Part shown: positions 1-57,690 of the stretch, piece by piece
Position numbering within the stretch: the stretch's first letter is position 1
How the letters are laid out: every line of letters begins with the position of its first letter
Virus record (IMG/VR): IMGVR_UViG_3300031240_000006
Location: 1-57,690 of that record
From: a virus
DNA: 57,690 nt
Strand: one strand, 5' to 3'
Program-made: the position numbers and the translations under genes
Notes under the pieces: model-generated
Seen by the model: only the letters and a program-made list of their open reading frames with translations
Told to the model about the DNA's origin: nothing
Database searches by the model: none

Positions 1-109
1 CCTGGCGAAGCTGACCGAGGAAGAGCGCAAGCGATTTTGGACCGGCAAGGACGACAAGCTGACGGCGCGCGCGAAGGTGTTCGTCGGGGGGCGGCGGGTG
101 AGCCGATGA
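1..109 (+). CDS. Sigma-like factor, 3' end (continues from the gene at 56921)
   Basis: This is the last 35 codons of the sigma-70 region 2-like gene that starts at 56921, repeated here because of the terminal overlap. The TGA stop at 107-109 overlaps the ATG of the next gene. See the entry at 56921-57559 for function. Confidence 0.85.
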   Translation, partial: LAKLTEEERKRFWTGKDDKLTARAKVFVGGRRVSR

Positions 110-240
110 GTCACGCGGGGCGACGCTTCCTGGAGGGGGTCGAGTTCGACGCCGGGGGTTATTACCTGGACGACGACCTGAGCATCATGCGCGATCACGC
201 AATCTGGCGTTACGGGCGGACGCTGCTCGATATGTCGCGG
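1..240. repeat. Direct terminal repeat, left copy
   Basis: Bases 1-240 match 57451-57690 except at one position: A at 113, C at 57563. The repeat covers the end of the sigma-like gene and most of the next small gene. A contig with identical ends is the usual sign of a circular or circularly permuted genome assembled past its join, giving about 57,450 bp of unique sequence. The mismatch changes His to Pro in the small protein starting at 106, so it is either strain variation or a sequencing error. Confidence 0.95.
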
Positions 241-261
241 CTACCCGAGTGGCGCCGATGA
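106..261 (+). CDS. Small protein of unknown function (51 aa)
   Basis: An ATG that overlaps the upstream stop (ATGA) opens a 51-codon frame rich in aromatic and acidic residues (GGYYLDDDLS). It sits in a chain of ATGA-coupled genes leading to the terminase, which supports it as a real gene. No family was recognised. The right-hand copy of the repeat encodes Pro in place of His at residue 3. Confidence 0.6.
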   Translation: MSHAGRRFLEGVEFDAGGYYLDDDLSIMRDHAIWRYGRTLLDMSRLPEWRR

Positions 262-401
262 GTCGGTTGGGTCGTCTCTATTGCATGTACGGAGACTTCT
301 CGACGGGCTACCCGTTGGTGCACCCTATCGCCGCATACCGGCGCATGGAGGACGACCTCCACTACCAGTTCCGTCTGCTCATCCTCGCCCTGGAGGTTTG
401 A
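258..401 (+). CDS. Small protein of unknown function (47 aa)
   Basis: The ATG at 258 overlaps the stop of the preceding gene and the frame runs 47 codons to TGA at 399-401, two bases before the terminase start. The tight ATGA coupling on both sides suggests a translationally linked gene. It has no signal peptide and no motif that I recognise. Confidence 0.55.
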   Translation: MSRLGRLYCMYGDFSTGYPLVHPIAAYRRMEDDLHYQFRLLILALEV

Positions 402-402
402 C

Positions 403-1917
403 GTGGGCCTGAAAGAAGAGCTGATCCTCTGCGACCGCGAGACGGTCAAGAACGGGTCCCTCAAGGACTTCATAAAGCTCGCCTGGCCCCAGGTCTTCCC
501 GAGCAGTCCGTTCAGCGACAACTGGCACATTGGCCTCATCGCGGAGCACTACGAGGCGTGTTTCCGGGGGGAGATCCGCGAGCTCGTCGTCAACGTCCCG
601 CCGGGCGGCTCGAAGAGCTCCACAACCTCCGTCCTCTTTCCCGCGTGGGGTTGGGCGAAGGCGCCGGGCCGGTCCTGGATCTTCGCGGCGTACGGCCAAA
701 AGATCACGCGCCGCGACGCCGGCATGTGGCTCGCGCTCATCCAGTCCCCCTGGTTCCAGGCGCGTTGGGGCGAGGGCTTCAAGATCCCCTCGGTCCCCGC
801 CATCGACCTGATCAAGAACGACAAGGGCGGCTTCCGTCTCGGCACGACCCCAGGCGGCGAGGTCACTGGCTTCCACGCCAACTACCAGGTCATCGACGAC
901 CCGAACAAGCCCGAGGAGCTCACACCGGTCGGACTCCAGAATACCAAGGACTGGATGAGCCGCACCATGGGCTCCCGCTGGCGACGGCCGCCGGAGGTGA
1001 ATGCCCTCATTTGCATTATGCAAAGGCTCCACTGCGACGACCTCTCGAGCCTCCTCCTCGAGCGGGGCGCGGTGCACATCTGCCTACCCGCCAATTTCGA
1101 CCCAGACCGCCGAACGGTGACGACCTGGGGCAAGGACCCTCGGACGACGCGCGGCGAGCTCCTGGACCCCGTCAGGCTCCCCCAGCACCTGATCGAGGAG
1201 ATGAGCCGCAACCTCGGGGGCCTCAACGCCTCCGCGCAGCTCCAGCAGGACCCCGTCCCCGAGGGCGGCGCCGTCTTCAAGCGGGAGCACCTGCGCTTCT
1301 GGTCGACGAACCTCCAGACGGTCGTTGACGGCGTCAAATTCGCAGACGGCAAAAGTTATTTGTGCGTCGAGAAGCCGCCTCAATTTGACCAGCAAATATG
1401 CTCCTGGGATTGCGCCTTCAAGGACGAGAACGTCAACGATTTCGTGGCTGGGCAGTGCTGGGGCCGGTGTGGGGCGGACTTCTTTCTCCTCGACCAGATC
1501 CACGGTCATTTGAACTTTGGCGCAACGCAGCGTGCTGTAATTTTACTGGCATCGCGCCAACCGGGCGCTACAACGAAGCTCGTCGAGGATAAAGCAAACG
1601 GAACCGCGATAATAGAGACCCTAAATAAGACGGTGCCGGGCCTGGTCGCCGTCGACCCACGCGGGGGTAAATTGAGCCGGGCATCGGCCGCGTCGGGTTT
1701 CGCGGAGGCGGGGAACGTGTACCTGCCTGACCCCGGCATGCCGGGTTTCGAGTGGGTCGAGCGTCTGTTCATCCCGGAGTGGCTGGGTTTCCCCCGGTCC
1801 AAGAAGGATGATCAGGTCGACGCGGCGACGCAGGCACTGCTCTACCTACAGGAGCATACAAGCTGGATGCGATCGGCAATGAAAGAAGTGCGCAAAGCCC
1901 TTGGAACAGACTTCTAA
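403..1917 (+). CDS. terL: Terminase large subunit (ATPase/nuclease)
   Basis: This is the motor that pumps DNA into the prohead and cuts concatemers. The 504-residue protein has an N-terminal ATPase with a Walker A variant PPGGSKSS (about 66-73) and a Walker B region YQVIDDPNKP (161-170). The C-terminal RNase H-like nuclease shows three acidic patches: SWDCAFKDEN (D336), VEDKANG (E395/D396) and DDQVDAATQA (D470/D473). The length is normal for the family. Translation probably starts at GTG 403, close behind the preceding stop. An HNH gene overlaps its last 17 bases. No small subunit lies directly upstream; a candidate is at 7259. Confidence 0.96.
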   Translation: MGLKEELILCDRETVKNGSLKDFIKLAWPQVFPSSPFSDNWHIGLIAEHYEACFRGEIRELVVNVPPGGSKSSTTSVLFPAWGWAKAPGRSWIFAAYGQKITRRDAGMWLALIQSPWFQARWGEGFKIPSVPAIDLIKNDKGGFRLGTTPGGEVTGFHANYQVIDDPNKPEELTPVGLQNTKDWMSRTMGSRWRRPPEVNALICIMQRLHCDDLSSLLLERGAVHICLPANFDPDRRTVTTWGKDPRTTRGELLDPVRLPQHLIEEMSRNLGGLNASAQLQQDPVPEGGAVFKREHLRFWSTNLQTVVDGVKFADGKSYLCVEKPPQFDQQICSWDCAFKDENVNDFVAGQCWGRCGADFFLLDQIHGHLNFGATQRAVILLASRQPGATTKLVEDKANGTAIIETLNKTVPGLVAVDPRGGKLSRASAASGFAEAGNVYLPDPGMPGFEWVERLFIPEWLGFPRSKKDDQVDAATQALLYLQEHTSWMRSAMKEVRKALGTDF

Positions 1918-2386
1918 AAAGTGCGCGCAGTGCGGAGAGAATAAGCCCCTTACCGCGTTCTATCCGTATCGGATCACGTCCGGAACGACCGGGAAGCTCT
2001 GCGAAGGTTACCGCTCCGTTTGCAGGGCCTGCGTCAGCCGTAATCAACACGCCGAGTATCGTAAGCCCGGCGGCGCGGACCTAAAACGTGGACAACGTCT
2101 TCAGCGCGTCTACGGCATCTCGATCGAGGATCGTCGTGCGATGTTCGCTGCGCAGGGCGGCCTCTGCAAGCTTTGCGGGGAAGCGATGTTGCTCGAGGGC
2201 ACGCGCGGGGCTTCGGCGGCTGTCGATCACTGTCACAAGACTGACAACGTGCGCGGGCTTGTTCACTTCGACTGCAATCGAGGGCTCGGCTTCTTCAAGG
2301 ACGACCCCGAGAAGCTCCGCAGGGCCGCCGCCTACATAGAGGCCGCCATGGCCGCGGTGCGCAAAGAGCTCAACGGCGTCACTTAG
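1901..2386 (+). CDS. HNH endonuclease, endonuclease VII-like (free-standing homing type)
   Basis: The 161-residue protein has an N-terminal zinc ribbon (CAQCGENK, then CRAC) and a C-terminal recombination endonuclease VII-like HNH fold: QGGLCKLCGE, then VDHCHKTDNVRGL, then DCNRGLGF. The four cysteines bind the structural zinc and the DHCH segment is the catalytic part. A TTG at 1901 inside the terminase frame is the only start that keeps the first Cys pair. The 17-base overlap with terL fits a late insertion at a gene junction. It is one of eight HNH genes here. Confidence 0.88.
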   Translation: MEQTSKKCAQCGENKPLTAFYPYRITSGTTGKLCEGYRSVCRACVSRNQHAEYRKPGGADLKRGQRLQRVYGISIEDRRAMFAAQGGLCKLCGEAMLLEGTRGASAAVDHCHKTDNVRGLVHFDCNRGLGFFKDDPEKLRRAAAYIEAAMAAVRKELNGVT

Positions 2387-2404
2387 TCAAAAAGCTAATC
2401 ACCA

Positions 2405-2412
2405 CTAATTAG
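2405..2412. promoter_or_regulatory. CTAATTAG palindrome upstream of 2453
   Basis: This 8-bp perfect palindrome lies in the 66-base gap after the HNH gene, about 40 bases before the ATG at 2453. The same core is found before several other genes, for example at 4221, 38656, 39426 and 49384. It could be an operator or promoter element; the function is inferred only from position and recurrence. Confidence 0.35.
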
Positions 2413-2452
2413 AACGGTAAATAGCCGGGTTCACCGCCGGCCAAGAGGCACC

Positions 2453-2839
2453 ATGTTTACTGACGATATTACGTCTGAAATCCAAGATCTGTTCAACGAC
2501 TTCCAGGGCCAGTTCGAGGACGACCTCAAAGCCGAGCTCACGCTGGGCACCGCCACGGGCCCGAACGCCGGCTTCCGCGCCTTCAATCCCAACCCGCCGA
2601 AGACCCCCGAGCGGCTCGCGCAGATCAGGAAGAGCGTCGCCACGATCGCCAACCGCGACATCCTCGAGCGCCTCCAGGCAGGCGAGCGTCCGAAGAAGTG
2701 GGGCAAGCGCTGGGTCGCCGCCGCGAACATGCTCGGCATCGACGTCCCCGCCCCCACGGGCAAGAACACGCGCAAGAGCTGGGTCGCCGCGACCGCCAAC
2801 GCGCTCGTCACCTGCGGCGCCCCGGGAGGTGTTTCGTGA
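2453..2839 (+). CDS. Protein of unknown function (128 aa)
   Basis: The ATG at 2453 follows a GAGG ribosome-binding site. The protein has an acidic N terminus (DDITSEIQDLF) and a basic, Trp-containing C-terminal half (KKWGKRWVAAANMLGI), with no signal peptide and no Cys pairs beyond one residue near the end. It lies between the terminase/HNH pair and a metzincin, and its stop overlaps the metzincin GTG. I do not recognise the family. Confidence 0.75.
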   Translation: MFTDDITSEIQDLFNDFQGQFEDDLKAELTLGTATGPNAGFRAFNPNPPKTPERLAQIRKSVATIANRDILERLQAGERPKKWGKRWVAAANMLGIDVPAPTGKNTRKSWVAATANALVTCGAPGGVS

Positions 2840-3528
2840 TCCTCGAATACTGCCCCCAGTGCTGCCGGATGACCGAGACCCGCTCCGGCCACTGCCGCGA
2901 TTGCGGGCGCGCGCGACAAGTCTTCTCCCTCCCGAAGTGGCCCCGCCCGTGGGCGCAAGTCGGCCGGACGCTGAGCTACATCGTCGCGGGCGCGCTCGCG
3001 GGGGCGTTCTTCGGCCCGTGCATCGGTTGCGCGGCGCCAATCGAACTCGACCATGGGCGCGCTCAGCCTACCGAGTACGAGGTGCACATATCACCGTCGT
3101 TCAGCGTCTCGAGCACCTTGAACGCCACGATCGCCGTCAACGACTGGGAGGAAACGACGGGCGTCATCTTGACGACATCGTTCGACGACGAGACCTGTCC
3201 GCCCGTGAGCGCGTGCTTTCACATCGCCCCGCAGGACCAGCCGATGACGTCGACGGACTGCAAAAACTCAGAGCCGGGCATCGTCGGATGCACGTACGAT
3301 CATGGGCACGAGATAGCGGTGGCGTCATCGCTGGACGACGGGACGCAGCTCCACGTCATGCGGCACGAGATGGGTCACGCGCTCGGCCTGCACCACACCG
3401 TCGAGCTGGACTCGCTCATGTACTACTCGACCGCGGGCTCGCCGACGATCACGGGCATCGACGTGGCTCAGTACGACTGGCTCCGAGGCGGCCCCGCGGG
3501 CGGCTTCGAACTGGATACGGAGCACTGA
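2836..3528 (+). CDS. Metzincin-type zinc metalloprotease with N-terminal zinc ribbon and TM segment
   Basis: The zinc-binding signature HEMGHALGLHH (177-187) and the Met-turn LMYYS (194-198) place this 230-residue protein among the matrixin-like metzincins. A CPQCC...CRDCG zinc ribbon opens the protein and a hydrophobic segment (about 47-63) follows. The catalytic domain would therefore face the periplasm or cell surface if the segment is an anchor. GTG 2836 overlaps the upstream stop (GTGA), which favours it over the upstream in-frame ATG at 2698. A second metzincin is at 38862. Possible roles are cleaving a host envelope protein or a virion protein; neither can be told from sequence. Confidence 0.88.
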   Translation: MILEYCPQCCRMTETRSGHCRDCGRARQVFSLPKWPRPWAQVGRTLSYIVAGALAGAFFGPCIGCAAPIELDHGRAQPTEYEVHISPSFSVSSTLNATIAVNDWEETTGVILTTSFDDETCPPVSACFHIAPQDQPMTSTDCKNSEPGIVGCTYDHGHEIAVASSLDDGTQLHVMRHEMGHALGLHHTVELDSLMYYSTAGSPTITGIDVAQYDWLRGGPAGGFELDTEH

Positions 3529-3529
3529 C

Positions 3530-3811
3530 ATGCTCGACCTACACGAGGGTGTGCTGACGCTGTTTGCAGAAGCGTCGAGCATGCGAGGGCATACGGAGTG
3601 GGAGGACCTCGGGTCCAGCAGCGGCTTCCGGGTCGACGTCGCCTCGAAGATGGGCGGCATGCGCGGCGGGCGAGCGACGAGGGCGACGAGGGCGCCGAGG
3701 GTGAAGGTGCGGCGGTGCGTGATGTGCGGCCGGACGGACTACCAGCACGAGACGCTCGGCGGGTGCGGCCTCGGACCGGCGCCGACGCTCGTGCTGAAGG
3801 CGGTCGCGTGA
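3530..3811 (+). CDS. Small basic protein with a CxxC pair (93 aa)
   Basis: It starts one base after the protease stop. The middle is a run of Arg/Ala/Thr (about residues 43-57), then VRRCVMCGRTDY, a single CxxC that could form half a zinc site with later Cys/His. Function is unknown. It belongs to a group of small Cys-pair proteins in this genome. Confidence 0.6.
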   Translation: MLDLHEGVLTLFAEASSMRGHTEWEDLGSSSGFRVDVASKMGGMRGGRATRATRAPRVKVRRCVMCGRTDYQHETLGGCGLGPAPTLVLKAVA

Positions 3812-3978
3812 TGGGCTGCATATACTGCGAAGACACCGGCTTGGCCGCGTGCGACGAGTGCGGCGGCGAGGGCTGGATCTTCCGCATGGAAGACGACGGC
3901 CACGATTCCGAGTGGAAGTGCGACGAGTGCCTCGGCTCGGGCGTGCTCCGGTGCGACTGCCCGGCAGGTGAAATATGA
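3811..3978 (+). CDS. DnaJ-type cysteine-rich zinc-binding microprotein (55 aa)
   Basis: Four CxxC-like units follow each other: CIYCEDTG, CDECGGEG, CDECLGSG and CDCPAGE. Three match the CxxCxGxG repeat of the DnaJ cysteine-rich domain, so the protein should bind two zinc ions. There is no J domain. ATG 3811 or GTG 3808 both overlap the upstream stop. Isolated CxxCxGxG proteins can act as adaptors; its partner here is unknown. Confidence 0.75.
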   Translation: MGCIYCEDTGLAACDECGGEGWIFRMEDDGHDSEWKCDECLGSGVLRCDCPAGEI

Positions 3979-4223
3979 ACCCCCGGCGGCGACGCATCCG
4001 GCGGCTCGCGCGGAAGGCCCGGAAGTTCCTCGAGAGGTTCCGCCAGGTGTCGAAGCGCCTGCGCAAGCTGAAGACGTACGACGCGAAACACGTCACGGTG
4101 GGGGTGAACGGGGTCGCATTCACGTTCGATAACGTGGAGTACGTCGACGCATATTCGTTGGGGCGCATATATACACCGAGAAAAAACTCGATGTCGGCGT
4201 ATTTCGGGCTTGACCAGGGCTAA
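3975..4223 (+). CDS. Small Arg/Lys-rich protein (82 aa)
   Basis: The ATG overlaps the upstream stop (ATGA). The first 35 residues are strongly basic (NPRRRRIRRLARKARKFLE), suggesting nucleic-acid binding, and the second half is neutral and beta-rich. The 3' part of the gene, 4150-4198, is a diverged copy of a sequence found in the non-coding region at 36805-36857. Function unknown. Confidence 0.65.
   Translation: MNPRRRRIRRLARKARKFLERFRQVSKRLRKLKTYDAKHVTVGVNGVAFTFDNVEYVDAYSLGRIYTPRKNSMSAYFGLDQG
4161..4198. repeat. Dispersed repeat, copy 1 (imperfect hairpin)
   Basis: This segment matches 36821-36856 with a 2-base insertion and one substitution. It holds the inverted repeat ACACCGAG / CTCGATGT around an A6 loop, with one mismatch in this copy. 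It lies within the coding sequence of the 82-aa protein. The other copy forms a perfect 8-bp stem. Confidence 0.7.
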
Positions 4224-4228
4224 TTAGC
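4219..4228. promoter_or_regulatory. GCTAATTAGC palindrome upstream of the ParB-like gene
   Basis: A 10-bp perfect palindrome overlaps the stop codon of the preceding gene, 30 bases before ATG 4258. It shares the CTAATTAG core with sites at 2405, 38656, 39426 and 49384. An operator role is inferred. Confidence 0.4.
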
Positions 4229-4257
4229 TGTCAGAATACTCAAACAAGGAGACGATC

Positions 4258-5154
4258 ATGCAAACAATGACGAATGGTAGCGGCCATAAGACCCACATCA
4301 CGAATGCACAAGGAGTGCCCGTGCCCGACTTCGCGGACAGACTTCAGACGTATCTTACACGGGGCCAACGAGAAACCTTCGTCGTCCAAGAAGCTATCGG
4401 CCCGTACGAGGCGGAAACCCTCAAGAAGCTCAATACGGCAAACTTCCGAAAGGAGCGCAAGCAGCAAACAGCGATGTACGTGCGAGACATGCGCGCTGGC
4501 AACTGGACGCTATCCGACCCCATCTCGGTCAGTGCGGGGGGCGTCTTGATCAACGGCCAGCATCGACTGAGTGCGGTTATCAAAAGCGGAGTGACTATCC
4601 CTGTCATGCTCGCCTTTGGTATGCCTCTCGCCGCAGCCAAACACTTCGACCAGCCGCTCGTCCGGACGCAAGCACAAGTGCTGGACTTGCCGCCTAAGAC
4701 GGTGGCGGTCGTTAGGGCTGTCGCCAGAATTCGGGACGGTCTGCCGGCGGCCTACAAGGGCATGACGGTCGACGAAGTCGGCGAGGCGGCGATGAACCTG
4801 AGCGCGGAGCTGTCGGCGCTGCAGACGTATTATCAGCAGGATTTTGCGGCCTGCATGTGGGGAGCGGTGGCCGCGGTCTTCTACAAGAACCCCGGGTCTG
4901 TCACCGATTTCGCACGCACGCTGATCGAAGGGGCGCAACCAGGTACTACGGCGCACACGCTTCGCGACTATCTCCTTCGCACCAAAGTCGTTAGCGGCGG
5001 CAATAGCGGCGGGCGAGAGAGCACCGTCGCAACCACGCAAAAGACGCTGTACGCCTTGCGCTCGCACCTGTCGGGCGGCCCGGCGATCACGAAGTTGCAA
5101 TCGCGCGACGACACATCGATCGTCGTAGCGTGGGCAAATTCGGGTGTGAAGTAG
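4258..5154 (+). CDS. ParB/sulfiredoxin-fold protein
   Basis: The 298-residue protein has the ParB/Srx-type motif GGVLINGQHRLSAVIKSG (about 94-111), in which the NGQHR segment binds nucleotide in this fold. The C-terminal part has no recognised HTH. Phage members of this superfamily are usually annotated as ParB-like nuclease-domain proteins and may act in DNA modification or regulation rather than partition; no parA gene is present. The start has a clear AAGGAG site 7 bases upstream. It is the last gene of the early plus-strand run and converges with the portal gene. Confidence 0.75.
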   Translation: MQTMTNGSGHKTHITNAQGVPVPDFADRLQTYLTRGQRETFVVQEAIGPYEAETLKKLNTANFRKERKQQTAMYVRDMRAGNWTLSDPISVSAGGVLINGQHRLSAVIKSGVTIPVMLAFGMPLAAAKHFDQPLVRTQAQVLDLPPKTVAVVRAVARIRDGLPAAYKGMTVDEVGEAAMNLSAELSALQTYYQQDFAACMWGAVAAVFYKNPGSVTDFARTLIEGAQPGTTAHTLRDYLLRTKVVSGGNSGGRESTVATTQKTLYALRSHLSGGPAITKLQSRDDTSIVVAWANSGVK

Positions 5155-5156
5155 GT

Positions 5157-7019
5157 CTACTTCGAGGTCGAAGGCGGACCCTTCGCATCCACCGCCTTCG
5201 ACTTGATCTCCAGCTCCTGCTTCTTCGCGTCCTGGTCCGCCTGGAACTTCTCGGCTCCGCTCGGTGCCAGTTGTGCCGTCGCCAGCTTCGCGCGTCGGAG
5301 GTCGCCCTGGATCTCGGTGTCGAGGTGCAGGTCCCCGCTCCTGAAGCGGCTCATCGCGACTTCCTCGGGGAGCAGCGTCCCGTTCGCGATGTACTTGTCG
5401 TCGGCCTGGGCCATGTTCCAGCGGATCGTGCTTTGCTCAAGTTCGCTCGGCGCATAGAGCTTGTGCCACGTGAACTCCAGGCCACCGTCGGGCAGCTTGC
5501 CTTTGCACGGGGAGTCCTTCGCGGCGCAGATGAGCGAGTAGAGCCGCTCGAGTTTCGGCTGGACCTCGTTCACCTGGTCGCCGGCGATCATGTCGTAGAA
5601 GCGCCGGAAGTCCGCGTCGCCCGTCGCATTGAGTCCGCTCGGCTCGCGGCCGAAGAGGATCGCGACCGGCATCTCGGCGGCGGCGGCCATGCGGAGCATC
5701 ATGTTCTCGAGGACGTCGTCCACTCCGGTCAGCGGCGTCGCGACCCGCTCGAAGGCTTCGTTCTCCGCGTCGAGCATGATCATGCGCGTCGTGCTTCGCT
5801 GCATGTCGACGAGCTGCATCCGGGTCTGAAGCGTCTTCTGGTCGTTAGAGATGAGCTGCGCCAGGCCGTTGATCTTCATCACCGCTTGCGACAGGTCGCT
5901 CATCAGGTTGGCGACGCTCTGGAAGCTCATATCGAACTGCCGCATCACGTCGTACGCCGATTGCAGCCGCGACAGGGTCCAGCCCGCGAGCCGCCGGCGC
6001 ATGAAGAGGTCCACGGGCTCGCCGTCGAACCGAATGACCCGCGACTCGTGGACCAGGCTGTTGTCCTGGTTTCCGAACGGGTTGATGATGTTGTAGACCT
6101 CGACCTCGCCGTACTTCGGCCCGATCGTTTCGTAATACGACTGCGCAACGATGAAGCGCCGGTCGATCCACGTCAGGTACTTGAACGAGCGGATGTTCTC
6201 CTCGTTGACCGGCGTCGACATGTCCGCCCCGTCGTCGAGGCCCATGATCAGGAGTCCACCGCCGTACAGGCCGCCGAAGATGCACGCCTCCAGGAAGCGC
6301 GCCCTAATTTGCAGGGGCTTCGCGTAAAGTTCGACCGCCTTCGCGAGGTCCGCCTTGCCCGCTTGGTCTCCGGGGTTCGGGTCGACGCTGCCGGGCTTCG
6401 GGGGGTCGGCGATGGCGGTCGCTGCGGGGCCTGCGGGGCCGCTCTCGCCCTCGTCACTCACCGGTGCGGCCAGGGTCGGTCCTGCGTCGTCCGTGCGCGG
6501 CTTGGGGGCGCCAGGGGGCGGCGTACCACCAGGGGGCGGCGCGGCGGCGGGGGCCTTGGCGGCGGCGTCCGCGAGGGCGGCCTTCGGGTCGTCGGGACCG
6601 GGGGCGCCCGGGAAGGCGAGTATCCACCCGCGCCGAAACATCTCTTTCGCCTTGGCGCCGACGATGCGCTTCGCCAGGTCGTTGCCGTTCCAGAGCGCGC
6701 TCAGCTCCGCGTCCGGCAGGCGGTGCGGCTCGCGGAACTCCCCGTGCGTGACCTTGTCGCGGCCCGTGCCGTGGCCCGTGAGGGGGTTGACCCAGCCGCC
6801 TTGGTAGTGACCGCCACCGTTGCCGCCGATCAGGCCGTTGAGGAGGGAGTCGTTGCGGACGCCGGCGAAATAGCTGTCGGGGATGGCGCCGAGTTCGCGG
6901 AGGGATTGCGTCGACGGCGGCGCGACCGAGGGGGCCCATTGGAAGTCGCCGGCGGGCGGCCCGGGGGGCAATTGCGGGGCGGGGGCGGCGGGCGATTTAC
7001 GAAACCAGGGGAGGCGCAC
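5157..7019 (-). CDS. Portal protein (DUF1073 / Phage_portal_3 family)
   Basis: This is the dodecameric ring at the capsid vertex through which DNA passes. The 620-residue protein carries the family hallmark GREPSGLNATGDADFRRFYD and the core segment LEACIFGGLYGGGLLIMGLD. A Pro/Ala/Gly-rich, disordered-looking stretch (about residues 135-225) is inserted between the N-terminal part and the core, which is unusual. Translation starts at GTG 7019; GGCTAAAAT lies exactly 5 bases upstream. It is alone on the minus strand between two plus-strand runs. Confidence 0.9.
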   Translation of the reverse strand: MRLPWFRKSPAAPAPQLPPGPPAGDFQWAPSVAPPSTQSLRELGAIPDSYFAGVRNDSLLNGLIGGNGGGHYQGGWVNPLTGHGTGRDKVTHGEFREPHRLPDAELSALWNGNDLAKRIVGAKAKEMFRRGWILAFPGAPGPDDPKAALADAAAKAPAAAPPPGGTPPPGAPKPRTDDAGPTLAAPVSDEGESGPAGPAATAIADPPKPGSVDPNPGDQAGKADLAKAVELYAKPLQIRARFLEACIFGGLYGGGLLIMGLDDGADMSTPVNEENIRSFKYLTWIDRRFIVAQSYYETIGPKYGEVEVYNIINPFGNQDNSLVHESRVIRFDGEPVDLFMRRRLAGWTLSRLQSAYDVMRQFDMSFQSVANLMSDLSQAVMKINGLAQLISNDQKTLQTRMQLVDMQRSTTRMIMLDAENEAFERVATPLTGVDDVLENMMLRMAAAAEMPVAILFGREPSGLNATGDADFRRFYDMIAGDQVNEVQPKLERLYSLICAAKDSPCKGKLPDGGLEFTWHKLYAPSELEQSTIRWNMAQADDKYIANGTLLPEEVAMSRFRSGDLHLDTEIQGDLRRAKLATAQLAPSGAEKFQADQDAKKQELEIKSKAVDAKGPPSTSK

Positions 7020-7024
7020 CTCCT

Positions 7025-7033
7025 ATTTTAGCC
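7025..7033 (-). promoter_or_regulatory. GGCTAAAAT start-proximal promoter element (portal)
   Basis: On the minus strand the motif is followed by 5 bases (AGGAG) and then the portal GTG. With the copy at 7043-7051 it forms an inverted pair between divergent genes. TAAAAT resembles a -10 hexamer; transcription starting 5-7 bases on would give a leaderless message. Confidence 0.6.
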
Positions 7034-7042
7034 TGCGTCGGG

Positions 7043-7051
7043 GGCTAAAAT
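7043..7051 (+). promoter_or_regulatory. GGCTAAAAT start-proximal promoter element (HTH gene)
   Basis: The motif is followed by CCCTC and then ATG 7057. It faces away from the copy at 7025-7033 with 9 bases between them. There is no Shine-Dalgarno sequence before this ATG, consistent with a leaderless transcript. Confidence 0.6.
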
Positions 7052-7056
7052 CCCTC

Positions 7057-7272
7057 ATGGCTGCTAGCAAGGTGAAGGCCCCCGTCCAGATGCGCGTCCC
7101 CTCGATGGCGGAAGTCCGCGCCCGGCGCATTCACGAGCTGCGCGCACGCACGGTGAACGGCATCGCGATGAGCTACCAGCAAATTGCCGCCATATGTGGC
7201 TGCTCAATTTCCACGGTGGCGAACGTCCTCACGGGCCGCACGCACGCGGACGTCACTGATGTCAACTTCTGA
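7057..7272 (+). CDS. Helix-turn-helix DNA-binding protein (71 aa)
   Basis: A helix-turn-helix is clear in the middle: SYQQIAAICGCSISTVANVL, where the second helix would contact DNA. ATG 7057 is preferred because it lies exactly 5 bases after GGCTAAAAT. The stop overlaps the next gene by 14 bases. It may be a regulator of the divergent portal promoter, or the DNA-binding half of a small terminase together with the next gene. Confidence 0.75.
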   Translation: MAASKVKAPVQMRVPSMAEVRARRIHELRARTVNGIAMSYQQIAAICGCSISTVANVLTGRTHADVTDVNF

Positions 7273-7702
7273 CAAGGCGTCCCGCGAGGTCGTCGTCTGG
7301 CGGCCCCTGCACGAGCGGCCGGAGTTCAAGGCGAAAGAGGCTGAGAAGGCCCAGGTCGCCGCGGTGAAGACGGCGAAGAACGACGAGGCGCTGGCGAAGG
7401 CGCAGGCGAACGAGGAGTACCACCGGATGAACACGGCGGCGCGCAAGCTCGTCGTGACCCAGCTCGAGAAGCTCCTCGACCTCGCGCAGGACCCCGACTA
7501 CGCGCACGCCCCCGGGCCCCTGGACATCAAGGACCTGATCAGGCTGGCGGCGATGGTGGCCAACGAGCACCGGCTCAACCACGGCCTGGCGACGGCGAAC
7601 ATCGCACACGCGGTCACGAGCAATGTGGACTTCAGCAAGTTCAGCCAGGCCGAGCGGGACTTGTGGCGGGAGCTGGCGGTAAAGGCCGGCGCCGAGGAGT
7701 AA
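7259..7702 (+). CDS. Helical protein, possible terminase small subunit component
   Basis: The 147-residue protein is Ala/Lys/Glu-rich and mostly helical, with EKAQVAAVKTAKNDEAL, LEKLLDLAQDPD and a C-terminal NVDFSKFSQAERDLWREL. The last segment resembles the end of some small terminase subunits. It overlaps the HTH gene by 14 bases, so the two products may work together. No other small terminase candidate is apparent. The assignment is tentative; a scaffold or regulator is also possible. Confidence 0.45.
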   Translation: MSTSDKASREVVVWRPLHERPEFKAKEAEKAQVAAVKTAKNDEALAKAQANEEYHRMNTAARKLVVTQLEKLLDLAQDPDYAHAPGPLDIKDLIRLAAMVANEHRLNHGLATANIAHAVTSNVDFSKFSQAERDLWRELAVKAGAEE

Positions 7703-7718
7703 TTAGCTAATCGGCATA
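7701..7718 (+). promoter_or_regulatory. AATTAGCTAATCGGCATA element
   Basis: This 18-base sequence matches 53138-53155 at 17 positions. Both copies lie 4-5 bases before an ATG (7724 and 53160) and contain the palindrome TTAGCTAA. There is no Shine-Dalgarno sequence after it. It looks like a shared promoter or operator for two distant genes. Confidence 0.5.
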
Positions 7719-7723
7719 TAGTA

Positions 7724-7909
7724 ATGCCGTACGTAATTGCCTTCCCCGACACGATGACCGAGTACGACGCGACCGACAAGGCCGTCACGGCCATCAAGAT
7801 GATTCAGCAGGCGCACCCGCGCACGATGGCGGTCTACCTGCTCACCAAGGTCTTCGACCAGCCGGTCGCGCCGCTCGTCGGTGGCCCGGCCCCGAAGAGG
7901 GTCGGATGA
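7724..7909 (+). CDS. Protein of unknown function (61 aa)
   Basis: A short frame follows the AATTAGCTAATCG element. It includes a hydrophobic segment (TMAVYLLTKVF) too short and mixed to call a membrane helix. The stop overlaps the next start region. No family recognised. Confidence 0.55.
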   Translation: MPYVIAFPDTMTEYDATDKAVTAIKMIQQAHPRTMAVYLLTKVFDQPVAPLVGGPAPKRVG

Positions 7910-8151
7910 ACCCCCTCGGACCCGAGTGCCAGGAAGAGCTCGACCTCCTGATGAAGGCCGCCCGCGCGCTGCCCCCGACGACCGAGCAGCAGAAGCGCGA
8001 GCAACGCTTCGACTTCGCCTACGGCAACCTCGCGTGCACGACGAACCACAAGCCGTCGCTCCGGGCTTTCGCGCAGCTCGCGATGAAGCAGGGCTGGACG
8101 TTCTTCGAGTTCTGCGACTGGGCGAAGGGGAAGGAGTGGTTCGAGCGATGA
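7906..8151 (+). CDS. Protein of unknown function (81 aa)
   Basis: The ATG at 7906 overlaps the preceding stop (ATGA). The protein is acidic and helical at the start (ECQEELDLLMKAARAL) and aromatic at the end (QGWTFFEFCDWAKGKEWF). It is coupled to the cupin gene by another ATGA overlap. Function unknown. Confidence 0.65.
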   Translation: MNPLGPECQEELDLLMKAARALPPTTEQQKREQRFDFAYGNLACTTNHKPSLRAFAQLAMKQGWTFFEFCDWAKGKEWFER

Positions 8152-8552
8152 TCCGCCGCGACATCCTCTCCCCCGACGGCTCGCTGTACCTCACGCGCTG
8201 GTACCTATGGGGCAAGCCGCAGCCGGCAGACGGCTCCTGGACGCGCACCGGGCCCGAGCTGTACCTGCACCGCATCGCGAAGAGCGACGACCCCACGCGC
8301 GGACTTCACAACCACCCGTGGCGCTGGGCGGTCTCGCTCATCCTCTGGGGCGGATACGTCGAGTGGTCGAACAGGCACGAACTCGGCCTCAAGTTGTTCG
8401 GCCCGCTCAGCATCAACGTCATTCGCGACACGGACTTTCACCGCATCGAGCTCGTCGACGGCCGCCCGTGCTGGACGCTGTTCCTCGTCGGGCCGCGGGT
8501 CAAGGGCTGGGGCTTTCTCAAGGATGGTTTCTTCAAAGCGAGGCGCCCGTGA
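8148..8552 (+). CDS. Cupin-like metalloprotein (134 aa)
   Basis: The segment RGLHNHPWRWAVSLILWGGY carries the HxH pattern of cupin motif 1, and the later FHRIELVDGRPCWTLFLVGP fits motif 2 with a third His. Small phage cupins of this type are widespread and mostly uncharacterised; they may bind Fe or Mn. ATG 8148 overlaps the upstream stop. The lack of other sugar or oxygenase genes gives no hint of a substrate. Confidence 0.72.
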   Translation: MIRRDILSPDGSLYLTRWYLWGKPQPADGSWTRTGPELYLHRIAKSDDPTRGLHNHPWRWAVSLILWGGYVEWSNRHELGLKLFGPLSINVIRDTDFHRIELVDGRPCWTLFLVGPRVKGWGFLKDGFFKARRP

Positions 8553-8554
8553 GC

Positions 8555-8632
8555 ATGGAAGAGCAAATCTGGTGGGGCATCATCTTCTTCGGGTTGTTCG
8601 GCCTCCTCGTCGCGATCGGGACCGAGCGATGA
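8555..8632 (+). CDS. Single-pass membrane microprotein (25 aa)
   Basis: The 25 codons encode one hydrophobic helix, IWWGIIFFGLFGLLVAIG, with a charged tail. It starts 2 bases after the cupin stop and its TGA overlaps the ATG of the resolvase gene, which supports translation. It could be a small holin-like or accessory membrane peptide. Confidence 0.5.
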   Translation: MEEQIWWGIIFFGLFGLLVAIGTER

Positions 8633-9117
8633 CGCCCGCGCAGCACCTCGAGCACTGGGGCCGCCCCGTCTCCCTCCTCGCCATCGACCCAGGCAAAGCT
8701 ACGGGCTGGGCCCTGTTCATCGAGGCAGGCGGCTGGCACCTGTCCGCGTGCGGCGTCGCCAAGCCCGATGATCATGCGTGGACGCCCCTCGCCGCGAGCA
8801 AGATCGATCGGGTCGTCATCGAGAACCCCCAGATCTACCCGAACAGCCCCGCGCGGCCGAACGACATCCTCACCCTCGCGCGCGTGGTCGGTCGGTACGA
8901 AGAGCGCTTTCAGGACGCGGCGTCCGTCACGCTCGTCACCCCGCACCAGTGGAAGGGCAGCGTCAAAGGCGACGTAATGACCAAGCGCATCGAGGCCGCC
9001 CTCACCCCGCACGAGGCGACGATCCTCTCGATGCGCAAGTACACCCATGATACGCTCGACGCCATTGGCTTGGCCAAGTGGGCCCTGAAGCAACTGTCGA
9101 TTATGAGGGCGGCTTAG
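8629..9117 (+). CDS. RuvC-like Holliday junction resolvase
   Basis: The 162-residue protein shows the RNase H-fold signature of RuvC enzymes: LLAIDPGKATGWALF (D20), VVIENPQ (E65), TPHQWKGSVKG, and a final HDTLDAIGLAKWA (D141/D144). It should cut four-way junctions or branched DNA before packaging. It is the last gene of a plus-strand run, and its stop overlaps the stop of the convergent minus-strand gene by 4 bases, leaving no room for a terminator between them. Confidence 0.88.
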   Translation: MTPAQHLEHWGRPVSLLAIDPGKATGWALFIEAGGWHLSACGVAKPDDHAWTPLAASKIDRVVIENPQIYPNSPARPNDILTLARVVGRYEERFQDAASVTLVTPHQWKGSVKGDVMTKRIEAALTPHEATILSMRKYTHDTLDAIGLAKWALKQLSIMRAA

Positions 9118-10346
9118 ACGAGCGCTTGCGCCGGCGCCCCGACGAGCTGCCCGAGCCGCACGCCCACGCTGTTCAAAGCGAGGAGCTGCGACTGGCTCGT
9201 GTGCAGCCGCGGGCGCTGCGTCGCCGTCGTGCCGCCCGTGAGGCTACCGCTGCCCCAGTACCAGGTCACCGACCCGTCGGGCGAGTAAATCAACCGGGCG
9301 TTGTTCGCGCTCGCGGGGGCGACCGTGGCGTCGTTCGCGATGCCGACGATCAGGCCGTTGACGCTGGCGAGGTCCGTCGGCGCGAGTCCGCTCGTCCCGA
9401 GTGCCCCGAAGGCCGCGCCGGTGAGTGTCGCCGTGGCGGACCAGGTAATCCCGTCCGGCGAGGTGTAGAACGACAGGCCCGCCGTGTAGCTGAACGCCAC
9501 GACGAAAAGGCCGAGCGCGCTGTTGTACGTCAGGCCGACCGGCGTCTTGTTCGTGAAGTTGACGATGCCGCTCGTGAACGTCTGGCTCGTCCAGGTCGTG
9601 CCGTTGGTGCTCGTGTAGTACGTCGGGTTCGCGCCGACGCCGATCGTCATGGGGATGGCGACGGCGATGGTGCTCGACGCCTTCAGGAGCCACTCCGGGG
9701 CCGTGACGCCGCTCACGCCGCCGGCGACCACGCTCGGAGTCGCCTCGGGGGTCGCGTAGTAATCGAGGAAGCCCGTGCTGCCCGTGCCGCCGACCGCGAT
9801 GATCGGGACGCTGCCCAGGGTGGCGTGCTCGACGTGACGGCTCGTGCTGAGGTAGGTCGTGATGTTCGTCCAGGTCGCGCCCTGGTCGGCCGAGAACCAG
9901 TCTTTGAAGTTGGTCCCATCGTACGTGTACGCGTACCAGCGCGAGCCCGCCGGCGAGACGCCGAGCGCCACGATCGACGCGCCAGCGCCGCCGGGTCCCG
10001 AGAGGGCGCCGGAGATCCAGGTGTCGCCGCCGGTGTTGAACGCCAGAGCGGGGTTGGTCCCGCCGCCGAGCAGCCAGAGCCCGCGGAACTTGTCGTAGGC
10101 TGCCGACCGGACGGTCGTGAAGCCGCTGGGGGCCTGCTGGGGCTGGAGGTTGCTCGCCGCCGCAGCGAAGCCGCCGAGGATGCTGTCGCGTTGATTCAGG
10201 AGGTAATTGAGCTCTTCCGCCGTCGGCACCTGACCGGGCGTGAAGTAGTTGTAATTCGGATTGACCTTCAGGGGCTGGCCGCTCCAGGCGCTGCTACCGG
10301 CGGGGAAGTTCGTCGTGCTCGCCCAAGGGAAGTTTTGAATCGTCAT
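9114..10346 (-). CDS. Beta-propeller-like tail tip or fibre protein
   Basis: The 410-residue protein contains repeated Asp-box-like turns such as FNTGGDTWIS, SADQGATWTNI, TSTNGTTWTSQ and SPDGITWSA, typical of a sialidase/BNR-type beta-propeller. It is last in the tail operon, directly after the gp48-like baseplate gene, the usual place for a tail fibre. The likely role is receptor or glycan binding at the host surface. No catalytic residues of a sialidase were identified. Confidence 0.75.
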   Translation of the reverse strand: MTIQNFPWASTTNFPAGSSAWSGQPLKVNPNYNYFTPGQVPTAEELNYLLNQRDSILGGFAAAASNLQPQQAPSGFTTVRSAAYDKFRGLWLLGGGTNPALAFNTGGDTWISGALSGPGGAGASIVALGVSPAGSRWYAYTYDGTNFKDWFSADQGATWTNITTYLSTSRHVEHATLGSVPIIAVGGTGSTGFLDYYATPEATPSVVAGGVSGVTAPEWLLKASSTIAVAIPMTIGVGANPTYYTSTNGTTWTSQTFTSGIVNFTNKTPVGLTYNSALGLFVVAFSYTAGLSFYTSPDGITWSATATLTGAAFGALGTSGLAPTDLASVNGLIVGIANDATVAPASANNARLIYSPDGSVTWYWGSGSLTGGTTATQRPRLHTSQSQLLALNSVGVRLGQLVGAPAQALV

Positions 10347-10948
10347 GTGCTAGCCAAGCCTCCGAGCTGATCAAGTGCCGCGCCGCCGTAGGTGCTCGCG
10401 AAGCCCGCGCCCGTGACGCCGCCGTAGGACGAGCCCCAAATGATGTAAGGGCCCGTCGACGTCGAGTAGCGTATGTTCAACGCCGTACCGGCGCTGCGCG
10501 TCTGCGGGAGGTACGCCTGGAGCGCCGCGACGACCGACGCCGTGGTCCCGAGCGCGACGACTTCCGCTGCCGCCGGGGGCCACTCGAAGTATCCAGCGCC
10601 GGCGACGATCAGGGCGACGACCTGGACGATGTCCTCGGCGAGACCGTTCGAGCGGTTGACCCGGATTTGCAGCTTGATGACCGCGAGGTAGTCGGCGTCG
10701 CTGCGTCCGCCGCGCGGGGGAGCGCCGACGAGTGCGCCGAGCCGGTCGAGCACATCCCACGGGCCGCCGGCGAGGGGGTGGCTCGAGAGCTGGACCGCGT
10801 TGAGGACGGCGAAGACCTTGTTCTCGAGCGCCTGGACCGGGGTCACGAGCGCCTTCACCAGGCCCGACGTGACCGGGAGCTTGGCGTACCGGCTCGTGAG
10901 CAGAGCGGCCGCTTCGGCGACGTGGGCGGTGTCCTGGACCGGGAGCAT
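10343..10948 (-). CDS. Baseplate protein, gp48/DUF2612-like
   Basis: The segment WDVLDRLGALVGAPPRGGRS followed by DADYLAVIKLQIRVNRSNG matches the DUF2612 / Mu gp48-like baseplate family, in which about 200 residues is normal. It follows baseplate J as in Mu and related phages and probably links the wedge to the fibre. The ATG overlaps the end of the J gene. Confidence 0.82.
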   Translation of the reverse strand: MLPVQDTAHVAEAAALLTSRYAKLPVTSGLVKALVTPVQALENKVFAVLNAVQLSSHPLAGGPWDVLDRLGALVGAPPRGGRSDADYLAVIKLQIRVNRSNGLAEDIVQVVALIVAGAGYFEWPPAAAEVVALGTTASVVAALQAYLPQTRSAGTALNIRYSTSTGPYIIWGSSYGGVTGAGFASTYGGAALDQLGGLAST

Positions 10949-12165
10949 CAGACGCCATTGACCAAGATGTTCGCGGTAGAGCAGGTCGCAATCTGCAGGC
11001 CGCTGATGGGCAGGTTCGCCGTGTTCGTCGGGCTGGCCACGAAGTCAAAAGCGAACGTGACGACGTCGGTGATGAACGGCGTGTACGCGGGGTTCGACGG
11101 CGTCGCGTCGAGGGCGGAGATGGGCTCGAGGGGCGACGCGGAAAACTTGCGGGCGATGATGCTGACACCGAGGCCGAGGTTATTGATGTACTGCGCGATG
11201 GCCTGTTTTACCGCGGTCGTTTGCGGCGTGGTCAGCGAGCTCGGAGTCGTCGTGCAAGAGACGAAGACGGGCTTCTGCGTCGCGCGGTCGAAGTTCACGG
11301 TGCGGGCGATGCCCTGGCTGTCGGTCGCCGTCCCGGACAGCGCGCCGAACGACTGGATGCCGGAGGGCTTGTTGTCCCAAATCGCTTGGGCGATGTCGTT
11401 CAGGCTGTCGGTCGGGCTGGCGCCATCCCAGATCACGATGCGGAAAGCCTTGCCGGGGAGGCCGGTGCTGTCCGTCACGAGCGAGGTATTCTCGAAACCG
11501 AAGACGCTGATGATCCCCTCGCTGACCTTGTCGACCGCCGAGACGATCGAGTCCAGCGTGCCCGAGCCCTCCCCGGCGAGCTGTATGAGGCGCTTCTGCC
11601 GGAGGGTCGTGTCGGTGTCGGCGTCGACGCCCGAGGAGGCCGCCGTCGCGTTGTTGACGCCGAGCAGGCCCACCGCCGGGGTGTTGATCACCGTGATGGT
11701 GTTGGCGTTGGCCACGAAGGCGCCGGGGTTCGAAGCGCGGCACAACCCGGTGTAAAAGCCGCTCGTCGTGCTCGTCACCGAGTTGAGCAGCACCCAGGTG
11801 TTCGCGGGTTGATTTACGACGGCGAACACGGTCCCGGCGCTGACCGTCGTGCTCGCGTTCATGTTGAGCTGGACGGTCACCGTGCCGTACGTGGCGACCT
11901 GCGGCAGCGTCCCCGAGAGGGCGGCGGCGTTCGCGAGTAGCGCCCCTTCGGCCGCGTTCGGGTTAATGGCGTTGTAGGCGGTCTGGATCGTACCGTCCAA
12001 ACTTGCCAATTTGGCGGCAACAATCCCAATAATTTGGCCGAGCGGCTGATCAGGCGATAGGTCGAGCCCGGCGTCCACGTTCGCCAGGATCGCCGCATTT
12101 AGATCTTGAACGTATTCGTCCTCGGTCTCGGCACTATATCCCTGGGGCGTCAGACCTGCGACCAT
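10948..12165 (-). CDS. Baseplate J-like protein (Mu gp47 / T4 gp6 family)
   Basis: The 405-residue protein has the baseplate J layout: an N-terminal helical part (DLSPDQPLGQIIGIVAAKL), ANAAALSGTLPQVATYGTVT, then the central VDADTDTTLRQKRLIQLAGE and a C-terminal beta part. It forms the wedge ring of the contractile baseplate. Its first 16 bases overlap the end of an HNH gene that separates it from the gp46-like wedge gene. Confidence 0.92.
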   Translation of the reverse strand: MVAGLTPQGYSAETEDEYVQDLNAAILANVDAGLDLSPDQPLGQIIGIVAAKLASLDGTIQTAYNAINPNAAEGALLANAAALSGTLPQVATYGTVTVQLNMNASTTVSAGTVFAVVNQPANTWVLLNSVTSTTSGFYTGLCRASNPGAFVANANTITVINTPAVGLLGVNNATAASSGVDADTDTTLRQKRLIQLAGEGSGTLDSIVSAVDKVSEGIISVFGFENTSLVTDSTGLPGKAFRIVIWDGASPTDSLNDIAQAIWDNKPSGIQSFGALSGTATDSQGIARTVNFDRATQKPVFVSCTTTPSSLTTPQTTAVKQAIAQYINNLGLGVSIIARKFSASPLEPISALDATPSNPAYTPFITDVVTFAFDFVASPTNTANLPISGLQIATCSTANILVNGV

Positions 12166-12752
12166 TTAGCCTCCAGTGCGGTAACAAGGGTTTTTAGCTC
12201 CTCGATCGTTGCATCACTTTTCAGGACGTTCGCTCGACGCGAGATGATCCAGACATTGCCCGGCACATAACCTTTGGTGTTATCGAGCCGATCGAGCGAC
12301 GGCGATGTCGGGCGCGCGACCTTTTGACCTGTCTCGAAAGGCGTGCCGAAAACGGGGCAGCATTCAGGCATCTGCAGGTCTTCGATTGTCAGAGAGAACT
12401 GGAGTCCGTCACGTAGCGCCCTTCGTTTCGCCGCCTGCACCATCTGCCGCCGGGGGTCCGCAGCGTGCCGGGACTTGTTCTGCTCCAAAATCTTCTCGCG
12501 CAGTCTCGGGTACGTAGCGCGCTTGTAGGCCGCTTGATACTCTCGGTTTGCCGCGAGATCCTTATGGTAACGGACGCGGGCCGTAGCTCGTTTCTTTGCG
12601 CGCTGATCGGGGCGCTTCGCCGCCTCAGCGCGCCGGGCCTTCACCTCAGGGCGGTTCTGGTACCCGCGCATGTAGGCTTGCAGATACGCGCGTCGGGCCT
12701 CGGGGTCGGCATAGGGCATCACCATATGCGCGCTACCAATTTGCGGGCTCAT
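12150..12752 (-). CDS. HNH-family endonuclease, PSLDRLDN type (free-standing homing type)
   Basis: The 200-residue protein has a long basic helical N terminus (KKRATARVRYHKDLAANREY) and a C-terminal nuclease segment SPSLDRLDNTKGYVPGNVWI followed by SRRANVLKSD. This subclass differs from the endonuclease VII-type proteins elsewhere but resembles the one at 31672. It sits between two baseplate genes, overlapping both by a few bases, which is typical of a selfish insertion. Confidence 0.82.
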   Translation of the reverse strand: MSPQIGSAHMVMPYADPEARRAYLQAYMRGYQNRPEVKARRAEAAKRPDQRAKKRATARVRYHKDLAANREYQAAYKRATYPRLREKILEQNKSRHAADPRRQMVQAAKRRALRDGLQFSLTIEDLQMPECCPVFGTPFETGQKVARPTSPSLDRLDNTKGYVPGNVWIISRRANVLKSDATIEELKTLVTALEAKWSQV

Positions 12753-13138
12753 TGGTCACCCGGCGAGGTAATGAGGAAGGGCTCACCCGGCCCGCCGACC
12801 AGGACCGCGCCGTCGTTGGTCGTGAGGGTGAAGGAGGACGCGAGGGTACGAGCGCGGGGGTTGTAGTCGAGCGCGGAATCTGTAATCGCGGCGACGCCCG
12901 GGGCCGACATGATGACCTGCTGGAACAGGTTGCCGATGAGGGACAGGTTGGGATTGCTCACGAAGACGTATTGGAAATACGGGACGCCCTGGCGCGTGTC
13001 GCGAAACCACTCACCCTTGAAAAGCGTGAATAGGTTCGAGAGCTTCCAGGCGGTGCACTGCGCGACGGACTTTTCGACGCGCAGGTTACCGGTCGAAAAG
13101 TCCAAATCGCCGTTGGGGAGCTGAGCGAAGGCGGACAT
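12749..13138 (-). CDS. Baseplate wedge protein, Mu gp46 / GPW_gp25-like
   Basis: The 129-residue protein contains WFRDTRQGVPYFQYVF and LFQQVIMSAPGVAAI, the pattern of gp46-like wedge proteins that sit next to baseplate J. It is the first baseplate gene after the integration cassette. The start ATG at 13138 is preceded by GGAGGA directly before it and by GGCTAAAAT 10 bases upstream, so this part of the operon may have its own promoter. Confidence 0.82.
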   Translation of the reverse strand: MSAFAQLPNGDLDFSTGNLRVEKSVAQCTAWKLSNLFTLFKGEWFRDTRQGVPYFQYVFVSNPNLSLIGNLFQQVIMSAPGVAAITDSALDYNPRARTLASSFTLTTNDGAVLVGGPGEPFLITSPGDQ

Positions 13139-13148
13139 TCCTCCGCTT

Positions 13149-13157
13149 ATTTTAGCC
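13149..13157 (-). promoter_or_regulatory. GGCTAAAAT promoter element (wedge gene)
   Basis: On the minus strand the motif is followed by 10 bases and then the ATG of the gp46-like gene. The gap includes GGAGGA, so this message may carry a short leader. It would allow distal baseplate expression independent of the upstream tail genes. Confidence 0.55.
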
Positions 13158-13191
13158 TCGACGACCCGCCGATTTAGGTCACCCTTGAACG

Positions 13192-13713
13192 ATGCGACTC
13201 ATCCTTGCCGCCGCCCTGCTCACGACCTCCTGCGCCTCGGCGATGTCGCCTGATCAGGCGCCGCCCGAAATGTCACCGGACGCCGACGTCCCCGCGATGT
13301 CCCCGGACGCCGACACGACGCCGACACTCCCCGACGCCGCACCCACCGTCCCGGACCTGCCCGACGCCGCCCCTGACGCCGGCCAGGACGCGCCCGTCCC
13401 CGACGCCGCACCCGAGGCCGCCCCCTCGCCGCCGGACGCAGCCCCGAGCCACGCCAACGACCCCATCGTGTACCCGGACGCGGGCGACGCGGCGCCGCCG
13501 GCGGTATGCCAGTTCTACCCGCGCGACCCCTACCTCCCTGGCTGCAACCCCGGCTCGGTCGTGAGCTGCTACCCCCTGCCGGCGGACGCGGGGACGGTCG
13601 GGATACAAATCACCGGAAGGTTCCCCGACGCCGGCCCGACGGGTATGGGGGTGACGGAGATGATGACCTGCAACCTCGACGTGCGCTCGACGCTGCTCTG
13701 CTGCTTTTTCTGA
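13192..13713 (+). CDS. Putative secreted lipoprotein with Pro-Asp-Ala repeats (moron candidate)
   Basis: A hydrophobic leader (LILAAALLTTSCAS) ends in a lipobox-like site with Cys at residue 14. A long low-complexity region rich in PDA units follows, then a Cys-containing C-terminal domain (about 105-173, six Cys). Such PDA linkers are common in myxobacterial secreted proteins. It is the only plus-strand gene inside the tail cluster and lies beside attP, the usual place for a lysogenic conversion gene. The function of the C-terminal domain is unknown. Confidence 0.75.
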   Translation: MRLILAAALLTTSCASAMSPDQAPPEMSPDADVPAMSPDADTTPTLPDAAPTVPDLPDAAPDAGQDAPVPDAAPEAAPSPPDAAPSHANDPIVYPDAGDAAPPAVCQFYPRDPYLPGCNPGSVVSCYPLPADAGTVGIQITGRFPDAGPTGMGVTEMMTCNLDVRSTLLCCFF

Positions 13714-13767
13714 CCGCCGGCTGACTTCCGTCTGAGTGCCGCAACCGACGCCGCCAACCGCACGAAA

Positions 13768-13784
13768 GTAAAATAGTATTTTAC
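13768..13784. repeat. 17-bp palindrome beside the att core
   Basis: GTAAAATAGTATTTTAC is a perfect inverted repeat with a central G, 8 bases before the tRNA-derived sequence. It could bind the excisionase, integrase or a regulator. It stands out as AT-rich against a GC-rich background. Confidence 0.6.
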
Positions 13785-13840
13785 ATGCGCGTGGGGACTG
13801 AAAATCCCCGTGTCGGCGGTTCGATTCCGCCCCTGCGCAC
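13785..13840. other. attP: attP: 3' half of tRNA-Phe(GAA)
   Basis: Bases 13793-13839 fold as the 3' half of a tRNA: anticodon stem GGGGA (13793-13797), loop CTGAAAA with anticodon GAA (13800-13802), stem TCCCC, variable GTGTC, T arm GGCGG-TTCGATT-CCGCC, acceptor strand CCTGCGC and discriminator A. There is no 5' half and no CCA. Phages that integrate into tRNA genes carry this 3' part so the host gene is rebuilt. An integrase gene lies 80 bases away. The host tRNA-Phe should start with GCGCAGG. Confidence 0.88.
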
Positions 13841-13922
13841 TGATTTCAAAGGGTTAGCGTTTGCACTGCTTGCAGTACGTGCGCTGTTTCCAGGGCTCCT
13901 GCCTGACTTTGGGCTGACTCGA

Positions 13923-14972
13923 TCACCGCTGGCTGTCGGGGGAACTCTCTTCCGGCCCCTCGCTCATCGACCGAGCCAGCGCCGCCCCGATCTCCTGCGC
14001 GTCGAGCTTGCCGTAGACCTCGTCCAACATCTTGGTGCTCGAGTGCCCCATGAACGCCGCGACGACCCCGCGAGGCGCCCCCGCACTCAGCAGCCAGTGG
14101 GCCACCGACCGGCGCAGATCATTCGGCGAGATGGGCTTCAGCCCGAGGGTCTTGCACGCGCGGTGCAGAGCATGCCGGAGCGAGCCCGTGTCGACGGCGA
14201 CCGCTGCCTCCGGGGCGACACTCTGAAAAGCGTGCCGCGCAAACGCCGCCGTGACGGACGTCAGCGGGACCTCGCGCGCCGCCGCCTTCGTCTTGGTCTC
14301 GCGCACGACAATCGTCCCCGACCCGCCCCGCAAGTCCTCGCCGCGCGCCCGCCACACCGCCGAGTCCCGCGCCGTCGTTGCGCAGACGAAGGCGACGTAC
14401 TTCCCCGCGTGCGCCGGCAGGACCCCGATGAGCGACCACGCCTCGGCGATCGTCACGCGGCGCGTCCGCGGCTTGTACCCGGTCGCGTACCCGACGGGCA
14501 TCACCTGCGAGACCTCCTTGTCGAACTCCCCCCTGCGCCGCGCCACCTTCAAGGCCATACGGAGCGCGGTCAGCTCCTTGGCCACGGTGTAACGGGCAGC
14601 GCCCTCGCCCCGGCGCACACGTATGTACTCATCGACGAGCGGCGCCGTGACTTGTGCAAGCGGCAGGCCCTTTCCTAGGACCCGCATGAGGTGCCGAAGT
14701 TTTTTCGTGTAGAAGAGGCGCGTCGCGGGGGAGCGGCCTTTTAGCTCGAGGTAATCGATCAGGTTGCGGCAGGCGTCGCCGACGAGGGTCGAGTCCGCGG
14801 CGCGATGGGTCGGGTCAGCAAGTCGTCGCTCGAGTTCGCGGGCGACGGCGTGCGCGCGCTTCTCGTCGGTTTCTTTCGTCGAGCGGCGGACGCGCTTGCC
14901 CTCGCGATCGACGAGGTGGACGTACCAGAAAGGAGAGTTTTCGGGACGGAAGAGCTGGTAGGGCGTTCGCAT
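13923..14972 (-). CDS. int: Tyrosine integrase
   Basis: The 349-residue protein is a tyrosine recombinase. Its N-terminal SAM-like domain covers about 60-150. The catalytic domain shows R202 (TTARDSAVWR), Lys in ETKTKAAAREVPL, R287 in SPNDLRRSVAHW, H310 in MGHSSTKM and the nucleophile Y320 (EVYGK). The usual box II His is Asn here (N284), which some active members tolerate. It should recombine attP (13785-13840) with a host tRNA-Phe gene. It shares the strand of the tail operon and overlaps the xis-like frame. Confidence 0.93.
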   Translation of the reverse strand: MRTPYQLFRPENSPFWYVHLVDREGKRVRRSTKETDEKRAHAVARELERRLADPTHRAADSTLVGDACRNLIDYLELKGRSPATRLFYTKKLRHLMRVLGKGLPLAQVTAPLVDEYIRVRRGEGAARYTVAKELTALRMALKVARRRGEFDKEVSQVMPVGYATGYKPRTRRVTIAEAWSLIGVLPAHAGKYVAFVCATTARDSAVWRARGEDLRGGSGTIVVRETKTKAAAREVPLTSVTAAFARHAFQSVAPEAAVAVDTGSLRHALHRACKTLGLKPISPNDLRRSVAHWLLSAGAPRGVVAAFMGHSSTKMLDEVYGKLDAQEIGAALARSMSEGPEESSPDSQR

Positions 14973-15118
14973 CCAGCCAAATAGGATTGAAACACGCCGT
15001 CGTCAATCCGTAGAAGCTTCCCGATACGGAAATGGGGCAGGCGACGCACCAGGTCATAGGCCGCGCTGAGCGAACACTTGAGGCATTCTTGCACTTCGCG
15101 CGGCGTGAGGAGGCCCAT
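14759..15118 (-). CDS. xis: Excisionase-like HTH protein
   Basis: The first 50 residues form a MerR/excisionase-type winged helix: LLTPREVQECLKCSLSAAYD, then FRIGKLLRIDDGVFQSYL. Such proteins bend att DNA and favour excision. The open frame runs on for about 70 Ser/Arg-rich residues that overlap the integrase gene by 214 bases and look like out-of-frame coding. The true protein may therefore be shorter in function, or a frameshift may join it to the integrase. The start is ATG 15118. Confidence 0.65.
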   Translation of the reverse strand: MGLLTPREVQECLKCSLSAAYDLVRRLPHFRIGKLLRIDDGVFQSYLAGCERPTSSSVPKTLLSGTSTSSIARASASAARRKKPTRSARTPSPANSSDDLLTRPIAPRTRPSSATPAAT

Positions 15119-15157
15119 ACATATTGACGGTTACAAAATAGCCCTTGGTTGAGTCGG

Positions 15158-15217
15158 GGGCGCGGCGGGGGCGGCCGGTTCTTACTTCCCCAAGTCCCCT
15201 GTCGCCACGCCGCGCCC
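15158..15217. terminator. Long GC stem between spike gene and xis
   Basis: GGGCGCGGCG (15158-15167) pairs perfectly with CGCCGCGCCC (15208-15217) across a 40-base loop, in the 100-base gap between the spike gene and xis. It could attenuate tail transcription before the integration genes. There is no T-run, so a rho-independent terminator is uncertain. Confidence 0.35.
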
Positions 15218-15218
15218 G

Positions 15219-15902
15219 CTATTTCGCCTTGACCAAGGTGGCGCCGGTCGTCGCGGCCAGGGGCCAGTTCGCGAGCTTCCACGTGCTCAGCGCGGTGATG
15301 AAGGCCGCGAAACCGGTCTCCGGCCCGGCCGGCGTGTAGGTCGCGGTCACGACGTTGATGAAGCTGTCGATGAGGGTGCAGAGCGCCACCGCCGCCGTCG
15401 CCCCGACGCCGAGCTCAATGTCGCTCGCGGAGATGCGGATCTGCGCCTGTCCGCTGTCCTGACCGATGATCACCTCGTCGGTCCCGGGGTCGTGCAGCGC
15501 CTTCTTGTCCGGCGCGCAGCAAGGTATTGCAAAAGGGCTGTCGAGCGTGTGCTTGCCCGCGAAACCCGGCGGCTGCGGCGTCCCGTCCCCCGCGCGCCAG
15601 CGGTCGGTCGAGAGGTCGCTGAAGACGAGGAGCACGCTGTCCCCGACGGCGACCGGCACCCAGACCATGAAACCGCCGCCGCGCGCGAACCCGAGGGGCA
15701 CGTTCGTGATCGACGGTGCGGGCTCTTCGTACCCGTTGCCGAACTCGTCGAAGACCACGTTCGAAACCGCGACCTGGACGTCGACCGTTTGCGCCGATGC
15801 GTTGACCGCGGTGACGGTCGCGGGGATGCACTTGCGCATCTCGTTCAAGAGAGCGTCGCGGTGGGCTCCAAGGATTTCTGCGTGGCTTCTGGGAAGGGGC
15901 AT
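15219..15902 (-). CDS. Baseplate spike protein (Mu gp45 / gp138-like)
   Basis: The 227-residue protein has an OB-fold-like N-terminal part (ATVTAVNASAQTVDVQVAVS, then VPLGFARGGGFMVWVPV and VGDSVLLVFSDLSTDRW) characteristic of the Mu gp45 / gp138 N-terminal spike family. It forms the central membrane-piercing spike. The C terminus is short and has no obvious HxH iron-binding tip. It is the last gene before the integration cassette. Confidence 0.85.
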   Translation of the reverse strand: MPLPRSHAEILGAHRDALLNEMRKCIPATVTAVNASAQTVDVQVAVSNVVFDEFGNGYEEPAPSITNVPLGFARGGGFMVWVPVAVGDSVLLVFSDLSTDRWRAGDGTPQPPGFAGKHTLDSPFAIPCCAPDKKALHDPGTDEVIIGQDSGQAQIRISASDIELGVGATAAVALCTLIDSFINVVTATYTPAGPETGFAAFITALSTWKLANWPLAATTGATLVKAK

Positions 15903-15905
15903 TGA

Positions 15906-16883
15906 TCAGCTGTAGGGTAGGGCGGAAAACTCGATATCCCAGGCATCGCCGTAGGTGCTGCCGGTGTAGCGACACTTCTGCACGCGAAAGCCGCTCCCCT
16001 CGCCGACGAAGAGCGAGTCGATGACGACCAAGACGCCCGGAGCGAGGCCGGGGATCAGGCGCGTCTTGACGCTCACGACGCCCTGGCTGTCGACGCTCGG
16101 GGAGTCGAGCATGCCGGTGTTCTCCGAAATCTGAATCGCCTGCGTCGTCGACAGCACGCCCCCGACGTTGAGGAGCTGGAGCTGTCCGTCCTGGATGCTC
16201 CACTCGAGGCCCGCGCTCCGGCAGATGTCCGTCATGCGCTGGGCACCGTTGCCGAGGAGCGCGCTCCCGTTCACGCTCTGGATGCCCGTGCCGTACTTCG
16301 CTACCGCCGCTTCGAGGTTGCCGACGCCGACGCCGAGGACTTTAGACAGGGCGCGGAAAGCATCGACGAGTGATACTTTCGGTCCGAGCGTGCGGTAGAT
16401 GTTCCCGCCCCCGTGGTCGTTCGGCTGGATCTTCTTCGTCTTACGTACCCCGGTCGGCCGCGCGACGCTGTCGGTGGACTCGATGTGCGTGACGTACGTC
16501 GCCGCCCCTTCACCGCTCGTCTCCGTCCAGGCCGCGCGTGCCTCGGCGAAGTAGAGCTGGCTGATGCCGCCCTTGTACCCGGCCTCGAGCTTGACCGTGA
16601 TGTCGTGGTCGCCCGAGAGCGCCTGCCGGGTGTCCTCGGAGAAGTTGTAGACCTTGAGCTGCAAAGTGTTGGGCTCGGTCGGCTTCAAGCTCTTCTCGAC
16701 GACGAAGTCGCAGTCGAGGCCGCTGACGTCCAGGCCGTGCGAGTTCTGGTCATTGAAGGCCGCGCTCGCGAGCAGCTTCGGGGAGTTGGGCACCCCGAGG
16801 ACGAGGTTGAGCTGACGCCCGAAAAGCTGGGTCCCTTGCAGCGTCGCGAGGGCGTTCAGCGCGGAGGGGCCGAGCGCGGCCAT
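15906..16883 (-). CDS. Baseplate hub protein (gp44/gp27-like)
   Basis: The 325-residue protein has the hub features LKVYNFSEDTRQAL, VKLEAGYKGGISQLYFAEA and LSKVLGVGVGNL, and ends with LIPGLAPGVLVVIDS and EGSGFRVQKCRYTGSTYGDA, as in gpD/gp44/XkdQ-like tail hub proteins. It connects the tail tube to the spike encoded just downstream. The length suits the family. Confidence 0.82.
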   Translation of the reverse strand: MAALGPSALNALATLQGTQLFGRQLNLVLGVPNSPKLLASAAFNDQNSHGLDVSGLDCDFVVEKSLKPTEPNTLQLKVYNFSEDTRQALSGDHDITVKLEAGYKGGISQLYFAEARAAWTETSGEGAATYVTHIESTDSVARPTGVRKTKKIQPNDHGGGNIYRTLGPKVSLVDAFRALSKVLGVGVGNLEAAVAKYGTGIQSVNGSALLGNGAQRMTDICRSAGLEWSIQDGQLQLLNVGGVLSTTQAIQISENTGMLDSPSVDSQGVVSVKTRLIPGLAPGVLVVIDSLFVGEGSGFRVQKCRYTGSTYGDAWDIEFSALPYS

Positions 16884-17278
16884 TAGACTACGAAGCCGCT
16901 GAAGCGTTGGGGTTCGCCCGAGGCTTCGCCGCCGTTCGCGAAGAGGTCAGCCTCCGGGAGGTAGAGCAGCACGCAGCGGGAGGTCTCGCCGAGTTCCCCG
17001 AGCCCCGGCGGCGAGTCATCGTCCGAGCTCTGGGTCAGGACGTAAAGCTCCCCCGGGGGCGTGGGGCCGACGGAGGAGAGCAGCGGGACGTTGGTGACGA
17101 GCTTCAGACCCTGGACGTAGTTGAAGCTCTGGTCCGCCGAGTCGATGCTGAGGTAATAGACCTGCTCGCGCGCGTTGTACCGGAAGGTCAGGAAGTACGG
17201 CGTGCCGTCGAGGTTGGTGGTCTGCGTCCAGAAAGGGCGGACGGGGTCGGTGGGGATGACTTGAAGGGCCATGATCAA
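16883..17278 (-). CDS. Baseplate plug-type protein (DUF6983-like)
   Basis: The 131-residue protein contains FLTFRYNAREQVYYLSID and LVTNVPLLSS, the pattern of small phage baseplate plug proteins that precede the hub gene. The stop overlaps the hub start. The start is most likely ATG 17272 or 17278; both give nearly the same protein. Confidence 0.75.
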   Translation of the reverse strand: MIMALQVIPTDPVRPFWTQTTNLDGTPYFLTFRYNAREQVYYLSIDSADQSFNYVQGLKLVTNVPLLSSVGPTPPGELYVLTQSSDDDSPPGLGELGETSRCVLLYLPEADLFANGGEASGEPQRFSGFVV

Positions 17279-18111
17279 CCGTTGACGAGCTTGTCGATGA
17301 GCTTGCTGAACACCCGGCGATGCAGGGCGGACTCCGTGTCGCCGGTCGCGGGCTTGGGGTCTTTCTTGCCGACGTCCGCGCTCGGCTTTGACGCCACGGC
17401 CTTGGGTTGCGGGGCGTCGACGACGAGCGAGCTGACGATGCGGATCTGCCGGAACTCGAGGGTGAAGTCCGCCCCCGTACCGGTCGCCGAGTCGCGATCC
17501 ATCTCGATCGACTCGATGATCATGTTCTTGTACTGCGCGCGCGGGGTGTGCACGGTCAGGAGCATCGCCATGTTGCGAAGGGCGGTGAGCGTCTTGTACG
17601 TGGTGTCGACGTAATCGATCTCGCCCCCGTTCGGGACGGCTTGCACGGTGACGCTCAGGCTGGTCGGTTGCGAGGTCGGGCCCGGCGGGGTCGTGCTCGT
17701 CTGCGGCTGGACCGATGTCTGGACGATGCCACGGAGCGCCTGGATAATCGTGAAGACCTGGTCGGCCTGGGGGTACGGCGGGACCGCAGAATCCCCCGAC
17801 GACGCGACGACGCCGGTCTTATCGAGCGGCAGCGTCACGATGGCTTGCTGGAAGTCGGGCGAGCCAATGGGCACCTGCGACATGTGCACCACGAGCTTCA
17901 GCTTGTCGACGTTCGGCCGCACGTGGTCCGCCACCGCGACGCCGGTCTCGACGGAGTGCTCGGTGATCACGGCCGTGCGCTCGTGATGCTCGGACTTGAC
18001 CAGGTGAAAGTGTAGCTCCCCGAACAGGCCCGCAGAGTCCTTCACGGGGTCGCCCCACGCGAGGTACGAGGCGACGACGTTCTCGCGGCCGGCCGCCAGC
18101 ATCGTCCCCAT
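17275..18111 (-). CDS. Dit-like tail/baseplate protein
   Basis: The N-terminal part contains AVITEHSVETGVAVADHVRP, the signature of Dit-like tail proteins in contractile phages with DUF3277 tubes. The 278-residue protein then has a Pro/Thr/Ser linker and a second domain (PRAQYKNMIIESIEMDRDSA). It lies between tape measure and plug and probably forms the collar that joins tube to hub. Confidence 0.78.
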   Translation of the reverse strand: MGTMLAAGRENVVASYLAWGDPVKDSAGLFGELHFHLVKSEHHERTAVITEHSVETGVAVADHVRPNVDKLKLVVHMSQVPIGSPDFQQAIVTLPLDKTGVVASSGDSAVPPYPQADQVFTIIQALRGIVQTSVQPQTSTTPPGPTSQPTSLSVTVQAVPNGGEIDYVDTTYKTLTALRNMAMLLTVHTPRAQYKNMIIESIEMDRDSATGTGADFTLEFRQIRIVSSLVVDAPQPKAVASKPSADVGKKDPKPATGDTESALHRRVFSKLIDKLVNG

Positions 18112-18112
18112 G

Positions 18113-19786
18113 TCAGGCCCCCGCCAGCGGCAAGAGGCCCGCGGTCACGGCGTCGTAGGTGTCGCGGTCGCGAGAGGCCGCGTCCTTCATGCCTTGCTTG
18201 GTCCCGTTGGCTGCTGCCGACCCGATGGTGGCGGGGTCCGCGCTGCCGGCGACGTGGAAGGTGTTCTCGATTTTGATCGTCATGTTCCCGGGGTTGAGCG
18301 GGTCGCTGCCGGAGGTCGTGCGCCGTCGGCCGTTGAGCGCGGCGCCGGGGTCGAGCTCGTCGGCGGTCGGAACCGTGCCCGTGCCGGGGACCGTGCCGCC
18401 GGGGGCGCGCGTGCCGGGTCGAGGGGCGCCGGTGTTGCCGAGGTCGTCCCATGCGGTCCCGAGGGCACCTGCTCGCGCGAGCCAGGCCGCGTGACCCTTG
18501 TCAAGCTCCGCTTTATCGTCCTCGATTTGCTTGTTGACCTGGTTGTAGCTGCCCTGCCCGAAGGACCAGGTGAACGCGATCTTCCCGTACTGGTAAATCT
18601 CCTTCAGGCCCTGCGCGACGGTGTCGAGCGTTTCGATGAGGGCGATGAGGGCGCGGCCGAGCGTGGGGATCGAGTTCCCGACCATGTCCTCGAAACCTTC
18701 GGCGACGCCCTTGGCCCCGTCCTTGGTCCCGAAGATGCTGGTCATCAATTGACCGAAGAGGTCGACGATCTGCTGCACGTCCGCCCGGAACTTCGCCCCG
18801 CCGTCGGGGCCGAGCATGTCGCCGATGACGGACGTCTTGCCGTTCATAAAGGCGTAGAAGTCGTCGAAGATCAGATAAAGCCCGAGCACCGCCAGCGCCA
18901 TCGCCCCGAAGAGCAGGTAGACCGGGAGCATCTCGATGTTCAGCGCCGCCCAGATCACCGTGCCCGCCGCGATGGCGCCCATGAGAAAACGGAAGGCCGA
19001 CGCGAAGGTCGTCGTGTGCTTCGCCGCGTCGATGAAGACCTTGATCACGCCCATGACGCGGTCGATGAGCCACGACAGCGCGGGCAGGAGCTCGGTCACG
19101 ATGGCGACGCGGATCGACCGCCACCCCATCTTGAGGCGCCGGATGGCGTAGTCGATCTCGTGGGCCTGCTCGACGAAGGTCTTGTTGAAGCCCCCGCCGA
19201 GCTCGTCGACGTCCTTGAAGTACTTCCGCAGCTCCTTCGAGCCCTCCTGCAGCATCGGGAGCATCGACGAGCCGCCGCGGCCGAGCAGCCGCATCGCGAT
19301 GGCCGTGCGCTCGGCCGCGGAGCCGGTCGAGTGGATCTTGTCGGCCACCTCGAACAGAAGCTCGTCGGTCGGCTTGATCTGCCCGTTCGCGTCCTTCACC
19401 GAGACGCCGAGCTGCGCGAAGACCTTCACCGCGCTCTTCGTGCCGAACGCCGCCTCGCCGATGGCCCGGTTGAAGAACCGGAGGCCGACGGCCGCCTGCT
19501 GCGCAGAGACCCCCATGACGTCCGCGACGTACTGGTACTTCTGCATCTCGTCGGTCGTGACCCCGAGACGCTCAGCGTTGTGCTTCAGTGCGTCGGCCAT
19601 CTCGATCGTGTCGAGGATGAAGTCGGCGACCGCCTTCCCAACGAGGGCGACGCCGATGCGCTTCAGCATCTTCTCGAGGTCACCCGCCGAGTCTTTGGCC
19701 TTCTTGAGCTTGGCGTCGACCTCGTCGAGCTTGCCTTTGCCGTCGATCTCGATGCCGAAGCGAACTAGGATATCGCGCAATGCCAT
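18113..19786 (-). CDS. Tape measure protein
   Basis: The 557-residue protein sets tail length and ends up inside the tube. It has a helical, Lys/Asp-rich N terminus (LDEVDAKLKKAKDSAGDL), Ala/Gly-rich middle parts and hydrophobic segments (about 265-310, including YLLFGAMALAVLGLYLIF). At about 1.5 A per residue it predicts a tail near 80 nm; this is an inference from length only. It follows the tail chaperone as usual. Confidence 0.88.
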   Translation of the reverse strand: MALRDILVRFGIEIDGKGKLDEVDAKLKKAKDSAGDLEKMLKRIGVALVGKAVADFILDTIEMADALKHNAERLGVTTDEMQKYQYVADVMGVSAQQAAVGLRFFNRAIGEAAFGTKSAVKVFAQLGVSVKDANGQIKPTDELLFEVADKIHSTGSAAERTAIAMRLLGRGGSSMLPMLQEGSKELRKYFKDVDELGGGFNKTFVEQAHEIDYAIRRLKMGWRSIRVAIVTELLPALSWLIDRVMGVIKVFIDAAKHTTTFASAFRFLMGAIAAGTVIWAALNIEMLPVYLLFGAMALAVLGLYLIFDDFYAFMNGKTSVIGDMLGPDGGAKFRADVQQIVDLFGQLMTSIFGTKDGAKGVAEGFEDMVGNSIPTLGRALIALIETLDTVAQGLKEIYQYGKIAFTWSFGQGSYNQVNKQIEDDKAELDKGHAAWLARAGALGTAWDDLGNTGAPRPGTRAPGGTVPGTGTVPTADELDPGAALNGRRRTTSGSDPLNPGNMTIKIENTFHVAGSADPATIGSAAANGTKQGMKDAASRDRDTYDAVTAGLLPLAGA

Positions 19787-19805
19787 TTAGATACCCCCCG
19801 GCCGT

Positions 19806-19930
19806 TCAGCGCCGTCGAGGCTGACGTGCTTGCTCGTGAGCCGCGCGCTCGGCTTCATCGAGTCTATCGAGCAGATCATGGGCGTTGATGGCGTCTTCAA
19901 AGGTCCAGTCGTTCTGAACTTCGATTAGAC
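19806..19930 (-). CDS. Tail assembly chaperone, -1 frame extension (probable frameshift product)
   Basis: Just before the chaperone stop (19925) the -1 frame opens and runs to a TGA at 19806-19808. It encodes SLIEVQNDWTFEDAI, then NAHDLLDRLDEAERAAHEQ, a typical continuation of tail chaperones. The junction reads CTAAAGGATGGGGCAG on the minus strand; slippage on A-AAG or in the G run would join the frames. This is the lambda gpG/gpGT arrangement, giving a short and a long product before the tape measure gene. Confidence 0.72.
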
Positions 19931-20401
19931 TGCCCCATCCTTTAGCGACGAGGCGGAACCAGAACCACTCTTCGTTGAGGGGGTCGACTTCGCCATCGCC
20001 AGCGCGAGCATCTCCTTCAGCTCGCCGAGGTCCGCGCCCAACTCTCCGAAAAAACTTCCGAAGTTGGCGACCAGTCCTTCCTTCACCCAGAGCATCATGC
20101 TGCCGTACCGCCCGGCGAAGTGCTCGTCGAACTTGTCCTTGAGGAGGAACTCGATGTCCGCGTTGTCGAGCGGCGAGAAGCGCGTCGTCGACATGAGGGT
20201 GTCGCAGACGTAGTCGAGGTCTTCGTCCTTGAGCGCCGCGCAGAGCTTCGCCGCGGGCTCGCCGTCGTCCCCGCGGAACTCGTCGATGACCGGGCCCACC
20301 CCGCGCACGATGCGGGCCAGAAGCTTCTTGCCGAGCTTCGCGCCGAGCAGCTCGTACTTGTAGCGAAACCCGTTGATGTCCTTCTCGACGATTTCACGCA
20401 T
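19925..20401 (-). CDS. Tail assembly chaperone
   Basis: The 158-residue protein lies between the tube and tape measure genes, where tail chaperones are found, and begins with YKYELLGAKLGKKLLARIV, a pattern seen in phage tail chaperones. It probably coats the tape measure during assembly. Its last codons overlap a -1 frame extension (19806-19930), so a longer product is likely. Ser/Gly-rich residues just before the stop would act as a linker. Confidence 0.78.
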   Translation of the reverse strand: MREIVEKDINGFRYKYELLGAKLGKKLLARIVRGVGPVIDEFRGDDGEPAAKLCAALKDEDLDYVCDTLMSTTRFSPLDNADIEFLLKDKFDEHFAGRYGSMMLWVKEGLVANFGSFFGELGADLGELKEMLALAMAKSTPSTKSGSGSASSLKDGAV

Positions 20402-20447
20402 GGGAGTAGTCCTCTACCGATGCGGGTCTAGCTAAATAAGTCGCTGA

Positions 20448-20882
20448 TCAGCTTCCCGCGTCGATGCGGACGAGGTTGTCGCACTCGAAAGTCCACTCGC
20501 GCATCGTGACCTTGTTGTCGAAGCTCACATCCGGCGGCTTCGCGATCCAGCAGTTGGCCGCGGTGAATTGGCAGACGCCGCTGACGCGGTCGCGCACCAT
20601 CATGCTGCCGATGTCCGCGCCGTTCTTCGCGAGCAGGCCCGAGTTGCTGAGCGCCGTCAGGTAGGTGTTGCCGTCCGACGTCTGCATCAGCTTCAGCTTG
20701 ATCGTCGCGTGCCGGTTGTTCGTGCGGCTGCGCGCGACCTGGCCGTCGGTCCCGACCACGGTCTCGTAGTCCGGCGCCGATTGCTCGATCGTCAAGAACT
20801 CGCCGTCCGCGTATCCCGACTGGATCAGGACGTTCGCGAGGACGACCGTAACTTGTGCGGCGTCATACCTCTTCAAAGACAT
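20448..20882 (-). CDS. Tail tube protein (DUF3277-like)
   Basis: The 144-residue protein matches the DUF3277 tube family in length and content: VTVVLANVLIQSGYADGEFL, TNNRHATIKLKLMQTSDGN, and a final NKVTMREWTFECDNLVR. It stacks in hexameric rings inside the sheath encoded directly upstream. Confidence 0.86.
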   Translation of the reverse strand: MSLKRYDAAQVTVVLANVLIQSGYADGEFLTIEQSAPDYETVVGTDGQVARSRTNNRHATIKLKLMQTSDGNTYLTALSNSGLLAKNGADIGSMMVRDRVSGVCQFTAANCWIAKPPDVSFDNKVTMREWTFECDNLVRIDAGS

Positions 20883-20894
20883 TTACGTGGCCCT

Positions 20895-22208
20895 TTACGA
20901 GGACAGGACGCCGTTGAGCGTCGCTGAATTGATTGCGCCCGCGAGCGTGGCGCTGAAGTTCATGCCCGGGTAATTTCGGGCGGCCTTGTTGACCGAGCTC
21001 ACCGTCGCGACCTTGGGGATCGTCACCGTGAAGGCCGGCACCGCGGCGAGGAAGCCGGAGTCGGTAAACGACTGGAGGACGCCGCTGATCACCGAGCGGT
21101 ACATGTCCGCGCCGGCGTCGGTGAAGGGGACCTTGAGGGTGTTCGCCTGGAGCGCGAGCACGCCGACTTGCAGCGCGTTCGTGACGGCGTCGACGCCGCG
21201 GATGATGTCTGCCCACTCACCGTCCGGCGTCTTGCCGAATTGCGTGAGGTTGAGCCCGAAAAGCGTCGTGTAGACCGAGCCGTTCTTGCCTTCGACGGCG
21301 TGAACTTGCGCGTCCGTGAGAGCGTCGACGGGCACGCCCGCGAGGGTCTTGAACGCCCAGTTTTCGCTGCCCGGGTCGGTCGGGTAGAGGCGCCCCATCC
21401 AGCCGGCAGCGGCGTAGGAGAGGAGCTGGCCCTGGCTGAAGAGGCCGAAGCTGCGCTTGTGGGCGAGACCTTTTTCGGTCGAGAAGATGTCCGTCGTCGC
21501 GGAGGTCGCGCAGGCGGTGTCCGTCGAGTTCCAGCAGAATTGCTTCGTGGCGTTGCCCTCGACCCAGGCCGCCGCAGCGGTGATCTCGGCGGGGGACTGG
21601 CTGTCGAGCAGGAGGCCGTACCAGGCGCTGTCGGCCGCGAGGATGGCGGCGAGGTCCGTGGCGATGCCCGGGTCCGCCGTCGTGTCCGCGAAAGTCGTAT
21701 GCACGTAGTCCGGCTGGACGTCGAGCAGCGAGCCCGCGACCATGGTCAGAGTCAGGATTGCGCCGGAGTGCGTCGCCGTGAGGCCGGTGATGGCGAGCGC
21801 CGTCACTGCCGTGTTGATCGTCGCAACGTCCGTCGCCGGCACGCCCGTGGAGGCAACCGAAACCGCGCGCCAGGTCCCGCCCGGAGTGCGGAGGTTGAAC
21901 TTGTAGGTATCGAGCGCCGAGGCCGACGTGCAGGTCATCGTCAGCGTCTGCGTCATCGCGAGCGCGCGCCGGCCGATTTTGACGGCCGTAGGGGAGGGCT
22001 GCTGGGCGAAGACGTTCTGCGCCATCAGGTAGAGCGGGTCCGTCACCACGAAGCCGTCCGCGACCATGCCTGCGAGGGTCGTGTATTCGCGGCTGCGGTC
22101 CGTGTAGTGCGTGTGGTAACCCACGAGCATCGGCTCGCCGAAGCCAGCCCGCGTGGGGCCCGCCCCCGAAACGGAAATCGATACGGTCAGGACGTCGGCA
22201 ATCGGCAT
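20895..22208 (-). CDS. Tail sheath protein (DUF3383-like)
   Basis: The 437-residue protein has the DUF3383 sheath N terminus (VSISVSGAGPTRAGFGEPML), a variable Ala/Thr-rich middle domain, and a C-terminal part DGEWADIIRGVDAVTNALQV and FTVTIPKVATVSSVNKAAR, which forms the conserved contractile core. Its presence makes this a contractile-tailed phage. GGCTAAAAT lies 9 bases upstream of the ATG and probably starts the long minus-strand tail transcript. Confidence 0.9.
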   Translation of the reverse strand: MPIADVLTVSISVSGAGPTRAGFGEPMLVGYHTHYTDRSREYTTLAGMVADGFVVTDPLYLMAQNVFAQQPSPTAVKIGRRALAMTQTLTMTCTSASALDTYKFNLRTPGGTWRAVSVASTGVPATDVATINTAVTALAITGLTATHSGAILTLTMVAGSLLDVQPDYVHTTFADTTADPGIATDLAAILAADSAWYGLLLDSQSPAEITAAAAWVEGNATKQFCWNSTDTACATSATTDIFSTEKGLAHKRSFGLFSQGQLLSYAAAGWMGRLYPTDPGSENWAFKTLAGVPVDALTDAQVHAVEGKNGSVYTTLFGLNLTQFGKTPDGEWADIIRGVDAVTNALQVGVLALQANTLKVPFTDAGADMYRSVISGVLQSFTDSGFLAAVPAFTVTIPKVATVSSVNKAARNYPGMNFSATLAGAINSATLNGVLSS

Positions 22209-22217
22209 CGTGCAGTA

Positions 22218-22226
22218 ATTTTAGCC
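22218..22226 (-). promoter_or_regulatory. GGCTAAAAT promoter element (tail operon)
   Basis: On the minus strand the motif lies 9 bases before the sheath ATG and heads the operon running down to 9114. It is divergent from the copy at 22251-22259. Confidence 0.6.
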
Positions 22227-22250
22227 CCCGTCCAGTGGCCGGATTTCCAG

Positions 22251-22259
22251 GGCTAAAAT
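22251..22259 (+). promoter_or_regulatory. GGCTAAAAT start-proximal promoter element (capsid operon)
   Basis: The motif is followed by TAGCC and then GTG 22265, the protease start. It heads the plus-strand structural and lysis run. Together with 22218-22226 it forms an inverted pair. Confidence 0.6.
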
Positions 22260-22264
22260 TAGCC

Positions 22265-23386
22265 GTGCTTCGCTTCGACGAATTTCGCCTCGACGCGACG
22301 GGTATTCGCGACCTGCCGGACGGCTCAATACGAGTCGTTGGCCAGCTCACGCGCGCGGGCATCTTCACCTACTTCAACCCCGACGGGTCGCAGCGCCGTG
22401 AATACCGCCCCGCAGAAGAGGTGTTCAGTCCCTCCGCCCTCGAGAGCTTCGCCGGCGCGACGGTGACGGTGAACCACCCCCGTAGCGCAACCCGCCTCGT
22501 TAGCGCGAAGTCGTGGAAGGCCGAGGCAGTCGGGCACATGGGCGACAACGTCCGGCAAGATGGGGAGCTCGCGGTCGGGGACCTCTATATCCGCGACGCC
22601 GACACCGTCGCCGGGGTGAAGGCCGGCAAGTTCCGCAACATCTCCCTCGGCTACCAGGTCGCCTACGACCCGACGCCGGGAACGACCCCCACGGGCGAGC
22701 GTTACGACGGCGTGCAGCGGCGGATCAAGGGCAATCACGTGGCCCTGCTCCCCGCCGGAGTGGCCCCGCGCGGCGGCGAAAACTGCGTGCTCCGGCTCGA
22801 CGCCGCGGGCGAGGAAATTGACCAGTCAATCGACACGCGCACGGACGTTGATCAGGTTGGGCTAAAATCTGGTCAGATGACCCCTGAACAGATTGCCGCC
22901 CTTCAAGCGGAACTCGCCAAGGCGCGCACGGACGCGGCGGAACTTCCCGCCCTCCGCGACGCCCTCAAGACGGCCCTCGCGCAGCCCGCAGCCCTCCCCC
23001 AGGAGCGAATTGATGCCCTGGTTGCCGAGCGCGCCGAAGTCCTCGCCCTCGCGGCGAAGCACGGCGTCTCGCCGAAGTCGGCTGACGGCAAGTCGCTGTC
23101 GGACCTCGCGATCAAGCGCGCGGTCGTCGCGAAGGTGACCCCCGCGGTCGCGTCGCGAGTCGACAGCTTCGGCGCCGAGACGGTGGACGCGCTTCTCGCC
23201 GTCGCCGCCGCCGCGCCGCACCCCAGCCTCGCCGCTGTCGTCGCCGTCGCTGCCGCCCCCGCGGTGGTCGCGACGAAGACGGACGACGCTCGCGCCGACG
23301 CAATCGACGTGAACGCAATCCCGACAATCGCCGAGCTCCAAGCAAAGGCGCACGCAGAACTCCGCAACGCCTGGAAGGGCAACTGA
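22265..23386 (+). CDS. Prohead protease/scaffold fusion (DUF2213-like)
   Basis: The N-terminal 190 residues match DUF2213 prohead proteases: EVFSPSALESFAGATVTVNH, MGDNVRQDGELAVGDLYI, KAGKFRNISLGYQV. The C-terminal third (from about 205) is Ala/Glu/Lys-rich and helical like a scaffold, ending in an Ala/Pro/Val-rich stretch. GTG 22265 is preferred over the longer frame because it lies 5 bases after GGCTAAAAT. An in-frame ATG at 22877 after another GGCTAAAAT could make the scaffold alone. Confidence 0.85.
   Translation: MLRFDEFRLDATGIRDLPDGSIRVVGQLTRAGIFTYFNPDGSQRREYRPAEEVFSPSALESFAGATVTVNHPRSATRLVSAKSWKAEAVGHMGDNVRQDGELAVGDLYIRDADTVAGVKAGKFRNISLGYQVAYDPTPGTTPTGERYDGVQRRIKGNHVALLPAGVAPRGGENCVLRLDAAGEEIDQSIDTRTDVDQVGLKSGQMTPEQIAALQAELAKARTDAAELPALRDALKTALAQPAALPQERIDALVAERAEVLALAAKHGVSPKSADGKSLSDLAIKRAVVAKVTPAVASRVDSFGAETVDALLAVAAAAPHPSLAAVVAVAAAPAVVATKTDDARADAIDVNAIPTIAELQAKAHAELRNAWKGN
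22860..22868 (+). promoter_or_regulatory. Internal GGCTAAAAT element before the scaffold domain
   Basis: The motif lies inside the protease gene, 8 bases before an in-frame ATG (22877). The position suggests a separate transcript for the scaffold part. Confidence 0.5.
22877..23386 (+). CDS. Nested scaffold protein (in-frame internal start)
   Basis: Starting at ATG 22877, this frame gives the last 169 residues of the protease/scaffold: MTPEQIAALQAELAKAR and further helical, Ala-rich sequence. Nested scaffolds made from protease genes are known in lambda (Nu3 within C). The evidence is the ATG with a GGCTAAAAT just upstream and the domain boundary at this point. Confidence 0.45.
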   Translation: MTPEQIAALQAELAKARTDAAELPALRDALKTALAQPAALPQERIDALVAERAEVLALAAKHGVSPKSADGKSLSDLAIKRAVVAKVTPAVASRVDSFGAETVDALLAVAAAAPHPSLAAVVAVAAAPAVVATKTDDARADAIDVNAIPTIAELQAKAHAELRNAWKGN

Positions 23387-23387
23387 G

Positions 23388-23939
23388 ATGGCGACGACGT
23401 ACGGTCAGACCGCATACCAAATGTTCCCCGATGTTGCCCAGCCCGGGCAGCTCGCGGACCTCGCATACAACGAAATCGTCAGCTTCCCGGCTAGCGAAGT
23501 GATTCAGCCGGGCCGCGTGGTCTGCCTGAACGCGGACGGCCTCACCTGCCAGCAAGCGCAGGGGACGTCGTCGACGCTCGCCAAGGTGCTCGGCATCTCG
23601 GTGCTGCGGACGCGCGAAGGCGCTGGCGCGGTGGGCATCACGGCCTACGGCATCGGCGGCGTCGCTTACGCAGTCGGCGACATGGTCCCCGTGCTGATGC
23701 GCGGCCGGATTTACGCCGAGTGGGATCCGACGGGCACGCAGTCCGGCTGGGGCGCGTACACGATCAACGAGTCGTCCACGACCGCCACCAAGCGCGGGAC
23801 GCTCACGAACGCGGCCGCCTCGACGACGACGGGTTCCGAAGTCGCCACCTCGATCACGGGAATCCGCGGTCGCCAAGCTCTCTCTAGCACGGGGAACCTC
23901 GTCCTCGTCGACGTCAACCTGCCCGGCTCGAACGGCTGA
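23388..23939 (+). CDS. Head decoration / structural cement protein
   Basis: The 183-residue protein begins MATTYGQTAYQMFPDVAQPG and has the beta-rich VCLNADGLTCQQAQ, GVAYAVGDMVPVLMRGRIYA pattern of cement proteins that precede DUF2184 capsid genes. It probably binds the capsid surface and stabilises it. It starts 1 base after the protease stop. Confidence 0.8.
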   Translation: MATTYGQTAYQMFPDVAQPGQLADLAYNEIVSFPASEVIQPGRVVCLNADGLTCQQAQGTSSTLAKVLGISVLRTREGAGAVGITAYGIGGVAYAVGDMVPVLMRGRIYAEWDPTGTQSGWGAYTINESSTTATKRGTLTNAAASTTTGSEVATSITGIRGRQALSSTGNLVLVDVNLPGSNG

Positions 23940-23954
23940 TAGGGGCCGAAAAAC

Positions 23955-25067
23955 ATGGATCTCGCGACGATTGCCACCCAGCTCCCCGGCTTCTCGGGCC
24001 AGTCCTACGACCTGAAGGACTACATCAACCCGGAGCGCATCTACGCCGCCACCGGCGTCCGCGTCGACTCCGTCGATGCCACCTTCTTCCTCCGCGACCT
24101 GACTTCGGTCATGGCTCGGACCTACGACCGGAAATACCCGAACCTCGTCGCACGGCAGATGCTGTCGACCAGCTCGGCCGGCGTCGACCCCGCAGCCGAG
24201 AGCTACGTGTGGCGCACGTACGACCTGACGCAATCCGCCCAGGTCATCGACTCGTACGCGGCCGACCTCCCCGACGCGAACGTCAAGGCGAAGGAGTTCC
24301 AGAGCCGCGTCGTGTCGCTCGGTAGCTCGTTCCAGTACAACATCATGGATCTTCGCCGCGCCCGCATGGCCGGTGGGATTCCCCTCGAGACCCGCCAGGC
24401 GTTCGCCGCCCGCCGCGCCATCGAGAACGCCGTCGAGCAAATGGCCTTCTTCGGCCTGCAGCAATCGCCGGGTACCACGGGCAACGCGCTCCTCTCCGCG
24501 CCCACCGCGTACAACACGACCGACCCCGCGATGAGCGGCTTCACGAACTTCCCGGGCCTCACGGTCCAGACGACCACGAACACCTGGTACAACAACTCGT
24601 CGACCGCTCCGGCGATGTCCACGATCAGCGTCGCGACGCTCGTCGGTGACTGGAACGCGCTCTTCAACACGATTCGTCAGGGCTCCCTCGGCATCCACGT
24701 GCCGAACGCCGTGGCGATGCCGCTGTCGATGCACTCGGCCCTTCTCGGCGCGCCCCGCAGCACGGCGTTCACCGAGGACACGCTTCTCCAGTACCTCCTG
24801 AAGATGCGCCCGGAAATCAAGTCGGTGTACTTCACGCCGATGCTCGAGAACGCGGGCCTGAAGCAGGACGGCTCGACGCGCGGCCCCCGCATGATGATGT
24901 GGGAAAAGAACGACGAAAACGTCGAAATGGTCATTCCGCAAGAGTTCGAGCAGTTCCCCCCGCAGATGGTGAACATGGCCTTCAAGACGGCCTGCCACCT
25001 CCGCTTCGGCGGCCTGCGCGTCTCGTACCCCTTCGCCATCGCTGCCCTCGACGGCACCGCTGGTTGA
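23955..25067 (+). CDS. Major capsid protein (DUF2184-like)
   Basis: The 370-residue protein matches the DUF2184 capsid family in length, gene order and motifs such as NPERIYAATGVRVDSVDATF, SSFQYNIMDLRRARMAGGIP and MNMAFKTA-like C-terminal sequence. It has the HK97-type capsid role. The upstream protease has no obvious cleavage target here except a possible N-terminal segment. Confidence 0.9.
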   Translation: MDLATIATQLPGFSGQSYDLKDYINPERIYAATGVRVDSVDATFFLRDLTSVMARTYDRKYPNLVARQMLSTSSAGVDPAAESYVWRTYDLTQSAQVIDSYAADLPDANVKAKEFQSRVVSLGSSFQYNIMDLRRARMAGGIPLETRQAFAARRAIENAVEQMAFFGLQQSPGTTGNALLSAPTAYNTTDPAMSGFTNFPGLTVQTTTNTWYNNSSTAPAMSTISVATLVGDWNALFNTIRQGSLGIHVPNAVAMPLSMHSALLGAPRSTAFTEDTLLQYLLKMRPEIKSVYFTPMLENAGLKQDGSTRGPRMMMWEKNDENVEMVIPQEFEQFPPQMVNMAFKTACHLRFGGLRVSYPFAIAALDGTAG

Positions 25068-25099
25068 TCCGAACCCGGTTGATTTAGGAGCTAATTCAC

Positions 25100-25522
25100 A
25101 TGACGGTCACCTCTGGCTTCTCGCAGTACCTCGAGAACGCCGCGCTCAACTGGTTCCGCGGAACGACCTTCCCGGCGTGCCCCGCCACGGGCTATATCGC
25201 GCTCTTCACGACTGCGCCGGTCAACGGCTCGGACGCGAGTGCGGTCGAAGTCAGCGGCAGCTCGTACGCACGCAAGTCCTTCACGATCAACGGAACGAAC
25301 TTCGCAGCCCCGAGCGGCGCCGCCCCGGCGACGTCGGTCAGCGGCGCGAACCAGGTCTTCGCGACCCCGTCGGGATCGTGGGGAACGGTCGTCGGCTGGG
25401 CGATTTACGACGCGGTCACGGCTGGCAACATGCTCGCCTACGGAGCCTTCACGGGCGTCGCTGTCGGCAACGGCGACACGGTCGAGTTCCTCTCGGGGAA
25501 TATGACGCTTTCCGTCTCGTGA
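25100..25522 (+). CDS. Small structural protein of the tail-fibre-annotated family (140 aa)
   Basis: The protein reads YIALFTTAPVNGSDAS, VEVSGSSYARKSFTINGTN, GSWGTVVGWAIYDAVTAGN and NGDTVEFLSGNMTLSV. This belongs to a common phage family of about 140 residues, often labelled tail fibre, with an all-beta fold. Its place directly after the capsid gene hints at a head-surface role instead. The ATG follows AGGAG. Confidence 0.7.
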   Translation: MTVTSGFSQYLENAALNWFRGTTFPACPATGYIALFTTAPVNGSDASAVEVSGSSYARKSFTINGTNFAAPSGAAPATSVSGANQVFATPSGSWGTVVGWAIYDAVTAGNMLAYGAFTGVAVGNGDTVEFLSGNMTLSVS

Positions 25523-25533
25523 GCTGAGGTCCC

Positions 25534-25782
25534 ATGGCCACCGACGCTTTCACTGGAACAGCTCTCGCCACCACGGCGGGCACGTCCGCGACGATTCTGC
25601 GCCAGGAGAAGCCGGGCACCGCGGTCTACGACCGGCGCGGCTTCTACATCCACTGCTCGGGCAACAAGGTCACCGTCACCAAGGCCACGGCCTTCGGCGG
25701 CACGCAGGCGGCGCTCAGCTTCCCCATCACGCGGGACGAGGCCCACTCCCTCGCGCTGCATCTTCTCGAACTCGCTCACTGA
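25534..25782 (+). CDS. Protein of unknown function (82 aa)
   Basis: The ATG follows GAGG. The sequence is Thr/Ala-rich and beta-like at first (TALATTAGTSATILRQEKPG), then has GFYIHCSGNKVTVTKATAFG and a helical C terminus with three His. It may be a small virion protein because of its position between capsid and neck genes. Confidence 0.6.
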   Translation: MATDAFTGTALATTAGTSATILRQEKPGTAVYDRRGFYIHCSGNKVTVTKATAFGGTQAALSFPITRDEAHSLALHLLELAH

Positions 25783-25810
25783 ACCGGGGCACCGCCCAGG
25801 GGTAATTCCT

Positions 25811-26320
25811 ATGCCCTCTATAGGTATGGGTACCGCGAACCCCGTCCGCGCTCAGAACCAGAAGTATTACGCGTCCCTCAGCCCGGAGGCGCGTGAGGCG
25901 TTGCTCGCGAAAACTCGCGAATACAAGCGCAAAAGCCGGGCTGCTATGTCGCCTGAAGATCGTGAGCTCGCACGCGCTGAGCAAAGGGCCCGCGACGCGG
26001 CACGACAGGGTCGACCCCGCACAAATATCACGCCGTCACGCGAGCAGCGACGGGCTTACAAGCTGTCCCGCAAATACAAGATGACGCAAGAGCAATACGA
26101 CGTGTTGCTCGCCACGCAGGGCGGCGTCTGCGCCATCTGCGGGGAGCCTGAGACGGTAAAACAACGGGGCGTCACGCAACCTCTGGCGGTCGACCACGAC
26201 CACGCCACGGAGAAGAACCGGGGGCTGTGCTGCTCGCGGTGCAATTGCGCGATCGGTCTCGTGCGTGAGAGCCCGTCAATTCTGCACGCCATCCTTGCCT
26301 ACTTGGAGCGACACCGATGA
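25811..26320 (+). CDS. HNH endonuclease, endonuclease VII-like (free-standing homing type)
   Basis: The 169-residue protein has an N-terminal basic region and the endonuclease VII-type nuclease: YKMTQEQYDVLLATQGGVCA, ICGEPE, VDHDHATEKNRGLCC and RCNCAIGLV. The stop overlaps the next gene by 4 bases. A second in-frame ATG at 25826, preceded by TATAGGT, may be the true start. Confidence 0.87.
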   Translation: MPSIGMGTANPVRAQNQKYYASLSPEAREALLAKTREYKRKSRAAMSPEDRELARAEQRARDAARQGRPRTNITPSREQRRAYKLSRKYKMTQEQYDVLLATQGGVCAICGEPETVKQRGVTQPLAVDHDHATEKNRGLCCSRCNCAIGLVRESPSILHAILAYLERHR

Positions 26321-28173
26321 GCGTGGGAATCACTGAGCTATTCGCAAATACTTACGCGACAACCCTCTCGGCGGCGATCACGTCGACGGGCGCCACTACC
26401 TGCTCGGTCACTTCGACCACGGGCGCGCCCTCGACGACGACCGGCAACTGGCGAATCCTCGTCGACACCGAGATCATGATCGTGACGGCAGTGTCGGGAA
26501 CGACGCTGACGATTACTCGTGGGGCCGAAGGCACGACGGCGGCGACGCACCTGATCAGCGCGCCGGTCACGCACGTCCTCACGCGCGACGCAATCAAGGT
26601 CGGCCTTCAGCAAACCCGCCCGCGCGTCACGAACACGGCGAACGCGACGTACACGATCGACTCGACCGACAGCGTCAACAACGTTGCCATCTGGCACAAT
26701 AAGAGCGGCCACGTCTCGTACGTCCTGCCTGCGCCGAGCGACGGGCGACACCTCGAGCTCCGCGACCAGACCGGCGCGATCCAGACGGCCACCAACTGGG
26801 TGAGCATCGTCCCCGCAGCGGGCGAAAAGATCAACGCCTCGACCGGCTTCGCCATGTCGGGCACGGCGTACCACTTCACGAACGGCTCGACAGCGGTCAC
26901 TGCGACCTCGAGCAAGTTCACGAGCGAGCTCTACGTCGGGTGCTCTATCGCATCGAGCAACCAGGCCGGCGTCAACTACATCGTCAGCGCGATCGGGAGC
27001 GACCTGTCACTGACCCTCGCGACGAACTTCACCGGCACGACCACCACGACTGCGACGGCGACGCGCACGTCGCTCCTCTTCGCGGCGAACGGCAGCGTCC
27101 TCGAGATCGACTCCGACGGGACCGACTGGCTGATCACGGGTGACGGCACGCCGACGACGATTACGTACACGGCGGCCGGGACGTTCATCCCGCCGGCGGG
27201 TGTCTACACGCTGGACAGCATCGGGGGCTGGGGCGGCGGCGGGGGCGGCACCGGCGGAGGGGGCGGCGCGAGCGGCACGACTCTCGGGTCGGCTTTGGGC
27301 GGCGCTGGCGGCGGGGGCGCGGAAGAGAACACGGTCTTCACTGTGGCGGTCACTCCAAACACCGGATACGCGGTCGCGATCGGCGCGGGCGGGACGGGCG
27401 GCGCGGGCGGGCCCGGAGCATCGGCGGGCACCACGAGCCAGAACGGCGCGGCCAGCACGGTAGGCAGTCTTTGCCAATTTCTCGGCGGCTCAGGCGGTGG
27501 GCCATCCCGGACTTCTGTGACCGCAGAAACCGGCATCTTTTCAATGGGCGGGGCGCCCTGGAGCGCGTCCGCATCATCTGCCGTCGGGACCGCGAACGTC
27601 TACGCATCGAGCGCTCTGAGCCCGACCGACTCGGTTCTCGTCCTCGCGGGCCTCAATTGCCCCAGTACTACCTCCGCGCTCTCTTCTGGCGCCGGCGGCT
27701 CAGGGTATCCCGGCAACGGGGGAGACGGCGGTCGCGGCGTCACGACGAACGTCACTGCCGGCAGCGGGTCCGCGGGTAACCCCTGGACGGGGCGAGGCAA
27801 CGCGGCTGGCGGCACGGGCGGCGGGGGCGGCGGCACGGCCTCCTCGACGAATGCCGGCGGCACGGGCGGGGGCGGGGGCGGGGGCGGCCCGGGCGGCCAG
27901 GGCGGTGGCGGGGGCGGTGGCGGGGGCGGCACTGCGACGGCGGTTCACGGCACGAACGGCGCCGCCGGAACCGGGGCAAATAACGGAGTCGCTGGCACGA
28001 CTGGCGCGTCAAGCGTTGGGGGTGCGGGCGGCAATGGCGGCGCGGGCGCGGCCAACTCCGGCGCGGGCGGCGGCGGGGGCGGCGCCGGCGGGTCCGGCAA
28101 CACCACGGGCGGCGCCGGTGGCACGGGCGGCAACGGCGGCTCTGGGCAAATCACGATTACTTATCGCCTCTGA
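26317..28173 (+). CDS. Glycine-rich adhesin-like structural protein
   Basis: The 618-residue protein has an N-terminal beta-rich region (about 1-280) and then more than 300 residues dominated by Gly runs, such as GWGGGGGGTGGGGGASG, with GGAGG and GTGG blocks. Such sequence can fold into stacked polyglycine type II helices, as in the S16 phage adhesin gp38. The gene lies between capsid and neck genes, so it may decorate the head or form a fibre tip. The end, GGSGQITITYRL, matches the closing segment of other Gly-rich phage tail proteins. Confidence 0.78.
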   Translation: MSVGITELFANTYATTLSAAITSTGATTCSVTSTTGAPSTTTGNWRILVDTEIMIVTAVSGTTLTITRGAEGTTAATHLISAPVTHVLTRDAIKVGLQQTRPRVTNTANATYTIDSTDSVNNVAIWHNKSGHVSYVLPAPSDGRHLELRDQTGAIQTATNWVSIVPAAGEKINASTGFAMSGTAYHFTNGSTAVTATSSKFTSELYVGCSIASSNQAGVNYIVSAIGSDLSLTLATNFTGTTTTTATATRTSLLFAANGSVLEIDSDGTDWLITGDGTPTTITYTAAGTFIPPAGVYTLDSIGGWGGGGGGTGGGGGASGTTLGSALGGAGGGGAEENTVFTVAVTPNTGYAVAIGAGGTGGAGGPGASAGTTSQNGAASTVGSLCQFLGGSGGGPSRTSVTAETGIFSMGGAPWSASASSAVGTANVYASSALSPTDSVLVLAGLNCPSTTSALSSGAGGSGYPGNGGDGGRGVTTNVTAGSGSAGNPWTGRGNAAGGTGGGGGGTASSTNAGGTGGGGGGGGPGGQGGGGGGGGGGTATAVHGTNGAAGTGANNGVAGTTGASSVGGAGGNGGAGAANSGAGGGGGGAGGSGNTTGGAGGTGGNGGSGQITITYRL

Positions 28174-28181
28174 GATGACCC

Positions 28182-29501
28182 TTGGCCTTCACCAGCCAAC
28201 TAGGGGCCGCAGCCAGTCAGCCCGGTAATATCGAGCTCGGGTTCGTCCAAACCGGGGCCGTCGATTCCTTCACCAGCACCGCGTCGGTCACGACGACGGG
28301 CACCGTTGCGACCCTCACGGTCCTCGCATCGCTGAGCGGCACCGCGGCGGTCGACACGTCCGGCTCCGTCGCAACCCTCTCTGTCTTCCGGTCGCTCGGG
28401 ACCACCAGCGCCCTCGTCACCACGACCGGCACGACGGCGACCCTGTCCGTCCTCGCGAGCTTCACGTCGACGGCCTCGGTCACGACCACCGGCACGGCCG
28501 CGACGTTGTCCGTGTTCCGCTCGCTGGGCACGACCAGCGCCCTCGTCACGACCACGGGCACCATCGCGTCCTTGACCGTCCTGGCGTCGCTGTCGGGCAC
28601 CGCCTCGGTCACGACCGCCGGCACCGTCGCCTCGCTGACCGTCCTCGCCCCGCTCGCCGGGACGGCGCTCGTCACAACCACCGGCACGGTTGCCACGCTG
28701 ACGGTCCTCGCCTCGCTGAACGTGACGGCGCTCGTCACGACCGCGGGGACGACCGCTACCCTCTCGGTCTTCCGTTCGCTCGGCACGACCAGCGCGCTCG
28801 TCACGACTGCCGGGACGGTCGCTACCCTTTCGGTCCTCGAGTCCTTCACCTCGACGGCGGCCGTCACGACCACGGGCACGGCCGCCTCGCTGACGGTCCT
28901 CGCCTCGCTGAATGCCATCGCCCTCGTCACGACCACGGGCACGGTCGCGACGCTGACGGACCACGGCAACAAATCGCTCATATCGACGGCCTCGGTCACG
29001 ACCGCCGGCACGGTGGCGGCGCTGACGGCCGTCGTCCCGATGGGCCCCGCGGTCGCGCTGATCAGCTCCGCCGGCACGGCCGCCTCGCTGACGGTCCTGG
29101 CCAACCTCGCCGCGTCCGCCGCGGTCGACACCTCGGGCTCCCACGCGACGCTGACCGTCCACCACGTCCGCGCGCTCGTTTCGGCCGCCACGGTCGACAC
29201 CTCCGGCACGCGCGCGGCGCTGCAGCTCGTCAACCCCCAAGTGAATCTGACGGGCGTCGCAGGCGTCGTGACCTCGGCCGACGCGGTGCTCTACAGGGTC
29301 AACGTCGGCGGCGAAATCGGGCCTATCCCTTTCGACCCCATTGGCACTGAGCAGCCGCTCACCCCTCCGGTCTACGTATATCTCGCAAATGCCGCGGTCC
29401 TGACCTCGACGCATATCGTGCAAACGGTCTCGCTCGTGGGTTTGGCGGCGATGGCGGCGACGCCGGCGGCGACCCCCTTCCTCTTCCAAATCCCAGGCTA
29501 A
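28182..29501 (+). CDS. Repeat protein with about 15 tandem 21-22-residue units
   Basis: About residues 30-360 are tandem units of 21-22 residues with the consensus TALVTTTGTVATLTVLASL, such as TASVTTAGTVASLTVLAPL and SALVTTTGTTATLSVLASF. The regular VTT-GT-ATLSV pattern suggests a beta-solenoid or fibre shaft. The last 80 residues are different (PFDPIGTEQPLTPPVYVYL) and could be an attachment or tip domain. TTG 28182 is the likely start. It sits with the Gly-rich protein between capsid and neck genes. The stop codon lies inside a GGCTAAAAT motif. Confidence 0.75.
   Translation: MAFTSQLGAAASQPGNIELGFVQTGAVDSFTSTASVTTTGTVATLTVLASLSGTAAVDTSGSVATLSVFRSLGTTSALVTTTGTTATLSVLASFTSTASVTTTGTAATLSVFRSLGTTSALVTTTGTIASLTVLASLSGTASVTTAGTVASLTVLAPLAGTALVTTTGTVATLTVLASLNVTALVTTAGTTATLSVFRSLGTTSALVTTAGTVATLSVLESFTSTAAVTTTGTAASLTVLASLNAIALVTTTGTVATLTDHGNKSLISTASVTTAGTVAALTAVVPMGPAVALISSAGTAASLTVLANLAASAAVDTSGSHATLTVHHVRALVSAATVDTSGTRAALQLVNPQVNLTGVAGVVTSADAVLYRVNVGGEIGPIPFDPIGTEQPLTPPVYVYLANAAVLTSTHIVQTVSLVGLAAMAATPAATPFLFQIPG
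28275..29250 (+). repeat. Tandem 63-69 bp coding repeats
   Basis: The repeats of the 439-aa protein are also visible in DNA, with recurring GTCACGAC and CTCGTCACGACC blocks about every 63-66 bases. Units with SVFRSLGTTSALVTT recur at about 28380, 28510 and 28760, which suggests expansion by unequal recombination and makes length variation likely between related phages. Confidence 0.7.
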
Positions 29502-29504
29502 AAT
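29496..29504 (+). promoter_or_regulatory. GGCTAAAAT start-proximal promoter element (HNH 29510)
   Basis: The motif contains the TAA stop of the repeat protein and is followed by AGCCG and GTG 29510. The HNH gene therefore seems to carry the same start signal as core phage genes. Confidence 0.58.
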
Positions 29505-29509
29505 AGCCG

Positions 29510-29953
29510 GTGGCAACCTTGGCCTGTCCGACCTGCGGATCGACGGAGAAATACTCCGACGGTCGCTGCAAGCCTTGCCGGCGAGAGAAGAACCGCCAGT
29601 ACATGGCCAAAAAACGGGCGGCTGACCCGGCGGCTTTCCTCGCGCTTAAGAGAGCTTACAACGCGGCCCGGCCCGCGGGAACGCACGCCGCGCATTCGCG
29701 TAAGAGCCGAACGGGCTGGACGTCCGAAGCTTTTGACGCCGCATGGCGGGCTCAAAATGGCGAGTGCGCCATATGCCAAAAAGCTTTGGTCAAAGGTGGG
29801 GCGGCCGGTGTTCACGCTGATCACCACGAGCCTAACGGGGTGAAGACGCCGCGCGACCTGCTTTGCGCTGGGTGCAATAAGGGTCTCGGGCATATCCGCA
29901 CGGCCCCCGACCTTCGGGCCGCCGCGCGATATCTCGAAAAGTGGGGAGGGTAA
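29510..29953 (+). CDS. HNH endonuclease, endonuclease VII-like (free-standing homing type)
   Basis: The 147-residue protein opens with a zinc ribbon (CPTCGSTEKYSDGRCKPC) and has the nuclease part NGECAICQKALV, HADHHEPNGVKTPRDLLCAG and CNKGLGHI. GTG 29510 lies 5 bases after GGCTAAAAT. It separates the adhesin block from the neck genes. Confidence 0.87.
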   Translation: MATLACPTCGSTEKYSDGRCKPCRREKNRQYMAKKRAADPAAFLALKRAYNAARPAGTHAAHSRKSRTGWTSEAFDAAWRAQNGECAICQKALVKGGAAGVHADHHEPNGVKTPRDLLCAGCNKGLGHIRTAPDLRAAARYLEKWGG

Positions 29954-29972
29954 TAAAATCGCTACGTTAGCC

Positions 29973-30281
29973 ATGTTCCGGGCTCAGGTCCCGGAGATGA
30001 ACTCCGTGTCCGACGGTCTCGTCGGGATGATGCTGGGCGCAGCCGCCCTCGAGATCGACAATTCGGTCTGGGGCGCGTACGGCGTCGCCGGGGGCCAGAT
30101 GACGAAGGCCGACCAGGGGCAGCTTTACCTCGCGGCGCACAAGCTCGCGTGCTCGCCGTGGGGCCAGAATGCCAAAATGGTTTCGGACAAGGGCGGCCGC
30201 AACGGGTACCAAAGGACCCAGTACGGCCAGGAGTTCGCGCTTTTGATGCGCGGGGTGACCTCCGGCTTTCGCGTAACCTGA
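29973..30281 (+). CDS. Head-tail connector protein (DUF4054-like)
   Basis: The 102-residue protein fits the DUF4054 connector pattern: MFRAQVPEMNSVSDGLVGM, LGAAALEIDNSVWGAYG, LYLAAHKLA and TQYGQEFALLM. It would form the first neck ring under the portal. The next gene starts 2 bases after its stop. Confidence 0.75.
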   Translation: MFRAQVPEMNSVSDGLVGMMLGAAALEIDNSVWGAYGVAGGQMTKADQGQLYLAAHKLACSPWGQNAKMVSDKGGRNGYQRTQYGQEFALLMRGVTSGFRVT

Positions 30282-30283
30282 TC

Positions 30284-30802
30284 ATGTCGTTGCGCATCAT
30301 CGACGTCGACAAGGGCTACAAGAAGATCCGTGCGTTCGCTGGCGCGAGCGGCTCGGTCAAGGTCGGTGTGCCCGACACACCCCACCAGCCGAGCGGCATC
30401 CCGACGGACGAAATCGCGAAGAAGCACGAGTTCGGCGACGGCAACGTCCCGCAGCGGTCTTTCCTCCGCGCGTGGGTCGATGCGAACGAGTCGCGCATAA
30501 CGAGCAAGGCACGCACCTCCTTGCTCTGGGCGCTCGAGACAGGGGCCCCGTTCAACGAGGCGCTCGGCCTGCTCGGGCAGTGGAGCGTCTGGGGCGTCCG
30601 TGCGTTCATCAACAAGAAGATCCCCCCGCCCCTCGCAAAGGCGACTTTGGCCCGCAAGAAGGGCGAGTTCCGCAAGATTCCGCTCATCGATACCGCGCAG
30701 CTCTGGAACTCGATTACCGCTGAGGTCGAGGGCAAGCAGGGACAAGTTGTCGTCACTGTCGACGCAAGTGCTGGCGAATTGGACGACACGGTGATCGTAT
30801 GA
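30284..30802 (+). CDS. Neck/tail completion protein (HK97 gp10-like)
   Basis: The 172-residue protein contains TDEIAKKHEFGDGNVPQRSF, the motif IHEFG.. IPxRxF of HK97 gp10-like completion proteins, and ends with LIDTAQLWNSITAEV, also typical. It probably joins head to tail. The start is ATG 30284, right after the connector stop. Confidence 0.85.
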   Translation: MSLRIIDVDKGYKKIRAFAGASGSVKVGVPDTPHQPSGIPTDEIAKKHEFGDGNVPQRSFLRAWVDANESRITSKARTSLLWALETGAPFNEALGLLGQWSVWGVRAFINKKIPPPLAKATLARKKGEFRKIPLIDTAQLWNSITAEVEGKQGQVVVTVDASAGELDDTVIV

Positions 30803-31137
30803 AAAAACTCGGGACTCTTCAGATTTGCGGCCTCCCTTACGACGTCTTCGTCGGCAACTGGAAGGACGAGGTCGAGCTCAAGGATAACTACGGGCTTTGC
30901 GACAGCGGCAATCAAGTGATTTGGATTCGCGAGGGCCATAAACCCGAGCAATTCAAGAACACGCTCATCCACGAGATTCTGCACGCGCTGATCATCGAGT
31001 CGGGCGCTCGCCTCACGCTCGGGGAGAACGCCGCCGAGACCGAGGAAGCCCTCATCCAGATCCTGACCCCTCACCTCATCGCGGGCCTCGACTCGCTCGC
31101 TGCCTGGAAAAAGCCCCGTGCCGCCCGTCGTCGATAA
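30799..31137 (+). CDS. Zincin-like metallopeptidase (112 aa)
   Basis: The central motif NTLIHEILHALI (HEILH at 58-62) is an HExxH zinc site, and downstream acidic residues (ENAAETEEALIQ) could supply the third ligand, as in small SprT/ImmA-like phage peptidases. It overlaps both neighbouring neck genes. It could process a neck or tail protein, or act on a host factor. It is the third HExxH protein in this genome. Confidence 0.75.
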   Translation: MKKLGTLQICGLPYDVFVGNWKDEVELKDNYGLCDSGNQVIWIREGHKPEQFKNTLIHEILHALIIESGARLTLGENAAETEEALIQILTPHLIAGLDSLAAWKKPRAARRR

Positions 31138-31675
31138 AGTCGGCCTGCTCGGCGTGCTCGCGTCGCTGACGGACCTTTCCGCCGGCGCGTCGCAGTGGTC
31201 CCTCGACCCCGACTCGATGGTGGGCGACCAGGACCGCGCGAAGGTCGAGCTCACGATCTTCTCAATCACGGCCGTGGGCGTCGACGAGCACCGGCGCGTC
31301 CTATCCGACGGGACCGACGGATACCCCGCGGGCACCTGGTACGTCACCGAGATCGGCAACCGCGAGGTCATCGTCAACGTCCGGGCGAAGACCTACGACA
31401 AGAGCGTCGAGGCGGCCGAGCTCGTGGATCAGATCCGCACGCGCATCCGCGCCGATGCCGTCAACGCCCAGCTCGACGCGCTCGCCCTCGCCTTCCAGTG
31501 GGCGGGCCCGACGGTCATGCAGCGCGCCGTCGAGGACAACCGCGAGGTTTCGGTCGCGAGTGCGGACTTTCGTTTTGGGGCGATAGCAAGATGGGTCAGC
31601 GTCGTCGATCCAACCGGCGCAGGCTGGATACAAACCGTAAATTCCAATAACCAGATCCCCGGGGCCTATTCGTGA
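31118..31675 (+). CDS. Neck terminator / tail completion protein (gp12-like)
   Basis: The 185-residue protein has the pattern of neck terminator proteins in contractile phages: KVELTIFSITAVGVDEHRR, VIVNVRAKTYDKSVEAAELV, DQIRTRIRADAVNAQL, and EDNREVSVASADFRFGAI. It overlaps the upstream peptidase gene by 20 bases. Role: closing the tail tube and joining the connector. Confidence 0.78.
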   Translation: MPPVVDKVGLLGVLASLTDLSAGASQWSLDPDSMVGDQDRAKVELTIFSITAVGVDEHRRVLSDGTDGYPAGTWYVTEIGNREVIVNVRAKTYDKSVEAAELVDQIRTRIRADAVNAQLDALALAFQWAGPTVMQRAVEDNREVSVASADFRFGAIARWVSVVDPTGAGWIQTVNSNNQIPGAYS

Positions 31676-32139
31676 CCCCGGAACTAAAAGGTAAGCCGCC
31701 TATTAGTATGGGTGAGCGATGTGCGTGTCCGTCCTGCGGAACCCTGAAGCGCGGCACCTCGAAACACGTGTTCTGCAACGCCTGCCGTCGTCTCCCTTCC
31801 GCCAGGTCGCGCGAGCGGATGCAAACACCGCACGAAGAGATCCTTCTGCAAAATGCCCGAGCGCGGTCGCGACGTGAGAAGTTGCCGTTTGACCTGTCTC
31901 TCGAGGACATAGAAATCCCGCGGGTTCGCCCTCTGTTGGGGATCGAGCTCGTTCGACCCCGTGATCGCACTCTCCCGCCCAATGCTCCGTCTATCGACAA
32001 AATAGTGCCCGAACGCGGGTACGTCAAAGGGAACGTGCGCGTAATTTCGTTTCGCGCCAACGCGATGAAACGGGACGCCTCCAAAGACGAAATCGCAGCG
32101 TTCTGCCGCAACATTGCGGCTTACCTCGGAGATTCCTGA
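31672..32139 (+). CDS. HNH-family endonuclease, PSIDK type (free-standing homing type)
   Basis: The protein has a zinc ribbon ([19 protein letters not shown], then CRR) and the nuclease segment [20 protein letters not shown] followed by [12 protein letters not shown], like the gene at 12150. GTG 31672 overlaps the upstream stop; ATG 31708 follows TATTAGT and is an equally good start, as it keeps the whole zinc ribbon. It lies between the neck terminator and tail fibre genes. Confidence 0.82.
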
Positions 32140-33338
32140 TGGCAACGCGCAACCCCTCGCAAGCTGGCCCCGTCACGCCGATGCGGCTTTCCACCGTCGT
32201 CGCCGGCCCTCCCGGCCCCAAAGGCGACCCCGGCCCCTCGGGCGGCGGCACCGGTCCGGCCGGCGGCTCGCTCGCAGGCAGCTACCCCAACCCGACGATC
32301 GCGGCGAGCGGGGCGACAGCGGGGACCTACGGCGACAGCACGCACGTCGCGCAGGTCACGGTCGCGGCGGACGGGCGCGTCACCGCCGCCTCGAGCGTCA
32401 CGATCACCGGTGCTGCTCCGACGGGCGCGGCCGGCGGCTCCCTCGCGGGGACCTTCCCCAACCCGACGATTGCGGCGAGCGGCGTCACGGCGGCCACTTA
32501 CGGGGACAGCACCCACGTCGCGCAGGTCGCGATCGGCGCCGACGGTCGGGTGACCTCCGCCTCGAGCGTCGCCATCTCGGGGGCGGGTGTTTCGCTTGGG
32601 ACCTTCGCATCGCGCCCTGCGGCGGGGACGTCGGGGCGGCTCTATATCGCGAGCGACGCCGCGGTCGCCCTCTCAGTCGACAACGGTACCGCGTGGCAAC
32701 CGCTCGTCGGCGGGTCGGTGGTTGGCGTCCAGCCACCGCTCGCGGCGACGTTCACCGCAGTCAACCAGGGGTCGACGACGCTGACTGACTCAAACGGCAC
32801 GCTCCTCTACACGGGGGTGAACGACACGAGCTCCACGACTTTCCGTGGTTACGTGCAGTCGTGGCCGAGCGGCACAACGAACACGAACACGGTCGAGGGG
32901 TCTTTGGCGCACATCGCCCCTGCTGCGAGCGGCGCCTCGAACACCTTCCCGAGCTTTAGCATCGTGGCGCGCGAATCGGCGACCGGCAAGATGCTGATGG
33001 CTGAGATCATCGTCTCCACCGATGTCGCGACGTCAGGGTTTCCGAGCCCTTACTTCCTGGCCCTCTCGACCTGGACGAACAACACCACCAGAACCGTCAT
33101 CAATTACCCGATCGTCGACACCGTGACGGGTTCGCCCGCGTTTATCCGTCTTCGGCGCGCCACGTCAGGGTCTACGTTCGTCGTGGAGGTGAGCCGCGAC
33201 CGGCAGAACTGGGTCCAGGTAGGAAACAGCTTCACCACGACGACGGTGTTCACGACGGCCCCGGACCAGTACGGCATCGGCGGCTTCGGCAACCAATGCG
33301 CCTTCAAAGGCCAGTGCCTGCACCTCACGGCATCCTGA
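32139..33338 (+). CDS. Tail fibre-like protein with collagen-like segment
   Basis: A short collagen-like stretch ([13 protein letters not shown]) near the N terminus is followed by two tandem copies of about 50 residues, each holding [17 protein letters not shown] and [10 protein letters not shown]. This tandem unit is widespread in phage tail fibres. The C-terminal 200 residues are beta-rich and could be a carbohydrate-binding domain. Start ATG overlaps the HNH stop. Confidence 0.82.
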
Positions 33339-33389
33339 TGCAAACCGCCCCGGACTTCGATTACGCCGCTTCGCCGCCTCCGTCCGGCG

Positions 33390-33398
33390 GGCTAAAAT
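33390..33398 (+). promoter_or_regulatory. GGCTAAAAT start-proximal promoter element (lysis region)
   Basis: The motif is followed by CATGG and GTG 33404. It would start transcription of the holin-like and lysis genes independently of the capsid operon. Confidence 0.58.
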
Positions 33399-33403
33399 CA
33401 TGG

Positions 33404-33580
33404 GTGCGAATCGAAGCGCCCACTCACGGAGTCGTATCCTCCCTGATCGCTTATTTCGCTATCCCTGACGGTTTTCTTTCCGAAGCAGGGAAAATGGTTC
33501 TCGCAGTAGTCACCGCCGCGATCTCGACGGTCGTCAGCACGCTCATTCAAGCCAAGTTGAAGAAGAAGCTCAACAAATGA
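33404..33580 (+). CDS. Small holin-like membrane protein (58 aa)
   Basis: GTG 33404 is chosen because it lies 5 bases after GGCTAAAAT. The protein has hydrophobic segments around SLIAYFAIPDGFL and MVLAVVTAAISTVVSTLI and a highly basic C terminus (KLKKKLNK), a holin-like charge pattern. It stands at the start of the lysis region. Other membrane-protein roles are possible. Confidence 0.6.
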   Translation: MRIEAPTHGVVSSLIAYFAIPDGFLSEAGKMVLAVVTAAISTVVSTLIQAKLKKKLNK

Positions 33581-33873
33581 CGATCCCGGCAAAAGCCCCG
33601 AGCACCGTTGACGCATCCGTCACGAACTTCTACCCGGCGCGCGCCGTCGCCATCGACGCCTCGGCCGCGGACGTGGACCTCTCGATCCTCTTCACGGACG
33701 GCTTCGCGCGCAAGATTTACATCGGCGGCGCCGGCAACGTCGCCGCGACGCACCTCAAGGGCGGCTCAGTGACCTACACGGCCCCGCCGGTCGGCTCGTT
33801 CATCGTCGGCTGCTTCGTTTCCGTGCAGCACACCGGCACCACTGCGACGAACCTGATTGCAGAGGGCAACTGA
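33577..33873 (+). CDS. Small spike-base-like structural protein (98 aa)
   Basis: The sequence reads ARAVAIDASAADVDLSILF, ARKIYIGGAGNVAATHLKGG and VSVQHTGTTATNLIAEGN, a beta-rich pattern seen in the RCAP_Rcc01079-type spike base protein family of gene transfer agents and phages. It overlaps the upstream stop by 4 bases. Confidence 0.65.
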   Translation: MTIPAKAPSTVDASVTNFYPARAVAIDASAADVDLSILFTDGFARKIYIGGAGNVAATHLKGGSVTYTAPPVGSFIVGCFVSVQHTGTTATNLIAEGN

Positions 33874-33874
33874 C

Positions 33875-34141
33875 GTGCTCACTAAGCTCCACTACGCGCT
33901 GATCACCTGCGGCGCTCTCGTCACCGCTGCCCAGGCCGCCGCGCTCGCCGATCCGGCCCACTTTGCCGCCTCCGCGCACGTCATTACGGCCGTCGCCGGG
34001 TCGCTCGCGACCTATTTCGGGCTGATTTCGGGGTCAATTGTCGCCCCCAAGGCCCCCGAAGCCCCCGTCGCGGCGGCAGTTCTCGCGGCCGAAAAAGCTC
34101 TCGTTCGACCCCCGGCGCCTCCCCCCGTCGGCCTTCCGTAA
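33875..34141 (+). CDS. Holin-like protein with two hydrophobic segments (88 aa)
   Basis: The first half has two hydrophobic stretches (LITCGALVTAAQAAALA and VITAVAGSLATYFGLIS), then a Pro/Ala-rich tail ending in PPAPPPVGLP. GTG 33875 follows the upstream stop by one base. A holin or other membrane role is likely from context with lipoprotein, NlpC/P60-like enzyme and lysozyme genes. Confidence 0.6.
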   Translation: MLTKLHYALITCGALVTAAQAAALADPAHFAASAHVITAVAGSLATYFGLISGSIVAPKAPEAPVAAAVLAAEKALVRPPAPPPVGLP

Positions 34142-34158
34142 CCCTCCAGGTGCCTAAA

Positions 34159-34617
34159 ATGACCCGTTTTGCTCGTATTCTCGGTCTTTTCCTCATCCTC
34201 GGCGGCTGTTCTGTCGTCGGGTGCGGCGGTTCTAACGGCGCCCCTCCCGTCTCCCCGACGGCTGCGGCCCGCGGTGCTGTCGATGTCGCGAAGGACGCCT
34301 GGGTCGTTGCGGCGACGGCTTGCACGGACGCTGCCGAAGAGAGCGGCGACGACTTGATCCGGCAGAAGTGCGCGGACGTTCTCATTCCCGCACGGACGCT
34401 CATCATCGCGGCGGCGCAGGCTGTCGACACGCAGTGGTCCCCGAAGGCCGCGTGCGACCTCGCTCAGGGCGTCGCGCTCGTGGCGAAGTCACTCGAGGCC
34501 CTTCCGTTGAATTTCTCGGCGGATATCAAGACCGTCATCGACGACGCTGCGACGCTCGCGGTGGCTGCGGTGGGTTCTGCATCTTGCTCGGCGTCCGACG
34601 CCGGCGTTGGAGGTTGA
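34159..34617 (+). CDS. Lipoprotein of the lysis region (o-spanin-like candidate)
   Basis: A signal peptide (RFARILGLFLILGG) ends at a lipobox LGGCS, so the mature protein would be lipid-anchored at its Cys. The remaining 135 residues are Ala/Asp-rich and helical with four more Cys. Its place between holin-like and endolysin genes suggests a spanin-like outer-membrane function, but it is longer than classical o-spanins. GTG 34150 is an alternative start giving three more residues. Confidence 0.65.
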   Translation: MTRFARILGLFLILGGCSVVGCGGSNGAPPVSPTAAARGAVDVAKDAWVVAATACTDAAEESGDDLIRQKCADVLIPARTLIIAAAQAVDTQWSPKAACDLAQGVALVAKSLEALPLNFSADIKTVIDDAATLAVAAVGSASCSASDAGVGG

Positions 34618-34619
34618 TC

Positions 34620-34865
34620 ATGTCTTTCCAGACCGACGTGGACGCGGCTCTTTCGACCCTCCAGACGGCGACCGCCGCGCTGACCCCCGAGCTCCCCCCG
34701 CTTGCCATCGCGACCGGCGTGCTCGCGGTCCTCAAGGCCGCTTTCGACGCGCTCGAGACGGCCTTGAACGCCCCGGCGCAGCCGTCCGTCCCCGAGGCGA
34801 CGCTCGTCCACCAGGCGACCGACGCGCTCGAGACGAAGCTCGAGACCCCCGTCCACGCCAAATGA
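34620..34865 (+). CDS. Small helical protein of unknown function (81 aa)
   Basis: The protein is Ala/Leu/Thr-rich and probably a helical bundle (VDAALSTLQTATAALTP, VLAVLKAAFDALETALNA), with a basic end. It sits between the lipoprotein and a membrane microprotein, 2 bases after the lipoprotein stop. Function unknown. Confidence 0.6.
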   Translation: MSFQTDVDAALSTLQTATAALTPELPPLAIATGVLAVLKAAFDALETALNAPAQPSVPEATLVHQATDALETKLETPVHAK

Positions 34866-34963
34866 CCCCCGCGTGGCGGAAACGCCTCGACCGGCTCGTC
34901 CTCACGGCCCTGCTCGCGGGCTGGTACGTCAAATATTTGCTCTTCCCGCTCCCTCCGCGATGA
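34862..34963 (+). CDS. Single-pass membrane microprotein (33 aa)
   Basis: The frame starts at an ATG overlapping the upstream stop (ATGA) and its own stop overlaps the next ATG. It has a positively charged start (WRKRLDRL) and one hydrophobic helix (VLTALLAGWYVKYLLF). It may be an i-spanin or holin partner; the size is small for either. Confidence 0.55.
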   Translation: MTPAWRKRLDRLVLTALLAGWYVKYLLFPLPPR

Positions 34964-35448
34964 ACGTCATCATCGGCTTCTCGACGAGCGACGGCTGGGT
35001 TTCGCGGACCATTCGCTGGTTCACGAAGGCCACGGTCAGCCACACGTTCATCCTGCTCCAGGACCCGATCTCGCCCTTCAACCACGAGGTTTATGAGGCG
35101 GCTTGGTGCGGCTTTCGGATGTCGACGCTCCCCCGTCTCCAGGCGGAAGGCTCGCGCGTCGTCAATCTCGTCGCGGTCAACCTCGACTTCCCGAGCGCCC
35201 TGGGCATCTGCCGCTCGTGGCTCGAGACCCCCTACGACTACCTCGGCCTGCTCGGCGAGGCGTGGGTGCAGCTCGGGCGCCTCTTCGGCCGCCGGTGGCG
35301 GAACCCTTCCGCCGGCCCGCACCACCTCTTTTGCAGCGAAGCGGCCTGCCGGCTTTTACAAGCCCTCAAGTTCCCCGCCGTGGTGGGTTTGGACGCGAGG
35401 GCAACCTCTCCCGAGGATTTGCTCGAAGTGCTGACCCATGGGCGGTAA
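34960..35448 (+). CDS. NlpC/P60-like papain-fold peptidase
   Basis: The N-terminal SDGWVSRTIRWFTKATVSHT segment with H28 and the later HHLFCSEAACRLL with C125 fit the circularly permuted papain fold (YiiX/NlpC-P60 type), where His precedes Cys. Phage members cleave cell-wall peptides or act in tail entry. The gene is in the lysis region, 162 residues long. It overlaps the HNH gene by 11 bases. Confidence 0.8.
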   Translation: MNVIIGFSTSDGWVSRTIRWFTKATVSHTFILLQDPISPFNHEVYEAAWCGFRMSTLPRLQAEGSRVVNLVAVNLDFPSALGICRSWLETPYDYLGLLGEAWVQLGRLFGRRWRNPSAGPHHLFCSEAACRLLQALKFPAVVGLDARATSPEDLLEVLTHGR

Positions 35449-35845
35449 ATGTAAATCGCCGGAAGCCCTCGCTCGCCGCCTCGAATATAATCGCGAGTGG
35501 CACAAGCGGAACAAGGCGCAGCAAAAAGATTACGCGCGCGACTATAATATCCGAACGCTAAAGGCGCGTCGATACAATATCTCGCTGGAGACTCTCGAGC
35601 GCATGTTCGCGGAGCAGGACGGCCGCTGCAAATTGTGCTCGAGGCCGCTGCGGTTGAATACGCCCGGCGGAAAAAAAGCTGACACCGCGTGCGTCGATCA
35701 CGACCGTCGGTGTTGCGATCGTAACGGGTCCTGCGGGGCCTGCGTACGCGGCTTGTTGTGCTCGCCGTGCAACATGGCTCTCGGGTTGCTCAAAGACAAC
35801 GTCGGGACGCTTCAAAAGGCCGTCGCCTATTTAGGTGCGCCGTGA
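35438..35845 (+). CDS. HNH endonuclease, endonuclease VII-like (free-standing homing type)
   Basis: The 135-residue protein has MFAEQDGRCKLCSRPL, CVDHDRRCCDRNGSCGACVR and GLLCSPCNMALGLLKD. The metal-binding loop between DHD and the final Cys pair is enlarged by a CxxC insertion, as in the copy at 50809. It overlaps the upstream NlpC/P60-like gene and the following lysozyme gene. Confidence 0.87.
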   Translation: MGGKCKSPEALARRLEYNREWHKRNKAQQKDYARDYNIRTLKARRYNISLETLERMFAEQDGRCKLCSRPLRLNTPGGKKADTACVDHDRRCCDRNGSCGACVRGLLCSPCNMALGLLKDNVGTLQKAVAYLGAP

Positions 35846-36486
35846 CCCCCGAGCCCGTCCGCTCGGCTTTTATTCGGTTCACCGACCCGCTCGAGGGGTA
35901 TTGCCCTTTTCCGTACACGGACGACGTTGGTCTCGTGACCTGCGCTCGGGGCAAGCTCATCGACCCCGGTCCCCGGCGCATGACCCCCGATGCCCCCATC
36001 GGCGCGTCCACGCCGGCCTGGGCGCTCCCTTTGCCGTGGACCGTGGCGGGTGTGGCTGCGACCCCGGAAACCGTTTCTAACGCCTTCTGGGCGGTCAAGC
36101 GTGCCTGGCCCCGGGTGCAGTCCTTCGCGTGCGCGGGCCTGACTACAATTCGGCTCAGCCGCGACGCCGTTGATCAGCTCACCCTCGAGCAATTGGACGA
36201 AATGTGGGCGTCGGCATTGAAGTACTTTCCCGACCTCGGCGCCGCCCCTCCTCCGGCGCAGCTCGGCGTGCTCTCGATGTCGTGGGCGATGGGCGGGGCG
36301 TTCGAGGCCGGGTATCCGCACTTTGACGCGGCGGTCCTCGCGAAGAATTGGGCGCTCGCGGCCGCGCAGTGCTCGATGAATAAATCCCCCGTGCCGGTCG
36401 AGCGCAACCGACGCAACCGTCTGCTTTTCCTCGCGGCCGCCGCCGGCGCGCCTCTCACCCCCGACACCTGGAACTTAGTCCAGTAG
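35842..36486 (+). CDS. Lysozyme-like endolysin (GH24 pattern)
   Basis: The N terminus shows the T4-type lysozyme triad in the right spacing, E-x8-D-x5-T: E18, D27 and T33 in EGYCPFPYTDDVGLVTCARG. The 214-residue protein has no signal peptide, so export would rely on the holin. GTG 35842 overlaps the HNH stop. It is the last gene of the lysis region. Confidence 0.82.
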   Translation: MTPEPVRSAFIRFTDPLEGYCPFPYTDDVGLVTCARGKLIDPGPRRMTPDAPIGASTPAWALPLPWTVAGVAATPETVSNAFWAVKRAWPRVQSFACAGLTTIRLSRDAVDQLTLEQLDEMWASALKYFPDLGAAPPPAQLGVLSMSWAMGGAFEAGYPHFDAAVLAKNWALAAAQCSMNKSPVPVERNRRNRLLFLAAAAGAPLTPDTWNLVQ

Positions 36487-36724
36487 TTCGGCCGTTCGCG
36501 GCTTGTGTCACGTGGACGGGCTCGGCAAGGGAACTTGCTATCAATATTTCTATTTGTCGAAATATTATTTTCTATTCCGGCCGCGGACTTAGGAAATACT
36601 TATTTCAAATTTCCCTCGAGTATTTTTCTTGATCACAGGCATGAGTCAGCGCCCGGTCGACCGCCCCCGACATGTGGGGCCCCATTGCCTAAAACCCGAC
36701 ATTGATGTGGATGTAGGCGCGCAG

Positions 36725-36799
36725 CGGCAATTACCTGTCGCACATTCGAGTCGCACATTCGAGCTCGATATGTGTGCCGCACGGCAATTACGTGTCGCA
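36725..36799. repeat. Repeat cluster CGGCAATTAC-TGTCGCA
   Basis: Two 18-base copies differ at one base and start 57 bases apart. Between them are two tandem 13-base units, TCGCACATTCGAG. This is a possible protein-binding array near the candidate origin. Confidence 0.6.
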
Positions 36800-36820
36800 T
36801 GCGCACCGCAATATCGGTGG

Positions 36821-36857
36821 GGGCGCATATACACCGAGAAAAAACTCGGTGTCGGCG
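36821..36857. repeat. Dispersed repeat, copy 2 with perfect hairpin
   Basis: This is the second copy of the element at 4161-4198. Stem ACACCGAG (36831-36838) and CTCGGTGT (36845-36852) pair perfectly around an A6 loop. The upstream bases GGGCGCATAT are also shared. It lies in a non-coding region here and in a gene at the other locus. Confidence 0.75.
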
Positions 36858-37026
36858 CGGAGGCGAGAGCGAGCGCCCGGTGTTTAGGCCTCGGCGCGGG
36901 CGAAGGGGGCGGTATTAGGGCCGCCCTGCCCTGACGTTGACCTCAGAAGCCGTTTCGGGCGAGGTCAGCAATCTCGTGGCGCACGCCGCGGATCCGGTTC
37001 AGGTTGGCTTTGGTGGGGTTAGCGGG

Positions 37027-37155
37027 TTATCGCGGCGCGCGCAAGAACCGGCGCAATCGCCAGCTAGCCTCCAATGCTCCGAGGTCCGCTCGCGCTTGCG
37101 CGACCGCGAGCCGTTCACTGAACATAGAGGCGAATCGACGGATTACCTCACGCAT
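37027..37155 (-). CDS. Small basic protein (42 aa), possible
   Basis: The ATG at 37155 overlaps the end of the upstream minus-strand frame and 42 codons follow to TAA (37027-37029). The sequence is Arg/Ala-rich and helical (FSERLAVAQARADLGALEAS). Overlapping starts and stops link three small minus-strand frames here, which is the main support. Confidence 0.35.
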   Translation of the reverse strand: MREVIRRFASMFSERLAVAQARADLGALEASWRLRRFLRAPR

Positions 37156-37288
37156 GAACAGGCACTGCGGCATGCGCCTTGCAACGGGACACACGCTCCG
37201 CGCTGATCATGGCATCGGCCCACGATCGGGCGAACAGAACGATGCGCCGTCCGTCAACGAAGGTCACGGAGTAGAGCGAGGTATTCAT
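37148..37288 (-). CDS. Small protein (46 aa), possible
   Basis: The ATG overlaps the stop of the preceding signal-peptide frame (ATGA). The protein has NTSLYSVTFVDGRRIVLFAR and SWADAMISAERVSR, which looks like a small beta-hairpin plus helix. It resembles the short soluble proteins of other phages. Function unknown. Confidence 0.45.
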   Translation of the reverse strand: MNTSLYSVTFVDGRRIVLFARSWADAMISAERVSRCKAHAAVPVHA

Positions 37289-37473
37289 TTGCTGGCCGTG
37301 GGCGCGCTGGAGACGTGCTTCACGACCGGGGGCGCGCCGGTGAGGGGGCGCGGCGCGGCGCAGACAAGCTCGCCTTTCACGACCAAACAATCCTGGACCT
37401 CATTGGCCCGAGCGATGCCCGCGACCACGATCAGGTTAGCGACTATGAGAGCGGCGAGGATAATGCGGTTCAT
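37285..37473 (-). CDS. Small secreted protein with signal peptide (62 aa), possible
   Basis: The frame begins with a clear signal-like sequence (NRIILAALIVANLIVVAGIA) followed by AxA-like RANEV and a short Cys-containing mature part. The stop is shared with the next small frame. It could encode an exported effector or be a decayed gene in the origin region. Confidence 0.5.
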   Translation of the reverse strand: MNRIILAALIVANLIVVAGIARANEVQDCLVVKGELVCAAPRPLTGAPPVVKHVSSAPTASK

Positions 37474-37503
37474 TGGAATATCTTTCGGGGTGGATATTGA
37501 TTG

Positions 37504-37586
37504 CGGGGAGTATTTCTGGCCCGGTAACTAATAGAACGGCCGTCCGGGAGTATTCTTTAGGCCCGGGGGATTATTTCTGCGCCGGG
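37504..37586. repeat. Three CCGGG...GCCCGG hairpin-like units
   Basis: Units at 37504-37524, 37544-37566 and 37562-37586 share the form CGGG-AGTATT or GATTATT-CT, then G-CCCGG or CGCCGGG. Each can form a short GC stem around an AT-rich loop. They may be protein-binding or processing sites. Confidence 0.5.
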
Positions 37587-37855
37587 AAATAATATTCCTT
37601 CGTGGCGCGGCGTTGATCACGGCCGGCCTGACGAATAACCGCGACGATTTCCGCTGCAGACATAACGGCGAGCGCGGGCACGGGGGTGATTCGAATTACT
37701 CGGGCCTTGTTCAGTGCGTCGTTCATCGTCCGTTGATTATGCGGCTAATTAGTTTCGGGTCAAGTCGGAGGGGCAATAAAAATACTCGGGCTCAATTGAA
37801 GTGCTTTGACTACCATGTGCGATAGAGCTAAGTGCGCGATGTCTCGTGAAACAGC

Positions 37856-38002
37856 GTTACGGGTGTTACGCCCGTTACGCCCGTTACTGCGATCTGCTAC
37901 ATAGCTCTGGGGGCCTACGTAGGTACGTATATCGTCTAATACCCCCCCCTCTACCCCGCCTAGATCATTCTAGATAGAGTAACAAGGAGTAACAGTAGTA
38001 AC
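37856..38002. repeat. GTTAC iteron array, candidate replication origin
   Basis: GTTAC occurs on the plus strand at 37856, 37865, 37874 and 37883, exactly 9 bases apart, and on the minus strand as GTAAC at 37979, 37989 and 37998, 9-10 bases apart. The two half-arrays face each other across about 90 bases that contain the palindrome CCTACGTAGG (37914-37923) and a C8 run. This is the layout of iteron-type origins. The primase-polymerase gene at 41955-43994 would be the candidate initiator. Confidence 0.6.
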
Positions 38003-38093
38003 AAGCCTGCATGATCAAGGGCTTGGCACCGAAACGCCCCGCAGTGACGCCCTGTAACGCCGGCGTCAATACATTTGAGGCCACCTGAACAAG

Positions 38094-38534
38094 CTAAGCC
38101 AACCTGGCCTTGACCTTGCCTGACCCGTGGCAAGTAGGGCACGGCGCTTCGAACGTCTCGCCCGCGGGCGGCACCGACGTCAGCACGGGGGGCGCTTGCT
38201 CGGCGTACAAGGCACTGAGACGAGCTTGCGGCAGGTGCCCTGACGTCGCTGCCATCTCACCGGACGGCGTCTTAGTGCGCTGGCTGGGGGGGAGCTTCGC
38301 GCCCGGTCCTTTCGTGCGAGCCGAACCCCAAAGCCACGCGAATTCGTTCTGGTACGCCTCCCAGCGGGCGCCATGATCAGCGATTTCGGGTCGCCAGGCG
38401 CGCGGCATCTCGTCGGGGCCGTGCTTGTAGCGCACGTGAGACGAGAGACCCGTCAAGCCGTGCTTCAAGGTCTGGCGGCAGATGGGGCACTCCACGGTGG
38501 AGGACAGCTTATCGAGGGATTTATCGCGGCGCAT
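38094..38534 (-). CDS. Zinc-finger protein (146 aa)
   Basis: An N-terminal C2H2-like finger reads CPICRQTLKHGLTGLSSHVR with the second His in YKHG. A disordered middle and a final CPTCHGSGK, a DnaJ-like CxxCxGxG half-site, follow. It probably binds nucleic acid. It is next to the candidate origin and transcribed towards it. Confidence 0.75.
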   Translation of the reverse strand: MRRDKSLDKLSSTVECPICRQTLKHGLTGLSSHVRYKHGPDEMPRAWRPEIADHGARWEAYQNEFAWLWGSARTKGPGAKLPPSQRTKTPSGEMAATSGHLPQARLSALYAEQAPPVLTSVPPAGETFEAPCPTCHGSGKVKARLA

Positions 38535-38655
38535 GGGTTTCTCTTTCGGGAGCGCAAGGTAATAGAAGCGGACGATTGACGCAAGGCATAACGCTAGCGT
38601 AAGAAAAAAACGCCGGGGAGGGATTATTTGGCTGGAGTTATTTCGCCGTCGGCCG

Positions 38656-38667
38656 TACTAATTAGTA
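38656..38667. promoter_or_regulatory. TACTAATTAGTA palindrome overlapping ATG 38667
   Basis: The 18-base sequence GCCGTACTAATTAGTATG (38652-38669) is identical to 39422-39439. Its 12-bp perfect palindrome ends on the A of the start codon in both places, and no Shine-Dalgarno sequence precedes. Likely a shared promoter/operator or leaderless start signal. Confidence 0.6.
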
Positions 38668-38846
38668 TGCACCCGACGATGACCTCCGAGACGAGCGAGC
38701 GCACCACGATCCGCGTCCCCCCGCCGCCCGCGCCGAGTGAGAGCGCCCGGATGGCGAACCGGCTGCAGCAGCTCGCAGCGGACGTGCGCAACGGGACCGT
38801 GCCGGCCTGGCAAGTCGAGACGCTGCTCGCGCTATTCGGGCGGTAG
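38667..38846 (+). CDS. Small protein of unknown function (59 aa)
   Basis: ATG 38667 is chosen because of the TACTAATTAGTA element that also precedes the gene at 39437. The N-terminal part is Thr/Pro-rich, the C-terminal half helical (MANRLQQLAADVRNGTVPAW). It may be a small regulatory protein. Confidence 0.6.
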   Translation: MHPTMTSETSERTTIRVPPPPAPSESARMANRLQQLAADVRNGTVPAWQVETLLALFGR

Positions 38847-38847
38847 C

Positions 38848-38856
38848 GGCTAAAAT
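38848..38856 (+). promoter_or_regulatory. GGCTAAAAT start-proximal promoter element (metzincin 38862)
   Basis: The motif is followed by GGGGT and GTG 38862. There is no separate Shine-Dalgarno sequence, fitting a leaderless transcript. Confidence 0.58.
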
Positions 38857-38861
38857 GGGGT

Positions 38862-39368
38862 GTGCTACCCCTATTCGGCGTTCCGTTCGATGTTCCCGAT
38901 GTCCGGCAATACGATTTCGTGGTCTCGGCAGACTTCACGCCGCCGCAACGTGCCGCGCTGGAGCGGGCGCTAGAGGAGTGGCGCGCGGCGTTGCCAGAGG
39001 CGCGCCTGACCGTGCTCCCCAGCGGCGTGCCTTGCGACCCGATGACCGAGACCAGCGAACGTCACAAGCTCGTTTGCGTGGCCCCCGTGACACCCGACGA
39101 AATGATCGTCGCAGCGGACGCTAACCCCAACGTGATGGGCCTGACCCGTATCGCGAGGTACGATGCGCAAGCGCCGATACTTGTGACGATCAACGTCGAC
39201 GTCTTGACGGACGCGCAACAGACCGCGTGCGAGGCTCACGAAATCGGGCATGCGATGGGTTTGGAGCACACCCACAAGCCGGGTACCCTCATGTACCCTT
39301 CGATGGATCGCGGCGCGACGGGACCGACACCCCGAGACGTCGCCGATTGGCGCGCGATCCGCCGATAG
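38862..39368 (+). CDS. Metzincin-type zinc metalloprotease (cytoplasmic form)
   Basis: The 168-residue protein has HEIGHAMGLEH (126-136) and the Met-turn LMYPS (143-147), the defining features of metzincins, with no signal peptide or membrane segment. Thus it probably acts in the cytoplasm or virion, unlike the membrane-linked one at 2836. GTG 38862 lies 5 bases after GGCTAAAAT. The substrate is unknown; an anti-host factor role is possible because it is expressed from an early-type cluster. Confidence 0.86.
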   Translation: MLPLFGVPFDVPDVRQYDFVVSADFTPPQRAALERALEEWRAALPEARLTVLPSGVPCDPMTETSERHKLVCVAPVTPDEMIVAADANPNVMGLTRIARYDAQAPILVTINVDVLTDAQQTACEAHEIGHAMGLEHTHKPGTLMYPSMDRGATGPTPRDVADWRAIRR

Positions 39369-39425
39369 CTGAACATCCGTCCGAGAAAACGCGCGGGGCC
39401 CCTACCGCCCGGAGTCAATTCGCCG

Positions 39426-39437
39426 TACTAATTAGTA
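39426..39437. promoter_or_regulatory. TACTAATTAGTA palindrome overlapping ATG 39437
   Basis: This is the second copy of the element at 38656-38667, again ending at the start codon. Confidence 0.6.
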
Positions 39438-39742
39438 TGGCAACGCAAACAACGGGTATGGGAATCGCAGCGCTCATCATCACGGCCTTCTACCTCGCGT
39501 CAGGCAAGCGGCCCGTGTCGTTCCGTTCGCTCGCGAGCGGCGACGAAATCCTCGCGCTCGACCTTCTGATCACCGGCGTCCAGGTGACGATGAGCCGCAA
39601 GGCACGGGACGGTGGACGCTGGAACGGTCGGCAGACGTACTTCCGCAGCGCGCTCCGCGAGTGTGCCCTCGGCTTGTTCGGCCGCGTGAATGGCGAGCAG
39701 GGCACGCGGCGCATCGTTGTCCGACTGGGAAGCCACGGCTGA
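39437..39742 (+). CDS. Protein of unknown function (101 aa)
   Basis: The protein has a short hydrophobic N-terminal stretch (MGIAALIITAFYLASG), possibly a membrane anchor, then a basic soluble part (MSRKARDGGRWNGRQTYF). It begins at the TACTAATTAGTA element. No family recognised. Confidence 0.6.
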   Translation: MATQTTGMGIAALIITAFYLASGKRPVSFRSLASGDEILALDLLITGVQVTMSRKARDGGRWNGRQTYFRSALRECALGLFGRVNGEQGTRRIVVRLGSHG

Positions 39743-39749
39743 GAACGTC

Positions 39750-39809
39750 ATGCCCGACTACATCGAATTCGACTTTGACGGCAAAACCTACCTTGTGAGG
39801 GACGTATGA
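39750..39809 (+). CDS. Microprotein (19 aa)
   Basis: A 19-codon frame starts at ATG 39750 and its stop overlaps the next ATG. The acidic and aromatic sequence (PDYIEFDFDGKTYLVRDV) looks like a beta-hairpin. It may be a leader peptide coupled to the following gene. Confidence 0.4.
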   Translation: MPDYIEFDFDGKTYLVRDV

Positions 39810-40213
39810 CACCCCGACAGATGATCGACACGTTCACTGCAGCCTACATTGAAGCCGCCCTCTGGTCTACGCTTGACGAAAGCGATGACAGCGGTGGTGA
39901 GCCGCTTGACGCCAACTACTCGGGAGACGACCTTGCGCCCGAAACGCTCGCGAGCATGGTCGCAGACTGCGCACGCTTCCAAGAGGAGAACACGGATGAC
40001 ATTTGGGCCGAAGGTGCGTGCAAGTTCGCCAGCGACTACACGCCATCCGAGCGAGCGGGGCACGATTTCTGGCTCAATCGCAACGGACACGGTTGCGGAT
40101 TCTGGGATGGCGACTGGAAAGAACCGCACGCAAGTCGACTCGATGCAGCCGCGCGCGCGTTCAAGCAGGTTGACCTCTACGTGGGAGACGACGGTCTGAT
40201 TTACGCTTGCTGA
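39806..40213 (+). CDS. Conserved phage protein of unknown function (135 aa)
   Basis: The sequence AAYIEAALWSTLDESDDSGG, PLDANYSGDDLAPETL and AGHDFWLNRNGHGCGFWD is a pattern I know from many unrelated phages and plasmids, where function is unknown. It usually lies among early accessory genes, as here. The start overlaps the microprotein stop. Confidence 0.75.
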   Translation: MTPRQMIDTFTAAYIEAALWSTLDESDDSGGEPLDANYSGDDLAPETLASMVADCARFQEENTDDIWAEGACKFASDYTPSERAGHDFWLNRNGHGCGFWDGDWKEPHASRLDAAARAFKQVDLYVGDDGLIYAC

Positions 40214-40254
40214 CATCTTGCCGTCGAGTCCCAACTCGACGGGAAGGTATCACC

Positions 40255-41040
40255 ATGAATACTACATCTAACGATATCCCACTCGGTAGCGCTACAGGCT
40301 ACTGCTACATCTATCAAGCGGCGCTCTATTGCGAGGCTTGCGGCGAGGCTATCCGCGCGCGGCTGGACCTCGGTCTTGACGGAGCGCCGCCGCTCGACCC
40401 TGACGACGAGACGTCTTACGACTCCGACGATTACCCCAAGGGCCCGCACGCGGTCGATGAGGCGGACTGCCCTCAGCACTGCGACGCTTGCCACGTCTTT
40501 CTCGAGAACGACTTGACCGACGAAGGCGCGGCGTACGTCGCAATGCAAGTGCTGCACGCTTGGGAGCGATGGGACCTTGAAGGAGTCGCTATCACCGAAT
40601 GGGCGCCCTTCTACGGTGTCGATGCCCCTGCGTACATCGGCGTTGAAAAGCCTATGTCGCACGAGATACGGATCAATCTCGCCAACGCGCCGCAAGATGG
40701 CGAAGGGGGCGATTGCTTCGTGTTCGCGTTCGGTGCCTACGCCGACACGCTTGTCGCAGCGTGGGGACGCGGTATCGAGGATTGCCTCGAAGAAGCAGCC
40801 GGACGGCTCGCGGACAACGCCCCGGGGCACCTGTCGGACCTCGCGGAGACGTACAACGAGTATCACCTCGACGCGCGAGCCAAGGGCGCTACCGAGGAGC
40901 AAGAAGAAGAGTACGCGCGCGAGCAATCGGAAACGGATATGACCTATACCGACAGCGGCTACCTTCGCTCTTGGGAGTGGACGTACGTCCTAGAGAATCC
41001 CACGCAAGCCGAAATGCTCGCTTACCTGGGGGACAAGTGA
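40255..41040 (+). CDS. Conserved acidic protein with zinc-binding Cys pairs (261 aa)
   Basis: The protein has LYCEACGEAI, later CPQHCDACHVF, enough Cys for one zinc site, followed by an acidic, aromatic-rich part (CFVFAFGAYADTLVAAW) and a helical C terminus (EEQEEEYAREQSETD). Similar proteins occur in phages and conjugative plasmids without known function. ATG 40255 follows GGGAAGG. Confidence 0.6.
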   Translation: MNTTSNDIPLGSATGYCYIYQAALYCEACGEAIRARLDLGLDGAPPLDPDDETSYDSDDYPKGPHAVDEADCPQHCDACHVFLENDLTDEGAAYVAMQVLHAWERWDLEGVAITEWAPFYGVDAPAYIGVEKPMSHEIRINLANAPQDGEGGDCFVFAFGAYADTLVAAWGRGIEDCLEEAAGRLADNAPGHLSDLAETYNEYHLDARAKGATEEQEEEYAREQSETDMTYTDSGYLRSWEWTYVLENPTQAEMLAYLGDK

Positions 41041-41291
41041 GCGGCGCCAGGGCCGTGTACGAGGCCCTACGCAAGCTCGCCCGAGCACGCCGCGAACCCG
41101 GCGCGCACTGTATCTGCGTAGGCAAGCGCTCTGAGCTCACGGATGAAGACATGTCCGACTTGAGGATGGGGGCGGTCGCGCGCGACGCTACCGTCGACGT
41201 GGTCGGCTTGTGGGTCTGGCTGGACTACTCGGCGCCCACGTACGACTGGGGAGACGTTTACGCCGATCCGCCTGAAGGAGACTACCTCTAG
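41037..41291 (+). CDS. Protein of unknown function (84 aa)
   Basis: GTG 41037 overlaps the upstream stop (GTGA). The protein is basic at the start and acidic at the end (YDWGDVYADPPEGDYL), with CICVGKRSELTDEDM in the middle. Function unknown. Confidence 0.55.
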   Translation: MSGARAVYEALRKLARARREPGAHCICVGKRSELTDEDMSDLRMGAVARDATVDVVGLWVWLDYSAPTYDWGDVYADPPEGDYL

Positions 41292-41292
41292 C

Positions 41293-41364
41293 ATGGGATA
41301 CCTGATCGCGTTCCTGTTGGGGATACTCACGTCCTTCTGTCGCTACGGAAAGAGGCGCGGATGA
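41293..41364 (+). CDS. Membrane microprotein (23 aa)
   Basis: One hydrophobic stretch (YLIAFLLGILTSF) and a basic tail. It starts 1 base after the upstream stop, and its stop overlaps the next ATG. Confidence 0.4.
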   Translation: MGYLIAFLLGILTSFCRYGKRRG

Positions 41365-41519
41365 TTGTGCACCTTGTCGCCTTGTTCGCCTTGCTGGTAG
41401 GCTTGCCCTCGATGTTCGCCTCACTCGTCTGTCGCACGTTCGGTCTACGCTGCGAAGGTCACGGCTTTTGCGAAGGCTGCGGCGCGCGCACGTGGGGGTG
41501 CGATTGCGGGGCCCCATGA
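41361..41519 (+). CDS. Membrane protein with Cys-rich tail (52 aa)
   Basis: A hydrophobic N terminus (LVALFALLVGLPSMFASLV) is followed by a Cys-rich tail with CEGHGFCEGCGARTWGCDC, which could hold zinc. It is coupled to neighbours by ATGA overlaps. Function unknown. Confidence 0.5.
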   Translation: MIVHLVALFALLVGLPSMFASLVCRTFGLRCEGHGFCEGCGARTWGCDCGAP

Positions 41520-41800
41520 AGACGACAAGGGAAGCGTGGGAAGCGATGCGCGACGTGCTAGGCCCGCTGGAGTCACCCATGATAGTCGAGCGCTGGACGA
41601 AAGACGGAAGGCGCTTCTACCTCGACGGAGACGCGGCGGCGCTGTACAGGCATCGCCGTTGGCTGGTCGACGGAGGGGCGCGCGGCGAGACGGTCAACGC
41701 ATTGCTAGACTGGGATATGCGGTTCGCTTCGGCGACAGGACGCACACTGCATCAGGTGTGGCGCCTCATGGTCGGTGCAGCCGAACCTGAGGTCAAGTAA
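41516..41800 (+). CDS. Protein of unknown function (94 aa)
   Basis: The ATG overlaps the upstream stop. The protein is basic and Trp-rich (REAWEAMRDVLGPLESP, RWTKDGRRFYLDGDAAALYR). It ends the small accessory group before the primase-polymerase gene on the other strand. Confidence 0.6.
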   Translation: MKTTREAWEAMRDVLGPLESPMIVERWTKDGRRFYLDGDAAALYRHRRWLVDGGARGETVNALLDWDMRFASATGRTLHQVWRLMVGAAEPEVK

Positions 41801-41892
41801 TCAAATGTAGGGAATAGTGTGAGGTGTGCGTGGGTGTGTGGGCAGGTGCGAGTGTGTGCGAGTCCCCCACCGGGAAATTTTATAAACCGAAA

Positions 41893-41949
41893 CCGCGGCA
41901 CTTTTTGCTATCCGGGTCCTTCCCGCGGCACTTTTTGGGTCCTTCCCGA
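41893..41949. repeat. Tandem repeat CCGCGGCACTTTTTG / GGGTCCTTCCCG
   Basis: CCGCGGCACTTTTTG occurs at 41893-41907 and 41923-41937, and GGGTCCTTCCCG at 41914-41925 and 41938-41949. The array lies between the convergent ends of the accessory cluster and the primase gene. The core GCGGCACTTT also occurs inside the primase gene in more than one reading frame. Confidence 0.55.
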
Positions 41950-41954
41950 TCGGC

Positions 41955-43994
41955 TCACAAGGGGTAGGCCCGTATCGTCTTTTCGCCGTCGCGGACCACC
42001 GTCGAGCCGACCTTCAGGTAGCCGCGGAGGATGCGTTGCACGCGCGTCAGGTCCGCCGGTGTCTGCTTCGCTTCCTCGATGACGATGGCCTTCGTGAGCA
42101 CTTCCTTCGATCGCAGGAACGTGTCCCCTCGGGCGCGGCACTTTTCGACGTAGGCGACGACACCGTCCGCCCACGGGTCGGTCGCGGTGTATGCCTGACG
42201 ATGCGCGTCGGTGGCGGCACTTTCTTCGCGGCTGAAGAAGTGCGTGTCGCCCGCCGCCTCGAGCACGTTCGCGTAGGCCCAGAGCTGATCACGGTCGAAC
42301 CCGTCGACGTCGATCTCCTTCTCGATGTGGATGATGTTGTAGCGCCGGTTGCCCGTGGGGTCTGTCATGATGTCGTCGTCGTTCGTGCTCCCGAAGATGA
42401 CGCATTGCCTTTGACGGGTCTCGGTGGTTCGTCCGTACGGCGCGCGGTAGGTGTCGTCCTGCCTCGAGAGGAAGCCCTTTCGGACGTTCTCCTCTTTGCG
42501 GCTCATCGCGGCCGTCATCTCCGGCACTTCTACTCCCCACTTGCCTTTCAGCGCGTCGGCCGCGTCCTTGTTCCCGAGATCGCCTGGGAGCTGATCAAGG
42601 AAGAACTCGGCCGAGAAGAGCTTGCGAAGGAATTGGCTCTTCTTCAACCCCTGCAAGCCGTGGAGGATGAGCATCTCGTCCACCTTGCATCCCGGCTGTC
42701 GCACGCGACGGACGGCAGCGATGCACTGGCGCTTGAACATCTCGCTCTCGAGCGCGTTGCCACCCCAGAGCCGCGCCGCACTGTCGGCAAACCAGGCGCG
42801 CGCGTCGACGTCGGAAGGCTTCGGGAGCGCGTCGAGGTAATCGCGAATGGGGTGGAACTTCGCCTGCATCGCGGCGGCCGTGATCGTCCGGTGCAGCTTG
42901 TCGATCGTCGTGAAGCCGCGCGAGTTGCAGTTCAGCCAGAAGCCGATTTCCGTCAGATCGTTATCCGTCAGCCCGCGGGCCCCTTCCGCGTCGAGGCGCA
43001 TCGGGGGGTTGAAGGCGTAGATGCGCTCGCGGAAGTCATCCCAGCGGAACACGCCGCACCAGGTCGGGGGCGCGCTCGGGCCGATGAACGCGCAGCCCAG
43101 CTCCCGGTCGTCGATGGCCGTCAGCTTCTGCGCGTGGTCGCCGCCGTGGAGGGCGACGCCGGAGTCGAACGTGTACTCGTGCTCGGGATTGCGAGGCGGG
43201 AGCCACTGGTCGGGCGTGACCGTGCGTATGGGGACCGGCACGATGGCGCTCGCGAACCCCTGCGGCGCGCAGCCCGTCGGTCCGGTGCCCTTCTCGGCGG
43301 CGTAGACGAGCTTGCGAAGCATCTCCTCGCGGGACCACGGGGGCTGGCACCGGGCGTTGTACGGCTCGAGGAGCTCTAGGGACGCCTCGTGCGGGAACTC
43401 GTACGTGCGCGCGAGCCGGAGGCACACCTTCAAAAGCTGCTGGTCGCCGCCCTGGCCCGAGATGCAGGGGGGCTCGGACTCGAGGAAGGCCATCGCTTTC
43501 TCCCCGCGCCACTGGAAGTCCGGGTGGTCCGGCGATATCGCGATGGCACTTTCCCCTGCCTGGGCCTCGTTCTCGCGCCTGATCATCGCCAGGAGCGCCT
43601 CGGGGGCCTCCGCGATCGGAACGTCGGCGTGGAGCCGATAGCCGGGCGTGCCTGGGCCGATCACGTAACCCCCCTCGCTCTTCACGTCGACGCCCGGGAG
43701 CATGGCGATACGCCCGCGCAGTCCCGCAGGGGGATAGGCGTAATACAGGTGGAACCCGTGCTTCGTCTGCACCGTGCGCGTGTCGGGGAGCCCCTCGGGG
43801 AAAGCTTCGGCGAGCGAGATCACGCCGTTGCGGTCTTCGCGGACGTCCAAGTCGACGACAAATATGCCGTTATTTTGCCCGCACGGAATCGCATGCCACA
43901 CGCCGTCTTCGGGGGGACCGTCGATCCAGGTCGAGGGGTCACTCCAGCGAACGGCGGGCTTTTTGCTTTCGGGCACGACCGGGAAGTATTTCAC
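41955..43994 (-). CDS. Primase-polymerase and VapE/VirE-type helicase
   Basis: The N-terminal domain is a bifunctional primase-polymerase: DLD in FVVDLDVRED (48-50), VQTKHGFHLYYAYP and GGYVIGPGT. The C-terminal part is a VapE/VirE superfamily helicase with Walker A HGLQGLKKSQFL (446-453), GKWGVEVPEM and STNDDDIMTDPTGNRRY. It should prime and unwind at the origin. GTG 43994 is preferred to the upstream ATG (44129) because an AAGGAG site lies 5 bases before it and it leaves room for the divergent nuclease promoter. Confidence 0.88.
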   Translation of the reverse strand: MKYFPVVPESKKPAVRWSDPSTWIDGPPEDGVWHAIPCGQNNGIFVVDLDVREDRNGVISLAEAFPEGLPDTRTVQTKHGFHLYYAYPPAGLRGRIAMLPGVDVKSEGGYVIGPGTPGYRLHADVPIAEAPEALLAMIRRENEAQAGESAIAISPDHPDFQWRGEKAMAFLESEPPCISGQGGDQQLLKVCLRLARTYEFPHEASLELLEPYNARCQPPWSREEMLRKLVYAAEKGTGPTGCAPQGFASAIVPVPIRTVTPDQWLPPRNPEHEYTFDSGVALHGGDHAQKLTAIDDRELGCAFIGPSAPPTWCGVFRWDDFRERIYAFNPPMRLDAEGARGLTDNDLTEIGFWLNCNSRGFTTIDKLHRTITAAAMQAKFHPIRDYLDALPKPSDVDARAWFADSAARLWGGNALESEMFKRQCIAAVRRVRQPGCKVDEMLILHGLQGLKKSQFLRKLFSAEFFLDQLPGDLGNKDAADALKGKWGVEVPEMTAAMSRKEENVRKGFLSRQDDTYRAPYGRTTETRQRQCVIFGSTNDDDIMTDPTGNRRYNIIHIEKEIDVDGFDRDQLWAYANVLEAAGDTHFFSREESAATDAHRQAYTATDPWADGVVAYVEKCRARGDTFLRSKEVLTKAIVIEEAKQTPADLTRVQRILRGYLKVGSTVVRDGEKTIRAYPL

Positions 43995-44079
43995 ATTTCT
44001 CCTTGCGCGTTCACTGAAACCCCGCCACGATATTCGCTCAATGTGCCGACTCGATGATTCTCGTATACCGCTACATGAT

Positions 44080-45663
44080 ATGACGGTTAGCGGTTTGACG
44101 AAGCGCATGGTCTTCTCGGCCAGTCGCATCGGGACCTGGATGGCGTGCCACCGGTCGGCGGGCTGGCGCTACTTCGCGGGCTACATCACGCCCCCGAGCG
44201 CGGCCAACAACCGCGGCACTTTCGTCCACGGCCTTCTCGAGGAGTGGCGCAAGGACCCCTCGACGATCGACTACTCGATCACCATGCCGGACGGGGCGAA
44301 GGAGTTCCCCGCTGGCAAGGTCGCGGGCGAGATCATGCTCCACTGGCCGCCGCACACCGAGGGGGAGCAAGTTGAGGGGCAATTTAGCCTGCAAGGTCGG
44401 CACGCTTGGATGGGCTACAAGGACTTGCAAGTGCCGCGGATGGTGGTCGATTACAAGACGACGTCCGACCTGAAGTACGCCAAGACCGCCGAGGACCTGC
44501 TCGTCGACCCGCAGGCCATCCTGTATGCGGAGGATTATTTTAGCCTGCACCCCGACGAGCATTCCGTCGCACTTCGGTGGATTTACGCGAACACCCGCCC
44601 GACGTACCGCAGCAAGCCGGTTGACGTGACGATGACTCGCGATCATGCTGCACTGGGTTTCGCGGCGCTCGAGAGCTACGCCGACGAGATGCAAGCCGCT
44701 GCCGATGCGTGCCCGCCGGCGTCCGACCCGGTCGCGGTGCACAAATACGTTTTGACCCTCGCGAAGAGTGAAGACCAGTGCGACGCCTATGGTGGGTGCC
44801 CGCACAAGGAACGATGTGGAATCCCGATGTTTCGGGACAAGAAGGAGCCGAAAACCGTGAACGTCCTCGACCGAATGCTCGCCATGAACCAGAATGAGGC
44901 CAAGATGTCGACCCCCGCCGCCGCCGCCGCGCCGCCCGCAGAAGACGCGCTCAGCATCATGATGGGCCTCCTCGACGGCCCCGCCCCGACCGCGCCCGTC
45001 GTCAACACACCGGGCAACGCCTGGATGCCGCCGAGCCCCCTCGAGTTCGCGCCGGCCGCAACGAACGTCGTGCAAGCCGTCGTCGCTTCCCTCGTCGAGC
45101 AAGGCGCGAAGGTCGACGACGCCGTCGGGATGGTGGCCGCTGCCGTCGCCGCCCCGCCGCCCGCCGCCATCAACCCGCCGAAGCGCCCGGGCCGCCCCGT
45201 CGGCAGCAAGAACAAGCCGAAAGACCTCCCGCCCGTGGCGCCCGCCGAAGCCGTGCTCGCGTCCCCCGGCCCGACCCTTGACCCCCGCGACTCCGAAGTC
45301 CCGCAGACGCCCGAGGTGCTCGCGACCCTGCCTTCCGCCATTGACGCGAAGAACGCCGACCCCGTCGCGCTCGCGCGGACGAAGCTGATCGACACCCTCG
45401 TCGTCGGTGCCACCGTGCAGGGGACGGACTTCGTGGATTTCGACCACATGGTCCAGGACGCCCGCGAAGCCCTCGGCGCCGATGCGTACTTCAACGGCTT
45501 CGGCTACAAGACGAACGGCAACATGTTCAACATGATCTGCAAGATGCTCGCGGCGAAGCCGGTCGAGACCCTCGTCGTGAAGAACCCCCTCGCGATCAAC
45601 CCGCCCGAGATGCTCGGCTTCCTGCGCGCGAACGCGGGCGTCCTCGTGGAGGCCGTGCGATGA
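44080..45663 (+). CDS. Cas4/RecB-like PD-(D/E)XK nuclease with AT-hook tail
   Basis: The first 250 residues form a RecB-type nuclease: H50 in RGTFVHGLLEEW, D115 in GYKDLQVP, D124-Y-K126 in MVVDYKTTSD, and an iron-sulphur-type Cys set (C23, C234, C240, C246; CDAYGGCPHKERC). A long Pro/Ala-rich linker and an AT-hook-like KRPGRPVGSKNKP (about 368-380) follow, then a C-terminal helical domain. It probably acts in recombination with the helicase encoded downstream. The start is the ATG at 44080, chosen by frame and position. Confidence 0.82.
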   Translation: MTVSGLTKRMVFSASRIGTWMACHRSAGWRYFAGYITPPSAANNRGTFVHGLLEEWRKDPSTIDYSITMPDGAKEFPAGKVAGEIMLHWPPHTEGEQVEGQFSLQGRHAWMGYKDLQVPRMVVDYKTTSDLKYAKTAEDLLVDPQAILYAEDYFSLHPDEHSVALRWIYANTRPTYRSKPVDVTMTRDHAALGFAALESYADEMQAAADACPPASDPVAVHKYVLTLAKSEDQCDAYGGCPHKERCGIPMFRDKKEPKTVNVLDRMLAMNQNEAKMSTPAAAAAPPAEDALSIMMGLLDGPAPTAPVVNTPGNAWMPPSPLEFAPAATNVVQAVVASLVEQGAKVDDAVGMVAAAVAAPPPAAINPPKRPGRPVGSKNKPKDLPPVAPAEAVLASPGPTLDPRDSEVPQTPEVLATLPSAIDAKNADPVALARTKLIDTLVVGATVQGTDFVDFDHMVQDAREALGADAYFNGFGYKTNGNMFNMICKMLAAKPVETLVVKNPLAINPPEMLGFLRANAGVLVEAVR

Positions 45664-45848
45664 CCCGCGAACCCGGCTTTTACTGGGTCCGTCGCGACGA
45701 CGAGGTCGTCGTCGTCGCCGAGTGGTACACCCCGACGAACGCACCCGAGCGGGCACGTTTTCACTTCTGCGACGACGACCTCGTCGCCGGGGAAGAAGCG
45801 GTCACCGTGCTGTCCGAGCGCCTGACGCCGCCGGAGGCCGTGCGATGA
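45660..45848 (+). CDS. Small protein of unknown function (62 aa)
   Basis: The ATG overlaps the nuclease stop. The sequence PGFYWVRRDDEVVVVAEWYT is a beta-rich pattern found in other small phage proteins. It is coupled to the next gene by ATGA. Confidence 0.65.
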   Translation: MTREPGFYWVRRDDEVVVVAEWYTPTNAPERARFHFCDDDLVAGEEAVTVLSERLTPPEAVR

Positions 45849-45961
45849 ACCCCGTCCTTTGGGTCGTGGCGTGGTTTGTTCTCGGCGCGGCGGTCGGGAC
45901 GGTCGTCCTCACGATCCCCTGCCTGATCTTCTACTTCATCATGACGCGGGGCCGAAGATGA
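45845..45961 (+). CDS. Membrane microprotein (38 aa)
   Basis: A single long hydrophobic stretch (VLWVVAWFVLGAAVGTVVLT, then IPCLIFYFIM) and an Arg-rich end; stops and starts overlap both neighbours. Confidence 0.5.
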   Translation: MNPVLWVVAWFVLGAAVGTVVLTIPCLIFYFIMTRGRR

Positions 45962-46095
45962 AGTCCCCCCTCGCCGCCTACGAACTCCGCACCAAGCTCG
46001 GCGCCTGCCACGAAGAGGCGTTCCGCATCACCGTCCTCGAGCTGCTCGGGCAAATCGCTGCCGCCCTCGTGGCACTGAAGGAGTCGAAGAAGTAA
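45958..46095 (+). CDS. Small helical protein (45 aa)
   Basis: The sequence AFRITVLELLGQIAAALVAL is amphipathic and could be a membrane-associated helix. It starts at an overlapping ATGA. Confidence 0.5.
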   Translation: MKSPLAAYELRTKLGACHEEAFRITVLELLGQIAAALVALKESKK

Positions 46096-46290
46096 ATGCA
46101 CAACAAGACCGGAACCAAGACGTACCTCGTTCACGTCAACGTCGTGCTTAGCGGCACGGTCGAAGTCCTGGCGGACGATGAGGATCACGCTCAGGAGTTC
46201 GTCGAAAGTCTCGCGATCGACGAACTACAAGACGAAGAGGGCGTATTCGTCTCTTTCGACATCTGTGGCGTCAAGGAGAGGAAGCCGTGA
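46096..46290 (+). CDS. Small acidic protein (64 aa)
   Basis: The protein has a beta-like start (KTYLVHVNVVLSGTVEVLA) and acidic middle (DDEDHAQEFVESLAIDEL). Similar phage proteins have no assigned function. It starts directly after the upstream stop. Confidence 0.6.
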   Translation: MHNKTGTKTYLVHVNVVLSGTVEVLADDEDHAQEFVESLAIDELQDEEGVFVSFDICGVKERKP

Positions 46291-46475
46291 CCAACGAACA
46301 ACTTCTTCGGGGACTGCGTGTCGAGATCGCGGGCCTGCGCGACGACATCGACATGACCAAAAAGGAGCGCGAGCACTTCGCCCTCGCCATCCAGGCGCTC
46401 ATCGCGATCGAGGCTTCGCCGCCACGGCCCGAACTCATTGCGGCCGACGTCCTCGACAGAATCGAAGGCAGATAA
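46287..46475 (+). CDS. Small coiled-coil protein (62 aa)
   Basis: GTG 46287 overlaps the upstream stop. The sequence LLRGLRVEIAGLRDDIDMTK is a heptad-like helix. It may pair with a nucleic-acid enzyme encoded next to it. Confidence 0.6.
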   Translation: MTNEQLLRGLRVEIAGLRDDIDMTKKEREHFALAIQALIAIEASPPRPELIAADVLDRIEGR

Positions 46476-46477
46476 TC

Positions 46478-49354
46478 ATGTGGAGCAAGCCCCCCGTCGC
46501 CAAGTCCGCCGACTTCGTGCGCATCAAAAATCTGCCGATCCGCACCGACGAGACGTACCCGGCGGGCCTCGAGAAGACCATGACCGACCTTCTCAAGACG
46601 AAGGGGGCGCCGGCGTACGGGGAGCTCTACGTCCCGCACGGTAAGACCAAGGCGATCCCGTTCGGCCTCCGGCCGGTACAGGCCCGAGCGCTCTTCGACC
46701 TCGGCGAAGCGTACAAGGGCTTCTTCCCGATCCGCGTCGGCGGGGGCAAGTGTCTCGGCCGCGGCACACCCGTTCTCATGTTTGACGGCACGATCAAGCC
46801 CGCAGAAGAGGTGGCGGTCGGCGATCTCTTGATGGGGCCCGACAGTCGTCCGCGAACCGTCGTCAGTACCTGTACGGGGCGCGAGGAAATGTTTCGGATC
46901 ACGCCGGTCAAAGGCGAGCCCTACGTCGTGAACGCGAGCCACATTCTGAGCCTGAAACAGACCCCGATGGGCGGCGGCGACCTGCCGTGTCAAGTCGGCG
47001 GGCGTGTGCGCAACCTGACGGTTCGAGAGTTCGTCGCTGAGAGCGAGTGGTTCCGTGACAACTGGAAGGGTTACCGCGTCGGCGTCGACTTCGCGCCGCA
47101 GCGAGCGATCGAGCCCTACATGCTCGGCGTGTGGCTCGGCGACGGGACCACGGCGACCCCCTCGATCACCTCGGCGGACATTGAGATCGTCGAGGAGATT
47201 GACGCTTTCGCGCGCCGCTGGGAGGTCGGCGTCCGCGTCCAGGACCTGCCGGGCAATGCCGCGAAGACGTATCACTTCAACACGGGGCGCACCGGCGGAC
47301 ACGGCCGCAACCCGGTCTCGAATTGGCTTGCGGCGCTCGGCGTAATCGGAAACAAGCACGTTCCTCAGGCGTACAAGTCGAACTCGCGGCACGTTCGGCT
47401 CGAGGTGCTAGCGGGGCTTCTCGACACGGACGGCAGCCTAGGTCACGGATTCGACTTCATAGCCAAGAACGAGCGTCTCGCAGACGATGTTTGCTTCCTG
47501 TCTCGGTCCCTCGGTTTCGCGGCGTACAAGTCTCCGTGTCAGAAAAGCTGTCAGACGGGCGCTGTAGGAACGTACTACCGCGTCAGCATCTCTGGGGACA
47601 TCGCCGAGATCCCTTGCCGCATCTCCAGGAAGAAAGCCCCGAAGCGTCAACAGAAGAAGTCCGTGCTCGTCACGGGCCTGTCCGCAGAGTCGCTTGGCGA
47701 AGGGGACTACTTTGGTTTCGAGCTGGCCGGGCCGGACCGCCTTTTCCTGCTCGGGGACTTCACCGTTACGCACAACACCCTCGTCTCGTTCCTCGCCGCG
47801 CGGGTCGTCGGAGCAGCCCGCCCCGTCCTCGTCCTGCCCGCGAGCCTGATCGAGAAGACGGAGCGCGAGTGGGCAACCGATATGCGTTACTGGCGCGTCT
47901 CGAAGCAGCTCAGGTTCCTATCGTACGAAAAGCTCGGGCGCGTCTCCGGGGCGGACACTCTCGACGGTCAGCAGGGCGGCATCAACCCCGACATGATCAT
48001 CGCGGACGAAGCCCACCGTCTCAAGAACCTCCGCGCCGCCGTCACCCGCCGCTTCTCGCGCTACATGGCGAAGAACCCCAAGACGATCTTCGTCCCGATG
48101 TCCGGCACGATCATGAAGTCGTCGATCAAGGACTTCGCGCACCTCCTCGAGTGGTCCCATCGCGACACCTCCCCGCTCCCGCTCTACAACCAGACCCTGC
48201 TCGAGTGGTCCGAGGCGCTCGACGAAAAGGTCAATCCCCTTTCGCGGCGCTCCCCCGGCGTGCTCCTCGACCTCATGCCCCACGCGCCCGAAGTCCCCCG
48301 CGGCGTCCCCGAGGTCATCACGGACCGGAACAAGGCCGTCGTCGTCCCGAGCACGGGCGTCGAGTTCTTCGTCCAGGACGACGAGGAGGTCCGCACCGCG
48401 CGCCGTCTTTTCTTCGCCCGCGCCAACGCCACGCAAGGCATCATCAGCGCCGACGCGAAGGACGACTACCAGGGCAGCCTCGAGATCGATGCCCTCGAGT
48501 ACCCCGCCAATGCCGCGACCGAAGCGAACTTCGAGCTCCTCCGAAGCGAGTGGAAGCGCCCCGACGGCTGGACCCTGACCGAAGCCTTCCAGCTATGGGC
48601 GGTCGCCCGCATGATCGCCCTGGGCCTTCACTACGAGTGGCAACCGGGCGCCCCCGAGGGGTGGCTCGAGGCACGCAAGCAGTACGCGGCTCACGTGCGC
48701 GACCTCCTCGCCGACGGACTGACGTCGCAGATGGGCATCGACAGTGAGCTCCAGGTGACCAACGCCATCTCCGACGGCAAGCTCCCGGACCCCTACGGCC
48801 TACTCCCGGCGTGGCGCGCGGTCAAAGGCACGTTCACGGCCAACCCCGTCCCCGTCTGGCATGATCAGACCGCCCTCAACGTCTGCGCGGACTGGCTGAA
48901 AGGCCGTACAGAGGGCGTCGTCTGGATTGCCCACAATCACTTCGCACGGGAGCTGAGCAAACGGACAGGTGTGCCGTTCTTCGGCGCGAAGGGTCTCGAC
49001 CCTCGAGGGAACTTCATCGAGGACCACGACGGCCCGGTCATCGCCTCGCTCGCGGCCAACAGCACGGGGCGCAACATCCAGTACAAGCACTCGTCCGGCC
49101 TCTACACGGCCCCGCCGGCCGACTCCGAGCGCTGGGAGCAGTCCCTGGGTCGCCTGCACCGAGAAGGCCAGCCCGCGGACAGCGTGAGCGTCCAGGTCCT
49201 GGTGGGCTGCAAAGAGCACCTCGACTCGATCCCCCGGGCGCTGGCCAGCTCGCAGGTCAAGACCGACATCCTCGGCGCCAGCCAGAAGATTATGCTGGCG
49301 GATATCCTTTGGCCGGATACACACGTCGCGCGCTCCGGCCGGCGCTGGGGGTGA
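46478..49354 (+). CDS. SNF2-type helicase interrupted by an intein in Walker A
   Basis: The 958-residue precursor is a 616-residue SNF2-like helicase plus a 342-residue intein (residues 92-433). The helicase exteins join as GGGK-T, completing Walker A. Further motifs are DEAH (IIADEAHRLKNL) and the C-terminal motif LGRLHREGQPADS. The host extein ends at Lys91 and resumes at Thr434. Splicing is needed for ATP hydrolysis, because the P-loop is broken by the intein. It follows the RecB-like nuclease and precedes the polymerase, so it is part of the replication module. Confidence 0.92.
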   Translation: MWSKPPVAKSADFVRIKNLPIRTDETYPAGLEKTMTDLLKTKGAPAYGELYVPHGKTKAIPFGLRPVQARALFDLGEAYKGFFPIRVGGGKCLGRGTPVLMFDGTIKPAEEVAVGDLLMGPDSRPRTVVSTCTGREEMFRITPVKGEPYVVNASHILSLKQTPMGGGDLPCQVGGRVRNLTVREFVAESEWFRDNWKGYRVGVDFAPQRAIEPYMLGVWLGDGTTATPSITSADIEIVEEIDAFARRWEVGVRVQDLPGNAAKTYHFNTGRTGGHGRNPVSNWLAALGVIGNKHVPQAYKSNSRHVRLEVLAGLLDTDGSLGHGFDFIAKNERLADDVCFLSRSLGFAAYKSPCQKSCQTGAVGTYYRVSISGDIAEIPCRISRKKAPKRQQKKSVLVTGLSAESLGEGDYFGFELAGPDRLFLLGDFTVTHNTLVSFLAARVVGAARPVLVLPASLIEKTEREWATDMRYWRVSKQLRFLSYEKLGRVSGADTLDGQQGGINPDMIIADEAHRLKNLRAAVTRRFSRYMAKNPKTIFVPMSGTIMKSSIKDFAHLLEWSHRDTSPLPLYNQTLLEWSEALDEKVNPLSRRSPGVLLDLMPHAPEVPRGVPEVITDRNKAVVVPSTGVEFFVQDDEEVRTARRLFFARANATQGIISADAKDDYQGSLEIDALEYPANAATEANFELLRSEWKRPDGWTLTEAFQLWAVARMIALGLHYEWQPGAPEGWLEARKQYAAHVRDLLADGLTSQMGIDSELQVTNAISDGKLPDPYGLLPAWRAVKGTFTANPVPVWHDQTALNVCADWLKGRTEGVVWIAHNHFARELSKRTGVPFFGAKGLDPRGNFIEDHDGPVIASLAANSTGRNIQYKHSSGLYTAPPADSERWEQSLGRLHREGQPADSVSVQVLVGCKEHLDSIPRALASSQVKTDILGASQKIMLADILWPDTHVARSGRRWG
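46751..47776 (+). other. LAGLIDADG intein (342 aa)
   Basis: The intein starts at Cys (CLGRGTPVLMFDG, block A), has block B VVNASHILSL, LAGLIDADG blocks LGVWLGDG and LAGLLDTDG, and ends with LLGDFTVTHN followed by extein Thr (+1). All splice residues are present: Cys1, the NxxH-type block B His, penultimate His and final Asn. The central endonuclease domain is intact, so it may be a mobile homing element. It inserts after the Lys of the ATPase P-loop, a known intein hot spot. Confidence 0.93.
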
Positions 49355-49363
49355 AAAAGCTAA

Positions 49364-49384
49364 GCCTCCAGGTATTACGGAGGC
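49364..49384. repeat. GCCTCC/GGAGGC hairpin before 49396
   Basis: GCCTCC (49364-49369) pairs with GGAGGC (49379-49384) around a 9-base loop. The second arm includes GGAGG, which could serve as the ribosome site for ATG 49396, so the hairpin could hide it. The following CTAATTAG overlaps this element. Confidence 0.4.
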
Positions 49385-49391
49385 TAATTAG
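49384..49391. promoter_or_regulatory. CTAATTAG palindrome
   Basis: One more copy of the CTAATTAG core, 5 bases before ATG 49396. Same family as 2405, 4219, 38656 and 39426. Confidence 0.4.
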
Positions 49392-49395
49392 ACAG

Positions 49396-49665
49396 ATGAA
49401 GCAGCTCTCTTTCAACACATGGCTCGCCGCGCAAAAGTCGCGTCCCGAGCTTGCAGCACTGGCCGGCGCGTGGGAAGGTCGTCGTGGACGGCTCACCCGC
49501 GAGTCCGTCGAGAAGCGCGCGCAGACCGAGTACAATTTCACCCCGGGCGCAGGATACGCCGCCTACGACCTCTTCACGTCCGAAACCTCGCCCGACATGG
49601 GCCTGAGCATCCCGGGCACGATCCGCCTGGGCAGCGAACTCCTCTCCCTCGACCCCACCCTCTAA
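49396..49665 (+). CDS. Protein of unknown function (89 aa)
   Basis: ATG 49396 follows GGAGG and CTAATTAG. The protein has a basic middle (WEGRRGRLTRESVEKRAQ) and a flexible Gly/Ser end. It is in the replication module, so it may be a DNA-binding accessory protein. I do not recognise the family. Confidence 0.65.
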   Translation: MKQLSFNTWLAAQKSRPELAALAGAWEGRRGRLTRESVEKRAQTEYNFTPGAGYAAYDLFTSETSPDMGLSIPGTIRLGSELLSLDPTL

Positions 49666-49682
49666 ATAACAGGATAATTCAC

Positions 49683-50171
49683 ATGGCCTTCTTTTCTGAG
49701 AAAATCGACAACAAGGACGCCTCCTCGAAGCTCCCGAACTTCCCCCCGAAGTTCGCTGGCGTGGTCGTCACCGACCGCGTCAAGGGAATCACCACGACCA
49801 AGCGCGAAGATGCGTTCGTCGTCGAGTTCACCGTCGAAAGCAGCAACATGCCCGAGACCGTCGCCCCCGGGACGCGCTACTCGTGGTTCCAGAAGATCAT
49901 GCCGATGCAGGAAGACACCGCCTACGGCGCGATCCTCCAGTATTACTACGCCGCCCTCGCCCTCGACCCCGCGAAGGACAAGAAGACGATCGACGAGAAG
50001 ATCAAGCCGAACCAGAGCAAGCTCCTGAACCTCGCGGTGTCGGATGCGAATCCGCTCGCGGGCCGTCGCGTGTTCCTCCAGACGACCACGAAGATCACGA
50101 AGGAGAAGCGCCAGGAGTTCACGCTCCACAACTTCACGATCGCCCCGCCCGCGGCTACGGTCGCGGCCTGA
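49683..50171 (+). CDS. Putative single-stranded DNA-binding protein
   Basis: The 162-residue protein contains KFAGVVVTDRVKGITTTKRE, VAPGTRYSWFQKI, GRRVFLQTTTKITKEKRQEF and an Ala-rich end. It is beta-rich and lies between helicase and polymerase, where phages often encode ssDNA-binding proteins of OB-like folds. The assignment rests mainly on position; the acidic tail typical of SSB is missing. Confidence 0.5.
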   Translation: MAFFSEKIDNKDASSKLPNFPPKFAGVVVTDRVKGITTTKREDAFVVEFTVESSNMPETVAPGTRYSWFQKIMPMQEDTAYGAILQYYYAALALDPAKDKKTIDEKIKPNQSKLLNLAVSDANPLAGRRVFLQTTTKITKEKRQEFTLHNFTIAPPAATVAA

Positions 50172-50176
50172 TCACG

Positions 50177-50191
50177 TAGCTTAGCTTAGCT
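50177..50191. repeat. Tandem TAGCT x3 in the gap before 50284
   Basis: The 112-base gap after the SSB-like gene begins with three TAGCT units. The rest of the gap is GC-rich without a recognised gene or promoter. Confidence 0.5.
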
Positions 50192-50283
50192 TGCTGCTCG
50201 CCCCGTCCTGCCGTTTCGCCCCAAAGCGCCGTGTAATCGGTGCGGTATGGGCGTGACGTCGGGGCGGGGCTTTCGGCGTTACG

Positions 50284-50454
50284 ATGTACGGCGCAGGTTT
50301 CCCCCACAACTGGATGTCGACGCCGCACCCGACGCCGGAGCGCAAGCTCGTGATCGAGTCGACGCTCGTGTTCTGCCCCAAGTGCGGGTGCCATTACTTG
50401 GATATCTGCCCGACGCATTACGACTACGTCCCCGTGAAGGTAGGTAAGAAGTGA
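50284..50454 (+). CDS. Zinc-ribbon protein (56 aa)
   Basis: The protein has CPKCGCHYLDIC and later His, a probable zinc ribbon, in a short basic protein. It overlaps the next gene by 4 bases (GTGA). Confidence 0.6.
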   Translation: MYGAGFPHNWMSTPHPTPERKLVIESTLVFCPKCGCHYLDICPTHYDYVPVKVGKK

Positions 50455-50663
50455 CCACCGAACTCAACGAGTGCCCCAAGTGCGGCGCCCCGCTCCCGTG
50501 CGAGTACCACCCGCCGGAGCCGAAGCCTGAGCCGAAGCGTGTTTTCTTCGGCACGCAGGTCGCGGGCGTAGTCACGAAGGGCCTTCCCGACGGCACCGTA
50601 GAGATCACGCTGCCGGGCACCATCATCGAGTTCGACCACACCGTGACGTTCAGCCTCCTATGA
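50451..50663 (+). CDS. Zinc-ribbon-like protein (70 aa)
   Basis: An N-terminal CPKCGAPLPC and His follow in a protein with a Pro/Glu-rich linker and a beta-rich C terminus (VVTKGLPDGTVEITLPG). GTG 50451 overlaps the upstream stop. Function unknown. Confidence 0.6.
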   Translation: MTTELNECPKCGAPLPCEYHPPEPKPEPKRVFFGTQVAGVVTKGLPDGTVEITLPGTIIEFDHTVTFSLL

Positions 50664-50812
50664 GCCTCAAGAGTCTCCTCATCCACCTGGCCGACGCCTT
50701 CGACAATCACGTGCTCCACCACCGCTTCAACTGGGTGTGCGAGCGCATCATCCTGTCCGATTGGTTGCCCGAGAAGTGCGCGTGCCGCTACTGCGCGAGG
50801 TTCACCCGATGA
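50660..50812 (+). CDS. Small protein with CxC-x2-C motif (50 aa)
   Basis: The ATG overlaps the upstream stop. The helical N terminus (SLLIHLADAFDNHVLHHRF) is followed by CACRYC near the end, with nearby His residues. It may bind zinc or iron. It is followed by an HNH gene through an ATGA overlap. Confidence 0.55.
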   Translation: MSLKSLLIHLADAFDNHVLHHRFNWVCERIILSDWLPEKCACRYCARFTR

Positions 50813-51264
50813 GGCCCGACGACAAACGGCGCGGACCGAAGTTGAAAGACGCGCCTCTTGCGTGGTGCGCTAAGTGTCAGTCGCAGACACGGCGGGGGTC
50901 GCGCAACAGGTGCCTCCCTTGCGGGGTGAAGGCCACGACCGCGCGCATGCAGGATGCAGAATACCGCTTGCGGGACAACGTACGGCAACGCACGCGCAAG
51001 TACAAAATGACGGCGGAGCAGTACCTAGCCTTGTTCACCACGCAGGGCGGCCGGTGCGCAATCTGTCACATAGCGTTGTCCCGAACCGGGTCCGAGACGC
51101 ACACCGATCACGACCGCGCATGTTGCCCCGGGCAAAGAACATGTGGCAAATGCGTGCGCGGCCTGCTCTGCCGTCGCTGCAATCTGAATCTCGGTATCCT
51201 TGAGAAGTGGGCGGGGCCGTACGCGGAAGCGATTGCGGCGCATCAGTCGCGGAGGGCATCGTGA
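50809..51264 (+). CDS. HNH endonuclease, endonuclease VII-like (free-standing homing type)
   Basis: The 151-residue protein has CAKCQ and CLPC in the N-terminal zinc ribbon, then YKMTAEQYLALFTTQGGRCA, TDHDRACCPGQRTCGKCVRG and LLCRRCNLNLGIL. The loop between DHD and the last Cys pair includes CxxC, as in the copy at 35438, so these two are close relatives. It lies just before and overlaps the DNA polymerase gene by 4 bases, a usual place for homing enzymes. Confidence 0.88.
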   Translation: MRPDDKRRGPKLKDAPLAWCAKCQSQTRRGSRNRCLPCGVKATTARMQDAEYRLRDNVRQRTRKYKMTAEQYLALFTTQGGRCAICHIALSRTGSETHTDHDRACCPGQRTCGKCVRGLLCRRCNLNLGILEKWAGPYAEAIAAHQSRRAS

Positions 51265-53135
51265 CGGTTGTCGCGATCGACTGCGAGTCCTGGTTGATCG
51301 AGCCCGGTCTTCTTGCGCCGCCTCTCGTCTGCTTGCAGTGGCAGCGACAAGGCGACGACCCGCAGCTCGTCACCCATCGCGAAGCGCGCCCAGTCATCGA
51401 AAAGCTACTTCGCGGTTCGGACGTGCTTGTCGGACACAACATCGCGTTTGACGCGGGGGTGCTCGGGGCGGCCTTCCCTGACCTGCTACCGCTCATCTTC
51501 GCCAAGTACGATCGGGACGAGATCTGCGACTCAATGATTCGCGAGCAGCTCGTGATGATCAGTCGCGGCCAGTTCCGATCTTACGAGGGACCCGACGGCG
51601 AATTGAAGGCCGTGAAATATTCGCTCGCCGATTGTGTGGCCCGGCACTTTGGCAGGCATCTTCAGAAAGAGGACACGTGGCGCCTCCGTTACCGTGAGCT
51701 GCACGACGTCGCGCTCGCCGACTGGCCCGAGGACGCCAAGCACTACGCGATCGAGGACGCGCGGGTAACGTTGGCGCTGTACGAGTCGCAGATCAACGTG
51801 GCGCACGCCGACGTGTTCCGTGACCAGTGGCGCCAAGCGAGGGCCGCCTTTGCGCTGCATTTGTCGAGCGCGTGGGGGATCTGCACGGACCCGGAGGCTG
51901 TCGACGCCTTGGAGGCCCGGCTCACCGCGGAGTTCGAGGAACTACAACGCGAACTTCAGAACGAGGGCCTGATTCGCGATAACGGCACCGCCGACACGAA
52001 GGCCGCGCAAGCTGCAATGACGCGCGCGTGTGAGGAGGAGGGGCTACCGATCGCGAAGACCAAGGGCGGCGCGGTCTCCCTTTCGTCCGAGGCGTGCGAT
52101 CGGTTGGATGAAGACTCCGTCATAGGTCAATATTCTCGGTACCTCACCCTGCGCAAAACACTCGCGAACGATGTCAAGATGTTGCGATCCGGCTGCGAAG
52201 TACCGATCCAACCGCGCTACGGGCTCGCCGACACCGGCCGCACGACAGCCTCGAAGCCGGCCCTGCAGGCGATCAATCGTGGAGCTGGCATACGAGAGGC
52301 GTTTCGACCGCGCCCCGGCAACTGCTTCATCCAGGCCGACTTCGAGGGCCTCGAGCTCCACACCCTCGCGCAGTGGTGCATCACGAACATCGGCTACTCC
52401 AAGCTCGGCGAAGCGCTGAACGAGGGCAAGGACGTCCACCTCCTCACCGCCGCGACCCAGCTCGGCATGACCTACGAAGACGCTGAGGTCGAGAAGGGCA
52501 AGGGCAGCAAAGCGGTAAAGGAATACCGACAGCGCGCGAAGGCCATCAACTTCGGTCTGCCCGGCGGTCTCGGTGCCAAGGGTCTCGCTCGGTACGCCCG
52601 CGTTGCCTACCGGGTCAACATGTCCGAGCAGGAAGCCATGGCGGCGAAGCAAGCGTGGCTCGCGCTCTACCCGGAGATGAACGAGCACTTCCGGCTCGCG
52701 GCCTTGGCGACGAACAACTTCGCGAAGGTCGGGACCGAGACGCACATCTTCTCCGGCCGCGTGCGGGGCGGTGCTCGGTACTCGGCGCTCTGCAACGGTC
52801 GGTTCCAGGGGCTCGGGGCGGACGCGGCGAAGAACGCGCTATGGCTCGTGACCAAGGCTTGCTACGTCGACGTCAATTCACCCCTGTACGGCTGGCGCGT
52901 GGTCGCCTTCGTTCACGATGAGCTGATAGCCGAAGGCCCCATGGGCGACTGCGACGCGGCGGCGCGTGAGATGTCTCGGCTGATGTGCGAGGGCGCGAAC
53001 GTCTTCGTCCACGACTGCCCCGTGGAAGCGCCCCCGGTCGCGATGATGCTCTGGTCGAAGGGCGCCTACGCCGTTACCGATGATCAGGGCCGGCTCGTAC
53101 CTTGGGCGCCCGAGGCGCCGAAGAAGGCCGCCTAG
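51261..53135 (+). CDS. Family A DNA polymerase with 3'-5' exonuclease
   Basis: The 624-residue protein has an exonuclease domain (VVAIDCES, LVGHNIAFDAGV and HYAIEDARVTLALY) and a family A polymerase domain: motif A IQADFEGLELHTLAQ, motif B QRAKAINFGLPGGLGA and motif C AFVHDELIAEG. It is compact compared with bacterial PolI because it lacks the 5'-3' exonuclease. It replicates phage DNA with the helicase and primase of this module. GTG 51261 overlaps the HNH stop. Confidence 0.94.
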   Translation: MTVVAIDCESWLIEPGLLAPPLVCLQWQRQGDDPQLVTHREARPVIEKLLRGSDVLVGHNIAFDAGVLGAAFPDLLPLIFAKYDRDEICDSMIREQLVMISRGQFRSYEGPDGELKAVKYSLADCVARHFGRHLQKEDTWRLRYRELHDVALADWPEDAKHYAIEDARVTLALYESQINVAHADVFRDQWRQARAAFALHLSSAWGICTDPEAVDALEARLTAEFEELQRELQNEGLIRDNGTADTKAAQAAMTRACEEEGLPIAKTKGGAVSLSSEACDRLDEDSVIGQYSRYLTLRKTLANDVKMLRSGCEVPIQPRYGLADTGRTTASKPALQAINRGAGIREAFRPRPGNCFIQADFEGLELHTLAQWCITNIGYSKLGEALNEGKDVHLLTAATQLGMTYEDAEVEKGKGSKAVKEYRQRAKAINFGLPGGLGAKGLARYARVAYRVNMSEQEAMAAKQAWLALYPEMNEHFRLAALATNNFAKVGTETHIFSGRVRGGARYSALCNGRFQGLGADAAKNALWLVTKACYVDVNSPLYGWRVVAFVHDELIAEGPMGDCDAAAREMSRLMCEGANVFVHDCPVEAPPVAMMLWSKGAYAVTDDQGRLVPWAPEAPKKAA

Positions 53136-53137
53136 TC

Positions 53138-53155
53138 AATTAGCTAATCGCCATA
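53138..53155 (+). promoter_or_regulatory. AATTAGCTAATCGCCATA element
   Basis: The copy matches 7701-7718 at 17 of 18 bases and is 4 bases from ATG 53160. No Shine-Dalgarno sequence follows. It would start the nucleotide-metabolism group downstream. Confidence 0.5.
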
Positions 53156-53159
53156 GTAT

Positions 53160-53828
53160 ATGAGCGATTGCAAAACCTGCGGCGACCCGGCCTTCCCCAA
53201 CGATACGTACTGCTCGAAGTCATGTGCGGTCGAGGAGGACCTGCGGCTCGGCCGGCGCGGTCAAGAGATCCCGGTCGCGCTGGAGTGGCTGCCCGACCAC
53301 GAGGTGCTCGACGACGCGGACGTGACCGAAGGCTGGTCGACGGCGCCCCCGCCGCCCAACGCCGGTTACTCGACGAGGCCCCCGCCCCCGTTCCACCACG
53401 TTCCTGCGCGCCCGTGGCCGAAGATGCAAGCGGTCTTTGCCGAGTACACTGAACACACCCCTACCCCGCCGGCGCTCCCGAAGACCGACTACGTCCTCCC
53501 GACCGACTCCGACGAGCGCAAGGAAATCCCGATCTTCAGCGGCGTGCTCAATTACTTCCCGCTCGCGATTGCCGCCGTCGCCCGAGTCAGCAAGAAGGGC
53601 AACGACAAGCACAACCCGGGTCAACCCCTGCACTGGGCCCGCGGCAAGTCGATGGATCATCCCGACTGCATCGCGCGGCACCTCATCGACATCGAGACGG
53701 TTCACCCCGTGTCGGGCGAGTACGAGGACGCGGCGGCGCTGGCCTGGCGGGCGCTCGCGAAGCTCCAGGAACTCGAAGAGAAGCGTTTGGGCAAACCCAT
53801 GTCGCGCGGAAGCAAGGAGTCAGTCTGA
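53160..53828 (+). CDS. dATP/dGTP diphosphohydrolase-like protein (DUF5664-type) with zinc ribbon
   Basis: The C-terminal half matches the DUF5664 pattern: FSGVLNYFPLAIAAVARVSK, KGNDKHNPGQPLHWARGKSM, DHPDCIARHLID and AALAWRALAKLQEL. Members are thought to hydrolyse dNTPs or be MazG-like. An N-terminal zinc ribbon (CKTCGDPAFPNDTYCSKSC) and a Pro-rich linker precede it. It is directly downstream of the polymerase and may tune nucleotide pools. Confidence 0.75.
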   Translation: MSDCKTCGDPAFPNDTYCSKSCAVEEDLRLGRRGQEIPVALEWLPDHEVLDDADVTEGWSTAPPPPNAGYSTRPPPPFHHVPARPWPKMQAVFAEYTEHTPTPPALPKTDYVLPTDSDERKEIPIFSGVLNYFPLAIAAVARVSKKGNDKHNPGQPLHWARGKSMDHPDCIARHLIDIETVHPVSGEYEDAAALAWRALAKLQELEEKRLGKPMSRGSKESV

Positions 53829-54010
53829 TGATCAAGTACTACAGAATCAAGGACGTCAACGAGTATTGGAATACCTTCGGGTGGACGAAAGACCGCCGTG
53901 ATGCCGACGAGTTCGTGAGCCGCCACACGGCCTCGATCGTCCTGCGGGCGCTGAAGGGCAAAATCGCCTCGAGCAAGGTCAAGCTCGTCTCGTACACGGT
54001 GCCCGAGTGA
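53828..54010 (+). CDS. Small protein of unknown function (60 aa)
   Basis: ATG 53828 overlaps the stop of the DUF5664-type gene. The sequence is basic and beta-helical (YWNTFGWTKDRRDADEF). It is coupled to the next gene by a 4-base overlap. Confidence 0.65.
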   Translation: MIKYYRIKDVNEYWNTFGWTKDRRDADEFVSRHTASIVLRALKGKIASSKVKLVSYTVPE

Positions 54011-54363
54011 CCCCCGAAAACGCCGAGCTTTACCGCGAGTGGAAGTCGCTCGGGCTGCTCCACGTCCTCCGCGACGCTCCCGCGTATATGCGCACCGCTC
54101 GCCTGCAAGCAGGCAAGAACGACCTCGCGCTCCTGGCCGTTTCCGACACGGCGGGCGAGGTCACGTGGCGCTGGTACACGCGGATCGAGCTGCTCTGCGC
54201 GGTGATCGATCAGGCGCCCTGGGCAGAGAAGACTGTCGTGGGCCTCGGCGAAGAGCGGCCGGACCCGTCGAAGTTCCCGGTGCTCGTGACCCACCCCGGC
54301 GCAGGCCTGATGCTCGCGATCATCGACATGACTGACGCGAAAGAAAGCGTGGGCCTCAATTGA
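54007..54363 (+). CDS. Protein of unknown function (118 aa)
   Basis: GTG 54007 overlaps the upstream stop (GTGA). The sequence has LARGKND-like helices and WRWYTRIELLCAVIDQ, without a recognised family. It lies in the nucleotide-metabolism cluster. Confidence 0.65.
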   Translation: MTPENAELYREWKSLGLLHVLRDAPAYMRTARLQAGKNDLALLAVSDTAGEVTWRWYTRIELLCAVIDQAPWAEKTVVGLGEERPDPSKFPVLVTHPGAGLMLAIIDMTDAKESVGLN

Positions 54364-54731
54364 AGCTCGTCGCCCTCGAGTCCCCCTACGCCGCCCGCGC
54401 GCCACTCACCGTCGAGGACCACGTCGCCTACGCCCGGTTCGCGATGGGCGACTGCCTGGCCCGCGGGGAAGCACCCATCGCGAGTCATCTCCTCTACCCG
54501 CAAGTACTCGACGACCTGAGGCCCGAGGGGCGCGCCCTCGGCATCGAGGCCGGCCTCGCCTGGTCCGTGAAGGCGGACCTCGCGGTCTTCTACTGCGACC
54601 TCGGCGTGTCGGGGGGCATGTCTATCGCCCGGCAGAGATATCAGGACCTCGCGATCCCCTTCGTCAGCCGGAGCCTCTGGTCGTGGCTGACCTTGGACGA
54701 AATCCTTCACATCCTTCGGAGAAAGTCATGA
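54360..54731 (+). CDS. Nucleoside deoxyribosyltransferase-like protein (DUF7768-type)
   Basis: The sequence LVALESPYAARAPLTVEDHV, YARFAMGDCLARGEAPIASH, LLYPQVLDD and LGIEAGLAWSVKADLAVFYC fits the DUF7768 family, related to nucleoside 2-deoxyribosyltransferases. It may salvage or modify nucleotides. The length, 123 residues, is typical. It overlaps its neighbours by 4 bases. Confidence 0.75.
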   Translation: MKLVALESPYAARAPLTVEDHVAYARFAMGDCLARGEAPIASHLLYPQVLDDLRPEGRALGIEAGLAWSVKADLAVFYCDLGVSGGMSIARQRYQDLAIPFVSRSLWSWLTLDEILHILRRKS

Positions 54732-54829
54732 GCCCCTTCGAGAAAGCGCTCGCGCTCGGGCAGCTCGGCGTGTGGCTCAGCGTCTTGTTCGTGACGCTCG
54801 AGATCCGGGCGCTCAGGGGGCGACGATGA
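54728..54829 (+). CDS. Membrane microprotein (33 aa)
   Basis: A short helix LALGQLGVWLSVLFVTLEI with an Arg-rich C terminus; start and stop overlap the neighbouring genes. Confidence 0.45.
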   Translation: MSPFEKALALGQLGVWLSVLFVTLEIRALRGRR

Positions 54830-55575
54830 CCGCCCACGTCTTTCACGTCGCCGACTCCTTCAAGACGCTCCGGGAGATGGGCGCGGGCGAAGTCGACGTC
54901 CTCCTGACCGACCCGCCGTACTCGCCCCACGTTCACGCCAACCTCTGCTCCGGCTCGCTCGTCGGAACCAAGGCCGTCCCCAAGTACGAGCTCCCGTTCG
55001 CGCCGCTCCAAGGCTACGCCTGGCTCGAGGACGCCATTCGCATCACCAAGCGCTGGGTCGTCAGCTTCTCCGACCTCGAAGCCTTCGGCCTGATCAAGGG
55101 CGTCTGCCCCGACGAGTACGTGCGCGGGGGCGTTTGGGCGAAAAAGAACGCCATGGGCCAGCTCACGGCCGACCGCCCCGCGACCGCGTTCGAGGGGATT
55201 GCCATCCTTCACGGTCAGAAGGGCGAAAACCACCCTAAGAAGCGCTGGAACGGCAAGGGGTCGTACGGCCTCTGGTCGTGCAACGGCACAAGGGGAAAGA
55301 AGGGCAGGCACCCCAACGAGAAGCCCCTCGATCTATGTCTCAAGCTCGTGGCCTTGTTCAGTGATCGATCAGAAACGGTCTTTGACCCCTTCTGTGGAAG
55401 CGCGGCGATAGGCGAGGCGTGCCTCAAATTGGGGCGTAATTATGTGGGTCTCGATAATGATCCCGAGTGGGTCGAGAAAGCCCGCCAACGCCTCGCCCAA
55501 CCGTTCGAGCCAATGACCGACGAGGTAGCGCTCGGACTCTGCAAGATGTGGGGCAAAGATGCTGACGCAGAGTGA
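54826..55575 (+). CDS. DNA methyltransferase (DPPY type)
   Basis: The 249-residue protein has catalytic DPPY (29-32, in LLTDPPYSP) and the AdoMet motif FDPFCGSAAIGEAC (about 186-199) in this order, which marks a beta-class N6-adenine or N4-cytosine methyltransferase, with HPNEKP in between. There is no partner restriction gene, so it is probably an orphan that protects phage DNA or marks origin sites. An HNH gene overlaps its end by 17 bases. Confidence 0.88.
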   Translation: MTAHVFHVADSFKTLREMGAGEVDVLLTDPPYSPHVHANLCSGSLVGTKAVPKYELPFAPLQGYAWLEDAIRITKRWVVSFSDLEAFGLIKGVCPDEYVRGGVWAKKNAMGQLTADRPATAFEGIAILHGQKGENHPKKRWNGKGSYGLWSCNGTRGKKGRHPNEKPLDLCLKLVALFSDRSETVFDPFCGSAAIGEACLKLGRNYVGLDNDPEWVEKARQRLAQPFEPMTDEVALGLCKMWGKDADAE

Positions 55576-55978
55576 AGAGCGAGAGCGACAGCGTGTGAAG
55601 GCCGTCGCTTGGTACGCCAAGCCGGAGAACCGCGTGAAGCGCCTCGCCTACATGAAGAAGCATCGCGAGGACAACATAGATCGGTACCGCGCGCGGCACC
55701 GTTTCTGGCGCTCAGGCTGGACGCAGGAGGCGTTCGACGCGGCGTGGTCGGCGCAGGAAGGGCGCTGCGCGATCTGCGGCGTCGCCATGCAGCCACTCGG
55801 GCGAACGGCCGATTCGGTCGCGGCAGATCACGACAACGCGACAAATCAGCCGCGCGGACTGCTCTGCCGAATCTGCAACACCCGTCTGGCGCACCTCGAA
55901 GACCGTCCGTGGCGAGCTGCGGCCGACGCCTACCTCGCAAAGCATTCGGCTAATCCGACACAAGTAGAGGTCCTATGA
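55559..55978 (+). CDS. HNH endonuclease, endonuclease VII-like (free-standing homing type)
   Basis: The 139-residue protein has a helical basic N terminus and the nuclease QEGRCAICGVAMQPLG, AADHDNATNQPRGLLC and RICNTRLAHLED. It overlaps the methyltransferase gene by 17 bases and the following gene by 4 bases, which is the insertion pattern of the other HNH genes. Confidence 0.88.
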   Translation: MLTQSEERERQRVKAVAWYAKPENRVKRLAYMKKHREDNIDRYRARHRFWRSGWTQEAFDAAWSAQEGRCAICGVAMQPLGRTADSVAADHDNATNQPRGLLCRICNTRLAHLEDRPWRAAADAYLAKHSANPTQVEVL

Positions 55979-56148
55979 GCCCCGAAGATCGAACGTACTA
56001 CAGCAACGTCAGACTGGCGGCCAAGGAAGCCGGTTGGACAAGCGTCGTCACCCTGAAGACGAAGTGCCCGAAGTGCGGCCTTCGCGAGATTCAGCTCAAT
56101 CACGGTGTGAGTGCCTGCCCGGACGTTTTCCTCAGGAGGCCGTTGTGA
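55975..56148 (+). CDS. Zinc-ribbon-like protein (57 aa)
   Basis: The ATG overlaps the HNH stop. The protein contains KTKCPKCGLREIQLNHG, one CxxC with nearby His and Cys that could complete a zinc site. The frame is coupled to the phosphoesterase gene through GTGA. Confidence 0.6.
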   Translation: MSPEDRTYYSNVRLAAKEAGWTSVVTLKTKCPKCGLREIQLNHGVSACPDVFLRRPL

Positions 56149-56924
56149 AAAGCGGCGTTCGCGTTTGCATTCCAGACAGCCACGGCGAGCACATTGACCT
56201 CCCGGCGCGCGACGCTTTCCTCGCCGACCTGAAGACGCTCGACCCGACGGAGATCGTCATGCTCGGCGATCACCTCGACGCCGGCGGGACGTTCAGCACG
56301 CACCAGCGCTCCTACACGAATGAGATGGTCGAGTCCTACGCGGACGACTGCAAAGCCGCGAACGTCTTCCTCGACATGATCCAGCGCCGCGCCCCCCGCG
56401 CCCGCATCCACTACCTCGAAGGGAACCACGAGCAGCACGTCGAGCGCTTCGCGACTCGGAACTTCTTGAACCAGAAGGACGCCGTCGGCTTCCTCGACGC
56501 GATGGGTCCGCAGGCAGCCCTTCGCCTGAAGCAACGCGGGGTGACGTACTACCAGCGCAGCGCCCAGTACATGGGCCTCGCCATCCCCGGCGCGATCAAG
56601 CTCGGCAAGTGCTACTTCGTCCACGGCATCGCGGCGAGCAAACACGCGACGTACACCCACTTGGTCCGATTCGGCGCGAACGTCGTCCACGGCCACACGC
56701 ATCGGATGCAGGCCGCCAACGAGCGCACGGTCACGTCGGCGGGCTTCGGCGCCTGGTGCCCGGGGACGCTCGCGAAGCTGCAGCCGCTCTACGCGCACAC
56801 CGCGCCGACGTCCTGGACGCACGGGTACGGGGTGCAGTTCGTCGCCGCCTCCGGTGCGTTCATTCACGTCAATGTGCCTATTCACAAGGGCAAGTCCTTG
56901 TTGCATGCGCTGAGGGCATCGTGA
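56145..56924 (+). CDS. Calcineurin-like metallophosphoesterase
   Basis: The motifs DSH (11-13), GDHLDAGG (41-48), EGNHEQH (92-98), FVHG (158-161) and HGHTH (182-186) are those of the calcineurin-like family. The 259-residue protein may cleave phosphodiesters or phosphomonoesters in nucleic acids or signal nucleotides. GTG 56145 overlaps the upstream stop. It precedes the sigma-like gene. Confidence 0.88.
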   Translation: MKSGVRVCIPDSHGEHIDLPARDAFLADLKTLDPTEIVMLGDHLDAGGTFSTHQRSYTNEMVESYADDCKAANVFLDMIQRRAPRARIHYLEGNHEQHVERFATRNFLNQKDAVGFLDAMGPQAALRLKQRGVTYYQRSAQYMGLAIPGAIKLGKCYFVHGIAASKHATYTHLVRFGANVVHGHTHRMQAANERTVTSAGFGAWCPGTLAKLQPLYAHTAPTSWTHGYGVQFVAASGAFIHVNVPIHKGKSLLHALRAS

Positions 56925-57559
56925 TCCGCGCCGACTGGGACTCCTGGAAAGCGGCCCCGACGCCGGCCAAGCTCGCGGCGCTCGTCGCCGACAACGAGCC
57001 GCTCGTCGAGAAGATTGCCGCGTTCCTGATGGCGAAGATCGAGGGCGCGAGCGAGTCGATGCGCGATGACCTCCTGCAGGCCGGACGCATCGGCCTCCTG
57101 CGCGCCATCCGCACCTGGAACCCCAACGGGGCAAAGTTTTCCCCGTTCGCATGGGGCTGGGTCCGGCACGAGATGCAGACGGCGATGGCTCACGGGGCGT
57201 GCCCGGTCTCCTACCCGCGACGCCTCCTCTTCGCGACGAACGGCCAAGCGAAAGCCGCCTCGCATTATGCCCAGCACGGTGTCGACCCGGCGCCTGAAAC
57301 AATCGGGATCACCAAGGGCCTGGCCGAGCGCGTGCAGAAGTCGCAGGCGCGTTTCGTACCCGTGAGCGCGGCGGAAAACATGGCAACGCAAGACGAAGAG
57401 ATCGAAGCGGACATCGACCGGCAGCGGGACATGAAGTCGCTGAAGGCGTTCCTGGCGAAGCTGACCGAGGAAGAGCGCAAGCGATTTTGGACCGGCAAGG
57501 ACGACAAGCTGACGGCGCGCGCGAAGGTGTTCGTCGGGGGGCGGCGGGTGAGCCGATGA
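56921..57559 (+). CDS. Sigma-70 region 2-like transcription factor
   Basis: The segment MRDDLLQAGRIGLLRAIRTW and KFSPFAWGWVRHEMQTAM is the core of sigma region 2, which melts the -10 element. The C-terminal part (LTEEERKRFW...TARAKVFVGGRRVSR) has only a degenerate region 4-like helix, so -35 recognition may be weak or lost. GTG 56921 overlaps the phosphoesterase stop. It could direct host RNA polymerase to the GGCTAAAAT motif described here; this is inference. The gene ends in the terminal repeat. Confidence 0.7.
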   Translation: MIRADWDSWKAAPTPAKLAALVADNEPLVEKIAAFLMAKIEGASESMRDDLLQAGRIGLLRAIRTWNPNGAKFSPFAWGWVRHEMQTAMAHGACPVSYPRRLLFATNGQAKAASHYAQHGVDPAPETIGITKGLAERVQKSQARFVPVSAAENMATQDEEIEADIDRQRDMKSLKAFLAKLTEEERKRFWTGKDDKLTARAKVFVGGRRVSR

Positions 57560-57690
57560 GTCCCGCGGGGCGACGCTTCCTGGAGGGGGTCGAGTTCGAC
57601 GCCGGGGGTTATTACCTGGACGACGACCTGAGCATCATGCGCGATCACGCAATCTGGCGTTACGGGCGGACGCTGCTCGATATGTCGCGG
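57451..57690. repeat. Direct terminal repeat, right copy
   Basis: Copy of bases 1-240 with one mismatch at 57563 (C for A). See the left copy. Confidence 0.95.
57556..57690 (+). CDS. Small protein of unknown function, 5' part (repeat copy)
   Basis: This is the start of the 51-residue protein listed at 106-261, cut by the window end. Residue 3 is Pro here instead of His. Confidence 0.6.
   Translation, partial: MSPAGRRFLEGVEFDAGGYYLDDDLSIMRDHAIWRYGRTLLDMSR

Follow-up and report, generated by a model that had tools for sequence, protein, structure and literature searches.

In the stretch of DNA analysed here, a viral contig 57,690 bases long (the window), an integration cassette lies between the genes for the central spike and the baseplate wedge of a contractile tail. 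The spike, or tail-tip, gene (15219-15902, minus strand) matches Pfam PF18352 (E 9e-15), and the spike family profile of the clade has a match among solved structures, the phage tail tip gp86 in the PDB (E 1.6e-9). The wedge gene (12749-13138, minus strand) encodes a gp25-like sheath initiator (phrog_120, E 7.5e-15), and its family profile matches the gp25-like sheath initiators phi92 gp139 and Pam3 gp21 in the PDB. In the direction of the tail genes, an HTH_17 open reading frame (ORF), a tyrosine integrase gene, the 3' half of a tRNA-Phe gene and a plus-strand lipoprotein-like ORF are found between the two. The coordinates and gene identities of the initial annotation were confirmed. In the window, 2,080 bp separate spike from wedge, as against 13-163 nt in most relatives; direct adjacency, proposed earlier as the usual state, is what most relatives have.

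The spike is the last virion gene of a block that we call late unit A, which starts with the tail sheath gene (20895-22208; phrog_205, E 6e-87) and holds the baseplate hub gene at 15906-16883 (phrog_196, E 7.6e-42). The wedge is the first gene of late unit B. It is followed by a gene for an EndoVII/HNH-like endonuclease (12150-12752; phrog_3322, E 8e-35), a baseplate J-like wedge protein (10948-12165; phrog_6, E 1.9e-50, and PF04865), a gp48-like baseplate protein (10343-10948; weak matches to phrog_6277 and phrog_1160) and, as the last gene of the unit, a putative tail fibre (9114-10346), which has no family match and is assigned by position and homologues only. The endonuclease gene had not been part of the initial annotation. 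The tail genes, from the sheath (22208) down to the putative fibre (9114), are on the minus strand. The genome, of a temperate, contractile-tailed phage (myovirus), has a GC content of 65%. The first and last 240 bases of the contig form a direct repeat, in which one mismatch was seen, and thus the record represents a complete circular map of 57,450 bp. The terminase gene is at 403-1917 (plus strand) and the portal gene at 5157-7019 (minus strand), the head protease and capsid genes run on the plus strand from about 22.2 kb, and genes for a helicase and a DNA polymerase are within 42-53 kb.

The integrase gene (13923-14972, minus strand) matches phrog_1 (E 1.9e-37) and PF00589 (E 8.3e-13). A scan with this single sequence found no relatives; a scan with a two-sequence alignment found one match, in a second phage, L033 (IMGVR_UViG_3300049456_000119, 47,449 bp). 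The window integrase is 67% identical to the L033/G001 homologue over 337 residues, the PF00589 match is above the cut-off in both phages, and the reading frame is intact in both. As read from the alignment of the two, R202, K227, R287, H310 and Y320 are conserved, and the box II position is Asn284 (in the string NDLRR) in both phages, not His. His is the usual box II residue of tyrosine recombinases, whose canonical set is R-K-H-R-H-Y. Upstream of the integrase gene, the excisionase-like ORF (14759-15118, minus strand) matches HTH_17 with an E value of 5.8e-5, just under the Pfam cut-off, and has a homologue at the equivalent position in L033. Its helix-turn-helix lies within the first 40 codons or so, and its 3' part overlaps the integrase gene in another frame. 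In both phages this frame stays open for about 210 nt into the integrase gene (14759-14972 in the window), which may be a real overlap or chance. On the other side of the integrase gene, the lipoprotein-like ORF (13192-13713, plus strand), a candidate cargo gene (moron) on the strand opposite to the tail genes, has a signal peptide and a Cys and gave no family match in phrog and Pfam profile searches.

The putative attP core (13794-13840, plus strand) corresponds to the 3' half of tRNA-Phe(GAA). It extends from the anticodon arm to the discriminator base, plus one C, and 46 of 48 bases of the fragment match the tRNA-Phe gene of Azospirillum thermophilum at positions 27-74 of its 76. The core thus has the form expected of a tRNA-targeting site, matching a tRNA 3' end and adjoining the integrase gene. 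The order in L033 is spike, small genes, excisionase-like ORF, integrase, tRNA-Phe 3' half in the matching relative orientation, and wedge; the EndoVII/HNH gene between wedge and J is absent there. When the integrase-wedge intervals of the two phages were compared, only a 47-bp tRNA block could be aligned, with one mismatch, and the flanks could not; the single difference, in the T-stem, keeps a G-U pair. Since the gene order is the same in L033 and only the tRNA block is common, we regard 13794-13840 as a credible attP, and the earlier placing of an attP made of the tRNA-Phe 3' half next to the integrase gene, between spike and wedge, is upheld by the second phage. Both the att core and the PF00589 match occurred in only two of the 16 clade records, the window and L033, many of the other records being fragments. 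In a collection of 2.9 million viral contigs, a relaxed pattern of the core retrieved L033 only; the pattern must be relaxed because the T-stem difference hid L033 from the first scan. Near the attP, a search for arm-type integrase sites gave only short, unconvincing repeats.

One might suppose that the tRNA piece is only a passive leftover while the integrase uses another site, or that the cassette is decayed or a hitch-hiking element. The replacement of the box II His by Asn could be taken in that sense, as could the lack of any lysogen in the genome collection scans, where the exact tRNA-Phe core had no match and an alignment of the tube protein found no relative, so that these scans gave no prophage, attL/attR or host; such absence is not proof. 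However, the ends of the block and its position relative to the integrase gene are equal in L033, in which the integrase is only 67% identical and the flanks are unrelated, and the integrase reading frame is intact in both phages. We therefore consider a remnant or a decayed cassette very unlikely. Joining of the cassette to the tail genes by an assembly artefact or chimera is less probable still: these are metagenome assemblies, which is a general reason for caution and not direct evidence, but the map is circular with an end repeat, and this explanation was rejected since L033, an independent contig, carries the equivalent junction order.

The spike-wedge junction was compared across the clade. 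The gap is 13-23 nt in L002, L004, L056, L064, L066 and L067, 139-163 nt in L052, L069 and L072-L074, 257 nt in L057 and 350 nt in L053. Longer gaps hold small genes in L063 (1,168 nt), small genes with an opposite-strand matrixin-like lipoprotein gene in L003 (1,717 nt), and the integration cassette in L033 (2,374 nt). In L005, cargo genes (morons) follow the spike for at least 2.3 kb, and the contig ends before the wedge. In L035, in which these gene identities were read by eye, the wedge-J-gp48-fibre block has been relocated: it is on the opposite strand, behind the capsid genes, and the spike is followed by head-completion-like genes. A small protein, of a family assembled by eye, recurs at the junction in L003, L005, L063, L033 and L057. 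Judged from gene order in these records, the spike/wedge boundary is a clade-wide hot spot for cargo, used by integration cassettes, morons and a module rearrangement. A tree of concatenated tail proteins grouped the window with L002 and L029 (support 0.995), which are without the insert, and L033 with L026, L030 and L063 (support 0.70). The two cassette-bearing phages are not sisters in this tree, which lends no support to vertical inheritance of the cassette; repeated gain, exchange, or an early gain followed by loss would each account for its distribution.

A matrixin-like metalloprotease gene with a Pfam match is also present in the window, at 2698-3528. Similar lipoprotein-like ORFs, judged by eye, are at 8590-9090 (minus strand) of L003 and at 1136-1636 of L035. 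The matrixin-like gene may be cargo that moves between sites.

The window contains 10 exact copies of the motif GGCTAAAAT, where 0.1 would be expected, and most of them closely precede the first gene of an operon. Minus-strand copies lie upstream of the sheath (22218-22226, unit A), 10 nt before the wedge start (13149-13157, unit B) and before the portal gene (7025-7033). Plus-strand genes are preceded by copies at 7043-7051, 22251-22259 and 22860-22868, and the other sites are 29496-29504, 33390-33398 and 38848-38856 (plus strand) and 44537-44545 (minus strand). The copy before the wedge had been noticed earlier. Several start codons are only 5-14 nt from the motif; thus, the transcripts may be leaderless.

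In relatives, CTAAACT or CTAAAAT is found at equivalent genes, so that the clade variants can be written CTAAA[AC]T. We counted this form within 35 nt of the start codon in distinct upstream regions of 26 clade sequences; as some of these are close kin from the same sample, the counts do not represent independent events. The form was present before the wedge in 13 of 17 such regions, with a one-base variant in the remaining four, and before the sheath in 8 of 14, the tail chaperone in 5 of 17 and the tape measure protein (TMP) in 2 of 17. It was not found before the spike (0/19), hub (0/12), J (0/15), gp48 (0/13), fibre (0/12) or tube (0/15) genes. The motif thus fronts the first genes of late units and is missing inside them, as expected of a late promoter with a -10 box only; no second conserved box or -35 partner was seen upstream of it, and no sigma factor or phage RNA polymerase that might read it was recognised among the proteins scanned. 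From its position and conservation we infer a -10-like late promoter, which is the simplest reading of the motif.

The wedge motif is present even where the spike ends 13 nt before the wedge (L064 and L066). Its occurrence throughout the clade, even at such a gap, indicates that the wedge heads a late unit of its own and that the boundary between the two late units predates the insertion. The initial annotation had regarded the tail genes as one operon split by integration, with the distal baseplate genes placed at the opposite prophage end from the sheath-to-spike genes. That placement is predicted by the position of the attP and the order in L033; the single split operon is not supported, as the wedge heads its own unit. 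It had also been proposed that a full tail transcript needs excision, and the clade-conserved, promoter-like motif of the wedge speaks against this: with such an element before unit B, excision would be unnecessary for the transcription of either unit. In an excision-gated scheme, the tail genes would form one operon in the excised circle, cut by integration, and the distal baseplate genes would not be co-transcribed until excision. The predicted prophage geometry, with the two blocks at opposite ends, is what such gating would use. However, the promoter-like motif stands at the wedge across the clade, before any insertion, a plus-strand gene lies between the integrase and the wedge in the window, and in L035 unit B is at a different place and on the opposite strand. 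We consider such gating very unlikely.

The arrangement that we favour, and consider probable as a whole, is that the cassette lies at the boundary of two late units, that the integrase joins attP to the host tRNA-Phe gene, and that both units are whole in the prophage. The cassette (excisionase-like gene, integrase gene and attP consisting of the tRNA-Phe 3' half) would have been inserted at the late-unit boundary, just upstream of the putative promoter of unit B, with attP placed between the integrase gene and unit B. Unit A would run from sheath to spike with the excisionase-like and integrase genes co-directional behind it, and unit B (wedge, HNH, J, gp48 and fibre) would be transcribed from the GGCTAAAAT promoter-like element at its head. 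By recombination between attP and the tRNA-Phe gene of the host, the prophage would be linearised at the spike/wedge boundary. One end would carry the restored tRNA followed by the integrase and excisionase-like genes and the genes from spike to sheath, and the opposite end, about 55 kb away, the lipoprotein, wedge, HNH, J, gp48 and fibre genes. As the cassette order is repeated in a second phage, prophage ends at this junction are a straightforward prediction. Both late units would be whole in the prophage, induction would not need a tail transcript to be rejoined, and the units would be neighbours again after excision. Since the split falls on an existing boundary of two separately promoted blocks, it probably has no cost to the phage; the split is real in DNA order and probably not in transcription.

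In both phages the excisionase-like and integrase genes follow the spike and are co-directional with unit A. They might therefore belong to this unit, with read-through from the sheath promoter producing late integrase and excisionase and no separate early expression. Between spike and excisionase-like ORF, the terminator search found a strong GC stem that has no U-tract and no excess over shuffled sequences, and a scan for sigma-70-like promoters between spike and integrase found none; with neither recognisable there, late read-through into the integrase gene is possible. However, integration normally needs early integrase, and the promoter scan is weak evidence because the host may use another type of promoter. 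On balance, late expression of this kind seems unlikely to us. A fuller version, which we consider decidedly unlikely, would put the integration system under late control, with integrase and excisionase expressed from the last part of the late transcript that covers sheath to spike; in the prophage, this transcript would continue across attL and enter the restored host tRNA-Phe gene in antisense. If true, this would couple the production of virions to excision and to expression of the host tRNA.

Like the tRNA-targeting tyrosine-integrase phages of the P22 and P2-like types, the window has an integrase gene flanked by an excisionase-like gene and by the 3' half of a tRNA, through which the host tRNA would be restored. 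In those phages the cassette adjoins the border of early and late genes or comes after the last of the late genes; here, in contrast, it is embedded in the virion genes, with the spike on one side and the sheath initiator on the other. The spike and gp25-like sheath initiator are homologous to baseplate genes of the phi92/Pam3 type, in which the sheath initiator follows the spike, whereas 2.1 kb of integration cassette and cargo separate them here. Moron sites between late genes are similar in that accessory genes with their own orientation stand at a transcription-unit boundary, as in L003, L005 and L063, but the cargo in the window is the integration system, which fixes the point at which the prophage is cut. 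As in T4 late promoters (TATAAATA, without a -35 box), a single -10-like box is found just before late genes; unlike them, the sequence is another one, no sigma factor was recognised, and the box is often 5-14 nt from the start codon of a possibly leaderless transcript. In the literature we found no matching case of an attP inside a tail gene cluster, which is weak evidence of novelty. This temperate layout, in which the prophage ends would fall among the tail genes of the virion, occurs in two phages that are not close sisters. The layout may be tolerated because the cut falls at a conserved late-unit boundary that is an insertion point for the whole clade. The boundary and the motif together predict, in a directly testable way, the places at which such phages take up cargo, and the motif is a candidate late promoter in this clade of uncultured myoviruses.

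Several other features of these genomes were observed. The window has five EndoVII/HNH-like genes (1901-2386, 12150-12752, 25811-26320, 35438-35845 and 50737-51264), which are likely free-standing homing endonuclease genes. The palindrome CTAATTAG occurs six times in this 65% GC genome (at 2405, 4220, 37745, 38658, 39428 and 49384); three of the sites fall within 37.7-39.4 kb, and the palindromes may be repressor operators. A 39-nt direct repeat (4161-4199 and 36819-36857) is 90% identical between copies 32.7 kb apart. A repeat of 63-69 nt recurs about 14 times, in diverged copies, at 28278-29237 inside a fibre-like ORF (28182-29501, plus strand), and L005 has a long GGTCGTGGTCGC-type repeat array at 9200-10153, just after the cargo genes behind its spike.
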